In this document: positions 1 to 42,067 of the stretch, in pieces | Position numbering within the stretch: position 1 is the stretch's first letter | Layout of the letters: the number at the start of each line of letters is the position of its first letter | DNA from: a virus | IMG/VR virus record: IMGVR_UViG_3300042542_004360 | Coordinates: 1 to 42,067 of that record | Reading direction: 5' to 3' (one strand) | DNA length: 42,067 nt | Notes under the pieces: model-generated | Told to the model about the DNA's origin: nothing | The model's database searches: none | Seen by the model: the letters and a program-made list of their open reading frames with translations, nothing else | Translations under genes and position numbers: made by a program

Positions 1-632
1 ACCTCGTCTGCGCCGACCCCGCGGGCTTCGGAAGTGTCGGCGACAACAGCGCCGTCACCGTGTGGGACGCCACCGAGCGGCGCGAGGTCGCAGTCTGGGA
101 AGGCCGCGAAGACCCCGGCCGCTTCTCGGAGCGGCTGCTCAACCTCCAGCGTTTCTACAACCAGGCACTCCTGGCGGTCGAATCCAACGCAGCGGCATGT
201 ATCGCCATGCTGAAAGACAAGGGTGCCCGGAACCTGCTTTGGACCGACCGCAACCATCCCGGCTGGTACGCCACCGAGAAGCGCGTGCAGGAGGGCGAGG
301 CCCGCCTCGTCCGCATGCTGCGCGATGAAGAGCTGACCATCCGGTCGCGGCCGTTGCTCCACCAGCTCATCAACTACGACGGCAACCGCACAAAGCGGAC
401 AGCCAACAGCGACGGCACCACGCATCACTTCGACTTGGCGCGCACCGCCGTCATGGCCGCCGACATCCTGTCGCGCCGCCGCTTCACCAGCGACGAAGCG
501 CCTGCAACCGTGCAGAACTACGCGCCCGCCGACGAAGCTCGCGTTACCATCGCAGACCTCGACCGTTTCAAGCATCATGAGCGGGCGGCGTCCCGCAACC
601 CATTCAAGCCCATCGCCCGGGAGTGGACATGA
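1..632 (+). CDS. terL: Terminase large subunit, C-terminal part (5' truncated)
   Basis: The open frame enters from the window edge (codons in frame from base 3), so about 209 C-terminal residues are visible. The RNase H-like nuclease half of a phage packaging motor is recognisable: it opens with the acidic motif CADPAGFG...DNSAVTVWD, has the W-E-G-R region and ends with HHFDLARTAVMAADIL, where nucleases of this family keep their last metal-binding Asp. Terminase cuts concatemeric DNA and feeds it through the portal. The stop TGA overlaps the portal ATG by 4 nt (ATGA at 629-632), the usual terL-portal order. The ATPase half lies outside the window. Confidence 0.85.
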   Translation, partial: LVCADPAGFGSVGDNSAVTVWDATERREVAVWEGREDPGRFSERLLNLQRFYNQALLAVESNAAACIAMLKDKGARNLLWTDRNHPGWYATEKRVQEGEARLVRMLRDEELTIRSRPLLHQLINYDGNRTKRTANSDGTTHHFDLARTAVMAADILSRRRFTSDEAPATVQNYAPADEARVTIADLDRFKHHERAASRNPFKPIAREWT

Positions 633-2371
633 ACCTCAGCAATCTCATCGACCGCCACCGGCGATTCTACGAACGGACGGAGAAGAAGAACTTCGACAAG
701 GCGCGGCGCTACTACCGCGGCGAGTTCTACACCTCCCGCAACGACGTGAACCTGAGCGACGGCGCGATCCCCTCGTTCCTCTGCTCCAAGAACCTCATCT
801 ACGCCATCGCGGACACCGCCGTGTCGGCGCTGCTCGGGCCCAACCCGAAGGTCGCCGCGAACCCTCGCAACCGTCAGAGCCAAGAGGCGATCCCGCTCGT
901 CAACGGGCTGATGGAGTACGTGTTCGACGCCAACAACATGCGCCGTCGCGCGGCCACCGCGCTCATCGACGCGGTGCTCTGCAAGCGCGGCGTGTTCAAG
1001 ACCGGCTGGGACATGGCAGGCGACAAGCCTGTCGTGCGGGTCATCGAGCCCGGCGCCATCTTCTTCGACCAGACGGTGCGGGACGTCGACGACATCCGCT
1101 ACTGGCTGGAGGCTGCGGTCATCCCGTGGACCGAGTTCCAGCGCCGCGTGCGCGACGGCTTCTACAAGTCGCCGAAGATCGCGGACGTCACGCCCGACCG
1201 CTACCCGAAGTGGATCACCGACTCCTACAAGAACAGCGACGTGTCGCAGCTTCGCGACGCGTTCGAGTGGGTGACGGTCTGGGAGTACTACGACCGCGAG
1301 ACGAACAAGGTCGTCCACTACGTCCGCCAGGCGGACGCGGTCGTGTTCGAGCAGGAGCTGGACTACATCCCCTACTCGATGTTCACGCTGAACCAGAGCG
1401 CGGTCGACTGCCTCGGCCTCTCCGAGGTCCAGCTCGTTCTGAACCAGCAGGAGACGATCAACGACCTGCTCACGCACATGAAGCAGATCGTCTACCTGAT
1501 GATCCCGCGCATCCTGTTCAACAGCGAACTCATCACCGAGGAAGACCTCAACAAGGCGGTCGAGGCGGCCACGGGCTCGTTCGTGCCCATCAGCCCGACC
1601 AATGCCGAGGGGCTCCGCACGCTGTCGACGCTGTTCTACGAGATGCCCATGCCGCAGGTGCCGGCCGGCGTCGAGAACTTCATCGCCCGGCAGGAGGGCG
1701 ACGCGGCGTTCATCTCGGCGCTCGCCGAAGCGGCCCGCGGCCAGGTTGCTGGAGCGCGCACCGCCACGGAGATGGCCATCATCGACGCGCAGATGCGGAC
1801 GCGCCTCGCCACGCGCGAGGGGCACATCAACACCGCGCTTCAGGACGTGGCGGAGAAGTGCTTCTTCCTCTCGAAGCGGTACATGAAGGACCCCAAGCTC
1901 GTCGCCGTCAGCGGCCACGAGGGCTGGAGCGAAGTCTCTCTCGCGGACATCCACGAGGTGGACGTCAACTTCTCGATGGTGTCCTACAACCCCATCCGTC
2001 AGAACCCCTCGGTCATGGCCGAGACGCTGCTCAAGATGTTCCCGGTCCTCGCGCAGGACCCGAACATCAACAAGCGCGCGCTCCTGGAGGAGCTTGTCAC
2101 CGGCGTCGGCCTGTCCACCAAGCTGCTCATCCCCAAGGAAGAGCTGGAGGAGCAGGAGGCCATGGCGCAGCAGATGATGATGGCGCAGATGATGGGCGGA
2201 GCTGGCGGCCTGCCACCGGGTGCCGGTCCTGGCGCAGCGCCTCCGGGCGCCCCGTCGCTGCCGCCCGTACCCGAGGAAGTGCCCGGCGCAGAGACGACCG
2301 AGGCGGCCACCCAGAACGTGCCGTCCGACGTCATGGCCGCGATGGGCCCGACGCCCGTGCCGGTCGCATAA
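629..2371 (+). CDS. Portal protein
   Basis: 580 residues, within the normal range for portals (dodecameric ring at the capsid vertex that docks terminase and connects head to tail). The ATG at 629 overlaps the terminase stop by 4 nt; a GTG two codons upstream is a poorer choice. Features: basic, aromatic N-terminus (YERTEKKNFDKARRYYRGE), a central region with KNLIYAIADTAVSALLG and a long-helix region around QVAGARTATEMAI, then a Met/Gln-rich coiled segment (AMAQQMMMAQMM) and a Gly/Pro/Ala-rich disordered tail. Position after terL supports the call. No frameshift is seen. Confidence 0.85.
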   Translation: MNLSNLIDRHRRFYERTEKKNFDKARRYYRGEFYTSRNDVNLSDGAIPSFLCSKNLIYAIADTAVSALLGPNPKVAANPRNRQSQEAIPLVNGLMEYVFDANNMRRRAATALIDAVLCKRGVFKTGWDMAGDKPVVRVIEPGAIFFDQTVRDVDDIRYWLEAAVIPWTEFQRRVRDGFYKSPKIADVTPDRYPKWITDSYKNSDVSQLRDAFEWVTVWEYYDRETNKVVHYVRQADAVVFEQELDYIPYSMFTLNQSAVDCLGLSEVQLVLNQQETINDLLTHMKQIVYLMIPRILFNSELITEEDLNKAVEAATGSFVPISPTNAEGLRTLSTLFYEMPMPQVPAGVENFIARQEGDAAFISALAEAARGQVAGARTATEMAIIDAQMRTRLATREGHINTALQDVAEKCFFLSKRYMKDPKLVAVSGHEGWSEVSLADIHEVDVNFSMVSYNPIRQNPSVMAETLLKMFPVLAQDPNINKRALLEELVTGVGLSTKLLIPKEELEEQEAMAQQMMMAQMMGGAGGLPPGAGPGAAPPGAPSLPPVPEEVPGAETTEAATQNVPSDVMAAMGPTPVPVA

Positions 2372-2398
2372 ACTTTTCGCTAAAGCTAAAGGAATCCC

Positions 2399-2881
2399 AT
2401 GCCGATTCATGATGTAAGGTGTCCTGCGTGTGGTTGGGGTAAGGCGGACGTGTTCGTTCGCATCGAGGAAATGCCCTCCTGCGACGACTGCGGGGTCCCC
2501 ACGAAGGTCGACTGGAGCCATGGCATCGCACCGTCGGTGCGCGGTCACGGCTACGGCTCGTTCACGGCCATCGACATGGGCGTGCTCGGGAAGGCGGAGA
2601 CGAAGGAAGACTACGACCGCGCGGTGGCCACGATCCAGCAGCGGTTCCCCGGCCACCGGGTGGAGCTGACGTCGGAGACGCAGTCGCAGAAGCAGGCGCG
2701 CTTGGACGGCGTGCGGCAGCGCCACTTCGAGAGCCAGAAGAAGGCGGGCGTGGACGGCCAGATGGTCCGCGAGGCGCAGGTGGAGCAGAGCGCCAAGAAG
2801 GCGGAGGCGGCCGCGAAGGCGGCCAGCCACAACGTCGCGCCTCCGTCGCCACGGCCTGCGGCACCCGCGGGTGCAGCGTGA
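2399..2881 (+). CDS. FmdB-like zinc-ribbon protein
   Basis: 160 residues. The N-terminus carries two CxxC pairs (CPAC at residues 9-12, CDDC at 28-31), the spacing of FmdB-type zinc ribbons, which are common in phage head operons but have no proven role. The middle is a basic, Gln/Lys-rich helix (SQKQARLDGVRQRHFESQKK) and the end is Ala/Pro-rich. AAAGGA lies about 6 nt before the ATG. It sits between the portal gene and the next small gene, whose GTG start overlaps its stop (GTGA at 2878-2881). Zinc binding is inferred from the cysteines. Confidence 0.6.
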   Translation: MPIHDVRCPACGWGKADVFVRIEEMPSCDDCGVPTKVDWSHGIAPSVRGHGYGSFTAIDMGVLGKAETKEDYDRAVATIQQRFPGHRVELTSETQSQKQARLDGVRQRHFESQKKAGVDGQMVREAQVEQSAKKAEAAAKAASHNVAPPSPRPAAPAGAA

Positions 2882-3102
2882 AGACGCTGGACTCTGCGCG
2901 GCTGGCGGCAACACAGTCCCCGCGCCAGTTGCGGGTGGTGAGCGCGCTGGGCGCTACGGACATGATCGTGGTGGAGGACCGCGACACGGGCGAGCGTCGT
3001 GCCGTACCGAACAAGCGACTCCTCATCGCGGGCAATCACCTCGGTGTGGCCTTTGAGATGTCAGAGCCGGGCCGAGGCTTCGAGCGTTCAGAAGATGAGT
3101 AG
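2878..3102 (+). CDS. Hypothetical 74-aa protein in head operon
   Basis: Unrecognised. The GTG start overlaps the preceding stop by 4 nt (GTGA), so it is probably translated by re-initiation. The sequence (MKTLDSARLAATQSPRQL...) is predicted mixed alpha/beta, with VVSALGATDMIVVEDRDTGE suggesting a beta hairpin and an acidic C-terminus (ERSEDE). There is no signal peptide or membrane segment. Neighbours suggest a minor head or connector role, which is only positional inference. Confidence 0.6.
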   Translation: MKTLDSARLAATQSPRQLRVVSALGATDMIVVEDRDTGERRAVPNKRLLIAGNHLGVAFEMSEPGRGFERSEDE

Positions 3103-3163
3103 CGGGCCGGGCCGCTCTCTGTCTTACCTTCCCGGTTTCTCCAAACCAAGTTAGAGGTACAAC

Positions 3164-3652
3164 ATGGCCGAGATGAACAAGCCCGCCGCTGCGCCTGCCC
3201 CCGTTCCCGAGGGTGGGATGGTCCCGCGGCGCGACCTGAAGCCCGTCATGGACGAGATCGATGCGATCCTCGCCGGCGCCGGGATGTCCGCTGGTGGCCC
3301 CGGCGGTCCGGAGACGGGCATGGCGCCCGCGTCGTCGCGCTCGCCGGAAGGCATGGAGTCCGGGACCGGCACCGACATGTCCTCGGACGTGACGGTCATC
3401 GCTGACATGCTCGACATCTCGCCGGAGAAGGCGCAGGCCCTCTTCGATGCGGCTCAGATGATGCCGAAGCTCGCGGGCAAGACTCCGGCTGAGATCGCGG
3501 ACATGCTGTCCAAGGACATGAACCTCCGTATGCAGCTTGAGAAGAACCTCGGCGCGAACGAGGATGTCATGGCCCGCAAGGAGATGGCGAAGGAGGGCAT
3601 GATGGCCCCTCCGCCGCCGCTGCCGACTGAGCCCTCGATGGGCAAGAAGTAA
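3164..3652 (+). CDS. Hypothetical Pro/Gly/Met-rich protein of the head operon
   Basis: 162 residues, unrecognised. The N-terminal half is low complexity (Ala/Pro/Gly/Met, e.g. KPAAAPAPVPEGGMVP). The C-terminal half is predicted helical and contains DMLDISPEKAQALFDAAQM followed by GKTPAEIADMLSKDM, two similar helical stretches. It ends in a Pro-rich segment. The ATG has AGAGGT upstream and the gene follows a 61-nt gap. Its place between portal and scaffold and its composition would fit an assembly accessory or linker protein, but nothing in the sequence proves that. Confidence 0.65.
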   Translation: MAEMNKPAAAPAPVPEGGMVPRRDLKPVMDEIDAILAGAGMSAGGPGGPETGMAPASSRSPEGMESGTGTDMSSDVTVIADMLDISPEKAQALFDAAQMMPKLAGKTPAEIADMLSKDMNLRMQLEKNLGANEDVMARKEMAKEGMMAPPPPLPTEPSMGKK

Positions 3653-3664
3653 CCAGGAGAAGAC

Positions 3665-4576
3665 ATGTTCTACGCCGAGAATGAGGAAGAGAGTGCAACG
3701 CAGGACGACGCGTCCGACGAGGTCATCACCGACAACGGTGACGACGGAGTAGCCGCTGCGTCCGAGTCCGCGCCTGCCGAGGACGCGCCGTCCGTCTTCG
3801 ACTGGAACGGTGAGCTTGATTCGCTGACGAAGTCTGACTGGTTCAGCAAGATCGGCGATGACGGCCTCCGTAACTCCCTCGTTCGCGGCTTCGAGTCGAA
3901 GTACCGCAACTTCGAGCGCGGCTTCACCAAGGCGTTCCAGGAGACTGCGTATCGGCGCAAGGAGCTGGAGCGTCGCGAGGCCGCGATTCGCGAGAACGAA
4001 GCGCGTGCGCTGCGCTGGCTATCGGGTGACGGCGACCCGATGGCCGAGAAGCAGGCGGAGATCGACCGCCTGAAGGCAGCGCACGACGCTGCGCTCGACA
4101 CCCTGCGGCACGAGTACGCGCAGTCGGTCCAGAAGTCGCAGGACGAGTGGACGGGCAAGTACGGTCAGGCCGAGCGCGAGCGCGACGAGCTGAAGTCTCG
4201 CCTCGACCAGTTCGAGTACGAGGCCCGCGCGGCGGAAGAGCGCCAGGTCGAGGAGGCCGTCGACGAGGTGGAGTCGTGGCTGAAGGAAGAGGCGTCTGAC
4301 GTCTACGAGAACGACGACGCCTTCTACGCCTTCTGCGTGCTCGTCACAGGCGGTCTGGACCCCGAAGACGCGGTCACCATGACCCGCGCCAAGTTCGGTC
4401 CTCCGCCCGCTCCGGAGGCCGCACCGGTGCCCGAGGCCATGCAGATGATGAACCTCGGCCCGAGCCGCAGCGCGAGCACGGTGCAGACGCAGGCGGGCAC
4501 GTACAAGGAGATCATGGACCAGATGCGGCGAGCGGCGCAGGCGGATGAATCCGCTTTCTACCTGCCGAAGCGTTGA
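3665..4576 (+). CDS. Scaffold-like capsid assembly protein
   Basis: 303 residues. Strongly acidic N-terminus (about residues 1-45), a long charged coiled coil (about 85-200: YRRKELERREAAIRENEA ... AERERDELKSRLDQFEYEA), then the short domain DVYENDDAFYAFCVLVTGGLDPEDAV and a Pro/Ala linker. This build is typical of phage scaffolding proteins, which organise capsid protein around the portal and are then lost. SD CCAGGAG precedes the ATG. A capsid gene would be expected next, but none follows; instead there is a promoter overlapping the stop codon and the gene order turns to the minus strand. Confidence 0.65.
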   Translation: MFYAENEEESATQDDASDEVITDNGDDGVAAASESAPAEDAPSVFDWNGELDSLTKSDWFSKIGDDGLRNSLVRGFESKYRNFERGFTKAFQETAYRRKELERREAAIRENEARALRWLSGDGDPMAEKQAEIDRLKAAHDAALDTLRHEYAQSVQKSQDEWTGKYGQAERERDELKSRLDQFEYEARAAEERQVEEAVDEVESWLKEEASDVYENDDAFYAFCVLVTGGLDPEDAVTMTRAKFGPPPAPEAAPVPEAMQMMNLGPSRSASTVQTQAGTYKEIMDQMRRAAQADESAFYLPKR

Positions 4577-4601
4577 CAAAGCACTCGGTCTGAGCTACAC
4601 T
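4573..4601 (+). promoter_or_regulatory. Sigma70-like promoter overlapping the scaffold stop codon
   Basis: TTGACA (4573-4578), 17-nt spacer, TACACT (4596-4601): perfect -35, good -10, ideal spacing. The TGA in the -35 is the stop codon of the scaffold-like gene. Expected start near 4607-4608. No plus-strand gene lies downstream, only two hairpins. Confidence 0.7.
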
Positions 4602-4606
4602 AACGG

Positions 4607-4683
4607 CACGGGCGAAAGCTCGTGTCGTTCTCTTGTGTCAACTGGAAGGCCGCCGGCGGGTGGGCAACTGCCCGCCGGTTCTT
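4607..4683 (+). ncRNA. Candidate small RNA of about 75 nt
   Basis: The predicted transcript begins at a 7-bp hairpin, CACGGGC-GAAA-GCTCGTG (4607-4624, one G-U pair), closed by a GNRA-type GAAA tetraloop. About 28 nt of unpaired linker follow, then a GC stem with a T-rich end. The layout strong promoter, 5' hairpin, linker, terminator is that of a small-RNA gene. No reading frame with a ribosome binding site is visible inside. Function is unknown; it could be a regulator, a structural or packaging RNA, or a short leader transcript. The structure was read by eye. Confidence 0.5.
4653..4683 (+). terminator. Terminator-like hairpin
   Basis: CCGGCGGG (4653-4660) pairs with CCCGCCGG (4671-4678), 8 bp with a 10-nt loop, followed by TTCTT. 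It ends the candidate small RNA and sits between convergent genes. The minus-strand side has no T run. Confidence 0.6.
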
Positions 4684-4886
4684 CAGAAGGGCGGGAACCG
4701 CGTGCGCGCGGTGACCCACTTGTTGATGCCGGGCGCGATGCGGTCCTCGGGGAACGCCAGATCACGCCTCCAGAACGAGGCCAAGCGCCAAGCAACAGGC
4801 TGGCCCTCGGCGACTACCTGGCCGGCGCCGGGGCCGCTGTCGAGCCAGTCCAGAATCTCTTCGGTGTCGTCGTCGACCGGGCTCAA
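4683..4886 (-). CDS. Hypothetical 67-aa protein
   Basis: Unrecognised. Start TTG at 4886 overlaps the stop of the upstream 59-aa gene by 4 nt (TTGA), the same coupling pattern as elsewhere in the genome, which favours this rare start. The N-terminus is acidic (SPVDDDTEEILDWLDSG) and the C-terminus is basic and aromatic (WRLASFWRRD ... RTRFPPF). It is last in a four-gene minus-strand run with the transglycosylase-like gene. Function unknown; a small virion or assembly protein is possible from context only. Confidence 0.5.
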   Translation of the reverse strand: MSPVDDDTEEILDWLDSGPGAGQVVAEGQPVAWRLASFWRRDLAFPEDRIAPGINKWVTARTRFPPF

Positions 4887-5062
4887 TGCTTGCCGACGCG
4901 CACGGCCATCTTCACGACCTTCTTGGGCAGGAGGCCGGAGATGTCAGGCAGCTTCTTCCCCGCGGGGTTGATGCCGCCCTGAAGCGCGGCCTCCTCAGCG
5001 GCCGTGTTCTTCATCTGCTGGAGGCGGGCGTAGTAGTCAGCCTTGGCGGGATCCTGGCGCAT
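4883..5062 (-). CDS. Hypothetical 59-aa protein
   Basis: Unrecognised and short. It starts at ATG 5062 (MRQDPAKADYYARLQQMK) and ends KMAVRVGKH. The first half is predicted helical, the second half has INPAGKKLPDISGLLPKK and a basic end. The start lies 7 nt after the stop of the transglycosylase-like gene, and the stop overlaps the TTG start of the next gene. The unbroken coupling on both sides is the main reason to accept it. Confidence 0.6.
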   Translation of the reverse strand: MRQDPAKADYYARLQQMKNTAAEEAALQGGINPAGKKLPDISGLLPKKVVKMAVRVGKH

Positions 5063-5069
5063 GTCGTCC

Positions 5070-5831
5070 TCACTTGTAGCCGTACTGGGCGTACGGAGTC
5101 TGCGGTTTGGCGGCGGCTTCGGCCGAGGCGCTGTCGCGCGCGTCGTTTCGCGCCTTGCGCGAGGCGGCTTCCGCTGCCTCGGACACGCCGAGAACCCCTC
5201 CGGTCATCGGCGTGTAGGGGTATTCCTTGAACGCCTTCATGCCCGCGTCGGCGGCCGCCATCTTGCGCTCGCGCTCAAGCTGCTTGACATAATCTGGGAG
5301 CTGCGCCTGCACGGCCTGGCGCGCGTACACCGCCATGGGCACGTACTCCTTGGAGTGCTGCCCGACGCCGCTCTGGGCTCCACCGGCCCAGCGCTTCACG
5401 CCTTCCATCCCGGCGGTGTAGGTCATGGCCTGCGCGCCGAAGGAGCTGAACCCGGCCTTCTTGGCGGCGGCCAAGTGCTGCGCCGCGATGTCCGCATCCG
5501 TCTCGAAGATGGTGCCGTACTGCTGCGAAACGGGGTACTGCTTGCGCGTGATGGCCGTGATCTGGAAGGGTCCGGAGGCGCCAGCGGACGACATGCTGCC
5601 CATGGGGTCGCCCTTGCCGCGCGTCTCGACGACGTGCAGGGCGATGAGGTCCTCGGGCAAGATGCCGTACTTGTCCGCGATGGGCTTCAGCGCCGGGTAG
5701 AGCGACAGGCCCGTCTTGACGCGCGCGTCGATGGCCTCGCGCTGCGCGGCCGTAGGAGAGCCAGACAGGTCGCGCGCCACCGCGGTGTCGGCCTGCGCTG
5801 CTCGGCGAGCGCCGTCGGTCGGCCCGGCCAT
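5070..5831 (-). CDS. Lytic transglycosylase-like (SLT fold) virion protein
   Basis: 253 residues. About residues 42-150 resemble soluble lytic transglycosylases, which cleave the MurNAc-GlcNAc bond of peptidoglycan: LPEDLIALHVVETRG places the likely catalytic Glu at residue 69, followed by the motif SSAGASGPFQIT (compare SxAGAxGLMQ) and a later MTYTAGMEGVKRW (compare Y-N-G). The C-terminal 80 residues are helical and Ala/Lys/Gln-rich. With no signal peptide and a place near head genes, it is more likely a virion-borne enzyme that helps DNA cross the wall during infection than the lysis enzyme, which is encoded at 38759-39460. Confidence 0.65.
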   Translation of the reverse strand: MAGPTDGARRAAQADTAVARDLSGSPTAAQREAIDARVKTGLSLYPALKPIADKYGILPEDLIALHVVETRGKGDPMGSMSSAGASGPFQITAITRKQYPVSQQYGTIFETDADIAAQHLAAAKKAGFSSFGAQAMTYTAGMEGVKRWAGGAQSGVGQHSKEYVPMAVYARQAVQAQLPDYVKQLERERKMAAADAGMKAFKEYPYTPMTGGVLGVSEAAEAASRKARNDARDSASAEAAAKPQTPYAQYGYK

Positions 5832-5832
5832 G

Positions 5833-6261
5833 TCAGTACTTCATGGGCTTGGGCTTGAGGAAGGCGGGCGGCCCCTTCTTCGGAGCGGAGGCCATCGCCT
5901 TGGCGGGCGTCGGCTCCTCGCCGGTGTCCTCTTCTTCCTCGCCCTCGGCCTCGCCGCCGACGATGGACCGCAGCGTCTTGGCCTGCTCGGCATGCACGCC
6001 GACCGACTTCTCAAGCTGGCTCGCGATCTCGCGGAGCTTGGAGGCGGCCTGGCGGAAGTCCATCTTCGACATGTCCGGTACGAGGCTGGCCTTCTCCTCG
6101 GAGGGCTCGTCCTCGGTGTCCTCTTCCTCTTCCTCGGAGGACATCTCGAACATCATCGGGCCCATCGCCATGCCAGAATGCTCGGCCATCGGGTCGAAGA
6201 AACCTCCGGGTCCGGCTGCCTTCTTCTTGGCGATCACGAGAATGGAAGCGGGACCGGGCAT
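5833..6261 (-). CDS. Hypothetical acidic coiled-coil protein
   Basis: 142 residues, unrecognised. The start at ATG 6261 (MPGPASILVIAKKK) has GAGGT upstream; longer in-frame starts lack one. Two very acidic blocks (SSEEEEEDTEDEPSEEK and GEEEEDTGEE) flank a helical segment (FRQAASKLREIASQLEKSVG), and the end is Pro/Lys-rich (PPAFLKPKPMKY). Only 1 nt separates its stop from the start of the transglycosylase-like gene, so the two are co-translated. Acidic, disordered proteins of this sort are often virion assembly partners; that is inference. Confidence 0.6.
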   Translation of the reverse strand: MPGPASILVIAKKKAAGPGGFFDPMAEHSGMAMGPMMFEMSSEEEEEDTEDEPSEEKASLVPDMSKMDFRQAASKLREIASQLEKSVGVHAEQAKTLRSIVGGEAEGEEEEDTGEEPTPAKAMASAPKKGPPAFLKPKPMKY

Positions 6262-6289
6262 AGACAGACCTCGATTTCTGGCGTATGAT
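6261..6289 (+). promoter_or_regulatory. Promoter for the 6346 gene
   Basis: TAGACA (6261-6266), 17-nt spacer, TATGAT (6284-6289): each box has one mismatch to consensus. It lies in the 84-nt divergent gap and directs transcription into the gene starting at 6346, which also has GGAGGT before its ATG. Confidence 0.55.
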
Positions 6290-6345
6290 ACCATCGCCAT
6301 GAAGTGTATGCAAATAAGCTGCACTGGAAACATCGGAGGTAGGTC

Positions 6346-6849
6346 ATGGCTGCGTACGGATACATCGTTCGGAAGTTCATTCGGTACGGGGAGGTCATCC
6401 CCGAGCACTTCACCAGCCAGTCGGTCCAGGCGCTGGTGGTCGGCACGAACTCGACGCTCGACACCGCGAACGCTTCGGCGGACGTGCGTGTTGTGCTGAG
6501 CATCCCCGACAACGCGGGCGTGGCCTCGACGGTTCACACGATCACGCTGCCCTACAAGGTGCGCGTGCTGCCGGGCACCCAGATCGTGCCGACCGCCACC
6601 ACGGTTGGGAACGTCACGGTCACCATCGGCAAGTCGGCCCCCATCGCAGGCGGCACGGCCATCCAGGCGACGGCCGCTGCGGTGAACACGCAGAACACGC
6701 CGCGCCTGCCGACGAACCACGTCGTGACGGCGGAGACGATCAACCCGCTTGCCGCGGACGCCGAGAGCCTGACCATCACGGTGCTCAAGGCCACGGCGGC
6801 CAACATCGCGCCGTTCCAGGTCTACCTCCAGCTCGTGAAGGCTGACTGA
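6346..6849 (+). CDS. Probable virion protein, beta-rich (167 aa)
   Basis: Unrecognised family. After a short start (MAAYGYIVRKFIRYGEV) the protein is almost entirely predicted beta strand, rich in Thr, Val and Ala (e.g. VTVTIGKSAPIAGGTAI). That build is common in capsid decoration, head-stabilisation or tail-tube proteins. It is monocistronic: its own promoter at 6261-6289, a strong SD and a strong terminator right after the stop, which suggests high, independent expression as for abundant virion proteins. It is too short to be a usual HK97-fold major capsid protein. Confidence 0.65.
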   Translation: MAAYGYIVRKFIRYGEVIPEHFTSQSVQALVVGTNSTLDTANASADVRVVLSIPDNAGVASTVHTITLPYKVRVLPGTQIVPTATTVGNVTVTIGKSAPIAGGTAIQATAAAVNTQNTPRLPTNHVVTAETINPLAADAESLTITVLKATAANIAPFQVYLQLVKAD

Positions 6850-6871
6850 TAGCGGCTGACCGAGGTCTTTC

Positions 6872-6912
6872 GGGGCCGGAAGCGTCGTTTCGGCGGGCTT
6901 CCGGCCCCTTCT
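6872..6912 (+). terminator. Strong terminator between convergent genes
   Basis: A 12-bp perfect stem, GGGGCCGGAAGC (6872-6883) with GCTTCCGGCCCC (6897-6908), 13-nt loop, followed by TTCTGCT. It lies between the plus gene ending at 6849 and the minus gene ending at 6914 and may serve both strands. Confidence 0.75.
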
Positions 6913-6913
6913 G

Positions 6914-7948
6914 CTACTGGTTGGACCAGCTCACCGGGATGATGTGGCCCGGTCCCCACGGCGTGTCCTGCACGGCGACGGTCTTGCCGTTCTTGTCGGT
7001 GCCCGGGAACACGTCGAGGTCCTGAAACTGGACCTCGGGGCTCCAGTAGAAGTAGATCACGCTGTCTCCGGCCTTGCCCCAGTACCGGAACCAGTTGTTC
7101 TGGGTGTAGTAGTCGTGGATCACGGCCTGCGCGACGGGGATTTTGTCGGTCGGACCGCATCGAGCCCAGCCTTCGGGGGTCGAATGGACCCCGGAGACGG
7201 GCTCGGCGGCCGAAACAGGCGCTTCGGGAGCGTTTTCGGGCGCATTTTCGGCCTTGGAGGCGTCATTTTTGACGTTGTGGGCGCGTTCCAGGGCGTCGAG
7301 GCCCCGAATCAGCGCCATTCGCGCCACGATTTTGCGATCCACCACGATGCCGAACTCCTTCGCATGTGGTAGACTGCTGATGATAGGCATCAAATCGTCC
7401 AGTCGCTTGAGAATTTCGTTCTCAAGGGTCAGGGAGAGTGCGTCCTTGGAAGTCGAGACGGTGGTTTGGCCGCCGATTTTCGCGATGGTGGCGCGCTGGG
7501 CGTTGAGCTTGGCGGCGAGGGAGGCTTCGTAGGACTCGGGCGCGTCCCACTGGTGTCCGCGGCGGATCGGCGTCCAGTAGGGGTCGTGCTCGTCGGCGGA
7601 CTTGGCGGTCTTGGCGGTGACGGGCTGGTAGTTCGCGAGCGATTCGAGGCCACCGCGCATGGACGTGTCGGTGGTGGATCGACCCCAGCGGCCCACGGGG
7701 CTTTCGTCGGTGGCGGCGGGCGGCATCTCGGGCTGTCCGGTGAGCTGGCGAAGGCGCGGTTCTTCCTTGATGAGCCAGCCGATCAGCTGATTGCGGCCGG
7801 TTTCGCCGACGCCGTCGATGGTGCTGGCGCCGTTGGTCTGCCAGGTGACGATGTCGACTTCGGTGGAGAAGCCTGCCTTGATGAGGGCGTTGCGGAGTCG
7901 CAGGGGGAGCGGCAGTTCGGAGATGAGGGTGGGTGCAGAGTCGGGCAT
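6914..7948 (-). CDS. Phage protein with RNAP alpha-CTD-like N-terminal domain
   Basis: 344 residues, ATG at 7948 with GGAGG upstream. Residues about 10-62 (SELPLPLRLRNALIKAGF ... IDGVGETGRNQLIGWL) align without gaps to the C-terminal domain of the bacterial RNA polymerase alpha subunit (DLELTVRSANCLKAEA ... NLGKKSLTEI), a helix-hairpin-helix-like fold that binds UP-element DNA and activators. The middle has a long helical segment (LTLENEILKRLDDLMP). The last 90 residues look like a compact domain rich in Trp/Tyr (WFRYWGKAGDSVIYFYW). It could be a DNA-binding or transcription-related protein. The fold assignment rests on my by-eye alignment. Confidence 0.6.
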   Translation of the reverse strand: MPDSAPTLISELPLPLRLRNALIKAGFSTEVDIVTWQTNGASTIDGVGETGRNQLIGWLIKEEPRLRQLTGQPEMPPAATDESPVGRWGRSTTDTSMRGGLESLANYQPVTAKTAKSADEHDPYWTPIRRGHQWDAPESYEASLAAKLNAQRATIAKIGGQTTVSTSKDALSLTLENEILKRLDDLMPIISSLPHAKEFGIVVDRKIVARMALIRGLDALERAHNVKNDASKAENAPENAPEAPVSAAEPVSGVHSTPEGWARCGPTDKIPVAQAVIHDYYTQNNWFRYWGKAGDSVIYFYWSPEVQFQDLDVFPGTDKNGKTVAVQDTPWGPGHIIPVSWSNQ

Positions 7949-9108
7949 GGGGCCTCCGGGTTGGCGTATAACACCGGGGCGGTAAGCGAGCCAGCGGGCA
8001 CAGCATCTCCCGCTATGGTATGGTGGTTGTGAAAATATCTCGCGCGTTTTTCTGGCTTCTGGCCCGGGTCCCCTTTCTCGTTTCCGCGTGGGCACCCATG
8101 ATCGCGCGCAGCCGTACTGGGAAGCCCGTGGAGCCACGAACGCGGCTCAAGGCTACCCAGATATACCCCCGCGCGTGACCGCGCTCATATCGCTTCCCAG
8201 AGGGGTTTCTGCGGTTACCGGAGCGGTATGGTAGTTGGCGAAGTTGCTCGGCAGGGGAGACGCGCTTTCCCATGGGGTCCCCATGTGTGTGTCGGCGGCT
8301 ATGTACCCCCCACGGCGCCCGGCCCCCGGCCCCGGCCCCCCGGCGCCCGCGGCGCCCACCCCCCGCGTCCGGGCGAGCCGGGGGGGAGGGACCACCACCC
8401 CCGCGCGCGGCGGGCGGAGCGGACCGACCGGCCGGGGGTCCGCGGCATCGGCGCCGAGGCGGACCGGCTACCGTCGGCGCAGCTCGGCCGCTCGGGGTGC
8501 TCGCGGGGCTCGTTCGCTACCTGGTAGCGCTACCTGGTGCGCGCGTATATTCGTGCGCTTTTGTTTGTTCGCGCGCGATAGTCGGCGCGATACCTACGCT
8601 ATTCAACGACGCGGCATGCAGGTTTTGGCGCCAGATTTCACCCTATGGTGAAAAGTAAAATCGGGCCCTGTTACGCGAAAACCCAGTTTAAACGCCGACT
8701 ATTCGGCAGTCCCTGAAAACTGTCGCACATCCTCAATGCGCCGCTATCGTGGAAAATCAACGACATAGACGATCATAAACTTTTGTAACCACAATTTTAT
8801 CCTATATACGTCTAAATACTTCAGTCCTATTCAAATCATACATATATAGACCCTCCTATATAAGGGTGATTTTTTGTAACGGCGCGACGGCGCACTATGC
8901 CGCGCAACATCACGGAATCATTGGCCGTTATCGTCACAAAGCCGATAGCACGTTACCGCGGGGTGTATAGCGTATCCCCGACCGCGCCCGAGCTGCGCGA
9001 CGACGGCCCGACGGCGCCCCCACAGATTCTCGCGACAACGTTACGCGCTTCCTTCCTACGCTTTCGCCAGGTCACGAAAGAATCTCGCGAGAAAGTTACC
9101 GTAGCGGG
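7949..9108. other. Non-coding region with extreme base-composition shift
   Basis: No open frame here has a convincing start signal or protein-like composition. 8281-8460 is about 85-90% G+C by my count of the sequence lines (for example 54 of 60 bases at 8341-8400), with C-runs and G-runs able to fold on themselves. 8761-8880 is only about 30% G+C (18 and 19 of 60), with runs such as CATATATAGA. Between them lies mixed sequence including GCCGA-CTAT-TCGGC (8694-8707). Such a DNA-unwinding-like AT island next to structured GC DNA could hold a replication origin or early regulatory region; this is inference. Confidence 0.5.
8850..8875 (+). terminator. Possible weak terminator in AT-rich island
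   Basis: ACCCT (8850-8854) and AGGGT (8863-8867) form a 5-bp stem with an AT-rich loop, closely followed by six T (8870-8875). It would insulate the cluster starting at 9188 from upstream transcription. The short stem makes this uncertain. Confidence 0.3.
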
Positions 9109-9137
9109 TAGACGGCACCGTACCGCCATGTCATAGT
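9109..9137 (+). promoter_or_regulatory. Possible promoter of the 9188-13752 cluster
   Basis: TAGACG (9109-9114), 17-nt spacer, CATAGT (9132-9137), matching the TTGACG-N17-TAnnnT style seen elsewhere in the window. Predicted start near 9144, giving a leader of about 45 nt with SD AAGGAG before ATG 9188. Confidence 0.45.
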
Positions 9138-9187
9138 GTGTCCACGGTCGCCGAATGAACGGTGCCGTCCCCGAAGGAGTCTATACC

Positions 9188-9997
9188 ATGCCGTCCGCTC
9201 GCCTCCCGATTCGTAACCGTCTCGCGCTGCTCACCGTCGACAACCCCAAGATCGCGAAGGGGCAGAAGGCCGGCGTGCTTACCGGCGTGCTTCATCTTCT
9301 GCCGGCCGGTGAGTATGCGCGGCTCGCTCGTGCGAATGGCGACGCGGTCGTCAGTCTGACGAATACGTGTCCGTTCGCAGGCGGATGCAGGCACACGTGC
9401 CTTAACACGGCCGGCCGCGGCGGAATCCCGATGGCGAGCTATGCGGGCCGCGCTTTCACGAATAACGTGCAGCACGGCCGCTACAAGCGTACCCGCATGC
9501 TGGACACGAGCCCGGCCGCGTTCGTGGCGACGCTCATTCGCGACGTGCGGCTACTGGCGGACTACGCCCGCGCGAACGGCTACGACGTCGCGATCCGGCT
9601 GGATGGTACGTCTGACCTGGCGCTCGACCTGCGCTTCCCGGAGCTTGCCGCGGCTATCGCTGACGTCGGCGCGGTCCGGTACGACTATACGAAGGACGCG
9701 GCGCGAGCGCTCGCAAGCGCGAACGGTGAGACGTCTACCCGGTATGTGTACTCCCTTGACAAGGGGGCCGCACGCGAAGCGGCCGCGCGTCGCGTGCTCG
9801 GCGCGGGCGGGAACGTTGCGGTCGTCTTTCGCGTCAAGCGCGGCCGGCCCCTCCCGGCCGTCTGGAACGGCTACGACGTCGTCGACGGTGACGTGACGGA
9901 CCTGCGCTACCTTGACCCCCGCGGAACCGTGGTCGGGCTTCGCGCGAAGGGTAGCGCCTACCACGACGCTACCGGCTTCGTGCGCGAGCCCGTCTAA
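9188..9997 (+). CDS. Gp88-like phage protein with cysteine cluster
   Basis: 269 residues. ATG 9188 has AAGGAG 9 nt upstream; an earlier ATG at 9155 has none. It resembles the Gp88-type proteins widespread in phages of GC-rich hosts: an early N-K-K/Q-rich strand region (DNPKIAKGQKAG), the motif NTCPFAGGCRHTCLNTAGRG with cysteines spaced C-x5-C-x3-C, then FTNNVQHGRYKRT and an alpha/beta C-terminal half (VAIRLDGTSDL, VRYDYTKD, YVYSLDKGAA). Three close cysteines plus a barrel-like repeat suggest a metal or Fe-S site, but no function is established for the family. First gene of the plus-strand cluster. Confidence 0.6.
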   Translation: MPSARLPIRNRLALLTVDNPKIAKGQKAGVLTGVLHLLPAGEYARLARANGDAVVSLTNTCPFAGGCRHTCLNTAGRGGIPMASYAGRAFTNNVQHGRYKRTRMLDTSPAAFVATLIRDVRLLADYARANGYDVAIRLDGTSDLALDLRFPELAAAIADVGAVRYDYTKDAARALASANGETSTRYVYSLDKGAAREAAARRVLGAGGNVAVVFRVKRGRPLPAVWNGYDVVDGDVTDLRYLDPRGTVVGLRAKGSAYHDATGFVREPV

Positions 9998-10013
9998 CTG
10001 GCGGCCGACCAGA

Positions 10014-10034
10014 CGCCCGGGGCTAACCCGGGCG
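10014..10034 (+). other. Perfect GC hairpin after the Gp88-like gene
   Basis: CGCCCGGG (10014-10021) and CCCGGGCG (10027-10034), 8 bp with a 5-nt loop, 17 nt after the stop codon. No T run follows, so it may be a 3'-end stabiliser or attenuator rather than a classical terminator. Confidence 0.45.
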
Positions 10035-10107
10035 CCGATCCGCGGGCCCGTGAAGCGGACCCGTCGACCGGCGCGAGCTGGACCACCCAAGCACAGGACC
10101 ACCAAAC

Positions 10108-10269
10108 ATGCTCACCTATTCGTCTATCGTCGGCGCCCATGTGGCCGCTATCGTGTCCGCTGGCGCCTATGTCGCTGGCGCCCCCATCGCGGCTATCGCG
10201 TGCTTCGCGACGGCTACGTTTCTCGGGTCGGCTACGCTGGCGCTCGTCTCCCAGCGCGTGCGCGCGTGA
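10108..10269 (+). CDS. Small hydrophobic membrane peptide (53 aa)
   Basis: Starts ATG 10108 (MLTYSSIVGAHVAAIVSAG) and ends QRVRA. Almost the whole length is Ala/Val/Ile/Gly-rich and can form one or two membrane helices (about residues 6-34 and 30-48), with a basic C-terminus that would stay in the cytoplasm. Its stop overlaps the GTG start of the next gene (GTGA at 10266-10269). There is no clear GGAGG upstream, only ACAGGACC about 8 nt before the ATG. Function unknown. Confidence 0.5.
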   Translation: MLTYSSIVGAHVAAIVSAGAYVAGAPIAAIACFATATFLGSATLALVSQRVRA

Positions 10270-10526
10270 CCGGCGCCACCCTGCGCGGCGCCGACCCCGT
10301 GGAAGCGGAGCTGCTCGCAGCCGGACGCGCCCGGGCGGACCACGCCCGCGCGCACGAATGGGCGGACATGCTGGCCGCGGTCGACCGCGAGCGGCGCCAC
10401 CTGGAAGCAGCGGCCGCGATGCTGGACAGCTCCGCGGACCTGGCCGTAGTCATCGGTGACCGCGCGGGCGCCCGTGCGTACCGGGCGCGCGCCACGAGCG
10501 TACGCGCATGGGCCGCAGTGTTGTAG
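10266..10526 (+). CDS. Hypothetical helical protein (86 aa)
   Basis: Starts at GTG 10266, overlapping the preceding stop by 4 nt. The composition is Ala/Arg/Glu-rich and predicted all-alpha (VEAELLAAGRARADHARAHE, LDSSADLAVVIGDRAGA). No cysteine, membrane or known motif is visible. Its translation is probably coupled to the membrane peptide before it, so the two may work together. Function unknown. Confidence 0.5.
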   Translation: MTGATLRGADPVEAELLAAGRARADHARAHEWADMLAAVDRERRHLEAAAAMLDSSADLAVVIGDRAGARAYRARATSVRAWAAVL

Positions 10527-10578
10527 CCGGACCGTCCGGGCCCAGCCGAACCCCGCGATCAGAATCTGTAGAATCTTC

Positions 10579-10606
10579 TGGACAGACTAAACCACACCGG
10601 TATACA
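10579..10606 (+). promoter_or_regulatory. Promoter before the 10661 gene
   Basis: TGGACA (10579-10584), 16-nt spacer, TATACA (10601-10606). It lies in the only AT-richer gap of the cluster (10527-10660), next to a direct repeat AGAATCT-GT-AGAATCT (10561-10576) that could bind a regulator. Confidence 0.5.
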
Positions 10607-10660
10607 TAGTAAACACCGGCGGCAACGAAGCCGGCCACCCACCGAAACCACGGAGCACCC

Positions 10661-10891
10661 ATGCTGAGCACCATTATCCGCACCCGCTACGCCGGACCCA
10701 CCAACACCCGCGGGTCGCGCATCATCGTCTCATGGTCCGGCCGCCGCCGCGTGATTCCGTTCGACTACGCCGCCACCTATCCGCATGTCGTAGCCGTCTC
10801 CGCCGCCCTCGGCGTGGACGCGGACGTCTGGCCCCGCGGCGTCGACCGGAAGACCGGCGGCTACGTCTTCCTCGCCCCCGTGCTGCTCTAA
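10661..10891 (+). CDS. Conserved small phage protein (76 aa)
   Basis: Begins MLSTIIRTRYAGPTNTRG. The segment RYAGPTNTRGSRI is a hallmark of a small protein found in many phages of diverse hosts (usually annotated hypothetical): T-K/R-Y-L/A-G-P-T-N-x-R-G-S-R-I, then a basic turn (SGRRRVIPFDY) and a helical AATYPHVVAVSAALG. The size fits that family. Role unknown; the short beta-rich basic build would suit nucleic-acid binding. It is first behind the promoter at 10579-10606. Confidence 0.6.
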   Translation: MLSTIIRTRYAGPTNTRGSRIIVSWSGRRRVIPFDYAATYPHVVAVSAALGVDADVWPRGVDRKTGGYVFLAPVLL

Positions 10892-10919
10892 CCGAACCCC
10901 CAGCCATCCGGAGCCCGAC

Positions 10920-11240
10920 ATGCTGACCCCCGACACCACCACCGACACCCCCGCCACCGCCATCCGCTGGCGCGCCCTCGCCACCGAGGAATCCGCCCTG
11001 CGCGCCCTCGCGGCGGGGGACTGGGCGATTGAATGCGGCCGGCTGGGGCAGGCCGTCGGCGCCTACCGGCAGTGCGCGAAGGCGTTCCTCCGGGCGGCGG
11101 ACCTGCGCGCCGAAGCGGCCGCCCTGCCCGGCGGTGACGAACTGGACCGGCGGAGCGTCCGGTGGAACACCGACGCCGCCGAACGGGCGAACGCCGCAGC
11201 GGACCGCCTGCTTTACGGTGACCCCGCGGTGACCGGATGA
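10920..11240 (+). CDS. Hypothetical helical protein (106 aa)
   Basis: Unrecognised. GGAG lies about 6 nt before ATG 10920. After a Thr/Pro/Asp-rich N-terminus, the body is all-alpha (WRALATEESALRALAAGDW, LGQAVGAYRQCAKAFLRAAD), resembling TPR-like or helical-bundle composition. The last codons overlap the start of the next gene (ATGA at 11237-11240), so it is coupled to the 61-aa protein with an SSB-like tail. Confidence 0.55.
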   Translation: MLTPDTTTDTPATAIRWRALATEESALRALAAGDWAIECGRLGQAVGAYRQCAKAFLRAADLRAEAAALPGGDELDRRSVRWNTDAAERANAAADRLLYGDPAVTG

Positions 11241-11422
11241 ACCGCGACGACGAGCGCCCCGAGCGCGACCCATGGGACGACCTCGAACCGATCCGGGTGG
11301 GCTACCCGGGACCGGGCGACCTGGCGCCATGGCCCCGGACGAACCGGCGAACCGCGGCCGAGCTGGAACAGCTCAGCCGGCCGGCTCCGGTCCTGCTCTC
11401 TGACGACGACCTGCCTTTCTAA
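11237..11422 (+). CDS. 61-aa protein ending in an SSB-like acidic tip
   Basis: The ATG overlaps the previous stop by 4 nt. The protein is short, Pro/Asp/Glu/Arg-rich and probably disordered, and ends LLSDDDLPF. This matches the conserved C-terminal tip of bacterial single-stranded DNA-binding protein (DDDIPF or DDDLPF), the docking peptide for ExoI, RecQ, RecO, PriA, Topo III and others. There is no OB fold, so it is not an SSB. It may recruit or block host SSB partners. The match covers only six residues and could be chance. Confidence 0.6.
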   Translation: MNRDDERPERDPWDDLEPIRVGYPGPGDLAPWPRTNRRTAAELEQLSRPAPVLLSDDDLPF

Positions 11423-11458
11423 CCCCGCCAACACCAACGCTGATCGGAGGACCGCACT

Positions 11459-11677
11459 ATGGCCCACCTCGAACCCACCGCCCCGGGAATGCCGGCGTAC
11501 ACTTGTACGAGCGACCTGTACTGCGCCACCCCCGACACGTTCGACACCGTGGACGAGTTCGTGGCCATGTGCCGCGCGTGCTTCGGCGAAGCGCCGAACC
11601 TGCGCTCCCGGAACGGAGGCACCGAATACGTCGACAGCTCCGGCGCCGTCGTGCTCCGGCGCACCACCGATAGCTAA
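11459..11677 (+). CDS. Hypothetical 72-aa protein
   Basis: Unrecognised. A good SD (CGGAGGA) stands 7 nt before ATG 11459. It contains four cysteines (YTCTSDLYC, AMCRACFGE) that could form one metal site, and a helical DTVDEFVAMCRACFG. The C-terminus looks beta (TEYVDSSGAVVLRR). It lies in the run of small early-type genes. Function unknown. Confidence 0.6.
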   Translation: MAHLEPTAPGMPAYTCTSDLYCATPDTFDTVDEFVAMCRACFGEAPNLRSRNGGTEYVDSSGAVVLRRTTDS

Positions 11678-11770
11678 GCGCAGGGCGGACAGTCCGACCC
11701 GGCATCCGAAGCCAAACACGCAGGCCCGGCCCGAAGCCGAGCCTACACCATAACCTCCGGAGAGTCAACC

Positions 11771-11995
11771 ATGACCGCAACCGATAGCCGCCCGCCCTGC
11801 CCCGACTGCGGAGCCCCCGCGTCCCGCTGCGCCTGGTACGGGCGCACCCGCCGCGTGTACTCGTGCGACCAGTGCGCGAAGCGCCACAGCGACCCGGCCG
11901 TGGTCGAGGTCCGGACTTCGTCCGGCTGGCGCGGCTGGCGCAACGCGCGCGGCCCGTGCGAGGACGCGCCCTGCTGCGGCTGCTGCACCTACTGA
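11771..11995 (+). CDS. Small zinc-ribbon-like protein with Cys-rich tail
   Basis: 74 residues. CPDC near residue 10 and CDQC near residue 33 form a classical two-knuckle zinc ribbon (CPDCGAPASRC ... YSCDQCAKRHSD). The C-terminus adds CEDAPCCGCCTY, five more cysteines in 12 residues, which is unusual for a simple ribbon and suggests a second metal site. SD CCGGAGA lies upstream. Probably binds nucleic acid or protein; no specific family recognised. Confidence 0.6.
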   Translation: MTATDSRPPCPDCGAPASRCAWYGRTRRVYSCDQCAKRHSDPAVVEVRTSSGWRGWRNARGPCEDAPCCGCCTY

Positions 11996-12043
11996 CCCAC
12001 TCCGGTCCGCGCAGGGGGGCACGGCGAATAGAGGCCCCACCCC

Positions 12044-12072
12044 TTGACGATACCTTACCGCCACGCTACATA
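12044..12072 (+). promoter_or_regulatory. Promoter of the 12092-13752 genes
   Basis: TTGACG (12044-12049), 17-nt spacer, TACATA (12067-12072). It lies directly before ATG 12092, which has CGGAGG upstream, so the leader is only about 12-14 nt. Confidence 0.6.
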
Positions 12073-12091
12073 CACAACACCGGAGGCCACG

Positions 12092-12406
12092 ATGTATCTC
12101 GGACTGCTCGACTCCCCCACCGACGCGCACTGCGCCGAGCTGTACTCCCTCTCCGCCACGGTGGAGATGGCGCTACACGACGTCCTGCGCGGCAACCCCA
12201 CGCGCGGACGCATCGACGACGTGACCTATGGCGACTTCCAGCCGGGAGACGCCGACGCCCTGCGCGAGTGGGCCGCCAGCGCGAACGAGCGCGACGAGTC
12301 CATGCTGCTCGCCCTCGCGGACGCGGTGACCGACTACCCTGCCTTCCGCATGGGCCCGGCGCGCACGTTCGCGGAGCTGCGCGAGCCCTTGTACGACTAC
12401 GACTGA
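12092..12406 (+). CDS. Hypothetical acidic protein (104 aa)
   Basis: Unrecognised. I chose ATG 12092 (MYLGLLDSPTDAHC) because CGGAGG precedes it and the promoter at 12044-12072 overlaps any longer form. Mostly helical and acidic (LSATVEMALHDVL, DADALREWAASANERDES), ending ELREPLYDYD. No cysteine cluster or membrane segment. First gene behind its promoter. Function unknown. Confidence 0.6.
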   Translation: MYLGLLDSPTDAHCAELYSLSATVEMALHDVLRGNPTRGRIDDVTYGDFQPGDADALREWAASANERDESMLLALADAVTDYPAFRMGPARTFAELREPLYDYD

Positions 12407-12444
12407 CCAGACCAGACCACACCAGACCCAGACAGGAGCACGAC

Positions 12445-12756
12445 ATGCAGACCTACATCACGGACCTGATCGATACGAGCGCGCTGCCCGAGGTATCCGC
12501 GCAAGCCCGCACCAACGCCGAGAGCGTGGGCCAGCTCGCCGCCGAGCTGGGCGACGCCTGCGGCATCCGGTCGATCTACCTCATGCTGGAATCGGAGCTG
12601 CACATGGTCAGCGCTTCCCTCGTCCGCCTGCGCCAAGAGCCGGACAGCCCGTGGGCGGCCGGCGCGATCCAAGCCTACGAGCACGAGGCGCACGCGCTCC
12701 AGCGTATGCTACTCATGGTGACCGCGTGGAACGCTGGCCGGAAGGCCGGCGCGTGA
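12445..12756 (+). CDS. Hypothetical helical protein (103 aa)
   Basis: Unrecognised. ATG 12445 follows ACAGGAG by 5 nt and a short CCAGA-rich repeat tract (12407-12437). Predicted all-alpha throughout (NAESVGQLAAELGDACGI, YLMLESELHMVSASLVRL, AYEHEAHALQRMLLMV), like a helical hairpin or bundle, with a basic end. Its stop overlaps the GTG of a membrane peptide (GTGA at 12753-12756). Confidence 0.6.
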   Translation: MQTYITDLIDTSALPEVSAQARTNAESVGQLAAELGDACGIRSIYLMLESELHMVSASLVRLRQEPDSPWAAGAIQAYEHEAHALQRMLLMVTAWNAGRKAGA

Positions 12757-12872
12757 CCCCGCACACGGACATGGTGGACGTCGTCTTCCGGGTGATCTGG
12801 GCCGTCAACCTCGGCGTCGTCCTCCTCGCAGCCTGCTTCTCCGCTCCATTCCGCGCCCACAACGAGGACTGA
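12753..12872 (+). CDS. Single-pass membrane peptide (39 aa)
   Basis: Starts GTG 12753 with a 4-nt overlap and stops exactly before the next ATG. The sequence MTPHTDMVDVVFRVIWAV continues into a hydrophobic helix (NLGVVLLAACFSA) and ends PFRAHNED. One membrane span is likely, with a short acidic C-terminus. Tight packing on both sides supports expression. Function unknown. Confidence 0.5.
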   Translation: MTPHTDMVDVVFRVIWAVNLGVVLLAACFSAPFRAHNED

Positions 12873-13328
12873 ATGACCATCGAGAACACCAACCCCTACG
12901 CCATCACGCTGCGCGTCAAGCCGGCCTCGCGCCGCGCGCAGATCACGCTGACCGCACCGGACTCACCCAGCGGCGTATCCGTGGTCCGGCCGGGCCTCAC
13001 CGAGGCGCACGCTATCGCCAACGCCATGCGCGGCATGGCGGACATGCTCGACAGCGCACGCCGAGAGAAGGTCCGCGACGCCAACGGCACGACCTGGGTG
13101 CGCCTGTCCATCGACGTCGATGTCGAGGTCGAGGTCGAGCAGGTCGAGGCCGCCCGGAAGGCCGAGAAGGGCGCGCAGGCCGGCGACATGGAAGCCGCGC
13201 AGGAGGTCATGAACCTGGCGCTGGAATGGCTGGGCACGGCCATGTACGACAAGAACAGCCGGGATTGGCAAAGCTTCGACTGGGCGCTGGTCGAGGACTG
13301 CGACCCCGACGACTTCCCGGTGGCATGA
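12873..13328 (+). CDS. Hypothetical 151-aa protein
   Basis: Unrecognised. ATG 12873 directly follows the TGA of the membrane peptide, so re-initiation is likely. The N-terminal half is beta-rich (YAITLRVKPASRRAQITL) followed by a helix (HAIANAMRGMADMLDSAR). A striking repetitive strand, SIDVDVEVEVEQVE, precedes a charged helix, and the end is acidic and aromatic (DWALVEDCDPDDFPVA). No motif for an enzyme is visible. Its stop overlaps the WYL-like gene start. Confidence 0.6.
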   Translation: MTIENTNPYAITLRVKPASRRAQITLTAPDSPSGVSVVRPGLTEAHAIANAMRGMADMLDSARREKVRDANGTTWVRLSIDVDVEVEVEQVEAARKAEKGAQAGDMEAAQEVMNLALEWLGTAMYDKNSRDWQSFDWALVEDCDPDDFPVA

Positions 13329-13531
13329 TGCTGACGCCACCCGTCACCGAGGTCGAGCTGGACTACACCAACTGGAAGGGCGAGCGCCGACTGCGCCGCG
13401 TGCTCCCGCGGGAGCTGTGGTACGGCGCGACGAACTACCACCCCGAGCCCCAGTGGTTCATCCGGGCCATCGACCTGGAGAAGAACGCCGTGCGCGACTT
13501 CGCCCTGCGCGACGTTCACGGGGTCCGCTGA
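13325..13531 (+). CDS. Stand-alone WYL-like domain protein (68 aa)
   Basis: ATG 13325 overlaps the previous stop (ATGA). The sequence runs VELDYTNWKGERRLRRVLP, then LWYGATNYHPEPQWFIRAID and ends NAVRDFALRDV. It follows the WYL-domain pattern: Y-x-n-x-x-G-x-x-R, a Pro before an aromatic strand, W-F-I-x-A-x-D in the place of WYL, and a final R-x-F-x-x-x-D-I/V. WYL domains bind ligands or nucleic acid in bacterial regulators and CRISPR/defence proteins. Here the domain is alone, with no DNA-binding partner domain. Confidence 0.6.
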   Translation: MMLTPPVTEVELDYTNWKGERRLRRVLPRELWYGATNYHPEPQWFIRAIDLEKNAVRDFALRDVHGVR

Positions 13532-13538
13532 CAACGAA

Positions 13539-13569
13539 GCGGGACGCCGACCCCATGCCGACGTCCCGC
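13539..13569 (+). terminator. Possible terminator or attenuator hairpin
   Basis: GCGGGACG (13539-13546) pairs with CGTCCCGC (13562-13569), 8 bp with a 15-nt loop, then CCCGCCCCGTTTCC. It lies 8 nt after the WYL-like gene and before the 46-aa gene; the weak T tract suggests partial read-through. Confidence 0.4.
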
Positions 13570-13611
13570 CCCGCCCCGTTTCCGCCTACGACATAACACG
13601 ACAGGAGAACC

Positions 13612-13752
13612 ATGCACGACTACCAGAGCCACCGCATCGTCGAAGCCATCGAGAAGCAGACCGCAGCCATCAACGCGATCCGGACGCTGATCGTCCGTAT
13701 CGTCATCTGGTCCGTCCTCGGCACGATGCTCGTTCGTTGCGTCGCAAGCTGA
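13612..13752 (+). CDS. Single-pass membrane peptide (46 aa)
   Basis: Starts ATG 13612 with ACAGGAG 5 nt upstream. The N-terminal half is a charged amphipathic helix (MHDYQSHRIVEAIEKQTAA) and the C-terminal half a membrane helix (IRTLIVRIVIWSVLGTMLV) ending in RCVAS. It is the last plus-strand gene before a convergent terminator. The pattern, soluble helix plus one span, is seen in small phage holin-like or inhibitor peptides; no specific role can be assigned. Confidence 0.55.
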   Translation: MHDYQSHRIVEAIEKQTAAINAIRTLIVRIVIWSVLGTMLVRCVAS

Positions 13753-13766
13753 CCGTCTAACCGCCG

Positions 13767-13799
13767 AGCGCCCCCGGACTCCATGGTCACGGGGGCGCT
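13767..13799. terminator. Convergent-gene terminator hairpin
   Basis: AGCGCCCCC (13767-13775) pairs with GGGGGCGCT (13791-13799), 9 bp with a 15-nt loop, between the plus cluster and the minus gene ending at 13888. No long T run on either side, so efficiency is uncertain. Nothing else is seen in 13800-13887. Confidence 0.5.
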
Positions 13800-13887
13800 A
13801 CCGCGGCGGGCAGTCTCAGCAGGCACAGCTCCGCCGGCCAAAGTCTACGACTTCACCGGCTACCTGCCGTCACGCGGCGTCGATCCT

Positions 13888-14475
13888 CTATCCGGTGACG
13901 CGCTGCGCGGCAACGATCTGCGCGAGGCGCTCGTCGAAGTCGACGTCGACTTTGATCGCTGTCTCCACGGTCGTCGTCTTGGGCACCTCGACCAGGCCGC
14001 ACCGGTCCAGCACCAGCTCGGCCGCCTTCAGGCGGTCCTTCGGCGTCACGGTGTCGTCGTTCATGAGGTCGACGAGCGTGGACAGGGCGGCCTCGGCCGC
14101 GTCCTCCAGCTCCTGCCCGAGGCTCTTGCGCCGCAGCTCGCGCCCGCGCTCGATGGCGTTCTTGATCGCGGGGTCGTCGGCCCACTGCCACACGATGTGC
14201 GGCCGCAGCTTCAGGCGCCGGCTCACGTCGCGCACGGTGTACCCGGCGGTCAGGAGCTGCGTGGCCACCGCGCGCGTCTCCGGGTCACTGGCGAACCGCG
14301 TCTGGTCCGCCAGCATCTCGACCACCTCCTGCTCCGCAGCAGGCCGCACCAGGGCCACCTTCGCCACGGGCTTGATGGTGACCGAGGGTGCGATGGCGGG
14401 GACGCGCACGACCGGACGACCGCTGTCGCCTCCGTCGGTCCCGCCGTCGAGGTCGTCGTCTTCGTCGTCTCGCAT
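13888..14475 (-). CDS. Helix-turn-helix protein, terminase-small-subunit-like
   Basis: 195 residues. Very acidic N-terminus (MRDDEDDDLDGGTDGG), a linker, then a helix-turn-helix at about 77-105 (LLTAGYTVRDVSRRLKLRPHI followed by VWQWADD), a long helical stretch (RGRELRRKSLGQELED) and a C-terminal oligomerisation-like segment (LVLDRCGLVE). Small terminase subunits and phage HTH regulators both look like this. Distance from terL argues for a regulator, while the helical C-terminal half favours TerS. The gene has its own promoter with the -10 box so close to ATG that the mRNA may be leaderless, and an operator-like palindrome over the -35. Confidence 0.55.
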   Translation of the reverse strand: MRDDEDDDLDGGTDGGDSGRPVVRVPAIAPSVTIKPVAKVALVRPAAEQEVVEMLADQTRFASDPETRAVATQLLTAGYTVRDVSRRLKLRPHIVWQWADDPAIKNAIERGRELRRKSLGQELEDAAEAALSTLVDLMNDDTVTPKDRLKAAELVLDRCGLVEVPKTTTVETAIKVDVDFDERLAQIVAAQRVTG

Positions 14476-14481
14476 GAGCCT

Positions 14482-14511
14482 ACCATAACCGCAGCGTCAT
14501 ACTCCGCGCAA
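14482..14511 (-). promoter_or_regulatory. Promoter of the HTH gene, possibly giving a leaderless mRNA
   Basis: Minus strand: TTGCGC (14511-14506), 18-nt spacer, TATGGT (14487-14482). The predicted start falls at or within a few bases of the ATG at 14475, leaving no room for a ribosome binding site. Confidence 0.45.
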
Positions 14512-14519
14512 CGGTTGCG
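14507..14519. promoter_or_regulatory. Operator-like palindrome
   Basis: CGCAAC-G-GTTGCG, perfect 6-bp half sites with a 1-bp centre, covering the -35 of the minus promoter (14506-14511) and a possible plus-strand promoter (TTGCGA 14515-14520, N17, TATCAT 14538-14543). A dimeric HTH protein could repress both. Confidence 0.45.
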
Positions 14520-14562
14520 AGTTCAGCGAACGTATGCTATCATCGAGGAGCCAGAGGCTGCG

Positions 14563-14751
14563 CTAAACAGGTACGGGCGGCAGGGTGGCGTAGTAGCACT
14601 CCCACTCCCGTATCGGCACGAAGCTGACGTATCGGCGGCCGTCGACCACGCGAGCGTACCAGACATGCCGCGACGTGCGCCGCACCTCCTGGTAGCGCTC
14701 GCGCGTGACGGGCGAGAAGTACACCGGCTTCTCGCCCTGGTCGACGCTCAT
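14563..14751 (-). CDS. Hypothetical 62-aa protein
   Basis: Unrecognised. ATG 14751 overlaps the stop of the upstream gene (ATGA). Predicted beta-rich with aromatic strands (HVWYARVVDGRRYVSFVPIREWECYY is split by turns). This is the last gene of the seven-gene run that starts with the SMC-like ATPase at 20530. The fold may be a small beta barrel. Function unknown. Confidence 0.55.
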   Translation of the reverse strand: MSVDQGEKPVYFSPVTRERYQEVRRTSRHVWYARVVDGRRYVSFVPIREWECYYATLPPVPV

Positions 14752-15278
14752 GCTTCCCGCTCAGCCGCGCGGGCCGCGACACGTAGGCGCTTCTCCTTCC
14801 TCGCGACGCGCCGGCGGGAGACACCGCACGCGAACCGGACATGCGCCTTGCAATAGGCGCCGGGCGCGCCGGGCACCTTGTACTTGGCCGACCTGGTGCA
14901 GGTGACCTTGCCGCGGGGCTGAATCTTGTGGCAGCACAGGCGCAGCTTGCTCCCCGGCGAAGGCGTGTACGTCTCCACCCATTCGGGAACGTTGATCTGC
15001 CTGTCCATGCCACGCGACCGCGTCTTGTCCCGCAGGCGCAGCCAGAACGCCTTGGCCGCGGGGATGTCGTAGCTCCGCAGGGTTTCCACCGCGGCCCGCA
15101 CATGAGACACGCGCACGGTCATGCCCGCGAGCACCGCCCCCGCCAAGATCGCCAGCGCATCGCTGGAGCGCCGCGACCAGAACAGGCAGCGGCCAGCGGT
15201 GGCGGGCGAGATGTCCACCTCCCAGTCGTCGGGGAACTCGAACAGTTCACCCGGCGGCATTCGCGCGTCAGTTGCCAT
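14748..15278 (-). CDS. Hypothetical basic protein with possible zinc site (176 aa)
   Basis: Unrecognised. ATG 15278 has GGAGA 7 nt upstream and overlaps the DUF927-type gene by 11 nt. The N-terminal half contains FPDDWEVDISPATAGRCLFW and a hydrophobic helix (DALAILAGAVLAGM). The C-terminal half has LCCHK ... VTCTRS ... YCKAH ... FACG, a spread cysteine/histidine set that could bind zinc, and ends in an Arg/Lys-rich helix (RVARKEKRLRVAARAAE). The basic end suggests nucleic-acid binding alongside the helicase gene before it. Confidence 0.55.
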   Translation of the reverse strand: MATDARMPPGELFEFPDDWEVDISPATAGRCLFWSRRSSDALAILAGAVLAGMTVRVSHVRAAVETLRSYDIPAAKAFWLRLRDKTRSRGMDRQINVPEWVETYTPSPGSKLRLCCHKIQPRGKVTCTRSAKYKVPGAPGAYCKAHVRFACGVSRRRVARKEKRLRVAARAAEREA

Positions 15279-17430
15279 GCGGGATCTCCATCTCGTCCTC
15301 GGCCACCTGCTCGTCGACGACCGCACGGCTGATGCGGTACACGCGCATGGGCGCACCGTGAACACGGATGACCTCGCTCTTGGACTTCACGCTGGAGTTG
15401 CGGGCCTGCTGCTTCCGCACGCTGCCGAGGAGCCATCCGCGCTCGGACCAGCGGTCGATGATCTCTTCCGCGTGGTAGCCGATGGGCTCCAAGATCTCGC
15501 GCAGCGTCGTCGGCAGGAGCGCGATGTAGTCCCAGTCCTCGCCGCGCGTCCACGCACCCGCCCAGCCCTTGACCGGAACGATGGGTGCGCCGCCGTGCGT
15601 CGTCTCGTGGCGTCCCCAGAAGCGCCCCTGGTTCGCAGCGCACCACGACACCACCTCGATGAGCGCCGCGAGCGGCCGGTCCTGGTCCGCCTCGATGCGG
15701 TAGATGGCGTCGATAGCGAACGCCATCGGGTCCTCGTCGGGGAACGGGACGCCCAGCTCATGAACGATGGTCGACGCGACGTGCAACGTGGCGAGGTTGC
15801 CCGCATGCCGGCGCGTGACGGGGGTACGTGCAATCTGCGCGTACTGGTCCCGCGTCTGCTTCCAGATGCGACGCAGCTCGTCATGCTGCTCAGCGATGCT
15901 GATGAGGTAGTGTATCACGCGACGGCCGAGGTGGCCATAGTCGATCTGAAGCCGATGAGTGAGGTCTTCCGCCGCCTTTCCGCTGTCTGCGACCCCGCTG
16001 CCCATCGGCTTGCCGGTCACCGGGAGCACGCGAGCGCGTGTCCCGCCGTCCTGCGAGAACGACACCGCCGACGACTCGCCGGAGATGAGCATCACCGTCC
16101 GCCAAGACGCCGTCTGCCGGGCTCCGCCGATGCTGCCTCGCCCTCGCCCCTGCCCGTTGGCGAAGTCGTACACCACGTCGCGCACGACCTTGGTGTCCTT
16201 CGCCCGCTTCGTCTCGTCGAGGATGACGGGCAGGTTGCAGAGGAACCCGGACAGGCGCTCGATGTAGGTCTTCGTGGAGTCCCACGAGTACATGGCAGTC
16301 GGCGCGCTGTCCGCCGGCTTGCCCCACACCGAGGCCGCCACGCGCAGCGCAGTCGTCTTGCCGCTCGACGTCTCGCCGTTGAAGTCCATGATGAACGAGG
16401 GCGTGTTGAACAGCTCCAAGAGCGGAGCCGCTGCGCTGGCGTAGAGCGCCAGCCACATGGGCGTGTAGGGCGCCATCAACTCCATCGTCTCGCACCACGC
16501 CTCCCACGTACCCGCGGGACGCCAGCCTTCGAGCACCTGCTCCATGCCCTCGGGCGGCACCAGCTCGACGCCGCCCTCTTCCATGGACTCCATGGCGTAG
16601 AAGATCTCGGGTAGCAGGAAGCCGTTCACGTCGCCCTGCTTGATCCAGCCCATGCGGTGCGCGGCTTGGTGTGCGATGAGGCGGTGCATGTTCTCCGCCT
16701 CGAACTCGCCCAGCCACTCGACCAGGTTGGCAGCGGAGTTGCTGGTGACTGGCACCTCAAGGTCCGCGAGGCCGATCAGCTTCTGGCTGTTGAGCAGCAC
16801 GCCACGGTCGATGGCGCGCATGGTCCAGCCCGCTGGCGTGCGCCACATCAGCAGGCGCTTGGCGCCGCCTGTGAGCACGTCGTGCGTGCGTCCGATGATG
16901 AACACCGGCGCGGTGGCGATCCTCGCGCTGTTGGTGCCGCCATCCGTGGCCACGCTCAGCTTGAACACGCCCGAGGCGTCCATGATGTAGCCGCGCGGGA
17001 TGCGGAGGCTATCGAGCACGTTCGGCTCAGCGAGCTGCGGCGGTGGGGCCGCGGGACCGAGCGCCATGGACACGGTCACCAACGAGTTGTCGTTGACCAC
17101 GCCGATGGCCTTGTCCAGCCGGGCCTTGCGCTTGTCCACGACGATGCGCCGGATGGCACCGCGCAGCGTGCGCGCCCGCGTCGCATGGCCGGGCAGCATC
17201 TCGATGACCGACAGCATGCCGGACACCCTGCTCTCGTCCGACACCCACGCCTCTGCGATGGCGTCGAGCGCATCGGCGCGCTGGAGCGCAGCCCATGCAG
17301 CCAGGTGGTTGCTCTTCTCCCCCGAGGAGAGCTGGTTCTGGAGCGTCCGCAGGAGGTCGAAGCCGTCCTCCGCAGCGCTCGCCTTGGGGCCCTCGTTGTC
17401 GAGGTTGATGTCGTTCTCGTCGTTGTTCAT
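15268..17430 (-). CDS. DUF927-type replicative helicase/ATPase
   Basis: 720 residues from ATG 17430, which overlaps the preceding stop (ATGA). The central region matches DUF927 proteins, P-loop ATPases encoded near phage and plasmid replication genes: FNGETSSGKTTALRVAASVWG gives Walker A near residue 349-357, MYSWDSTKTYIERL follows, and LPVILDETKRAK gives Walker B near 400, then a sensor-like VMLISGESS. The acidic N-terminus and C-terminal HTH-like region (EEIIDRWSERGWLLGS) flank it. Likely unwinds DNA at the phage fork; no separate primase domain is recognised in the window. Confidence 0.7.
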   Translation of the reverse strand: MNNDENDINLDNEGPKASAAEDGFDLLRTLQNQLSSGEKSNHLAAWAALQRADALDAIAEAWVSDESRVSGMLSVIEMLPGHATRARTLRGAIRRIVVDKRKARLDKAIGVVNDNSLVTVSMALGPAAPPPQLAEPNVLDSLRIPRGYIMDASGVFKLSVATDGGTNSARIATAPVFIIGRTHDVLTGGAKRLLMWRTPAGWTMRAIDRGVLLNSQKLIGLADLEVPVTSNSAANLVEWLGEFEAENMHRLIAHQAAHRMGWIKQGDVNGFLLPEIFYAMESMEEGGVELVPPEGMEQVLEGWRPAGTWEAWCETMELMAPYTPMWLALYASAAAPLLELFNTPSFIMDFNGETSSGKTTALRVAASVWGKPADSAPTAMYSWDSTKTYIERLSGFLCNLPVILDETKRAKDTKVVRDVVYDFANGQGRGRGSIGGARQTASWRTVMLISGESSAVSFSQDGGTRARVLPVTGKPMGSGVADSGKAAEDLTHRLQIDYGHLGRRVIHYLISIAEQHDELRRIWKQTRDQYAQIARTPVTRRHAGNLATLHVASTIVHELGVPFPDEDPMAFAIDAIYRIEADQDRPLAALIEVVSWCAANQGRFWGRHETTHGGAPIVPVKGWAGAWTRGEDWDYIALLPTTLREILEPIGYHAEEIIDRWSERGWLLGSVRKQQARNSSVKSKSEVIRVHGAPMRVYRISRAVVDEQVAEDEMEIPHGN

Positions 17431-18224
17431 ACGTGATCCCGCAGGTAGATGTAGCCTCGCGGCTGGAAGTACTTGTCCTCGCGCAGATTGACGATGGCGA
17501 GGTTGATGTAGGACTTGCTGAACGGCGCGGTTTCGACCAGCCGCTCCAGCGTGGCGCACGGGCCCTCAGAACGCCACGCCGCGACGACGCCCCAGATGAC
17601 AGCGTCGTAGCAGGATGCGGTCTTGTGGTCCATGATGATGTCCGCCGCGTGGCGCGCCCTCTCCGTCGGCACGATACCGTCAGAGATGAGACACCGCCGA
17701 CGCATCTCCGCCACGTACGTCTTGGTGTCACGGTCGGTGAGGCCAGAGGCGTCGGCCAGGTCGTAGACCGTGGTCGGCTGCTCGGCAGCCTCGCGCTCGC
17801 GGAGCAGGTCGACCAGGCGCTGGATCGTCTCGTCCGTCACCACCATGACGCGCTTCTTCGCCTCGCGCACCCGCTTCGGGCCGCGCGGGTAGTCGACCCC
17901 GATGCGCTCGCAGTAGCGGATGAGCCGCATGTAGAGGCAGCGCGTCGACGTCGGGCCCGGCTCCATGCCCAGCACATGCGCGATCTCGGAGAACTCCTTG
18001 CCCTGCTTCCGCATCGAGTAGATGCGCTCCAACTGCATGTCGCGCGAGCTGTCGGCGCGGTGAGACTCCGCTGGGTCGTAGCCGTTCATCCGCAGCCGCT
18101 TGTGGATGTTGTTGATGGTGCAGCCCTGCTGCCGGGCGACGGTCTTGATGTCCATGCCCGAGCGGAGCTGCTCCCACACGCGCTGCAAGCGGTGCGTGGT
18201 CCAGGGTTTACCGGCGTGCGTCAC
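17427..18224 (-). CDS. Multi-HTH DNA-binding protein (265 aa)
   Basis: Starts GTG 18224 with a GTGA overlap. It is built of successive helix-turn-helix-like units: MDIKTVARQQGCTINNIHKRL near residues 24-44, then SMRKQGKEFSEIAHVLGMEPG around 70-90 with the following YMRLIRYCERIG, then YDLADASGLTDRDTKTYVA around 158-178. The second unit is similar to part of the plus-strand protein at 38113-38787 (shared Y-S-x-R-x-Q-G-K-x-F-x-E and R-Y-C-x-R). It is coupled to the helicase gene and could be an origin-binding or regulatory protein. Confidence 0.55.
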   Translation of the reverse strand: MTHAGKPWTTHRLQRVWEQLRSGMDIKTVARQQGCTINNIHKRLRMNGYDPAESHRADSSRDMQLERIYSMRKQGKEFSEIAHVLGMEPGPTSTRCLYMRLIRYCERIGVDYPRGPKRVREAKKRVMVVTDETIQRLVDLLREREAAEQPTTVYDLADASGLTDRDTKTYVAEMRRRCLISDGIVPTERARHAADIIMDHKTASCYDAVIWGVVAAWRSEGPCATLERLVETAPFSKSYINLAIVNLREDKYFQPRGYIYLRDHV

Positions 18225-18430
18225 GGCTCCTCCACCGGGGCCACGAAGCTACCCGACGAGATCTGGTAGTAGGTCGACGTGTAGGCGTGGACGATGCCCA
18301 GCAGGTAGGCAGAGTACTCCGGTTCGCCGCGCATGCGGGCCTCCAGCTCCTGCTCGTCGGCCATCTTCGCGCGGCGCATGCACTCGACGATGATGGCGAG
18401 GACCTCGGGGTTGGATTCATTCGTAGTCAT
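18221..18430 (-). CDS. Hypothetical 69-aa protein
   Basis: Unrecognised. ATG 18430 lies inside the end of the upstream gene (14-nt overlap) and its stop overlaps the next GTG (GTGA). Mostly helical and acidic (VLAIIVECMRRAKMADEQELEARM) then a more aromatic stretch (YSAYLLGIVHAYTSTYYQ). The tail is Val/Pro/Glu. Nothing points to a particular role beyond membership of the SMC-helicase operon. Confidence 0.55.
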   Translation of the reverse strand: MTTNESNPEVLAIIVECMRRAKMADEQELEARMRGEPEYSAYLLGIVHAYTSTYYQISSGSFVAPVEEP

Positions 18431-18686
18431 TGATCACCTCTTCCCACGCAGCCGTGTCGATGGTCGTAACGATCTGGGCGAGCGCGCTGCGCGCCGCCGC
18501 CAAGCGGTCCTCGTGCGCCGCCCGCAGCGCAGACTGGATGTCGCGAGCGACACGCGACTCGTACCGCCCCTCCTCCTTCAACTGGAACCAGTCGATGTAG
18601 TCGGTGTTGATGAGCGCCTCGCGCACGACGCGCTCCAACTCCGTCAGCTTCGCTTCAAGCTGTTCGTACTTCTCGTGCTTGTCCAT
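18417..18686 (-). CDS. Hypothetical coiled-coil protein (89 aa)
   Basis: Unrecognised. I use ATG 18686 (TGATG junction with the upstream stop); a GTG one codon earlier is also possible (GTGA). The N-terminus is a coiled coil (MDKHEKYEQLEAKLTELERV), and the rest is helical (SALRAAHEDRLAAARSALAQ). It lies directly after the SMC/Rad50-like gene, so it could be a small partner subunit; that is positional inference. Confidence 0.55.
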   Translation of the reverse strand: MDKHEKYEQLEAKLTELERVVREALINTDYIDWFQLKEEGRYESRVARDIQSALRAAHEDRLAAARSALAQIVTTIDTAAWEEVINDYE

Positions 18687-20530
18687 CACTCCCCCTCCAC
18701 CGGCGCGGCGATACCGGCGGCGATGATGAGGCTGGCGCGGTCCTTGTCGAGCGCCGAGATCTGGGCGTTGGTGTACCCGAGCGCCTTGAGCATCGCGAAC
18801 ATGCTCGGGCTGGGCATGAACACCGAGAACGCGCCCGAGGGCTTGGGCACCTCGACGGTCGGGGGCACGATGACATCGGGGACGATGACCTCCTCCGGCT
18901 CGTCAGTCTTGCCCAGCTCGATGACGGTCCAACCCTTCGGCACCTTCTTCGGCTTCGTGGGCGTGCCGATGACGACCTGGCCCTCGAAGCTGCCCCACGC
19001 CGTCAGCACCTTGCAGAGCGTGTCGGAGTCCCAGCCGCGGTCCTCCGGCATCACCAGCACCGGCCGGTCAGCAGGCGCGCCAGCCGAGAGCGCCATGGCG
19101 ATGGCGCACGTCACGGTCGCCCACTCAGCGCCCGAGAGCGCAGCGCGCAGGCGACGGTCGGACACCAGCCCGAGGCGGAAGACTTCCTTGCCGCCGTCCT
19201 CCAGCATGAGGCCGAACGTCCAGCCCGTGGGCAGGTACGCCTGCACCCGTGCGATGAACGTGTCCGCCACGCGCTTGAGCAGGCCGATGACCACGCTCTC
19301 CAGCTCCTTCTTCATGCCCTTGTACGTCTCGCTCTCGCGCGTCATCTCGGCGACGGTGTCGCGCGCACGCTTCAGACTCGTCCACTTGTCGGCCGTCGCG
19401 CGCAGCGCGAGGTAGTAGTCCTGCGCGGCGTTGGCCTCGATCTGCACGGCGTTGGCGTCCGCGTCGATGAGGCTCGCGTCGAGCGCCGCGACCTCCTGCG
19501 CCAGCTCGTTGATGCGACGCTGGATGCCGTCGTAGTCGGGCACGATGGGCGCCGGAGTCGGAGGCGGCAACGTCGCGAGCGTGTCTGCGTAGAAGTCGGC
19601 GCACGCCCGCAGGTGCGCGGAGCCCACCGCGCTGGAGCACATGGGGCAAGCGTCCAGGCCGCGCGTGACGGCGATGCGCCCGGCAGTCGCCATGCCGCCG
19701 TAGAACTCCCGGTCCTGCATGCCGACCTGCGGGGGCATGACCGGACGCGGAGCGGCAAGCTGCTCACGCAGGCCGGTGATCTTCTGGAGTAGGGCGACGT
19801 GCTGGGCCTGCACGCTCTGCATCTTGCTGAACCGCATGGCCAGCTCGCCCGACATGCGCCGGGCCGCTTCGAGGTCCTGCTCGGTGGGCGCCTCGTCAAG
19901 GTCCTGCGTCATGCCCGAGAGCAGCGCCTCCGCACCGGTGGCCTCCTTCGCGGCGTCACGCTGGCGCTTGCCGACGTACTCCAGGGTGGCGAGGAGCGCG
20001 TCGACGGGGCTCTTGCCGCGGCCGACAGAGACGCTGATGTCCTTGTACTTCGCCGCGTAGACGGCGGGCACCATCCCCTCGACGTCGCTCGCGGAGACGT
20101 CAGCCGCCGCCCATGCGAGGAACGCCTTGCGCGCCGTGGCCGCGCTACCCTCCAGCACCTCGCGCACCGCGTGCAGCGGGAGGTACGCCTCGCCCGGCAC
20201 ATCGTGCGACGGACGGCCGCTGTCCTTGGCGATGAAGACGTAGTCCTCGCCGGACGACAGCTTGGCGTGGATGGACAGGCGCTCGGCGCTGACCATGCTC
20301 ATGAGCAGGCCGTTGTCGCGCACGCCATCGCGCCCGACGAGGTCGTCGGCGCTGCCGTTCAGCGCGAGCTGCAAGCTCTGCTGGATGCTCGACTTGCCGC
20401 TACCATTCGGCCCGACGATCAGCGTCTTGGGGCCAAGCTCGACGGTGCGCGGGCGGCCGTCGATGGTCTTGAGGTTGGAGACGAGGCGCCCGACGTGCGG
20501 GCGAGTGGTGTTGGTGGTCTTCTTCGGCAC
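18686..20530 (-). CDS. SMC/Rad50/SbcC-like ATPase
   Basis: 614 residues from GTG 20530 (SD TTGGAG 6 nt upstream). Head: LIVGPNGSGKSSIQQSLQ gives Walker A at residues 40-48. The middle is coiled coil with a CPMC motif near residues 293-296, like the zinc hook of Rad50/SbcC. The C-terminal part has an LSGAEW signature-like motif and PVLVMPEDRGWDSD in place of the usual hydrophobic-LDE Walker B. Proteins of this family process DNA ends. No separate Mre11/SbcD-type nuclease is found nearby. About 100 extra C-terminal residues are unusual (Pro/Val-rich linker then LKALGYTNAQISALDKD). Confidence 0.7.
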   Translation of the reverse strand: MPKKTTNTTRPHVGRLVSNLKTIDGRPRTVELGPKTLIVGPNGSGKSSIQQSLQLALNGSADDLVGRDGVRDNGLLMSMVSAERLSIHAKLSSGEDYVFIAKDSGRPSHDVPGEAYLPLHAVREVLEGSAATARKAFLAWAAADVSASDVEGMVPAVYAAKYKDISVSVGRGKSPVDALLATLEYVGKRQRDAAKEATGAEALLSGMTQDLDEAPTEQDLEAARRMSGELAMRFSKMQSVQAQHVALLQKITGLREQLAAPRPVMPPQVGMQDREFYGGMATAGRIAVTRGLDACPMCSSAVGSAHLRACADFYADTLATLPPPTPAPIVPDYDGIQRRINELAQEVAALDASLIDADANAVQIEANAAQDYYLALRATADKWTSLKRARDTVAEMTRESETYKGMKKELESVVIGLLKRVADTFIARVQAYLPTGWTFGLMLEDGGKEVFRLGLVSDRRLRAALSGAEWATVTCAIAMALSAGAPADRPVLVMPEDRGWDSDTLCKVLTAWGSFEGQVVIGTPTKPKKVPKGWTVIELGKTDEPEEVIVPDVIVPPTVEVPKPSGAFSVFMPSPSMFAMLKALGYTNAQISALDKDRASLIIAAGIAAPVEGE

Positions 20531-20607
20531 GATGCACTCCAAGGAAAGGCGCCCGGTGAGACAGAGGCGGAGACAGGAAATCCGACTCTGCCGCACCGGA
20601 CGACTAC

Positions 20608-20636
20608 CTCTTAGTGTACTCGTACCGCAACGTCAA
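20608..20636 (-). promoter_or_regulatory. Promoter of the SMC-helicase operon
   Basis: Minus strand: TTGACG (20636-20631), 17-nt spacer, TAAGAG (20613-20608). It overlaps the stop codon of the preceding gene (TGA at 20635-20633). The -10 is imperfect. Expected start is near 20601, leaving a leader of about 70 nt before GTG 20530. Confidence 0.45.
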
Positions 20637-21067
20637 GTATATTTCTGCATGGGCATGCAGATGCCCTGGTCGAGGCCGCACTCGTAGCAGTCCTCGAAAG
20701 TCGCAGGAATCTCTTGGTCACCAGACGCCTGGCCGACATGCACGACCGCATGCCTCCACGTAGCATGCCCGCAACGAGAACACAACGACGAATGGGCGCT
20801 TTGTTCATCGCGCACGGGGGCCACGGGCGTTTCCGTAACGCTTAGACCGGCGGCTGTCAAATAACGCTCGCGCATACCCCAGTACGCGGCCCGCATCTGC
20901 CGGTTCTCCTCGCGGACCTGCTCCAGCGCGGCGAGCCCGCCGTCGATGAGGTCATCGACCGTGACACGGCTCTCGTGCTGCGGATGACGGCAGCGCCAGG
21001 CGAGCTTCCGCATGGCGCTCTGCGCCTTGTCGATGGCCGGGCAGGTGTGACCGGGCGGCTTGGTCAC
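20633..21067 (-). CDS. Hypothetical protein with zinc-finger-like C-terminus (144 aa)
   Basis: Starts GTG 21067, GTGA overlap. N-terminus HTCPAIDKAQSAMRKLAWRC, a coiled segment (ALEQVREENRQMRAAYWGMR), then CSRCGHATWRHA and FEDCYECG, two CxxC pairs about 40 residues apart that probably bind zinc. It is the last gene of the 22-gene chain and carries the next promoter across its stop codon. Phage proteins with a CxxCGH...CxxC end are common and uncharacterised. Confidence 0.6.
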   Translation of the reverse strand: MTKPPGHTCPAIDKAQSAMRKLAWRCRHPQHESRVTVDDLIDGGLAALEQVREENRQMRAAYWGMRERYLTAAGLSVTETPVAPVRDEQSAHSSLCSRCGHATWRHAVVHVGQASGDQEIPATFEDCYECGLDQGICMPMQKYT

Positions 21068-21612
21068 GACTGTTCCCAGTACACCGTTTCGCCTCGACGG
21101 TAGTGCTTCAGGTTCTCGCGCGCAGCGGGGTCCACGAAGTGCGCGTCCCTGAACGTCAGGTAGTTGTTGGGCAGCAGGGCGAACTGCCCCGCGTCCAGCA
21201 TGACGAGGTTCAGCGGCTTGTGCTCCTGTGGGTAGCGAGAGAAGCCGTCCGCCCAGTCCACGACGAGGCCCGTGTGGCGCCCTGTTGCTTCCATCGGAGC
21301 GCGCACGTCGCACGCGAGGCCGTGTAGGTAGCGCGAGGACCAGACCACCGTCTCCGTTCCCATCGCGCCCCACGGCATGAGCTGCTCCGCCATGAAGCGG
21401 AAGTCCTGCGTGAACGACAGCGCGTGCAGCGGGAGCCCGCTCCAGTTCGCGCCCGACTCCAGCAGTACATGGCACATCAGCACCTGGCTCTCGCGCGCGT
21501 AGACCCCGTGCCAGATGCCCGCCGTCACGCCCGCGGGCATGTCGGGGCCGAGGAAGCGGTTGTCCACGTTGACGTAGATGTGGTGCGGGAGGTTCGCGTG
21601 TGGGTGGCTCAC
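21064..21612 (-). CDS. Hypothetical 182-aa protein
   Basis: Unrecognised. GTG 21612 overlaps the upstream stop (GTGA). Mixed alpha/beta with several aromatic-rich stretches (GIWHGVYARESQVLMCHVLL, GTETVVWSSRYLHGLACD), and acidic Asp/Glu-Trp loops (VVDWADGFSRYPQEHK). The start is His-rich (MSHPHANLPHHIYVNVDNR). The composition suggests a soluble enzyme-like domain, but no catalytic motif is identified. Confidence 0.6.
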   Translation of the reverse strand: MSHPHANLPHHIYVNVDNRFLGPDMPAGVTAGIWHGVYARESQVLMCHVLLESGANWSGLPLHALSFTQDFRFMAEQLMPWGAMGTETVVWSSRYLHGLACDVRAPMEATGRHTGLVVDWADGFSRYPQEHKPLNLVMLDAGQFALLPNNYLTFRDAHFVDPAARENLKHYRRGETVYWEQS

Positions 21613-21977
21613 GGCGCCGCCTCCAAGGCCGACACCAGCGCCTCTTCTTCGGTCTGTATGCGGTGGTCCCCGCAGAGGAACGCAGCCCAGTTGCCGCCCG
21701 TCGTCACGCGGTCAACGTCGAACACATGGAATGACTTGCCGTTTGCCGACAGTCGCACCAACGCGCGCGGCGCGCTCCACGCCTCCCGCACCAGCGCAAG
21801 CACGATGCCCTTCGTGGCGGGCTCGCGGAGGTCGGGCCGGTCGATAGACGGAGTCCAGCGCCACAGCAGGGACTGCTCCCACGTCCGGCCCTGCATGTCC
21901 TTGAGGCCCGGCATCGGGCGGAAGTGACGGCATGCGGCCAGCCGCTTGCCCAGCGCGGTCGCTTCTTCTTCGGTCAT
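21609..21977 (-). CDS. Hypothetical 122-aa protein
   Basis: Unrecognised. ATG 21977 (MTEEEATALGKRLAACRHFR) has GGAG upstream and overlaps the 28-aa gene stop. The N-terminal helix is followed by KDMQGRTWEQSLLWRWTPS and a beta hairpin region (HVFDVDRVTTGGNWAAFLCG), then a helical EEEALVSALEAAP. The opening MTEEEA and a C-terminal Glu/Ala helix are shared in style with chain neighbours, but it lacks the ERGEHRREEE tail. Confidence 0.6.
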   Translation of the reverse strand: MTEEEATALGKRLAACRHFRPMPGLKDMQGRTWEQSLLWRWTPSIDRPDLREPATKGIVLALVREAWSAPRALVRLSANGKSFHVFDVDRVTTGGNWAAFLCGDHRIQTEEEALVSALEAAP

Positions 21978-22060
21978 GGCGCGCACTCCTTGACTACCGT
22001 CGCGAGAGCAAAGCACCACAGCGCCACGTAGACGCCGTACCAGAAGTCATCTTCGGTCAT
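21974..22060 (-). CDS. 28-aa membrane microprotein
   Basis: MTEDDFWYGVYVALWCFALA followed by TVVKECAP. One hydrophobic helix with an acidic N-terminus and a short basic end. The start overlaps the stop of the 95-aa gene (ATGA at 22057-22060) and its stop overlaps the start of the next gene (ATGA at 21974-21977); SD AGGAGGAG comes from the upstream gene's repeat cassette. Precise coupling at both ends is the main evidence that it is translated. Confidence 0.55.
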   Translation of the reverse strand: MTEDDFWYGVYVALWCFALATVVKECAP

Positions 22061-22092
22061 GGCTCCTCCTCGCGGCGGTGCTCGCCGCGTTC
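22057..22092 (-). repeat. ERGEHRREEE cassette copy 9
   Basis: On the mRNA strand: CGCGGCG (22089-22083), 5-nt loop, CGCCGCG (22077-22071), AGGAGGAG (22070-22063), then ATGA. It encodes IERGEHRREEEP, the Shine-Dalgarno and the start of the 28-aa gene. Confidence 0.8.
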
Positions 22093-22344
22093 GATGGCCT
22101 TCGTCGCCCAGCCAATGTCGAGGTTGTCGTCGTTCTCGATTGCCTCTTGCTGCTGCTCCCGAAGGAACCGCACCACGGAGGTGCGCTCACGCGCGACTTC
22201 GGCGCGCAGCCGTGCCACCTCGCGGAGCAGGTCGTTTCGGTCGGTCAGCGCGTACTGCAAGGTCATGCCGATGGCGTCGTTGTCGCACTCCATCTCGTAC
22301 TCCGTGTCGTCGCGCTTCTTGATGGCCTCGATGTCGATGCTCAC
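22057..22344 (-). CDS. Tail-cassette family protein, coiled coil (95 aa)
   Basis: GTG 22344 overlaps the upstream stop (GTGA). The N-terminal half is acidic (VSIDIEAIKKRDDTEYEMEC), then a coiled coil (DLLREVARLRAEVARERTSV) leading into the family motif RTSVVRFLREQQQEA and the shared end AIERGEHRREEEP. Eight other genes in the chain have the same end. The fixed part may be a small helix-turn-helix-like docking module or simply the translation of the RNA cassette. Function unknown. Confidence 0.65.
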   Translation of the reverse strand: MSIDIEAIKKRDDTEYEMECDNDAIGMTLQYALTDRNDLLREVARLRAEVARERTSVVRFLREQQQEAIENDDNLDIGWATKAIERGEHRREEEP

Positions 22345-22375
22345 TTCTCCTCCTCGCGGCGGTGCCAGCCGCTCT
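22341..22375 (-). repeat. ERGEHRREEE cassette copy 8 (variant ESGWHRREEEK)
   Basis: Stem shortened to 5 bp: GCGGC (22372-22368) with GCCGC (22360-22356), 7-nt loop; AGGAGGAG at 22354-22347 and a GTGA junction. Confidence 0.7.
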
Positions 22376-22634
22376 CTACGATGTTCGCAGCGTCCCACAA
22401 CGCTTCGGCGCGGTTGCGGTTGTGGTTTCGGTACGCATCCCTGTGAGCACAGTCACGCAGGTACGCCACGACGGCGGCGCGCTCCTGTTCGGCAGTCCAC
22501 ACGGTCGGCTTCGTCCCGTTCGTGCAAGCAAGACAGGTGTGGAAGGCTTCGCTCCGGTGCGCGCCTCGGTAGGGGTCAAGGCCGTAATCGCAGCATCGAC
22601 CGTTGCACTTGGGGCAACCTTCATTCACGGTCAT
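22341..22634 (-). CDS. Tail-cassette family protein with zinc-binding N-terminus (97 aa)
   Basis: ATG 22634 overlaps the previous stop (ATGA). Residues 7-37 hold CPKCNGRCCDYGLDPYRG ... CLAC, a zinc-ribbon-like set (CxxC, CC, CxxC). Then ERAAVVAYLRDCAHRDAYR, a variable stretch and the variant tail ESGWHRREEEK. It shows that the fixed C-terminal half is combined with different N-terminal modules in this chain. Likely a small DNA- or protein-binding adaptor; function unknown. Confidence 0.65.
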   Translation of the reverse strand: MTVNEGCPKCNGRCCDYGLDPYRGAHRSEAFHTCLACTNGTKPTVWTAEQERAAVVAYLRDCAHRDAYRNHNRNRAEALWDAANIVESGWHRREEEK

Positions 22635-22666
22635 TCTTCCTCCTCGCGGCGGTGCCAGCCGCGCTG
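22631..22666 (-). repeat. ERGEHRREEE cassette copy 7 (variant QRGWHRREEEE)
   Basis: Stem CGCGGC (22663-22658) with GCCGCG (22650-22645), 6 bp and 7-nt loop, then GAGGAAGA and an ATGA junction. Confidence 0.7.
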
Positions 22667-22873
22667 AATGTTGGTCGCGAGCAGCCGCAAGTGGTCGCCG
22701 CTACCACGCGGCCCGAACGTGTCGCCGCCCTGCGCGCACTCACTCAAGTACGCCACCGTTGCCTTGCGCTCCTCGCGGACGGCCTTCTCGATGGCCTCGG
22801 TTATCTCTGCGGCCAACTGCTCCCGTGCGCTCGCGAGGGCGAGGCGGACGGCGTCTTCTGAAATCTGGCTCAC
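22631..22873 (-). CDS. Tail-cassette family protein (80 aa)
   Basis: Starts GTG 22873 (GTGA overlap). An amphipathic helical N-terminal half (VSQISEDAVRLALASAREQL) runs into AIEKAVREERKATVAYLSEC, a Gly-rich loop (GGDTFGPRGSGDH) and the tail NIQRGWHRREEEE. Longer in-frame starts would read back into the neighbouring Cys-rich gene without a ribosome binding site. Function unknown. Confidence 0.6.
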   Translation of the reverse strand: MSQISEDAVRLALASAREQLAAEITEAIEKAVREERKATVAYLSECAQGGDTFGPRGSGDHLRLLATNIQRGWHRREEEE

Positions 22874-23118
22874 GTTTCCTCCCGCGCGGCAGCGAGGGCA
22901 GCGAGGGCAGCGACTTCGGCAGCAGATGGCCCACCGTAGGTTTCGCATCCACCATCGCACGGTGCCCACTTGCACACGGCGCATAGTTCTGCCGAATGGT
23001 AGCAACGCTCGGTCGTGTCGTGTTCAGCGTCTACGGGGCCACCGCACGCTTCGCACTCGTACGACGGTGTCTTTTTGTACCCGTTAGGGTCGCAGCACAC
23101 GTTCTGTTCCTCGGTCAT
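22870..23118 (-). CDS. Cys-rich zinc-binding protein (82 aa)
   Basis: ATG 23118 overlaps the stop of the PolA-fragment gene. Ten cysteines: VCCDPNG, YECEACGGPVDAEHD, ERCYHSAELCAVCKWAPCDGGC. At least two zinc-ribbon-like sites are possible. The C-terminus is an Ala/Glu helix (AAEVAALAALAAAREET). It lacks the shared tail although both neighbours in the chain have it. Function unknown. Confidence 0.65.
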   Translation of the reverse strand: MTEEQNVCCDPNGYKKTPSYECEACGGPVDAEHDTTERCYHSAELCAVCKWAPCDGGCETYGGPSAAEVAALAALAAAREET

Positions 23119-23150
23119 GGCTCCTCCTCGCGGCGATGCTCGCCGCGTTT
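23115..23150 (-). repeat. ERGEHRREEE cassette copy 6
   Basis: CGCGGCG (23147-23141) and CGCCGCG (23135-23129), 7 bp with a 5-nt loop, then GAGGAGGAG and an ATGA junction. It ends the 57-aa PolA-fragment gene. Confidence 0.8.
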
Positions 23151-23288
23151 GGTGTTTGTCACGCGCGACTGGAAGAACAGTTCCCGAATCCTACGGCCCT
23201 CTTCGGTTCGGATGGGGAGGTTTTGCAAGTTCGGGTTGGACACGTTCGCGCTCATGCGTCCCGACGGGGTTTCGCTGGGTTTGGTCAC
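23115..23288 (-). CDS. 57-aa protein carrying a DNA polymerase I motif fused to the tail cassette
   Basis: GTG 23288 overlaps the upstream stop (GTGA). The protein reads MTKPSETPSGRMSANVSN, then PNLQNLPIRTEEGRRIRELF, then FQSRVTNTKRGEHRREEEP. Residues 9-39 match the template-binding segment of bacterial-type DNA polymerase I (T-G-R-L-S-S...P-N-L-Q-N-I-P-I-R-T-E-E-G-R-R-I-R-E-A-F). No other polymerase motif is present. The phage polymerase at 27701-30532 has a different sequence here (GRLSSSGPNLQNIGSRKGQ), so the piece comes from another lineage. It may be a relic captured between cassettes or a DNA-binding microprotein. Confidence 0.65.
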   Translation of the reverse strand: MTKPSETPSGRMSANVSNPNLQNLPIRTEEGRRIRELFFQSRVTNTKRGEHRREEEP

Positions 23289-23320
23289 TTCTCCTCCTCG
23301 CGGCGGTGATCGCCGCGTTC
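23285..23320 (-). repeat. ERGEHRREEE cassette copy 5
   Basis: CGCGGCG (23317-23311) and CGCCGCG (23305-23299), loop ATCAC on the mRNA strand, then GAGGAGGAG and a GTGA junction. Encodes IERGDHRREEEK. Confidence 0.8.
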
Positions 23321-23578
23321 AATACGTTCAGCCAAGCTGAGGATGTCTGTCTCGCTGGGGCCGAACGGTCCCGGGTCGAACGTCTTCAACATCCTTACCG
23401 CAGCGGTTCTATCCTCGACCAGTTCTTCGGTCAAGCCGATGACGGTCGAACGCAGGCGCTCCACCTCTGCCACCAAGTTCTTCACGTCCCCGAGGGCCGC
23501 GTAGAAGGCAGGGTCGTCGCCCTTGAAGTCCATGTACGCGTTTCGGATGCGCGCCTTGATGGCGATGAGGTCAATCAC
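23285..23578 (-). CDS. Tail-cassette family protein, coiled coil (97 aa)
   Basis: GTG 23578 overlaps the upstream stop (GTGA). N-terminus MIDLIAIKARIRNAYMDFKG, similar in style to the 105-aa family member at 24478 (MIDLNVLKRQIEEA). A coiled coil (KNLVAEVERLRSTVIGLTEE) follows, then the family motif EDRTAAVRMLKTF, a variable stretch and AERIERGDHRREEEK. Function unknown. Confidence 0.65.
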   Translation of the reverse strand: MIDLIAIKARIRNAYMDFKGDDPAFYAALGDVKNLVAEVERLRSTVIGLTEELVEDRTAAVRMLKTFDPGPFGPSETDILSLAERIERGDHRREEEK

Positions 23579-23610
23579 GCGCCCTCCTCGCTGCGGTGCT
23601 CGCCGCGTTC
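23575..23610 (-). repeat. ERGEHRREEE cassette copy 4 (imperfect stem)
   Basis: CGCGGCG (23607-23601) faces CGCAGCG (23595-23589), one mismatch in the 7-bp stem. GAGGAGGG and a GTGA junction follow. Encodes IERGEHRSEEGA. Confidence 0.7.
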
Positions 23611-23847
23611 GATACTACCGGCATATGCTTCGGCGGTGTAGTAGCCGCGTTCGAGCAGCCACACGACCACGGCGTCACGCTCGTCAGCGACGCTTCTCCG
23701 CGCGGCCTCCATGATCGCCTCGACGACGGACATGGCTTCGTCGTCTGGAACGCACGTCACGACGAGGTAGCCGTTCCACTTCACGGACGAACGCTCGGCG
23801 CAGCCCGCGCCACACGCGTACGTCTGACGCCGCGGGACTTCGATCAT
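23575..23847 (-). CDS. Tail-cassette family protein with Cys pair (90 aa)
   Basis: ATG 23847 overlaps the upstream stop. N-terminus MIEVPRRQTYACGAGCAERS is basic with a CxxxC pair, then beta-like KWNGYLVVTCVPDDE and a helix (MSVVEAIMEAARRSVAD). The family motif ERDAVVVWLLERGYYTAEAY and the tail SIERGEHRSEEGA follow. Another example of a variable N-terminus on a fixed C-terminal half. Function unknown. Confidence 0.65.
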   Translation of the reverse strand: MIEVPRRQTYACGAGCAERSSVKWNGYLVVTCVPDDEAMSVVEAIMEAARRSVADERDAVVVWLLERGYYTAEAYAGSIERGEHRSEEGA

Positions 23848-23879
23848 GGCTTCTCCTCGCGGCGGTGCTCGCCGCGCTC
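23844..23879 (-). repeat. ERGEHRREEE cassette copy 3
   Basis: CGCGGCG (23876-23870) and CGCCGCG (23864-23858), 7 bp with a 5-nt loop, then GAGGAGAAG and an ATGA junction. Encodes FERGEHRREEKP. Confidence 0.8.
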
Positions 23880-24095
23880 AAACTTGTCAGCGATCTCATC
23901 GAGGCAGACGAGCGACAGACCACCGTGCTCCAGCCATGCTCCGCTTCCATGTTCACGCAGCCACGCCACCACGGCGGCGCGTTCTTCGGCAACAGCGCGC
24001 GCTATGTCGGCGTCGTGCGCCTTCCGCATGTCAGCGATCTCCGCTGAGACTTCGGCAAGCAGCTTCCCGATGCTCTCGGCTTCGGCGTCGTTCAT
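23844..24095 (-). CDS. Tail-cassette family protein (83 aa)
   Basis: ATG 24095 (MNDAEAESIGKLLAEVSAEI) overlaps the upstream stop and has GGAGG before it; the longer open frame has no start signal. Helical N-terminal half (ADMRKAHDADIARAVAE), the family motif EERAAVVAWLREHGSG, a variable loop with HGGLSLVCLDEIADK and FERGEHRREEKP. Function unknown. Confidence 0.65.
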   Translation of the reverse strand: MNDAEAESIGKLLAEVSAEIADMRKAHDADIARAVAEERAAVVAWLREHGSGAWLEHGGLSLVCLDEIADKFERGEHRREEKP

Positions 24096-24481
24096 GGCTC
24101 CTCCAACGGTTCGAGGTTCGGCTCGTGTCGCTCCCCGCACAGGTGACATTCGGGGCCGTCCGGTGACCATCGGTAGCGGTGGTCGTAGCGCGACCGCTTG
24201 GGCGTAGGCGGCGGTGGCAGCGTCCAAGCGGCGTACCTGTCCCGCATGCGCTGCGAGTGCGCTCCCCGTTCGGGAATGACCTCTACTTCTTCATCCGGCT
24301 CGACCTTCATGGTGTTGTGCGTGTCCAAGCCAAACCACAGGTATTTGCCGTCGTCGCTCCACCGAATGTGGCAGATGGTGTTCGCGAACGGCTCGCCGTC
24401 CTCGATGGAGCACCACACGGCGTAGTGGTAGGGCTTCACGTCACGGGCGCGCAGCTTGAGGAATGTCGGTTCGAGGGTCAC
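24092..24481 (-). CDS. Hypothetical 129-aa protein
   Basis: Unrecognised. GTG 24481 overlaps the upstream stop (GTGA). The N-terminal two thirds is beta-rich (HYAVWCSIEDGEPFANTICH, SDDGKYLWFGLDTHNTMKV), and the C-terminus carries CHLCGERHEPNLEPLEEP with one CxxC pair. The IRWSDDGKYLWFGLD stretch resembles a beta-propeller-like strand pair but is too short to be one. No shared tail. Function unknown. Confidence 0.6.
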   Translation of the reverse strand: MTLEPTFLKLRARDVKPYHYAVWCSIEDGEPFANTICHIRWSDDGKYLWFGLDTHNTMKVEPDEEVEVIPERGAHSQRMRDRYAAWTLPPPPTPKRSRYDHRYRWSPDGPECHLCGERHEPNLEPLEEP

Positions 24482-24510
24482 GGCTGCTCCTTGCGGTGCT
24501 CGCCGCGTTC
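24478..24510 (-). repeat. ERGEHRREEE cassette copy 2 (stem degraded)
   Basis: Encodes IERGEHRKEQP. CGCGGCG is kept but the partner is CGCAAGG, so only about 3 bp remain. SD is AAGGAGCA, GTGA junction. Peptide kept better than the hairpin here. Confidence 0.65.
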
Positions 24511-24795
24511 GATGCGTTCGGGCAACTCATCGAACTCGACTTCTGGTGTCGCTCGCATGAACGCCACCACAGCGGCGCGCTCCGCGACCAACTTCTGCAT
24601 CAGACGAGCCACCGTCGCGCGCGACTGCGCCAGTTCGGTGTCGAGGCTCGTGTTGATGTTGTCGCGGACCTTCGCTTCTGCCCGAAGCAGCTCGATCTCT
24701 TGGATGAGCGCGCGGGCCTGCGCTACGGTGAGTACGCCGTCGCGCCACGGGATCGCCTCTTCGATCTGTCGCTTCAACACGTTTAGGTCGATCAT
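24478..24795 (-). CDS. Tail-cassette family protein, coiled coil (105 aa)
   Basis: ATG 24795 overlaps the DUF3310 stop (ATGA). MIDLNVLKRQIEEAIPWRDG then a long coiled coil (LIQEIELLRAEAKVRDNINT, LAQSRATVARLMQKLV), the family motif ERAAVVAFMRATPEVEFDEL and ERIERGEHRKEQP. The coiled coil suggests a dimer. Function unknown. Confidence 0.65.
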   Translation of the reverse strand: MIDLNVLKRQIEEAIPWRDGVLTVAQARALIQEIELLRAEAKVRDNINTSLDTELAQSRATVARLMQKLVAERAAVVAFMRATPEVEFDELPERIERGEHRKEQP

Positions 24796-25136
24796 GCCTG
24801 CCTCCGGTCCAGCTCGCGCTGCAAGTACCAGAGCGCCTTCTTGAGGTCCTCGACCGCGTTGCCCTTGTGGTCGCAACGAGCGAGGTACTTCAGGCAGTTA
24901 CCCAGGTTGAAGCCCAAGTTCCAGTCCTCGATAACCGTGATGGCTTCGATTTTTCCGACGTTGTAGTGCGCCGGATGGTTGACCGTGTTAGGTTCGGGAC
25001 GAGCCGGGACTGCGGTAGAGAGTGTCGCGTGCATCTCGCGCCAGCCCTTGTGCCAGCGGCACGTCTTGTAGTCGTTGTGGCACGGCGGGCCTGCACCGTA
25101 CTGCGTGGCCGCGTTGCAGCGTTCGTAGCTCTTCAT
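24792..25136 (-). CDS. DUF3310 protein (114 aa)
   Basis: ATG 25136, ATGA overlap. The C-terminal 65 residues match DUF3310, a small domain found across phages and sometimes called SaV-like: VNHPAHYNVGKIEAITVIED, then LGFNLGNCLKYLARCDHKGN and DLKKALWYLQRELDRRQ. The N-terminal 45 residues (ERCNAATQYGAGPPCHNDYK, CRWHKGW) add cysteines and are not part of the usual domain. Function of the domain is unproven; a role in nucleotide metabolism has been suggested from gene context. Confidence 0.75.
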   Translation of the reverse strand: MKSYERCNAATQYGAGPPCHNDYKTCRWHKGWREMHATLSTAVPARPEPNTVNHPAHYNVGKIEAITVIEDWNLGFNLGNCLKYLARCDHKGNAVEDLKKALWYLQRELDRRQA

Positions 25137-25558
25137 GCTTCCTCCAGGAGCAGGACAGCGGCATCGATCCACGAGTCCTGCATGGTGTCTGCCACGTCGT
25201 GGATGCGGCGCAGCGTCTGGTTGTTGATGTCCCACGCGTAGGCGTACTTGCCTCGCGTGATGAACCCCTCGATGAGCGCCTGCGTTGCCCGCCCGACGGT
25301 CGGTCGATCCATGTCGCAGGGCACCACGATCCCATGGAACAGCGCGCTGCCGGACCAGTCTTCCGCGACGGGGACGTCCTTGACCCAGGTGTTCCAGCCG
25401 CCCATCGCGCGGCTGCGGGACAGGTAGTCGTCGCGGCCAGGCGTGACCTCCGCCTCGACGTCCGCGCCCGTGAGCTGCGCGCGAAGGGCCTCGGCCCACG
25501 CGTCGATGATGTCGTCGGGGGTCTGCTTGGCGTGCGCCAGAAACCAGCGGCACTTCAC
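25133..25558 (-). CDS. Hypothetical alpha/beta protein (141 aa)
   Basis: GTG 25558 (VKCRWFLAHAKQTPDD), GTGA overlap. It contains a GRDDYLSRSRAMGGWNTW segment, LFHGIVVPCDMDRPTVGRAT, then ALIEGFITRGKYAYAWD. The last stretch resembles the ligand-binding end of nucleoside 2-deoxyribosyltransferase-like folds (a helix opening with Gly, then G-K-x-V/A-x-x-W), but no catalytic Glu can be fixed, so I leave it as hypothetical. Confidence 0.55.
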   Translation of the reverse strand: MKCRWFLAHAKQTPDDIIDAWAEALRAQLTGADVEAEVTPGRDDYLSRSRAMGGWNTWVKDVPVAEDWSGSALFHGIVVPCDMDRPTVGRATQALIEGFITRGKYAYAWDINNQTLRRIHDVADTMQDSWIDAAVLLLEEA

Positions 25559-25863
25559 GACGGCACTTCCCTTGAGCGTCCCGTAAACGACGGCACGGCC
25601 TCGACGCTCACGGTTACTTCCCACTTTCGCCCGTCGGAGTGCGTGACGAGCACGACCATCTCGTCGGGGTATTCGTAGTCCGACCACCGCTCTTCGGCCC
25701 ACATGCGCGCCGCGTCCTCCTCATCCATCGCCCATCGGTCGCTCCCGACGTACTTGGCGCAGACGGTGAAGGGCGTGGGTGGAAAGGCGTCGTCGGCGTA
25801 CTCGGCGTCGATGACCTCGTAGTAGGGCGGACCACCCTCCGGCACCGGGGCTGCGCGACTCAT
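25555..25863 (-). CDS. Hypothetical acidic protein (102 aa)
   Basis: Unrecognised. ATG 25863 (MSRAAPVPEGGPPYYEVIDA) overlaps the upstream stop. Acidic and aromatic (EYADDAFPPTPFTVCAKYVG, ARMWAEERWSDYEYPDEM), with a beta hairpin VVLVTHSDGRKWEVTVSVE near the end. The Trp/Tyr/Asp-rich middle could mimic DNA, as many anti-restriction proteins do, but this is speculation from composition. Confidence 0.55.
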   Translation of the reverse strand: MSRAAPVPEGGPPYYEVIDAEYADDAFPPTPFTVCAKYVGSDRWAMDEEDAARMWAEERWSDYEYPDEMVVLVTHSDGRKWEVTVSVEAVPSFTGRSREVPS

Positions 25864-26222
25864 CGTTCCTCCTTCGTGTCGCTGAGGTCGTAAGAGGCGA
25901 CCCACCACTGCGCGTCCTCTGGGGCCACCATGTCGGTGCGGTCGTCGTTCACCACCACGCAGTCGCCTTGAAACTGTGGTACGAGACAGCGCCGGTAGCC
26001 GTAGGCGTTCGTCGGCCCGCACTTCAGGTCTGCGTCTGGAATCGTGATGTCCTTGGAAGGACTCACAGATGCGTCCCACGCAGGGTCATCCCAGCCACGC
26101 AGCCCATTGGCGGCCAGATCGTGCGCCAACTCTTCAATCTCAGCGTCTCCCATGTCCGGAGGAGCGTACAAAGTGACGGTCATCGACTTCTCAAACGTCA
26201 CGAACATGCGCTTCATCTTCAT
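25860..26222 (-). CDS. Hypothetical 120-aa protein
   Basis: Unrecognised. ATG 26222 (MKMKRMFVTFEKSMTVTLYA) overlaps the upstream stop. The start is beta-rich, then an acidic helix (DMGDAEIEELAHDLAANG), a Trp-containing region (RGWDDPAWDASVSPSKD), GPTNAYGYRRCLVPQFQGDC with two cysteines, and an acidic end. No enzymatic motif identified. Confidence 0.55.
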   Translation of the reverse strand: MKMKRMFVTFEKSMTVTLYAPPDMGDAEIEELAHDLAANGLRGWDDPAWDASVSPSKDITIPDADLKCGPTNAYGYRRCLVPQFQGDCVVVNDDRTDMVAPEDAQWWVASYDLSDTKEER

Positions 26223-26449
26223 TGTGTGTCTTCCTTCGCGCGCCACATGACGGCCACCTTGCGGCGCGGCAGCTTCTTCTCTTGGTAGATGATCTTGCCG
26301 TCGTTCATGAGGTCGAGCAGCAGGGAGCGCACCAGGCGTGCGCTGTGCTTCATCTCGACCGCCACCTCTTCGGTGGTCGACCACGGCTCGTCCTGAATGA
26401 TGGCGAGGGCCTGCGCCTTCTTGGCGATGCGCGGGTCAACGACGGTCAT
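26219..26449 (-). CDS. Small winged-helix protein (76 aa)
   Basis: ATG 26449 (MTVVDPRIAKKAQALAIIQD), overlapping the upstream gene by 14 nt. EEPWSTTEEVAVEMKHSARL followed by VRSLLLDLMNDGKIIYQEK has the helix, turn, recognition helix and wing pattern of a winged-helix domain, then a basic strand (LPRRKVAVMWRAK). It is likely a DNA-binding regulator or adaptor. Its position early in the chain would fit control of the block, which is inference. Confidence 0.55.
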   Translation of the reverse strand: MTVVDPRIAKKAQALAIIQDEPWSTTEEVAVEMKHSARLVRSLLLDLMNDGKIIYQEKKLPRRKVAVMWRAKEDTQ

Positions 26450-26606
26450 GCGCTGCTCCTGCCAGACGCAGCCGCTTCCGCAGCTCGCGCACCAGCGCCT
26501 CGAAGTCATCTGTCTCCACGGTCACGGTGCGCTTGCGGACGAGCGCGTCGGTGCGGTTCCGCGCCTTGACGCGGTCCTCCAGCGACTCAAGCTGTTCGAT
26601 GGTCAT
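26436..26606 (-). CDS. Hypothetical basic protein (56 aa)
   Basis: ATG 26606 (MTIEQLESLEDRVKARNRTD) follows the cassette SD AGGAGCG and overlaps the 82-aa gene stop. Highly charged and helical, ending in a basic helix (LVRELRKRLRLAGAAHDRR). Small, basic and probably a nucleic-acid or partner-binding peptide. Function unknown. Confidence 0.55.
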   Translation of the reverse strand: MTIEQLESLEDRVKARNRTDALVRKRTVTVETDDFEALVRELRKRLRLAGAAHDRR

Positions 26607-26638
26607 CGCTCCTCCTCGCGACGGTGGTCGCCGCGTTC
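26603..26638 (-). repeat. ERGEHRREEE cassette copy 1 (first in mRNA)
   Basis: CGCGGCG (26635-26629) pairs with CGTCGCG (26623-26617) through one G-U pair, so the stem is kept despite the base change. GAGGAGGAG and an ATGA junction follow. Encodes IERGDHRREEER. Confidence 0.75.
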
Positions 26639-26851
26639 GATGGCGTCTGCGTGTCCACCCGATCCAGCAGGCCATCCCGGTTGACGCTCCCGCAGGTACG
26701 CCACCACGGCGGCGCGCTCCGTCTTGACCTCATGCTTCAGCTCTGTGATGATCATGTCGCGAAACGTCACTTGTTGCGTCAGGCGAGCCACTTGTGCGCC
26801 AAGGTCGGCGATCAGCCGCGCTTCAACACTAAGCGTTTCTTCTCCCGTCAT
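26603..26851 (-). CDS. Tail-cassette family protein, coiled coil (82 aa)
   Basis: ATG 26851 (MTGEETLSVEARLIADLGAQ) overlaps the stop of the 27-aa gene. The coiled coil VARLTQQVTFRDMIITELKH leads to the family motif ERAAVVAYLRERQPGW, a Gly-rich loop and AIERGDHRREEER. It is the first family member in the transcript and may show the ancestral form, because motif and hairpin are both well kept. Function unknown. Confidence 0.65.
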   Translation of the reverse strand: MTGEETLSVEARLIADLGAQVARLTQQVTFRDMIITELKHEVKTERAAVVAYLRERQPGWPAGSGGHADAIERGDHRREEER

Positions 26852-26931
26852 GGCCAGCTCCCGATCTTGCGGGCGACGGCGGCGAGGAGGTCGAGCATCC
26901 AATGCCCGATGTCGATGATGTCTGCTTTCAT
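26848..26931 (-). CDS. 27-aa microprotein heading the chain
   Basis: MKADIIDIGHWMLDLLAAVA followed by RKIGSWP. Amphipathic to hydrophobic helix, possibly membrane-associated. ATG 26931 has GGAGAAGAC upstream and the stop overlaps the next ATG (ATGA). It is the first gene behind the promoter at 26954-26982, with a leader of about 16 nt, so it could act as a leader peptide setting ribosome entry for the chain. Confidence 0.5.
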   Translation of the reverse strand: MKADIIDIGHWMLDLLAAVARKIGSWP

Positions 26932-26953
26932 GTCTTCTCCAGAAGGCGCAGTC

Positions 26954-26982
26954 AGAGTAACTGCACCTTACCGGAGCGTCAA
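26954..26982 (-). promoter_or_regulatory. Promoter of the 22-gene chain
   Basis: Minus strand: TTGACG (26982-26977), 17-nt spacer, TACTCT (26959-26954). The TGA inside the -35 is the stop codon of the adenine methylase gene. The first 17 nt (26982-26966) recur exactly at 31125-31109. Confidence 0.6.
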
Positions 26983-27701
26983 CAAAGATTCAGCCACAGC
27001 GCCTCGCGGCTAACTTTGCCGCCGGACCGTCCTTCGTTCCCCTTGATGTCAACGAAAGGGATGAACGGAAGCCACGTCGCGCCGACATTCTCGCAGACCA
27101 TCACCTGGCCGCGACGCGCGCGGCACCATTCTGCGAGCGCGGTGAAGTCGTCGGGCTGCGTCGGGTAGTGCTTCCCGGCGCCGATGTAAGGTGGGTCGAT
27201 GAACCACGTCGCCTCAACGTCGGGCGCATCCGTGTAGTCGCCCTCGATGAGCTTCCAGTGACGGACGCGGTCTACCTGCGACGCGATGCGCTCGCGGATC
27301 TCAGGCCCCCACCAACTACTCGGAGGATCGCGCGGCTCAAGTCCGGCGACGGCTCGTCGCATATTCTGGCTTGCGCGCACGCGTGGGGCTGCCGTTCCTT
27401 TGTTAATCCACCACCCGACGAGAAGGCGTGCCTCCTCTACGATAGCAAGATCATCTACCGACTGGTCGAGTCTGAGGTCGGGCAGCGCCCGCACTTCTGC
27501 CGCCGACACGCGTAGCAGGTAGCGCCACGTCGCAGCGACTTTCGGGTTCTTCTCCACGAGTACGACGTTCCGGTCAGGGTAGCGAAGCGAGTAGCCTGCC
27601 GCGCCCGCGAACGGTTCAATGATCGTGCCGAACAAGGGCTTAGGATAGAGCGGCGCGGCCCGCCACTTGCCGCCGTAGTACGCCCAGAACGGCTTGAGCA
27701 T
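26979..27701 (-). CDS. DNA adenine methylase, Dam/D12 class
   Basis: About 240 residues. FWAYYGGKWRAAPLYPKPLF ends in the usual entry to IIEPFAGAAGYS (SAM-binding motif I, residues ~28-40), and WFIDPPYIGAGKHYP holds the catalytic DPPY near residue 168. This is the order of class alpha D12 N6-adenine methylases (GATC-like targets, though the site is not predictable). ATG 27701 gives a TGATG junction with the polymerase; GTG 27704 is the alternative. The end KGNEGRSGGKVSREALWLN is also typical. Probably protects phage DNA from restriction. Confidence 0.8.
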   Translation of the reverse strand: MLKPFWAYYGGKWRAAPLYPKPLFGTIIEPFAGAAGYSLRYPDRNVVLVEKNPKVAATWRYLLRVSAAEVRALPDLRLDQSVDDLAIVEEARLLVGWWINKGTAAPRVRASQNMRRAVAGLEPRDPPSSWWGPEIRERIASQVDRVRHWKLIEGDYTDAPDVEATWFIDPPYIGAGKHYPTQPDDFTALAEWCRARRGQVMVCENVGATWLPFIPFVDIKGNEGRSGGKVSREALWLNLC

Positions 27702-30532
27702 CACGCCTCCTTGAGATTTCTACCGACGCTCGCCTCAGCGGTCAGCGGCACGTCCCACCCAGGGATGCGGACGGTCATGCACTCCTCGACCTCGCGGCGG
27801 TACGCTTCCAGCTCGGGCGGCAGCGCCTCGCCCTTCTTGGGCTTCCAGTCGGCCAGCCCAGGCGGCGCCTCGATCTCCACGGCGATGGAGTCGTGGCACT
27901 GGTGGATGAGGCCCGTCCGCTTGTGGAAGTCCCACGGGAACCGTTGCAGCAGCGCCTGCTCCGCGAGGCGCATGCAGCTTGCTTCAGCAGCGAGGATGGG
28001 GAAGTTCACGACCTCCTGCTTCTTGCCTTCCGTGAGGCCGCCGGAGCGCCGTCCCATGACCGGCTCTTCCATGTAGTTCTGGTGCCGGTAGATGGACTGC
28101 ATCGCGTCCCACGCCGACAGCCACTCCGGCTCCGTCTTCAGCCACGTCTCGTGGAAGTGGCGCACTTCCTTCGTCGTCATGCCGAGGTACGGCAGCTCGC
28201 CGCTGTCGGACTCCGTTGACGTGAGCACCTGCCAGATGGTCGTCGGGTCGGCGGCATACGCAGCCGCGTACCGGAACGTCTTCGAGATGTCTCGCATGGC
28301 CTTCGCCATGCCACTACCGGGCTTGCGCTGGATGCTGAACCCGTCCGGGCCCCACCCATCTGCTGCCTTGAACTTATCACCAAACAGCGCCAGCGCCAAG
28401 GCGTTGTGCGGATCTTTTCCTTCGACAAAGCCCTCGATCAACGTCGGGATCTTCCAGTAGTTCGCGATGATTCGGAGGTGCGCCTGGTCGAGGTCAGCCC
28501 CCACGAGGAGATGCCCACGCTCCGCTGCGAACAGGGTCTTGAGCTTGCCCTGCCCCTTGCGGCTGCCGATGTTCTGAAGGTTCGGCCCCGACGAGGACAG
28601 CCGCCCCGGTGCCGTGACGTGGGCGTTCCACGTCGAGCGGACGCGCCCGTCCGAGTGCCAGATGACGCCCTTCTGCGGGTCCATCGACGTGAGGTTCAGC
28701 GGCAGGAGCACGGTGCCGAGGATCTTGTTCTTCTCGCGCCGGTACAGGCGCAGTTCGCGGATGAACGCCTCCTGCTCCTGCGAGAGGCGGCCGCCCGCCA
28801 GATGGCCGCGGAGCACCTTGTCGCCGGTGCCGGGCATCCCCGACGCCGTGTAGAAGTCGCGCGCCTCCATGCTCGGCGGGATGCCGAGCTTCCACGTCTC
28901 GTAGAGCAGGTCGCGGATCTGGTCAGCGCTGCCTGGCTTGATGCCGATGGTGTCGTCCGCCTCGTCGTTCGCTCCCGCGCTCTTGAGGTCCAGCCGCGCG
29001 AGGCCCACGGCGTGGGCGAGTTCGGACAGCCGCTTCTCGCGCTTTGCCACCGACGCGCGCGTCTCTATCTCCATCTTGAACCGCGCTTCCTGGTCGACGT
29101 ACACGCCGATCTTGTGCAGGTTGACGCACATGTCCTGCGTCGCGTGGTCCAGCTCATGCAGGTCCCAGCGCCGGTGCTCCCAGCCCTTCGGCCGCAGCGC
29201 CTCGGGGAGGTCACGGAAGGCGCCTGCCTCCTCGGCTGCGTCGAACAGCGGCACCACGATGCGCGCGTTCACGGCGCTGTCGGTGCAGTTGTAGGCGAGG
29301 CGGTCCCAGTCGTCGACCTTGCCGTGCGCGAGGCTCTCGCCCTTCTCCGTCGTCTCCCAGCGGTCCACGTCGGTGAGCACCGAGCCGACGACCTTGAGGC
29401 CCTTCGGAAGTTCAGGCGCCCGGAAGCGGGCCGCGAACAGCGTGTCGATGATCGGTGCGGGTGTGATACCCAGCCAATGCTCTGTTACCACCCTGTCATA
29501 GGATCCACAATTGTGCCCCACCTTGGTCTTCGTCGGGTCGCCGAGGAAGCGTCGGAGGATGTCGAGAACTCGCGCCTCGTCCTCGGCCGAGTAGTAGCGC
29601 GTGGAGCCGTCTCCGCTCAGCAGGTTGAGCCCCAAGACCTTGCAGCGCGTGGCCTCCTCCTGCCCTTGGCGTAGCGCGCGGCCCTCCGCGTTGAGGTCGG
29701 GATGCGCGATGGCGATGGACCGCACTTGACAGGTCAACGGCTCGATGCCGTCCGTCTCCAAGTCGTAGGCCCAGAACGGCATGTCCTGCGCGAGGAACGC
29801 TTCCAGCTCATCGGGCGTCGGGTTGAAGACGCGCTCCGGCTCTGTCCATCGAAGCTGCCCGGTGAACCAGCGCAGCGCCTTGGACAGGTCCGCGTGGAAG
29901 GTGGCGCGCCAGCCTGGAGCCTTCTGCACGAAGCCCGGGTGGAACATCGGAAAGACCTTCCGCACCGCGCCCTCGGGCGTGACGTTCGCGAGCGGCGTCT
30001 CCATGAGCGCGCCCCAATGCTCGTCCACCCAGACAGGTCCACCGCGCAGCGAGAAGATGCTCTGCGCCTTGCTCGTCAGCGCGTTGGCCGACGTGCGCCC
30101 CAGCGCGATGATGTTGTTGTAACTTTCCGCCTCCTTGAGTAGCCTCGGGCGGCAACAAGCGATAGGGTCCGGGAGGGCCGGGAGTCCTTGCACAAGGAGG
30201 CGACGGTTCTCCTTGTCGAGCGCCTTGGTCATCTTCTCCCACGCGTTCGGCTGCGTGCCCGCGTTGCAGGCGACGACATGCGTGAGGTCGATGTCACCAC
30301 GCTTGCGCCCGATGGCGAGCATGGCCAGGTTCCACTCCTGCCCGCTGCGGCCCGAGAGCGGGCGTCCGTTGTTGGAGTCCTCGATGTGCGGCGTCTCCGC
30401 CACCGCGAGCACCGTGGCGTCCTTGTGGATCTCAGGCGGGCACGGCTGCCAGTAGCCGTCGCGAAACTTCCCCTTGGGGCCCAACGGGCACACATCGCAG
30501 CGCGCCCCGTGCTGCCGCGGGTCATACGGCAT
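27701..30532 (-). CDS. UDG-like domain fused to DNA polymerase I (family A)
   Basis: 943 residues. N-terminus (1-225) resembles family-4 uracil-DNA glycosylases: CDVCPLG cysteines, AVAETPHIEDSNNGRPLSGR, ACCRPRL and MFHPGFVQKA. Then a 3'-5' exonuclease (YDLETDG near 255, GHNCGSYDRV, YNCTDS) and a polymerase domain (GRLSSSGPNLQNIG near 639, motif A ADLDQAHLR near 677, motif B RDISKTFRYAAAYA near 745, motif C CHDS near 877). Position 762 (E. coli numbering) is Tyr. Two usual acidic residues differ: Glu710 is His and Glu883 is Ser. SPO1-type phages are known to carry a similar UDG-polymerase fusion. Confidence 0.85.
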   Translation of the reverse strand: MPYDPRQHGARCDVCPLGPKGKFRDGYWQPCPPEIHKDATVLAVAETPHIEDSNNGRPLSGRSGQEWNLAMLAIGRKRGDIDLTHVVACNAGTQPNAWEKMTKALDKENRRLLVQGLPALPDPIACCRPRLLKEAESYNNIIALGRTSANALTSKAQSIFSLRGGPVWVDEHWGALMETPLANVTPEGAVRKVFPMFHPGFVQKAPGWRATFHADLSKALRWFTGQLRWTEPERVFNPTPDELEAFLAQDMPFWAYDLETDGIEPLTCQVRSIAIAHPDLNAEGRALRQGQEEATRCKVLGLNLLSGDGSTRYYSAEDEARVLDILRRFLGDPTKTKVGHNCGSYDRVVTEHWLGITPAPIIDTLFAARFRAPELPKGLKVVGSVLTDVDRWETTEKGESLAHGKVDDWDRLAYNCTDSAVNARIVVPLFDAAEEAGAFRDLPEALRPKGWEHRRWDLHELDHATQDMCVNLHKIGVYVDQEARFKMEIETRASVAKREKRLSELAHAVGLARLDLKSAGANDEADDTIGIKPGSADQIRDLLYETWKLGIPPSMEARDFYTASGMPGTGDKVLRGHLAGGRLSQEQEAFIRELRLYRREKNKILGTVLLPLNLTSMDPQKGVIWHSDGRVRSTWNAHVTAPGRLSSSGPNLQNIGSRKGQGKLKTLFAAERGHLLVGADLDQAHLRIIANYWKIPTLIEGFVEGKDPHNALALALFGDKFKAADGWGPDGFSIQRKPGSGMAKAMRDISKTFRYAAAYAADPTTIWQVLTSTESDSGELPYLGMTTKEVRHFHETWLKTEPEWLSAWDAMQSIYRHQNYMEEPVMGRRSGGLTEGKKQEVVNFPILAAEASCMRLAEQALLQRFPWDFHKRTGLIHQCHDSIAVEIEAPPGLADWKPKKGEALPPELEAYRREVEECMTVRIPGWDVPLTAEASVGRNLKEA

Positions 30533-30656
30533 CGTCGTCCTCGTGGCGGTTGAGCCAGCGCTCGACCTCGTTCAGCGTGCGCCACAGGATGACGCAGCCC
30601 ACCACCGTGCAGGCAAGGGTGAACATCAGCACCAACAGTAGGATGAGATCAGCCAC
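30522..30656 (-). CDS. Membrane-anchored peptide (44 aa)
   Basis: MADLILLLVLMFTLACTVVG then CVILWRTLNEVERWLNRHED and DDAV. One clear membrane helix (residues 4-25) followed by an amphipathic, acidic tail. GTG 30656 overlaps the methylase stop by 8 nt and its end overlaps the polymerase start by 11 nt; GGAG lies 9 nt upstream. Function unknown. Confidence 0.5.
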   Translation of the reverse strand: MADLILLLVLMFTLACTVVGCVILWRTLNEVERWLNRHEDDDAV

Positions 30657-31095
30657 GGCCCACGACTCCGCGAGGAGGGTAGAACACCGCCACCGCAGAC
30701 GGGAACGGCGCGCTGTTGATGGCGCCCCCGAACCGCAGCCGCCCTCGGATGAACGTCACCTTGGCGAACGGCAGCACGTAGTCGTGCCACCACGCCGTGT
30801 CGGTGCGAGCTGGCAGCAGGCACACGACCGTCGCGCCGTTCAGGCTCTCCTCGTACGCCTTCTTGATCCAGCGGCTGATCTCGCGCCCGTACGGCGGGTT
30901 CATCCAGCAGACGTCCAGGCTCCAGTCTTGCGTGAGCCCGTTCGCGTGAACGTCGAAGTAGCGCTTGCACTTGGCGTTGTCGGCGTCAGCGCAGACATCG
31001 AGCGTGAAGTGGAAGAGCGCGTCCCACTCCGCGAAGAACTCAGGCGGCGTGGCCCACCGGTCTGTGGCCGAGGAGAACATGAGGTCGGTGTTCAT
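30649..31095 (-). CDS. Phage N6-adenine methyltransferase (DNA_N-6-adenine-MTase family)
   Basis: 148 residues, the family's usual length. It starts MNTDLMFSSATDRWATPPEF, continues FHFTLDVCADADNAKCKRYF and has the catalytic CWMNPPYGREISRWIKKA (NPPY), then VVCLLPARTDTAWWHDYVL and FIRGRLRFGG. These are the hallmark stretches of the small phage adenine methylases that modify the phage's own DNA. ATG 31095 has GGGGGAGC right before it. It is a second adenine methylase in addition to the one at 26979. Confidence 0.85.
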   Translation of the reverse strand: MNTDLMFSSATDRWATPPEFFAEWDALFHFTLDVCADADNAKCKRYFDVHANGLTQDWSLDVCWMNPPYGREISRWIKKAYEESLNGATVVCLLPARTDTAWWHDYVLPFAKVTFIRGRLRFGGAINSAPFPSAVAVFYPPRGVVGRG

Positions 31096-31108
31096 GCTCC
31101 CCCGGTAT

Positions 31109-31125
31109 CCTTACCGGAGCGTCAA
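31109..31125 (-). repeat. 17-nt element shared with the promoter at 26966-26982
   Basis: TTGACGCTCCGGTAAGG on the minus strand, identical in both places, between a stop codon and the next ATG. Here no good -10 lies at 17 nt, so it is either a promoter using a non-standard -10 or a binding site. Confidence 0.5.
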
Positions 31126-31131
31126 GGCAAC

Positions 31132-31572
31132 CTACTTCTGCCCGGCGACGTACCGCTGCTTGAGCAGGTACACGTCCGCCAGGTGCTTCGTGCCGATGCC
31201 GGACACGAGGTTCGACAGGGCGCCCGGATACGGGCACTCCGCGCCGTTCACGATGGCGTCGTTCGCGGCCTCCGACAGCTCCATGATCATCTCGGCGATG
31301 ACCAGCGGCGTGCCGCCCTGCTGCGCGATCATGCTGATCTTCTCGCCCGCCATGGCCCACGCCTTGATCGGGTCGAGCTTGTCGCTGCCGTAGTGGCCTG
31401 CGATGACCTCGGCCATGTCGTCGATGTCATCCTCGACGCCCTTGTAGAGGCGCTTGAACAGCTCGTGGTCGCCGTAGAAAGGCGTGCCCTTCGCCTGCCA
31501 GTGCAACGTGTGGTACAGGTGATGCGCGGCGCGCAGGCCAGCCCACAGGTCGAGCAGGACGGACAGAAGCAC
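31132..31572 (-). CDS. Dps/ferritin-like protein
   Basis: 146 residues from GTG 31572 (SD GGGAGG). The four-helix ferritin-like pattern is clear: LWAGLRAAHHLYHTLHWQAK, GTPFYGDHELFKRLYKGV and EDDIDDMAEVIAGHYG, i.e. H-x-x-H-W...G-x-x-F...H...D-D-x-A-E as in Dps proteins, which oxidise and store iron and bind DNA. The C-terminal helices are less conserved (MIMELSEAANDAIVNG). Dps-like genes are rare in phages; it may limit oxidative damage or handle virion DNA. A terminator for the gene before it lies at 31612-31635. Confidence 0.65.
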   Translation of the reverse strand: MLLSVLLDLWAGLRAAHHLYHTLHWQAKGTPFYGDHELFKRLYKGVEDDIDDMAEVIAGHYGSDKLDPIKAWAMAGEKISMIAQQGGTPLVIAEMIMELSEAANDAIVNGAECPYPGALSNLVSGIGTKHLADVYLLKQRYVAGQK

Positions 31573-31604
31573 AGAGCCTCCCAAGCCCTTGAAGTGTACC
31601 ACAA

Positions 31605-31635
31605 AAACGAACGCCCCGCCACAGAGGGCGGGGCG
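31605..31635 (-). terminator. Rho-independent terminator
   Basis: CGCCCCGCC (31635-31627 on the minus strand) pairs with GGCGGGGCG (31620-31612), 9 bp with a 6-nt loop, followed on the minus strand by TTCGTTTTTG. It ends transcription of the 31682-32302 gene, 47 nt after its stop. Confidence 0.8.
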
Positions 31636-31681
31636 CTGCAAGGACTACCTACTCAGCGGTGCCGAGTAGACACTTCTTGCA

Positions 31682-32302
31682 TCAGCGGGCGACGTTCACG
31701 GCCGGGGGCGGCGGGAGGCGGAGGCCGCCGGCGGGAGCCGGAGCGACCGTCTGCACCACCGGCCCAGAAGCAGCGGACGGAGCGGCGGGGATGACGCTCT
31801 GAACCGCCGGGGGTGCGGAGCGGGGCGCACCACCGTTGCTCTGAGAAGCAGAAGGCACGACGCCCGAAGCCTTCGCCTTCTCGTACTGGTCCTTGGACAG
31901 GAACTTGTTGATGGCGGCGTAGGAGCCCTGCACGCCCTGCTGGCCTGGCACGAACTCCACGTACGCCTTGCGGCCGCCGTTCGTCGCGGAGACGAACCAC
32001 GCGTCGCTGATCTCGCCGCCCTCGATGTCCTCGTCAGAGAACCCGAAGCTGGAGAGGATGGTCTTGATGGCGGCCAGACGACCGCGAATCTGCTTCTCGG
32101 GCACCCCCTCGGCGGGGAGGTTCAGCCAGGTGAACATCTTGAACCCGTTCGGGAACTCGACGCTGAAGCGACGGCTATCGGTCTTGTCGCCCTGCTTGTA
32201 CTCGACGGAGACGCCGAACACCTCGTAGTAGCCAGCCTCGGGCTGAGAGGAGCCGAGCGTGGAGACGCCCTTGAAAGAAGAACCGTTGATCATGAAGGAC
32301 AT
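31682..32302 (-). CDS. Probable phage ssDNA-binding-like protein (206 aa)
   Basis: N-terminal 130 residues mixed beta/alpha (EVFGVSVEYKQGDKTDSRRF, MFTWLNLPAEGVPEKQIRG, DAWFVSATNGGRKAYVEFV), then a Pro/Ala/Ser-rich disordered tail (ending LPPPPAVNVAR). Position just before the strong terminator and next to a Sak4-like ATPase gene, a compact N-terminal domain and a long flexible tail would fit a single-stranded DNA-binding protein. No acidic SSB tip is present and I do not recognise the fold, so the role is inferred. Confidence 0.45.
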   Translation of the reverse strand: MSFMINGSSFKGVSTLGSSQPEAGYYEVFGVSVEYKQGDKTDSRRFSVEFPNGFKMFTWLNLPAEGVPEKQIRGRLAAIKTILSSFGFSDEDIEGGEISDAWFVSATNGGRKAYVEFVPGQQGVQGSYAAINKFLSKDQYEKAKASGVVPSASQSNGGAPRSAPPAVQSVIPAAPSAASGPVVQTVAPAPAGGLRLPPPPAVNVAR

Positions 32303-32344
32303 GGTGAACTCCGTTTTGTGGTCGTTGATGCTTTGGTTGTTGGA

Positions 32345-33340
32345 CTACGGGGCGCCCGGAGGAGGGGGAGGCAGAGGCACGCCGCCGCTCTTCTTCGGGT
32401 CATCCTTCGGCGCGAGGTCGAAGAGGTTCCTCGCCTTGCGCTTCTGGAACGTAGCGCGGGCGATACCATCTTGGCAAGCCCAGCGCAGATGGATTTGTTG
32501 GTAACCGGCCTTGAACAGCGGGTGCTCCTCCGAGATCTCCTTGATAGAACCTTGCACATCGCCCGATTCCATGATACGATCTGCAAGAGAGTCAGCGAGT
32601 TCGTCCTGCCACTCAAGCCCCGGAACGCGGCTGAGCTGGTAGCCGCCCGCGCTCGCCCGGAGAATCTCGCGCAGGTTGCCCGGCGTCTTCGCCCAGCACA
32701 CACCGGTGCGGTCGCCCGTCACCCAGTCCGGCGACGTCGGGTCGCAAAAGTAGGTGCCCGGGAACCACGGGTCGGGGTAGGTCGAGTCGACCATCGCGCG
32801 GACGTTGATGTCGCACCAGCTCGGGAGCGTCTCGACCTGGTTGCGCGAGGGCACGTTCGGGCCGCCTGGGCAGAAGAAGCCCTCGGCGTTCGTGCCGGGC
32901 ATGCGCTCGTGGAACGTGAACGCGAGATGGACGCCCATGTGGCGGGCGAGGCCCGACAGCATGAGCAGATGCTTGTTGAGCTGCTGGTAGGCGTAGAACT
33001 TGTCCTTCTTGCCGCTCTTGCCAGCAGGCGCCTCCTCGTTCCAGACCATCATGCTGCGGTCGCAGATGTGGCTGGCGTCGTCGATGATGACCGCGCCGTA
33101 CTGGCGCGCGAGTCCGGTCTTGTGCGCGTACTCCAAGAGCGCGATCAGATCAGGCAGCGTCTGCGGCGGCTCCGGATGAACAGCGGGCGTGAACCCCAGC
33201 TCGTTCTGCGCGACGAGCGTGATGGCGCTCGGCACGCCGAGGCACAGCGCAGTCGGGAAGGCGGCGAGCACGTCGCTCGTCTTCTTCTTCTTCGGCTTTC
33301 CGTAGACCGTCACCATGACGGTCGGGTTGTCGGTGGTCAT
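32345..33340 (-). CDS. Sak4/RecA-like ATPase with altered P-loop
   Basis: 331 residues from ATG 33340 (GGAG 6 nt upstream). The layout fits AAA_24/Sak4 recombination ATPases: a strand then P-loop VTVYGKPKKKKTSDVLAAFP (residues 10-29), a conserved LGVPSAITLVAQNELG, Walker B-like YGAVIIDDASHICDRS, and a long central FYAYQQLNKHLLMLSGLARH. The P-loop lacks the usual second glycine: GKPKKKKTS instead of GxxxxGKTS. The end is Pro-rich (GVPLPPPPPGAP). Probably acts with the nuclease at 33401 and the helicase at 35117 in recombination or replication repair. Confidence 0.65.
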   Translation of the reverse strand: MTTDNPTVMVTVYGKPKKKKTSDVLAAFPTALCLGVPSAITLVAQNELGFTPAVHPEPPQTLPDLIALLEYAHKTGLARQYGAVIIDDASHICDRSMMVWNEEAPAGKSGKKDKFYAYQQLNKHLLMLSGLARHMGVHLAFTFHERMPGTNAEGFFCPGGPNVPSRNQVETLPSWCDINVRAMVDSTYPDPWFPGTYFCDPTSPDWVTGDRTGVCWAKTPGNLREILRASAGGYQLSRVPGLEWQDELADSLADRIMESGDVQGSIKEISEEHPLFKAGYQQIHLRWACQDGIARATFQKRKARNLFDLAPKDDPKKSGGVPLPPPPPGAP

Positions 33341-33400
33341 GTGGCACTCCGGCCCGGTGGTCGAGCCTCGTCGTAGGGCCAAAGACGACGAGGCGCACTC

Positions 33401-34384
33401 TCAGCCGCGAGGGCCGAGAGAGCAGAGGTCGAGCCCGGCACAGGCTCCGTAGCGTCCATAGCATGAGAGTTCGTTCTGCGCCTTCGGCCATTCCCACGGG
33501 TCGGTGGTGAGGTCGAGGTTGGCGATCTGATGCTCCGCCCACCAAAGCCAGCGCGCGAAGTGGGCGTCCCGGTGCGGTGTCTGCGGCACATGCTCACGGA
33601 CCACGCGCCCGATCTGGGTCGTGCTGATGAGGTTCAGCGCGAGGCCGCCGAACGCGGAGCCGTAGAGCTGCTTGCCCATGATGCGGAACGCCGCGAAGCC
33701 ACCGTCGATGGCGTAGGCCGCCGCGCTGCTCTTCGCGTTGACCGATGCTTGGTGCTTGTGGTCCCAGATGTAGTAGCGCCCGGAACCGTCGCGGGTTACG
33801 AGGTCTATGCGGCGCGTGAGCGTTATCGGACGTCCATGCTCTCGGTGGTCGGGCATGCACAACGGCGTCACCTCGATGTCGGCACCGTCGAGACTGCGCC
33901 ACGCGCCGCCCACCTCTTCGCAGACCCATAGCCCCCACTCCCCGCGCAGCGTGCCCAGCACGGCGGTGACGGGAGCCTCGACCGCGATGACGTCGCCTGG
34001 AGGCTCGGGGTACTTCGCCATGTAGGCGTGGAACACCGTCAGCATCGTCGGCAGTAGCTGATGACTGCCGTACTTGTCGCACCACGCCTGCGCGGCCTCC
34101 TCCGGCTCCATGAACACGGACGGGTCGTAGTACATCGTCTCGTCGACCATGACACCCTGCGGCTGTGCGGCGCCCCAGATGGCGTGCAGGTGCGCTTGGA
34201 GCGTGTGGCCGATGGAGCCCTTGGCGAGCGCCTCGATGGGCGGGGCGATGTTGGGAGAGCGCCCCAGCTCGTCGACCATCCGAGAGGAACGGTTCAGATA
34301 GGCGAAGAGCTGGGGGCACTTCGCGAAGTTGCCGATGCGGCTCCAGCCGCGGCCGGACTTGCCGGCGTCGATGAGCATCTTCAC
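33401..34384 (-). CDS. Cas4/RecB-like PD-(D/E)XK nuclease with Fe-S cysteines
   Basis: 327 residues from GTG 34384. C23 (NFAKCPQLFAYLNRSSR) plus C308, C315 and C321 near the end (ELSCYGRYGACAGLDLCSL) match the split four-cysteine site of Cas4/AddB-type iron-sulfur nucleases. The core has ITLTRRIDLVTRDGSGRYYI and WDHKHQAS, the Asp and DxK of the PD-(D/E)XK site. Phage homologues resect DNA ends together with a Sak4- or RecA-like partner, as here. Translation is preceded by the 11-codon mini-ORF whose Glu codons supply GAGGAGGAG. Confidence 0.75.
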   Translation of the reverse strand: MKMLIDAGKSGRGWSRIGNFAKCPQLFAYLNRSSRMVDELGRSPNIAPPIEALAKGSIGHTLQAHLHAIWGAAQPQGVMVDETMYYDPSVFMEPEEAAQAWCDKYGSHQLLPTMLTVFHAYMAKYPEPPGDVIAVEAPVTAVLGTLRGEWGLWVCEEVGGAWRSLDGADIEVTPLCMPDHREHGRPITLTRRIDLVTRDGSGRYYIWDHKHQASVNAKSSAAAYAIDGGFAAFRIMGKQLYGSAFGGLALNLISTTQIGRVVREHVPQTPHRDAHFARWLWWAEHQIANLDLTTDPWEWPKAQNELSCYGRYGACAGLDLCSLGPRG

Positions 34385-34386
34385 GG

Positions 34387-34422
34387 CTACTCCTCCTCTT
34401 CTTCGATGAACAGCTTGGACAT
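34387..34422 (-). CDS. 11-codon leader mini-ORF copied from the helicase 3' end
   Basis: MSKLFIEEEEE then stop, 2 nt before the nuclease GTG. It has its own SD (AGAAGGAAACC). Bases 34394-34421 are identical to 35124-35151, the last codons of the SF2 helicase gene (SKLFIEEEDA). The GAG GAG GAG codons form the nuclease gene's SD, so translating this leader would load the ribosome at the nuclease start. Confidence 0.55.
   Translation of the reverse strand: MSKLFIEEEEE
34394..34421. repeat. 28-nt direct repeat, copy A (leader mini-ORF)
   Basis: Identical to 35124-35151. Flanks differ on both sides (C/G on the left, T/C on the right), so this is a short precise duplication. One copy ends the helicase gene, the other makes a leader ORF. 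Confidence 0.85.
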
Positions 34423-34434
34423 GGTTTCCTTCTA

Positions 34435-34446
34435 TACCTATAGGTA
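34435..34446. promoter_or_regulatory. 12-bp palindrome TACCTATAGGTA
   Basis: Perfect palindrome upstream of the leader mini-ORF, containing a -10-like TATAGG on the minus strand. It could be an operator or an AT-rich entry site; the -35 at the right distance is poor. Confidence 0.35.
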
Positions 34447-34450
34447 CGTG

Positions 34451-34469
34451 CGCGCGACCCAATCGCGCG
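34451..34469 (-). terminator. Hairpin directly after the Mom-like gene
   Basis: CGCGCGA (34451-34457) pairs with TCGCGCG (34463-34469), 7 bp, 5-nt loop, extendable by 3 bp across a bulge. It begins at the stop codon of the gene ending at 34470. No T run, so perhaps an attenuator or stabiliser. Confidence 0.4.
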
Positions 34470-35117
34470 TCACTCTTGAGCAAGCACCCACCGATACGCC
34501 GCCGCGCCCGACGACCACTTCTTGCCTGGGATCGCCTCGCGGCGCCAGCCATGCTGCTCCAGCCATTCGGCTTCTGCGCCTGCCGGGCACGCGCGATGGA
34601 CCCATCGCGTCAGCTCCGTAACCCCCGCCGGGGCGAGCCCGCTGGCCTTGCCGTTTGCATAGCGCGACCGACGTTCACCCGCGTCTCCGACAGAGAACGG
34701 CGCGCGGCGCACACCATCCTGTGCCCACCCAGAGCAGCGATAAACGTGCCCTGTGTGGCCCAAGGAAGCGTCAGAGTACGTGACCAGCACAGGCCAGCGT
34801 CCTCGGTCGATACGGTCGCGCATCTGTCTCCGCAGCGCCTTGGAGATTTTCTGTAAGCGGCGCTCGCTGCGGGGGACCGCGACCATTCTCGACAGAGCGA
34901 GAACACCGGCTCCACCGGGCGCGGACGATAGTTGTTTTGCTGCCCCTGGAGGCGGAGGCGACCACACAAACGCAGCAACCGGAGCACCATCTTCGATCAC
35001 AGCGAAGCAATAAACCGCGATTCGTCCTACAGACTTGTAGCCGTGGTGCGCCTCGAAGAGGTGGGCGACGTCCGACAGCACGCACGCGCGAAGGTCGATG
35101 CGCTCTCTGTCAGACAT
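34470..35117 (-). CDS. Mom-like DNA-modification protein (GNAT-type)
   Basis: 215 residues; ATG 35117 shares one base with the helicase stop (TAATG). The centre follows the Mom family of phage Mu, a GNAT-related protein that modifies adenines in phage DNA and blocks many restriction enzymes: GVLALSRMVAVPRSERRLQK, then PVLVTYSDASLGHTGHVYRC and SGWAQDG (compare sYaD-x-x-x-G-H-x-G-x-x-Y-x-A-x-x-W-x-x-x-G). The C-terminus adds a Gly/Lys-rich end. Together with three methylases it points to layered DNA protection. Confidence 0.65.
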   Translation of the reverse strand: MSDRERIDLRACVLSDVAHLFEAHHGYKSVGRIAVYCFAVIEDGAPVAAFVWSPPPPGAAKQLSSAPGGAGVLALSRMVAVPRSERRLQKISKALRRQMRDRIDRGRWPVLVTYSDASLGHTGHVYRCSGWAQDGVRRAPFSVGDAGERRSRYANGKASGLAPAGVTELTRWVHRACPAGAEAEWLEQHGWRREAIPGKKWSSGAAAYRWVLAQE

Positions 35118-37042
35118 TACGCGTCCTCTTCTTCGATGAACAGCTTGGACACGACGTCGTCCACGATGGCCTCGCGGTCCTCCATGCCGAGGAGCTTCTC
35201 GCCCATGCCGTCCAGCTCGTCGGCCGCGAGGAACTGCTCGATGGGGCCGAACTTGTCGGTCAGGATCTCGACCACACGCTCGTCGTAGGTCGAGGCGGCG
35301 ACGACGACCTTCAGCAGCGTGGCTCGCCCGCCATGACGGTCGAAGCGGCCACGCCACTGAAGGAAGTCACCGGGCTTCCAGGGGAGCATGGCGAAGATCG
35401 CGAGGTCGGCAGTTTGCATGCCGTCGACGGCGATCCCGAAGGCTTGGCCGGTCCCCACCAAACAGCAGGGACCGGCGCTGCTTCGGAACCCGTCGGTCAT
35501 GTCGTTGCGCTCGGACTCGCTTACGCCGCCGTGCCCAACCCAGACCGTCGCGTTCTTCACCTCGTCGCTGGCGCTCGCGGCCTTTCGGATCGCTTCGCCC
35601 CAACGCTCGGCTTCCCGGCGACGCGCAGTGAACACGATAACCTTGCCGCCACCCTTCAGTCCTTCAAGGACCTCCGCCACGACATAGCTACGCTTTCGAC
35701 TGCTCGCCTCCGCAAGACGCGCCTCGATGAGACGTTCTCGCGCCGGTACATCCTCATAATCACCTCGCGCCTGACGCGCAAGCTGTTTGATAGCTTGATC
35801 GAAGGTTTGTGCGTCGTCGTAGCGCTCGGCCTTGTCCTGCGCGGACACCGGCAGGTAGACCACCTGGACGCGCGTCGGCGGCAGGCTGGCGTGGCTCTCG
35901 GTGTACGGCACCTCGTGCGTGAAGAAGGAGCAGCGCGCCCGAAGCTCGTCGATGTTGCTGCTCCCCTTGTCGTCGTAGCCGCCGTAGGGGTTCGGCGTAG
36001 CGTCGCAGTAGCGCTGCGCGAAGCTGCGGTAGCTGTGGGCGAAGCCGCCGGGCGTGAGCAGGTCGAGCTGCGACCAGAGTCGGCGCGGCCGTCCGTCGTC
36101 GAGCGGGGTGGCCGTGAGGCCGATGCGGAGCTTCAGCGTGGGCAGACGGCTGACGTCCATGATCGCCACGGACCACGCGTCACGGTCGCCGCTGGCGGTC
36201 TGGCGTCGATGGAAGTCCACCTTCCCGTCGGACCGGCTGACGGCCTTCCAGCGCTTCGACTGCCCGTGGATGTGCAGCTCGTCGAGGATGAGCACGGTCG
36301 CCTGGAGCGAGGCGACGAAGCCGAGGTTGTCGTTCAGCGACTCCGCACCGATGACGACGAAGCGGCGCTGCCCGTTCTTGGTGCAGTACTCGGTGTACTG
36401 GGTCCACGTCATGTCGCCCTTGCGGCGCTCGCTCTCCGGCAGCAGCCGCCACGGCAGGATGTTCGTGTACTGCTGGACCTGCGTCCACCAGACATGCCGG
36501 GCCTTCGCCGGACAGATGACGAGCACGGTGCCTTCGCGCGTGAAGGCGTCGATCAACGCGCCTACGGTCTTGCCGGCGCCGCACCCCCAGATGTTCATCA
36601 CCCACGGGCGGTTGCTGGCCCATGCTGCGCTGCGCTTCTGGTAGGGCGTCGCCATCTCAAGGACGTGTGGCTTCAGCTCGCCGCTGGCCACTTGGCGCTG
36701 CATGAGGGCGTTGCCCGTGTGCGTGAGCGTGTCGAGCGTCGCCGGGTCTGTCGGCCACGGCTGCACGAACTGCGCTCCACGGCGCGTCTCCGCGCTCCAC
36801 AGGCCGTTGAGGCCCCAGCCGGCGAGGAAGTGCTCCACGATGAACGCCGCGTGAACCGGGGCGTATACGTCGATGTGCGACGGAGGTCCGTCGTCAGGCC
36901 ACTCGTTCTTGGTCAGCCGGTACTTGCGGCGACCACGAATGGCCCACGCCAAGACACCGGGGATGTGCTGCTCCAGGCCGATGGCGTACTGGGCGAGCTG
37001 GGGGTCGAAGAGCTTGTAGAGGTAGTGGGGCTGGTCCCACAT
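35117..37042 (-). CDS. SF2/SNF2-like DNA helicase
   Basis: 641 residues, ATG 37042 with AGGAG 8 nt upstream. Motif I MNIWGCGAGKTVGALID (about 150-160), motif II LILDELHIHG (about 253), motif III GLTATPL (about 307), GGKVIVFTARRREAERWGEA (motif IV), and motif VI FLQWRGRFDRHGG (about 561). Phages use such helicases in fork remodelling and recombination. DELH in motif II is a mild variant of DEAH. The last codons (SKLFIEEEDA) are duplicated at 34394-34421. The N-terminal 120 residues are phage specific. Confidence 0.8.
   Translation of the reverse strand: MWDQPHYLYKLFDPQLAQYAIGLEQHIPGVLAWAIRGRRKYRLTKNEWPDDGPPSHIDVYAPVHAAFIVEHFLAGWGLNGLWSAETRRGAQFVQPWPTDPATLDTLTHTGNALMQRQVASGELKPHVLEMATPYQKRSAAWASNRPWVMNIWGCGAGKTVGALIDAFTREGTVLVICPAKARHVWWTQVQQYTNILPWRLLPESERRKGDMTWTQYTEYCTKNGQRRFVVIGAESLNDNLGFVASLQATVLILDELHIHGQSKRWKAVSRSDGKVDFHRRQTASGDRDAWSVAIMDVSRLPTLKLRIGLTATPLDDGRPRRLWSQLDLLTPGGFAHSYRSFAQRYCDATPNPYGGYDDKGSSNIDELRARCSFFTHEVPYTESHASLPPTRVQVVYLPVSAQDKAERYDDAQTFDQAIKQLARQARGDYEDVPARERLIEARLAEASSRKRSYVVAEVLEGLKGGGKVIVFTARRREAERWGEAIRKAASASDEVKNATVWVGHGGVSESERNDMTDGFRSSAGPCCLVGTGQAFGIAVDGMQTADLAIFAMLPWKPGDFLQWRGRFDRHGGRATLLKVVVAASTYDERVVEILTDKFGPIEQFLAADELDGMGEKLLGMEDREAIVDDVVSKLFIEEEDA
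35124..35151. repeat. 28-nt direct repeat, copy B (helicase 3' end)
   Basis: Source copy of the repeat at 34394-34421, within the last codons of the SF2 helicase gene. Confidence 0.85.
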
Positions 37043-37059
37043 GGCGGTTCTCCTGAAGG

Positions 37060-37680
37060 CTATTGAACACGGGCGTCACCGCCCCACTGCTGGGCCATCG
37101 CCAGTGCGATGCCCGAGAAAGTTTCGCTGCGGATCTTCCAGCGGTCGTCGGACGGCCCGAGACGGTTCTGGCCGCTGTCCGTCTGGTTTCCCCATCTCTT
37201 TCGGCCGTCGACGATTCTCGGCTCGACGATTTGTGTCGGGGTCAGCAACGGCAACCCCTTCAACCACAGACAGGTCGACTTCGATGCGTCATGCCCGTAC
37301 TGCCACGGCTGAATGATCTGGTCCGGCTTGCGGACACGACTGCTGATCACGCTGACCGGGTTCTCCACGGCGATGCGGCCGATGGGCGCCTCCATCAGTA
37401 GGCGCACGAAGTTCAGCGCGTCTTCGGTCAACTGCGGGTCGCGCAGGCCACGACGAGTCCAGTGCATCCCGGACACTGACAGATAGGTGCAGGGCGGGTG
37501 CGCGATCATCATGTCCCAACCAGCGCCCAGAATGTCGCTGACGTCTCCTTGGTAGTGCGGCCCCTCTGCGTCGCTCGGCAGTAGGTCGCAGCTCACGGCG
37601 TGGTGACCCAAGGCGCGAAAGGCGTCGCGCACGGCACCGCTGTACTCGCACGCGACAAGGACGCGAAGGGGGACGGGCAA
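37060..37680 (-). CDS. DNA cytosine methyltransferase-like protein
   Basis: About 206 residues. LRVLVACEYSGAVRDAFRAL (SAM motif I), then AVSCDLLPSDAEGPHYQGDV, WDMMIAHPPCTYLSVSG (motif IV, catalytic Cys in PPC) and GRIAVENPVSVIS (ENP motif VI) are those of the small phage C5-methylase relatives, which lack a full target-recognition domain. I chose TTG 37680 (SD CAGGAG, 6-nt spacing) because the promoter at 37704-37732 would put the more obvious ATG 37719 upstream of the transcription start. It begins the minus-strand DNA-processing block. Confidence 0.7.
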   Translation of the reverse strand: MPVPLRVLVACEYSGAVRDAFRALGHHAVSCDLLPSDAEGPHYQGDVSDILGAGWDMMIAHPPCTYLSVSGMHWTRRGLRDPQLTEDALNFVRLLMEAPIGRIAVENPVSVISSRVRKPDQIIQPWQYGHDASKSTCLWLKGLPLLTPTQIVEPRIVDGRKRWGNQTDSGQNRLGPSDDRWKIRSETFSGIALAMAQQWGGDARVQ

Positions 37681-37703
37681 GGTGGGCTCCTGAAGGCCCC
37701 ATG

Positions 37704-37732
37704 ACCATAGCGAGTCCATGACACGGCGTCAA
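37704..37732 (-). promoter_or_regulatory. Minus-strand promoter of the DNA-processing block
   Basis: TTGACG (37732-37727), 17-nt spacer, TATGGT (37709-37704). Only 6 nt (37733-37738) separate its -35 from the -35 of the plus promoter. Confidence 0.65.
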
Positions 37733-37738
37733 GGGTTC

Positions 37739-37767
37739 TTGACGCAGCGGTAGAGAGATGGTACAAG
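37739..37767 (+). promoter_or_regulatory. Plus-strand promoter of the XRE regulator operon
   Basis: TTGACG (37739-37744), 17-nt spacer, TACAAG (37762-37767). Predicted start near 37774; leader of about 28 nt with SD GAAGGAG before ATG 37802. Back-to-back with the minus promoter. Confidence 0.6.
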
Positions 37768-37801
37768 GACGCCATGCCTCAGTCCGAGGCGAAGGAGCAA
37801 C

Positions 37802-38110
37802 ATGAACGAATCTGTCGCCGTGATCGACCCCGAAACTGACGTCTTCATCCAGATCATCGAGGCGCATCGCCGGGTGCGTCATTGGAGCCTGGCCGAGTTG
37901 GCGCGGCGCAGCGACCTCACGCAGCCTGAGATCAGCCGTGTCATCCACGGCATCCGCATGCCGACCCTACGCCACGTACGCGGGCTGGGCAAGGCGTTCG
38001 CCAACGCGCCGTCTGCTCTGCCCGATGAGCCGCAGACTTCGGCGGAGTGGATCGCGCTGCTCGTCGAGCTGGCAGAGGCCGCCCGCCTGAGCGTGCGTAC
38101 GAAGGAGTAG
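37802..38110 (+). CDS. XRE-family HTH regulator (102 aa)
   Basis: A Cro/CI-type helix-turn-helix at residues 28-55: SLAELARRSDLTQPEISRVI then HGIRMPTLRHVRGLGKAF. The short C-terminal part is helical (AEWIALLVELAEAARLS) and lacks a peptidase domain, so it is Cro-like rather than LexA/CI-like. It sits immediately beside the divergent promoter pair (37704-37767), the natural place for a switch controlling both operons. The partner gene follows 2 nt after its stop. Confidence 0.7.
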   Translation: MNESVAVIDPETDVFIQIIEAHRRVRHWSLAELARRSDLTQPEISRVIHGIRMPTLRHVRGLGKAFANAPSALPDEPQTSAEWIALLVELAEAARLSVRTKE

Positions 38111-38112
38111 CC

Positions 38113-38787
38113 ATGACGCCCGAGCAGCTCGACGAGGCTGCGCGACTACGCGCCAGCGGCATGACGTACTCGGCCATCGGCGAGCGCTTCGGGCTCACAG
38201 CCAAAGCTATCCACAACCGACTGACGAAGACAGGTCGCGTCGTAGCCACAAGAAAATCGACCAAATCCGTGACGCGCTGGCCTGACCATGTTATTGCGGA
38301 CGCGCACCGGCGCTGCGTACTTGGAGAGGACCGAGACGCGGTCGCGGCGTCGCTGGGCATCAGCTACGAGGCCCTGCGTTCTGCCTGGCTCAAGCGTGGT
38401 CTGCCTGCGCTCACGAAGCCGCGGCGCTGGTCGAAGCGCGCTGTCTTGGAGGCGCATCGGCGCTACAAGCAGGGCGAGCCGAAGAACGACATCGCCGCCA
38501 GCATGGGCGTCTCGTGGGCGCACCTCTACCGTGCGATGCGCCGTATCGGCCTGTCGACGCGGGAGTTCAGCGTGGCCGCCCGACGCTACGACGACATCGG
38601 ACGGCGCGCGTACTCGCTGCGGATGCAGGGCAAGATGTTCAAGGAGGTCGGCGAGATCATGGGGTTCAAGACTGTGGACCCTGCGGCGACGGCAGCATGC
38701 GCGGTGTACCGGTACTGCCGTCGCTACAAGATTCAGAAGCCCGACCGCTTCATCGCGACTACGCCACCTTCACCCCGCGAACCGTGA
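38113..38787 (+). CDS. Multi-HTH DNA-binding protein (224 aa)
   Basis: ATG 38113 with AAGGAG upstream. At least four helix-turn-helix-like repeats: RLRASGMTYSAIGERFGLTA, CVLGEDRDAVAASLGISYEA, RYKQGEPKNDIAASMGVSWA and YSLRMQGKMFKEVGEIMGFK. The last repeat and the following YRYCRRYKI match part of the minus-strand protein at 17427-18224. Resolvase-like or homeodomain-like HTH repeats in series suggest recognition of a long or repeated DNA site. It overlaps the convergent endolysin gene by 29 nt. Confidence 0.6.
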   Translation: MTPEQLDEAARLRASGMTYSAIGERFGLTAKAIHNRLTKTGRVVATRKSTKSVTRWPDHVIADAHRRCVLGEDRDAVAASLGISYEALRSAWLKRGLPALTKPRRWSKRAVLEAHRRYKQGEPKNDIAASMGVSWAHLYRAMRRIGLSTREFSVAARRYDDIGRRAYSLRMQGKMFKEVGEIMGFKTVDPAATAACAVYRYCRRYKIQKPDRFIATTPPSPREP

Positions 38788-39460
38788 ACGGGAGCACCAG
38801 GTCCCAGTTCCCGTCCGCCATGAGCTTCTCGAAGGCTTCCATCCGGTAGATGGTCTTCTGCACCAGCGGGTTCTTGTTGCCGAGGAGCCAGCTCTTGCGG
38901 GCGGCCACGTACGCCTTCACCCACTCCTTCTCGTCGCCGCCGTTGGCGGGAGACTTCTGCGGGAACGCCGCACGGTGCGTGGCCACGCGGCCAGGCCCCG
39001 AGTGGATGCAGGTGTCGTAGACGACGGCGTGGCCGAGGGCGCTCACCAGGCCGATGGCCTTGGCGTGGTTCACGGCAGGATTCCAGTAGTTCTCGTCGAA
39101 GACCTCGTCCTGCGCCTGCTGCATGACGGGATCGGCCCCCGCTTCCTTGAGCAGGTTGACGAGCGCCTTCGCCCAGTCCGGGGGAGCCGCCGGGTTGAGC
39201 TTCGCCGTCTCGTCCGCGGTGAGCTTTGGCACGTACGGCTTGAGGGCCTCGGCGTGCTTCCCGTTCGCCGAGATGTACTTTGCGACGATCTTGTCGAGGC
39301 TTCCGGCGTTGTCGGTGGCCTGGTGCTTGCCGTACGAGATGCCCGCGCCATCGCGGAGGATCGTGCAGGTCTGGTAGGAGGCCGCGGTCGGAACCTTCCC
39401 CGTCTCGAACACGGAGAGGATGCAGTCGACGGCGTGCTTCTGGTCCTTGGTGATGCTCAT
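38759..39460 (-). CDS. GH46 chitosanase-like endolysin
   Basis: 233 residues. The N-terminus follows the GH46 (chitosanase-like, lysozyme superfamily) site: ILSVFETGKVPTAASYQTCT gives catalytic Glu19, and ILRDGAGISYGKHQAT gives Asp37 in the conserved YGKHQ context, then SLDKIVAKYI. Later GLVSALGHAVVYDTCIHSGP is also typical. Phage members of this group act as peptidoglycan-degrading endolysins. No signal peptide, so it needs a holin, encoded directly upstream with a TGATG junction. Confidence 0.7.
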   Translation of the reverse strand: MSITKDQKHAVDCILSVFETGKVPTAASYQTCTILRDGAGISYGKHQATDNAGSLDKIVAKYISANGKHAEALKPYVPKLTADETAKLNPAAPPDWAKALVNLLKEAGADPVMQQAQDEVFDENYWNPAVNHAKAIGLVSALGHAVVYDTCIHSGPGRVATHRAAFPQKSPANGGDEKEWVKAYVAARKSWLLGNKNPLVQKTIYRMEAFEKLMADGNWDLVLPFTVRGVKVA

Positions 39461-39861
39461 CAGTCCCCCTTAGAAGTAGACTTCGTGCCGAAGAAATAAG
39501 CGAAGACCATCAGGCACACATCCTTGATGAAGTGCAGGATGATCGTGTGCTCTTCGTCGCTGAGCAGCGAAGTATCCGGCCCGGCGATGAGGAGGTCGGC
39601 GATGTACGCGCCGATGACGAGCGCCACCAGCGAGGTCACGAACCGCGTCAGGTACTCCTGCTCGTTCTTCGCGGTGGCGTACATGCGCGAGATCCCGAAC
39701 TGGATCGACCCGACGATGAAGAATCCCAAGGTGATCGCCGCGAGCGTCGTGCCCTTGTCGTCGTACAGGCTCGGGTACTGCCGCGCGCCAGGGTGCTCGA
39801 CAACGACGGGCACCGTCTCGTGAACGACCTCAACGGCCTGCGGAGTCTGCTCTTCGTCCAT
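39460..39861 (-). CDS. Holin-like membrane protein
   Basis: 133 residues with three hydrophobic stretches: GTTLAAITLGFFIVGSIQFG, RFVTSLVALVIGAYIADLLI and FIKDVCLMVFAYFFGTK. The N-terminus is acidic and soluble (about 40 residues), the C-terminus short and basic. Size, number of spans and the one-base overlap with the endolysin start (TGATG) argue for a holin that opens the membrane at lysis. The exact family is not recognised. Confidence 0.6.
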   Translation of the reverse strand: MDEEQTPQAVEVVHETVPVVVEHPGARQYPSLYDDKGTTLAAITLGFFIVGSIQFGISRMYATAKNEQEYLTRFVTSLVALVIGAYIADLLIAGPDTSLLSDEEHTIILHFIKDVCLMVFAYFFGTKSTSKGD

Positions 39862-39876
39862 GATGCTCGTCCTCGT

Positions 39877-41379
39877 TCAGATGTCTTCGACCCAGATGAT
39901 GGAGGCGCTCACGTCGCTGGCGTTCACGCTGTACGCCGTGATCGTAAGCACGTCGCCCGCCTGCATGAACAGCGCCAGGTCCGTCACCGACTCTGTAGCG
40001 TTGCCGGTCTTGTTCACGGAGAACGCGTAGACCTGCGTACCGGAGCCAATCGTGAACGCCGTCGCCGCGGAGTCGTAGTCGGCCGCGCTGGTGTTGGCGT
40101 TGACACGCGCGAACTGCGGTGCCGTCAGCGTGCCGTTCTTGTAGACCTTGAAGTCCACCGTCTTGGTGCCGTCGCAGGCCACGCTGAACCGGTCGATCTG
40201 GAGCTGGGCCGTCGACAGGCGGTTGAGGTAGACCGTGCTGGCGCGCAGCGAGATCACCGGCGTCTCCGTCGCAGCACCAATCGCTTTGTTGGCGGTGGAG
40301 CCGAACTGTGCGCCGAGGAACTCAATCGGCCCCTCGACGAACGCCCCTCCAGACGCGCCGTACATCGTCACCGACGTGCCGGTGCCGGTGTTCTTCGACT
40401 CCCAGACCAGGTAGAGGTTCGGGTTCCGAAGGACCGTGCTGGTGCGCGTGTTGGCGTTCCGCACCTCATGAACGAGAAGCGGGCGACCAGTCTTCCCGTC
40501 CACGACGTAGAAGAAGGCGTTGCCGTAGCCGAGGTACTGGAACTGCACCCCGTAGACGTTGCCCTTCGTCGGGTCGAGCACCATGCCGCTGGGGCTGAAC
40601 TGTCCGCCGTCCAGTCGGTCCACGTTCCACGTCGACTGCGGAATGAACTGCTCGGTGGGCGCCACGCCCAACGTGAGGATGGCGAACGCACCGACCGCGC
40701 CGCTGGTGCCTGGGTTGAACGTCGAGGCGCCTGCGGGCCCGGCGATCTTGCGCGTGAAGTACACGACGTTCCCGACCGCCGCCGCGTCCCATCCACCGGC
40801 TGCGGACGAGTAGTTCGCCGCGGCGATCTCGGCTGCCGTGACGCTGGTGTTCGCGCCGTTGGTGACCGGCACCGTCACCGCCGGGCCGCCGTCGAGCGTC
40901 ACGGTCACGTTCGTCGCGCTGCCTGCCTTCGTTGTGATGGTCAGCGTCTGCACCTCGACCGTCGCCGTCTCGGTGTAGAGGATGCCGAAGGTCGCATCAC
41001 GGTAGCCGAACTGGTAGCCGGCCTCGATGTTGTAGAGGCCCGCCATCTGCTGGTTGCCGCTGCTGCCGGTGGTGAAGCGGGCCGTCCACTTCGCCATGGT
41101 GGCCTGTCCGGCGCGGTACTTCGCCACCTTCTTCGACGTGAGGCGTGCGTAGCCCGTCGTGGAGGTGCCGCTCGCCACGATGGCTTCGCCGTTCGTCGAG
41201 GTCACGGAAGCCCCGGTGCCGAACGTGTCCGTCGTCGTCAACAACGGGTTCAAGCCGGACACGAAAGCTACCTGGCTCGTCGGAGTCGGCGTGACCGTCT
41301 CCAGCTCCCCAAACCCAGACAACGGACCAGAGATGGTGGTGGACACGTTGCCCAAACGATTCGGGTAGACCTGAGACAT
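39877..41379 (-). CDS. Virion surface/fibre protein (500 aa)
   Basis: Starts MSQVYPNRLGNVSTTISGPL. It resembles a conserved virus structural protein: YQFGYRDATFGILYTETATV, TLTITTKAGSATNVTVTLDG, FIPQSTWNVDRLDGGQFSPS, and LDPTKGNVYGVQFQYLGYGN, a motif set seen in tailed-phage and some large-virus surface proteins. Beta-rich, Thr/Ser/Gly-rich and without cysteine clusters. Likely a tail fibre, spike or capsid surface protein. ATG 41379 overlaps the stop of the next gene upstream (TGATG). Confidence 0.6.
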   Translation of the reverse strand: MSQVYPNRLGNVSTTISGPLSGFGELETVTPTPTSQVAFVSGLNPLLTTTDTFGTGASVTSTNGEAIVASGTSTTGYARLTSKKVAKYRAGQATMAKWTARFTTGSSGNQQMAGLYNIEAGYQFGYRDATFGILYTETATVEVQTLTITTKAGSATNVTVTLDGGPAVTVPVTNGANTSVTAAEIAAANYSSAAGGWDAAAVGNVVYFTRKIAGPAGASTFNPGTSGAVGAFAILTLGVAPTEQFIPQSTWNVDRLDGGQFSPSGMVLDPTKGNVYGVQFQYLGYGNAFFYVVDGKTGRPLLVHEVRNANTRTSTVLRNPNLYLVWESKNTGTGTSVTMYGASGGAFVEGPIEFLGAQFGSTANKAIGAATETPVISLRASTVYLNRLSTAQLQIDRFSVACDGTKTVDFKVYKNGTLTAPQFARVNANTSAADYDSAATAFTIGSGTQVYAFSVNKTGNATESVTDLALFMQAGDVLTITAYSVNASDVSASIIWVEDI

Positions 41380-42065
41380 CAGTTACTCCGGGGGCTGGCC
41401 TTGACTTTCAGCTTCTCGTCTACCTTCTTCAGCAGGCGCTTCTCGAAGGCGGCCTCATCGAAACTATCAAGGTTCGAGGAGTACGACTTGACATTCTTGT
41501 CCAACCGTGCTACCTTTGCTTCAAGAGAAGCGATCTCCTTGCGAAGCTCGACCGTAGTAGCTTGGCAGGGTGGCGGCTGCACGCCTGCGAGTCCTGCGGT
41601 CTGCGTCTCCAGCTCCAGGCGCTTCATGGCCTGCTCGTGACGCTGCTCGCTGAGGGTGCTCCAGAACTTCCAGCCCGCCGTGCCGCCACCGACGACGATG
41701 AGCGCCATGACGACCATGAGGATCGGGTTGTCGCCCGCAAGGGCCTGCACCTGCGACAGGTCCGGGGGCGCGTCCGCGGCCACCTCGGAAGTCTCGGCAG
41801 GAGTCTGCGCCTGAGCCGGCGGCGCGACGATGTCGAGCACGTCTACGACATCGGACTGCTGGGCCTCCGGCTTCGGCGCGGACACAACGGGGGACTGCTC
41901 TGCACCGGACGCCTCGGGCAGAACAGTCTCAGCAACAGCGGGCGTCTCGGGCATGACAGAGTCCTCGTTGTAGTTGAAAGAGAAGACAACGCCCAGAGGA
42001 AGCGTGCAGCCTCGCAGCTCCTCTGCTGTGTTGGCGGTGAGCCAGATGCGTTCACCCGGCTCCAC
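41379..42065 (-). CDS. Membrane-anchored coiled-coil protein, 5' end uncertain
   Basis: Up to 228 residues in this window. The frame is open to the right edge, so the gene may start outside. A downstream ATG at 41954 (MPETPAVAETVLPEAS) with GAGGA upstream would give 191 residues. An acidic Pro/Ala-rich segment is followed by one membrane helix (NPILMVVMALIVVGGGTAGW) and a long coiled coil (VELRKEIASLEAKVARLDKN, FDEAAFEKRLLKKVDEKLKV). This layout, soluble, one span, coiled coil, near holin and endolysin, could suggest a spanin-like or virion-anchoring protein. Confidence 0.5.
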   Translation of the reverse strand: MEPGERIWLTANTAEELRGCTLPLGVVFSFNYNEDSVMPETPAVAETVLPEASGAEQSPVVSAPKPEAQQSDVVDVLDIVAPPAQAQTPAETSEVAADAPPDLSQVQALAGDNPILMVVMALIVVGGGTAGWKFWSTLSEQRHEQAMKRLELETQTAGLAGVQPPPCQATTVELRKEIASLEAKVARLDKNVKSYSSNLDSFDEAAFEKRLLKKVDEKLKVKASPRSN

Positions 42066-42067
42066 GT

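Follow-up and report, generated by a model that had tools for sequence, protein, structure and literature searches.

Small non-coding RNAs have been described in several phages. The cluster A2 mycobacteriophages D29, L5 and StarStuff express intergenic and Pleft small non-coding RNAs that were seen by RNA-seq and whose function is unknown (PMC5712189), and OOP of lambda and sar of P22 are antisense phage RNAs (reviewed in PMC12197685). Here we analyze a locus in an IMG/VR virus record of 42,067 bases from an uncultivated phage (hereafter the window, meaning this whole stretch), together with its relatives, which are also IMG/VR contigs. The unit at this locus is probably a phage-encoded small non-coding RNA gene read by a sigma-70-type polymerase. 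The predicted product would resemble the mycobacteriophage RNAs as a short non-coding phage RNA from intergenic space, and OOP and sar as a short phage RNA with its own promoter (PMC12197685 and general knowledge). Comparison between relatives indicates that selection in the clade acts on the promoter, the terminator-type hairpin and the pairing of the stems; we infer that the RNA is transcribed, where exactly it begins and ends, how stable it is and how it acts.

The unit follows a scaffold-like gene (3665..4576, plus strand; 303 aa), an open reading frame with relatives in 66 viral loci and the last gene of a rightward operon. The term "scaffold" was a guess made in the sequence-only reading from position and from the acidic, coiled-coil-like sequence; family searches returned no family match for the protein. 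A promoter scan located a −35 box, TTGACA (4573..4578, plus strand), and a −10 box, TACACT (4596..4601, plus strand), which are separated by a 17-nt spacer, match at 10/12 positions over 4573-4601 and are both conserved in the clade. The −35 box shares the last Arg codon and the stop codon (CGT TGA) with the scaffold-like gene, and the promoter geometry predicts transcription start on the plus strand at 4606..4609, 5–8 nt past the −10 box. This promoter had been ranked among the best in the window; in the 42-kb scan it was the sole site that scored at least 10/12 with TTG and TA starts, and under a strict scan it was the record-wide top site in the window and in the records G008 and G003. Comparable sites occurred at 3 per 12 kb versus 1.2 expected, a mild excess for a single genome, so the case rests on comparison. 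The sequence-only reading was also correct that no plus-strand gene follows before 6346, because the conserved genes between 4576 and 6346 are on the minus strand. Separately, a good promoter (TAGACA-N17-TATGAT, 6261-6289) lies ahead of the plus-strand gene at 6346-6849, and a minus-strand promoter-like site at 6314-6285 faces it, so that the two form a compact pair of divergent promoters.

The 3′ flank of the scaffold-like gene was then read in the related viral loci. Promoters were scored as matches out of 12 at 45 start positions around the stop codon of the scaffold-like gene. All 15 sampled unit-carrying lineages of the clade had a TTGAC-like −35 box, a spacer of 16 or 17 nt and a −10 box starting with TA. 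Their mean score was 8.93/12, compared with 6.03 for intervals of the same length elsewhere in the same contigs, and the maximum mean among 100,000 random sets of 15 intervals was 7.13, although the 15 lineages are related and do not amount to 15 independent trials. The promoters of lineages L014 and L015 were weak (7/12). In the 18 relatives without the unit, the same interval scored 5-8 of 12, and more distant relatives had no promoter unit. The −35 box was spelled CGT-TGA-CA in seven lineages, in whose genes CGT accounts for 12% of Arg codons; elsewhere it lay 3′ of the stop codon or, in L006 and L007, just upstream as TTTACA. Judged by sequence, the unit thus has a promoter of its own, as an independent phage small-RNA gene would.

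Folding supported two hairpins downstream of the promoter, with the 84-nt stretch reaching −49.1 kcal/mol (z = −5.3; 0/200 shuffles as good), which upheld the structure proposed earlier. The 5′ hairpin (4602..4629, plus strand) has 12 bp and a GAAA loop, and L006 and L007 have a stem at the same place. The second, terminator-type hairpin (4652-4679; 12 bp, GCAA loop) is followed by the tail TCTTC, the whole element occupying 4652..4684 on the plus strand. Between the hairpins lies a 22-nt linker; the linker feature (4628..4651, plus strand), as drawn from a motif scan, includes an anti-SD-like TTCTC motif (4628-4632) that is half within the 5′ stem. Earlier these elements had been described as a 7-bp GAAA hairpin and an 8-bp GC terminator. 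Both hairpins and the GAAA loop were recovered, but each stem is 12 bp long, and the 7 and 8 bp are the inner parts. The 7-bp figure corresponds approximately to the remainder of the 5′ stem if transcription starts 6–7 nt after the −10 box. The outermost 4–6 pairs of the 5′ hairpin in the window precede the predicted start, and the 5′ part alone gave a z of −4.5 with the whole 12-bp stem but only −0.75 for an RNA beginning 7 nt past the −10 box. In four lineages (the window, L003, L006 and L016), outer pairs of this stem precede the expected start, so that the complete stem might be limited to read-through RNA or to DNA. For several lineages, folding of the 5′ part was no better than that of shuffles.

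A GC-rich hairpin of 10–13 bp was found at the same place in all 16 representatives, so that the unit has its own putative terminator, though the tails are U-poor. The loop was of the GNRA type in 14/16 and took four sequences (GAAA, GCAA, GCGA and GTGA). Many marine relatives have merely a plain terminator a few bases past the stop codon of the scaffold-like gene. Counted from the predicted start through the last base of the terminator stem, the unit measured 70–121 nt across representatives, with one subclade at 113–121 nt. The RNA body changes quickly in evolution, and its size and fold differ widely between close relatives.

Compensatory change, looked for in related phages as the sequence-only reading had advised, was seen in two subgroups rather than in every lineage. 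Comparison of the window with L006, made by eye on the printed pairs, showed a 5′ stem conserved across 12 positions, five of its pairs having changed on both sides. Seven lineages (L013, L014, L015, L017, L019, L020 and L027) share a 15-pair stem beginning near the predicted 5′ end of the RNA. In this L013-type group, the 15-pair and terminator stems together had 9 two-sided changes versus 2.9 in shuffles (0/500 as high), a test that is biased in favor of the structure because it was predicted on the same alignment. The signal vanished when the partner was slid by 1–3 columns. A covariance model of the L013 subgroup, with the promoter included, gave full-length syntenic matches in the window, L026 and L028 (E = 2e-5 to 3e-4); among the other lineages, only L024 and L008 were matched, and there just in the terminator part. 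Reading of the unit sequences revealed no open reading frame shared across lineages, and ATG frames were absent or stopped at differing lengths. A leaderless peptide translated from the ATG of some lineages was rejected since these frames differ between lineages.

In a tree of the scaffold-like protein, the clade containing the window (21 rows) had 99% SH-aLRT support. When presence or absence of the unit, labeled from our reading of the flanks, was placed on this tree, two changes were needed, which fits one gain and one loss (L022/L029). The sublineage that lost the unit retains the neighboring genes. No relative of the scaffold-like protein was found in bacterial or archaeal genome contigs, the phage collection held no cultured relative by either the window DNA or the scaffold-like protein, and additional relative queries yielded no new copy of the promoter-hairpin unit. 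The window RNA had no Rfam family at the gathering score. Relaxed matches, such as those to BjrC68 (20 bits, cut-off 39) and Actino-pnp, were discarded as far under the cut-off and inconsistent between relatives. No tRNA was found within the window.

Gene order around the unit is conserved among relatives. On the far side of the terminator is a convergent gene of 67 aa (4683..4886, minus strand), whose stop codon abuts the terminator tail and whose homologs in L004-L007 are 41–54% identical. Upstream of the site, the related 70-kb record G002 has a terminase (phrog_2) and a portal gene, and the window has a portal ortholog (623-2371) with matches to the portal families of SU10 and P22. The sequence-only reading had expected a capsid gene after the scaffold-like gene. 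This expectation was contradicted by G002, where the gene for the major head protein (phrog_9953, 29863-30912, minus strand) sits on the other strand, beyond the terminase; the equivalent place would fall outside the window. Since the capsid gene is elsewhere in G002, nothing need be missing after the scaffold-like gene.

Other features were noted in these genomes. A region of ~600 nt in the window (8270-8890) has no clear gene, is extremely GC-rich at 8290-8480 and AT-rich at 8690-8880, and contains terminator-like hairpins at 8536-8559 and 8850-8867, making it a candidate control or origin region. The window encodes a family A DNA polymerase (27701-30532, minus strand) in which an N-terminal uracil-DNA glycosylase superfamily domain is fused to exonuclease and polymerase domains. 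In G001 (L004; 59082-62840) and G006 (L019; 71170-75111), a single long open frame (1287 and 1355 codons, respectively) contains the DNA polymerase match as two pieces separated by ~0.9–1.1 kb, suggesting candidate inteins; the polymerase of the window has none.

In the mechanism that we propose, host RNA polymerase with the housekeeping sigma factor would start at ~4607 from the promoter that overlaps the stop codon of the scaffold-like gene, and transcription would stop at the GC-rich hairpin (4652-4679) to give an RNA of ~70–75 nt. In the predicted molecule, a short linker connects a stem on the 5′ side with another on the 3′ side, and an RNA of this shape should withstand decay from either end. 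It may act in trans, with the linker base-pairing to its targets, perhaps at the ribosome-binding sites of host or phage messages. Trans-acting base-pairing regulation is the commonest role for such small RNAs, and we tentatively regard a riboregulator of this kind as the most likely role here. The TTCTC seed-like motif was present in 6/16 representatives versus 1.0 expected, and is partly paired in the window. In L003 and L004, TTCTCCTG exactly complements CAGGAGAA, which lies at the scaffold-like gene's ribosome-binding site. When pairing was sought at phage gene starts, with orthologs over up to 11 records, no consistent gene emerged as a target. A regulatory role, which had been suggested earlier, is thus plausible, but phage gene starts supplied no target for it. 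More speculatively, and with considerable doubt, the RNA could be a clade-specific one that arose by a single gain between the scaffold-like gene and the terminator of that gene and controls translation of structural or host genes through its anti-SD seed, helping to adjust how much scaffold is made relative to other head proteins.

The main rival to a trans-acting RNA is an insulator between convergent operons, which we consider rather unlikely. The element would then act in cis, its hairpins ending the portal-scaffold message ahead of the convergent minus-strand genes, while the short transcript made from the promoter would act only locally, by interference with or antisense to the convergent transcript, and the RNA would have no target. 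Such an arrangement would suit the convergent genes that abut the terminator, the marine relatives that have a plain terminator only at the same place and the fast-evolving RNA body. It would also suit the 5′ stem that reaches back to the −10 box in four lineages, since its full form would arise only in read-through RNA. Termination does not depend on a promoter, however, and relatives insulate their operons without one; moreover, compensatory change has preserved the L013-type stem, which begins at the predicted 5′ end of the RNA itself.

Two further explanations fare much worse. That the unit is a functionless coincidence of a promoter-like match with GC-rich hairpins would accord with the mild excess in the single-genome promoter scan (3 versus 1.2), but is very improbable given that 15 lineages conserve the unit beyond background and outgroup controls and that two subgroups show covariation. 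The unit as a candidate small-RNA gene, as the sequence-only reading had called it, gains support from the same observations together with the hairpin in 16/16 representatives. Equally hard to sustain, and slightly less probable still, is an RNA that, like the phi29 pRNA, would help to assemble heads or package DNA. Its position after the terminase, portal and scaffold-like genes is all that favors this role, which had also been suggested and is left without support: no phage pRNA was matched in Rfam, the portal is of the SU10/P22 kind, RNA size and fold vary widely among close relatives, and one sublineage lost the unit yet keeps the neighboring genes.

Phage small RNAs are already known as a kind, and the present RNA is a newly predicted one. 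It differs from those of D29, L5 and StarStuff in that theirs were seen in RNA-seq, whereas this one is predicted by comparison only. OOP and sar overlap and silence a known phage gene in the lysis-lysogeny switch; antisense action of this type was rejected for the present unit, which ends where the convergent gene ends (4683) and whose only overlap with an opposite-strand gene is at that gene's very end. The phi29 pRNA is likewise a non-coding phage RNA near packaging genes, but differs in size and fold, and membership in its family was rejected because the relaxed Rfam matches, too, included no pRNA. Small RNAs with C-rich, anti-SD loops occur in Gram-positive bacteria. An unpaired UCUCC-like motif in some lineages resembles these loops, although more than half of the representatives have no such motif. 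Because annotation seeks mainly proteins, small RNAs are seldom predicted in environmental phages. Here, comparison of relatives points to an RNA gene that was gained once in an uncultivated phage lineage and then kept, and it gives defined loci to seek in metatranscriptomes. If the RNA regulates translation of head genes, it would add a new layer of control to capsid assembly.

Follow-up and report, generated by a model that had tools for sequence, protein, structure and literature searches.

It has long been asked how phages can acquire genes while keeping their operons intact, and one proposal of long standing invokes linker sequences at module borders. The window spans a whole virus record (42,067 bp), and nine genes on its minus strand have GEHRREE-like tails at their ends (stops at 22057, 22341, 22631, 23115, 23285, 23575, 23844, 24478, and 26603). 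In all nine the TGA lies inside the ATGA or GTGA that starts the next gene and the Shine-Dalgarno (SD) sequence is in frame, as a preliminary description of this DNA had noted. Is this repeated gene end a protein domain, an RNA element, a mobile cassette, or a place at which genes are exchanged? We favor the last answer: with a probability of about two in three, the joint is a coding linker where genes and gene parts are swapped by homologous exchange with frame, SD, and start preserved.

The nine gene ends and their C-terminal module

The copies are as follows, with tail peptides given up to the stop codon.

22057..22089 (-), copy 1 tail RGEHRREEEP; 7-bp stem, in-frame SD, ATGA joint
22060..22188 (-), copy 1 module (anchor 1, middle, anchor 2); profile E 4.3e-17
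22341..22373 (-), copy 2 tail SGWHRREEEK; stem about 5 bp, GTGA joint
22344..22484 (-), copy 2 module; profile E 4.3e-16
22631..22663 (-), copy 3 tail RGWHRREEEE; stem 6 bp, ATGA joint
22637..22771 (-), copy 3 module; profile E 1.7e-16
23115..23288 (-), copy 4 gene, 57 aa; PolA fragment and tail RGEHRREEEP, without anchor 1
23285..23317 (-), copy 5 tail RGDHRREEEK; GTGA joint
23288..23413 (-), copy 5 module; profile E 1.3e-14
23575..23607 (-), copy 6 tail RGEHRSEEGA; stem with one mismatch, GTGA joint
23581..23682 (-), copy 6 module; profile E 5.5e-12
23844..23876 (-), copy 7 tail RGEHRREEKP; ATGA joint
23847..23984 (-), copy 7 module, inside the folded 83-aa protein; profile E 4.0e-19
24478..24507 (-), copy 8 tail RGEHRKEQP; stem mostly lost, AAGGAG retained, GTGA joint
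24481..24582 (-), copy 8 module; profile E 3.2e-12
26603..26635 (-), copy 9 tail RGDHRREEER; one G-U in stem, ATGA joint
26609..26719 (-), copy 9 module; profile E 7.1e-16

The stems, 7 bp in most copies, are as first described, including the exceptions at copies 6, 8, and 9. The genes do not form a single uninterrupted run: at least those at 22870-23118 and 24092-24481 stand in between without a tail, and some 2 kb separate copy 9 from the others. The copy 2 protein has a Cys-rich N-terminus that we read as zinc-ribbon-like.

The shared module consists of anchor 1 (ERAAVVAWLR, a helix), a variable middle, and anchor 2, a short helix ending IERGEH followed by a disordered RREE-type tail; in the model of the folded copy 7 protein a long helix is accompanied by one or two short ones. 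A profile built from 38 modules found nine places in the record, eight with E 4e-19 to 6e-12 and the tail of the PolA fragment with 0.016. The ERAAVVAYLRE-like segment, previously ascribed to at least seven members, is present in eight of the nine; the ninth (copy 4) is a PolA fragment and tail only, whose match to PF00476 (E 2.5e-8, 33.7 bits) falls just below the Pfam cut-off of 34.3. N-terminal and middle segments are mostly dissimilar, in agreement with the differing N-termini reported earlier, so a simple local duplication of whole genes is an unlikely source of the nine copies; copies 2, 5, and 6 have near relatives of their middles in other contigs.

About 100 genes in 55 records carry the module, and nearly all of these records are of uncultured viruses. 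Nine copies is the highest count: 49 of the 50 other searched records gave 1 to 6 matches and one gave none. No known family was matched: at E <= 0.1, none in Pfam, PHROGs, or NCBIfam hit more than one of the 38 modules. Searches of 50,697 phage records by megablast with window positions 1-25000 and by tblastn with one module protein gave no match, and two shorter module queries gave one hit each (E 10 and 6), which we took as chance. The DNA polymerase of the window matches 523 phage records, with about 22-25% identity in the best 20 of 523. A pattern scan of bacterial genomes returned 114 stretches, only two of which (L086 and L097) have anchor 1 together with a gene-end tail. The L097 contig, from a MAG labelled as a proteobacterium, is either a prophage or a mis-binned phage contig; it has an integrase near the cluster, and of nine ORFs sampled from its other parts only one matches a Pfam family.

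The signals of the joint recur with the module. The stop overlaps a start as ATGA, GTGA, or TTGA in 100 of 101 tail contexts, an SD-like run is present in 92 of 100 joints (the in-frame form being GAGGAGG), and 114 of 120 near-exact copies of the tail DNA (up to 4 mismatches) are in-frame tails overlapping a start. The peptide does in part occur without the downstream start to which the preliminary description tied it, seven of 52 genes picked by anchor 1 alone having no start that overlaps the stop. In this phage group the DNA of anchor 2 serves three roles simultaneously, as protein end, as in-frame SD, and as stop/start overlap (ATGA or GTGA). Since frame, SD, and start are all held in the joint, any gene landing downstream would stay translated through coupling.

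Breakpoints between related contigs

On our reading, the nine genes are members of a pool of small phage genes with a common C-terminal module, and their products may be variable parts that have the same docking end. Among 17 clusters of middles with at least two members, 14 are joined to at least two N-terminal clusters and all 17 to at least two clusters of next genes. The copy 5 gene, for example, is followed by three different genes in the window, L015, and L032.

Breakpoints were counted where homology between contigs (at least 90% identity over at least 200 nt) either stopped or continued at a site. The set comprised 57 stretches, without five duplicates judged by eye (L009, L019, L025, L026, and L067), shorter loci superseded by a longer stretch from their own contig, loci from the later anchor 1 scan, and L014, which has no member; the sister pair L187/L196 was retained. 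The joint of copy 1 fell outside the set because its next gene has fewer than 35 codons. Homology stopped at 24 and continued at 9 anchor 2 sites, from 13 contig pairs, as against 48 and 74 at other SD-bearing ATGA/GTGA joints within 4 kb. The numbers were 14 and 3 at anchor 1 and 4 and 38 at gene midpoints. For anchor 2 against other joints the site-level Fisher p was 0.018 and the contig bootstrap difference 0.21-0.44, and for anchor 1 against midpoints 5e-8 and 0.55-0.94, in tests that are not independent because the contigs are related to one another. Four thresholds, chosen by us, were used, and with lax cut-offs the anchor counts are inflated by paralogue matches. Other ATGA joints break often as well (0.39-0.57), so that anchor 2 is enriched, not unique.

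An exact block difference is seen between the sister phages L187 and L196, whose flanks are 96-98% identical. The two are identical into anchor 1, are dissimilar for 633 vs 768 nt, and become similar again from anchor 2 of the third gene, a block having been swapped exactly from ERAAVVAWLR to the tail. A second differing block (5413-6036 in L187) lies away from the anchors. Because the anchors repeat almost exactly over about 25-33 nt and nearly every contig is a metagenome assembly, reads misjoined by assemblers at short repeats might have produced such pairs. We consider such chimeras extremely improbable, as each arrangement is found again, mismatch-free over the joints, in separate metagenome sets (three for one and two for the other), and frames, SDs, and overlaps are undamaged.

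Comparison of the window with its close relative L061 gave two further cases.

26607..26848 (-), copy 9 gene block; missing in L061, whose flanks join at GTGA
21981..24784 (-), block with copies 1-8; L061 has instead a different 0.83-kb block with three tails

Presence or absence of the whole copy 9 gene falls exactly at the start codon. The untailed genes at 25558-26231 are likewise absent from L061, showing that gain and loss are not restricted to anchors. An exact gene boundary of this kind, together with the palindromic end and an SbcC-like protein encoded in the window (phrog_77, short match), is what might be expected of a somewhat integron-like cassette, gene and tail being moved by a site-specific enzyme of their own. 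This seems very improbable to us: among ten window proteins scanned against PHROGs there is no dedicated recombinase for the end sequence, the joints occur also at anchor 1 within genes, and copies with broken stems break too. The idea of a mobile-like coupling cassette in the preliminary description survives as a portable joint that keeps coupling (breakpoint enrichment, exact block swap, tail on unrelated proteins that have tail-less relatives, gain or loss of the copy 9 gene at its start codon); "mobile" is too strong, since the scanned part of the phage shows neither an element-specific recombinase nor a target-site mark and the pattern fits homology-guided exchange.

Such exchange would be homologous recombination of the annealing type over anchors of roughly 25-35 bp. 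Two further genes of the window are the following.

32345..33340 (-), Sak4-like single-strand annealing protein, candidate recombinase; phrog_124 E 2e-7
33401..34420 (-), exonuclease-like protein, weak match, start uncertain; phrog_1218 E 1.5e-4, no Pfam hit

The Sak4-like protein, assigned by one weak profile match with Pfam AAA_24 below its cut-off, may perform the exchange.

Codons of the anchors and the hairpin

Codons and pairing were tabulated for 92 of the 101 tail contexts, nine with a longer tail or no recognised anchor 1 being omitted. The search expression missed window copies 3 and 4, and it fixes the core G and H, which makes their invariance in these tables meaningless. Three tails with a doubtful anchor 1 (L006, L031, and L051) were dropped from the comparison of codon identity. 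Between genes whose middles are unrelated, codon identity at matching residues is 0.73 and 0.79 in the two anchors vs 0.36 and 0.50 expected; for homologous middles it is 0.73. The anchors are thus similar as DNA, largely independently of the middles between them. Codon fixation may alternatively reflect selection on the DNA instead of exchange, which counts against the linker reading.

The tail was found also on unrelated proteins, five families of which have tail-less relatives. A gene of the window illustrates the tail-less state.

26979..27704 (-), DNA methyltransferase (phrog_56), tail-less; its relative in L016 bears the tail

Could the module be a protein domain and nothing else? The conserved C-terminal domain would then end at IERGEH, EE would be the SD read in frame, and ordinary mosaics would break near gene ends. 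Consistent with this, 50 of the 52 genes selected on anchor 1 alone retain the x-G-x-H core (the other two have R or C for G), among them 14 that lack the SD or the overlap; EE endings occur at 47 of 472 untailed joints with an SD vs 2 of 1040 without; and breaks are seen at untailed joints as well. We nevertheless regard this explanation as unlikely, because anchor codons agree much more often than expected from codon usage, even when the middles are unrelated, the tail occurs on proteins without the domain, and within-gene breaks cluster at anchor 1 (14/17 vs 4/42 at midpoints).

The preliminary description left open whether a protein module, an RNA element, or both had been duplicated; the shared protein module stands and the selected hairpin does not. 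A hairpin ahead of the SD that regulates the start of the next gene could explain why all seven pairs are formed in 55 of 92 tails and why mean pairing is 6.10 of 7 vs 4.73 under background codon usage. When synonymous codons were shuffled within columns, however, mean pairing was the same (413 of 500 shuffles reached it) and full stems numbered 52.6 vs the observed 55 (60 of 500). The suggested check for compensatory changes gave one compensatory pair cell vs 80 broken on one side and 17 G-U, in a covariation test of limited power because the reading frame gives little space for silent compensation. Anchor 1 forms no stem, yet its codon enrichment equals that of anchor 2; the stem leaves the SD uncovered; and an Rfam scan of 21500-27500 gave no match. 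At 85% identity or more, breakpoints are more frequent at tails with full stems (0.97) than at those with fewer than five pairs (0.57), but tails with fuller stems are also closer to the anchor consensus, which confounds the comparison. We rejected a selected hairpin on the lack of covariation and on codons no more fixed than in the stem-free anchor, and judge an RNA coupling element quite improbable. The codons CGC GGC ... CGC CGC yield the hairpin as a by-product.

Known systems and implications

The joint acts like the promoter early stem-loops (PeSLs) of T4-type phages but is not one. PeSLs are described in PMC4503421 as short repeated intergenic elements that are sites of gene shuffling and dense in the shuffled region. 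Like them, the present element sits at the borders of segments shuffled among related phages, by the breakpoint tests and exact cases; unlike them, it is translated, occurs both within genes and at their ends, has SD and start in place of promoter and terminator, and yields chimeric proteins. A scan of 21900-27000 with the sigma-70 consensus only placed no promoter-like site at a tail (one site vs 0.6 expected), and terminator-like sites were no commoner than by chance (three vs 4.1 expected), one of them overlapping the copy 4 stem on the plus strand.

The SAS/ESAS elements of cluster K mycobacteriophages are 13-bp sequences, GGGATAGGAGCCC, that precede starts in many copies (PMC3203893). They share with our joint the many copies per genome and the tie to translation starts of different families, and some have preceding inverted repeats; unlike it, they are one fixed sequence, and no coding role is described for them in that account. 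There is no enrichment of GGGATAGGAGCCC in the window, which contains one match with 2 mismatches vs 0.98 expected by chance.

Termination-reinitiation coupling at ATGA overlaps, as presented in PMC6728339, likewise combines a stop/start overlap with an SD located in the upstream gene, and coupling is predicted here from these signals. Unlike ordinary coupling, the joint is a repeated, exchangeable sequence common to unrelated gene pairs. Finally, homeologous recombination by phage recombinases is given as a source of mosaicism for lambda Red (PMC2327257) and Sak4 (PMC5928155). Short or diverged homologies would be the substrate in our case too, but they are concentrated in two short in-frame anchors, and the enzyme is a candidate.

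More tentatively, and at somewhat less than even odds, the coding linker may work in a manner similar to exon shuffling, with an annealase-type recombinase building operons and chimeric proteins from a shared pool by way of the two anchors. A gene that acquires an anchor would become a ready acceptor, in frame and coupled, so anchor DNA would spread onto unrelated genes.

In summary, a joint is visible here at the level of bases: it is translated, carries the ribosome site for the next arrival, occurs up to nine times per record, and has alternative states preserved in sister phages, which makes the linker idea directly testable through silent recoding of the anchors. A common gene end in phages may signal exchange of DNA and not shared protein descent.

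Tailed genes and the module they share

GEHRREE-like tails close nine minus-strand genes of the window (42,067 bp, the whole virus record), and in all nine the TGA of the tail sits within an ATGA or GTGA that is the start of the next gene. This confirms the preliminary description, whose account of the stems in the nine copies was also correct. The encoded proteins have unlike N-termini, followed by a common ERAAVVAWLR (anchor 1), a middle variable in length and sequence, and IERGEH with its RREE-type tail (anchor 2). A profile of 38 such anchor-to-anchor modules matched nine places in the window and one to six in 49 of 50 other records. No family in Pfam, PHROGs or NCBIfam matched more than one of the 38 modules at E <= 0.1, and a search for cultured phage relatives of the window or module found none.

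Searches of IMG/VR gave 61 stretches with the back-translated tail pattern and 56 with an ERAAVVAWLR-only pattern. Tail scans of IMG/VR and bacterial genomes yielded 101 distinct tail contexts. They lie at 57 loci, which by their contig names come from 55 records, and the joint reads ATGA (74), GTGA (25), TTGA (1) or GTAG (1); in bacterial genomes the module was present in only 2 of 114 pattern matches. One contig, L201 (92.7 kb, from a MAG labelled proteobacterium), has an integrase at 2428–3786 (phrog_1, E 4.5e-34) close to a five-copy cluster, a possible prophage and host lead. At about 11245 on its minus strand a tail copy stays open in frame beyond the point where the next ATG would be expected, which looks like a fusion of two genes. 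Directly upstream of the window's own cluster lies a DUF3310 protein (24792–25136; PF11753, E 3.1e-18).

An AlphaFold model built with 83 aligned rows (mean pLDDT 87.4; 60 for the last block) has a helix at 3–49 that holds anchor 1, a short helix at 54–57, a helix at 65–74 and no structure from 75 onward. Selection by anchor 1 alone gave 52 genes, of which 50 retain x-G-x-H. Of the 52, 38 combine the overlap with a Shine-Dalgarno (SD), seven show just the overlap and seven lack it. The core is thus kept irrespective of overlap or SD and belongs to the protein, with SD and overlap added in most members. Several members start with MIDLxAIKAR-like residues and contain AEVERLR coiled-coil stretches (window 24766–24792 and 23552–23578; L015; L061); this may be another shared joint, the third, close to where genes begin.

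Hairpin or Shine-Dalgarno

The same DNA had also been read as an RNA hairpin, a claim that is not borne out. All seven stem pairs are formed in 55 of 92 tails, with a mean pairing of 6.10 against 4.73 from background codon usage. Nearly all stem changes are one-sided (80 broken, 17 G-U); one is compensatory and three break the pair from both sides. When synonymous codons were shuffled within columns the mean pairing was the same, 413 of 500 shuffles reaching the observed value. The single compensatory cell among 92 tails comes from a test of low power, since the reading frame allows little silent compensation. Codon enrichment in the stem (log2 0.89–1.05) equals that of most anchor-1 codons (0.87–1.37 for the codons of its first R, A, V and L; 0.30 for the last R). 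The GAA that directly precedes the stem reaches 68% versus 22% background, though unpaired in this register. The seven anchor-1 relatives without overlap form 2–5 of 7 pairs in five cases and 7 in two. As far as the sequences go, nothing points to selection on the stem, which is not supported. The SD is better kept than the stem, in 92 of 100 joints, including copy 8 (stop 24478), whose peptide changed.

Probable exchange of segments at the anchors

The tail also occurs without the domain. In the window it closes a PolA fragment, a 57-aa gene (23115–23288) whose family A DNA polymerase piece is unlike the phage's own polymerase (27701–30532) over the matching stretch. Elsewhere it ends a DNA methyltransferase, a UBA-like protein (a label taken from our reading of the protein rather than from a search), an alanine-rich protein and others. 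Five tailed proteins have tail-less relatives; the remaining ones tested gave no clear one, and many further rows of that search look spurious (low-complexity or wrong-frame matches).

Tailed proteins and their tail-less relatives (identity; L-numbers are other contig stretches)
DNA methyltransferase, tailed in L016: window, 70%; L201, 38%
UBA-like protein, tailed in L194: L201, 61% over 38 residues
Tailed protein of L032: L042, 69%
Tailed protein of L064: L192, 73%
Alanine-rich protein, tailed in L023 and L212: L056, 70%

Of 17 middle clusters with at least two members, 14 are joined to at least two N-terminal clusters and all 17 to at least two next-gene clusters. The gene of copy 5 is nearly identical in the window, L015 and L032, and the next gene differs in all three, the switch falling at the stop/start. 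In the sister-phage stretches L187 and L196 (pieces 96–98% identical), identity runs into anchor 1 of one gene and gives way to 633 versus 768 unlike nucleotides, after which the two are similar again from anchor 2 of the third gene onward; the two arrangements recur in three and two metagenome sets, respectively, with zero mismatch across the joints. A second differing block lies away from anchors. L061 (aligned pieces mostly 88–99% identical to the window) has a block with three tails in place of the block with copies 1–8, and lacks the gene of copy 9, whose neighbours meet there at GTGA. Also missing there are untailed genes (25558–26231) and about 77 bases within a gene, so sequence is gained and lost away from the anchors as well.

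Breakpoints were scored per site as homology stopping or continuing (tolerance 45 nt) in 57 contig stretches, 736 kb. At a cut-off of at least 90% identity and at least 200 nt, homology stopped 24 times and continued 9 times at anchor 2 (13 contig pairs), compared with 14 and 3 for anchor 1, 48 and 74 for the remaining ATGA/GTGA joints within 4 kb that carry an SD, and 4 and 38 for gene midpoints. In site-level Fisher tests anchor 2 differs from those other joints (p 0.018) and anchor 1 from midpoints (p 5e-8); both differences remain above zero in contig bootstraps. The laxest cut-off gave stop fractions of 0.92 (anchor 2), 0.68 (anchor 1), 0.57 (other joints) and 0.26 (midpoints), the anchors being inflated by paralogue matches. 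At 85% identity or more, breaks fall at 29 of 30 full-stem tails, which are also closest to consensus, versus 8 of the 14 tails that form under five pairs. The breakpoints at anchors, and the tail on unrelated proteins with tail-less relatives, uphold the portable gene-end joint. Overall, the observation is confirmed, and the protein module and the portable joint are supported; the hairpin is not.

Shared anchor DNA and a possible mechanism

Codon agreement is the share of same codons where residues agree. In 3,783 pairs with unrelated middles it is 0.73 for anchor 1 (0.36 expected) and 0.79 for anchor 2 (0.50 expected), which argues that anchor DNA, and not the peptide alone, is shared, by either exchange or selection. 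In 56 pairs with homologous middles, the middles agree at 0.73 and the anchors at 0.83 and 0.78. Judging from these codons, the anchors appear to evolve apart from their genes.

The element resembles the promoter early stem-loop of T4-type phages in its action, element-mediated shuffling (PMC4503421), and the Start Associated Sequence of cluster K mycobacteriophages in being a repeated start-linked element (PMC3203893). Promoter and terminator signals were at chance level in a window scan of 21900–27000 (sigma-70 consensus), and the Start Associated Sequence is not enriched in the window; the element is therefore neither of the two. Narrow searches of the literature found no paper on domain shuffling in phages with conserved joints and, on boundaries and linkers, one paper about phage mosaicism among the matches listed (ten of 27); absence from print is not claimed.

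Two neighbouring genes of the phage code for a Sak4-like annealing protein (phrog_124, E 2e-7) and an exonuclease-like protein (phrog_1218, E 1.5e-4); another of its proteins has a short SbcC-like match (phrog_77). Beside the first two genes is an unassigned 206-aa protein, at a guess an SSB, and the region (31682–34552) is likely a recombination module. Phage recombinases are able to join diverged DNA (PMC2327257, PMC5928155), and coupling at ATGA overlaps is already known (PMC6728339). Recombination across the anchors would swap segments and, because tail, SD and start all lie within the joint, the products would remain in frame and coupled.
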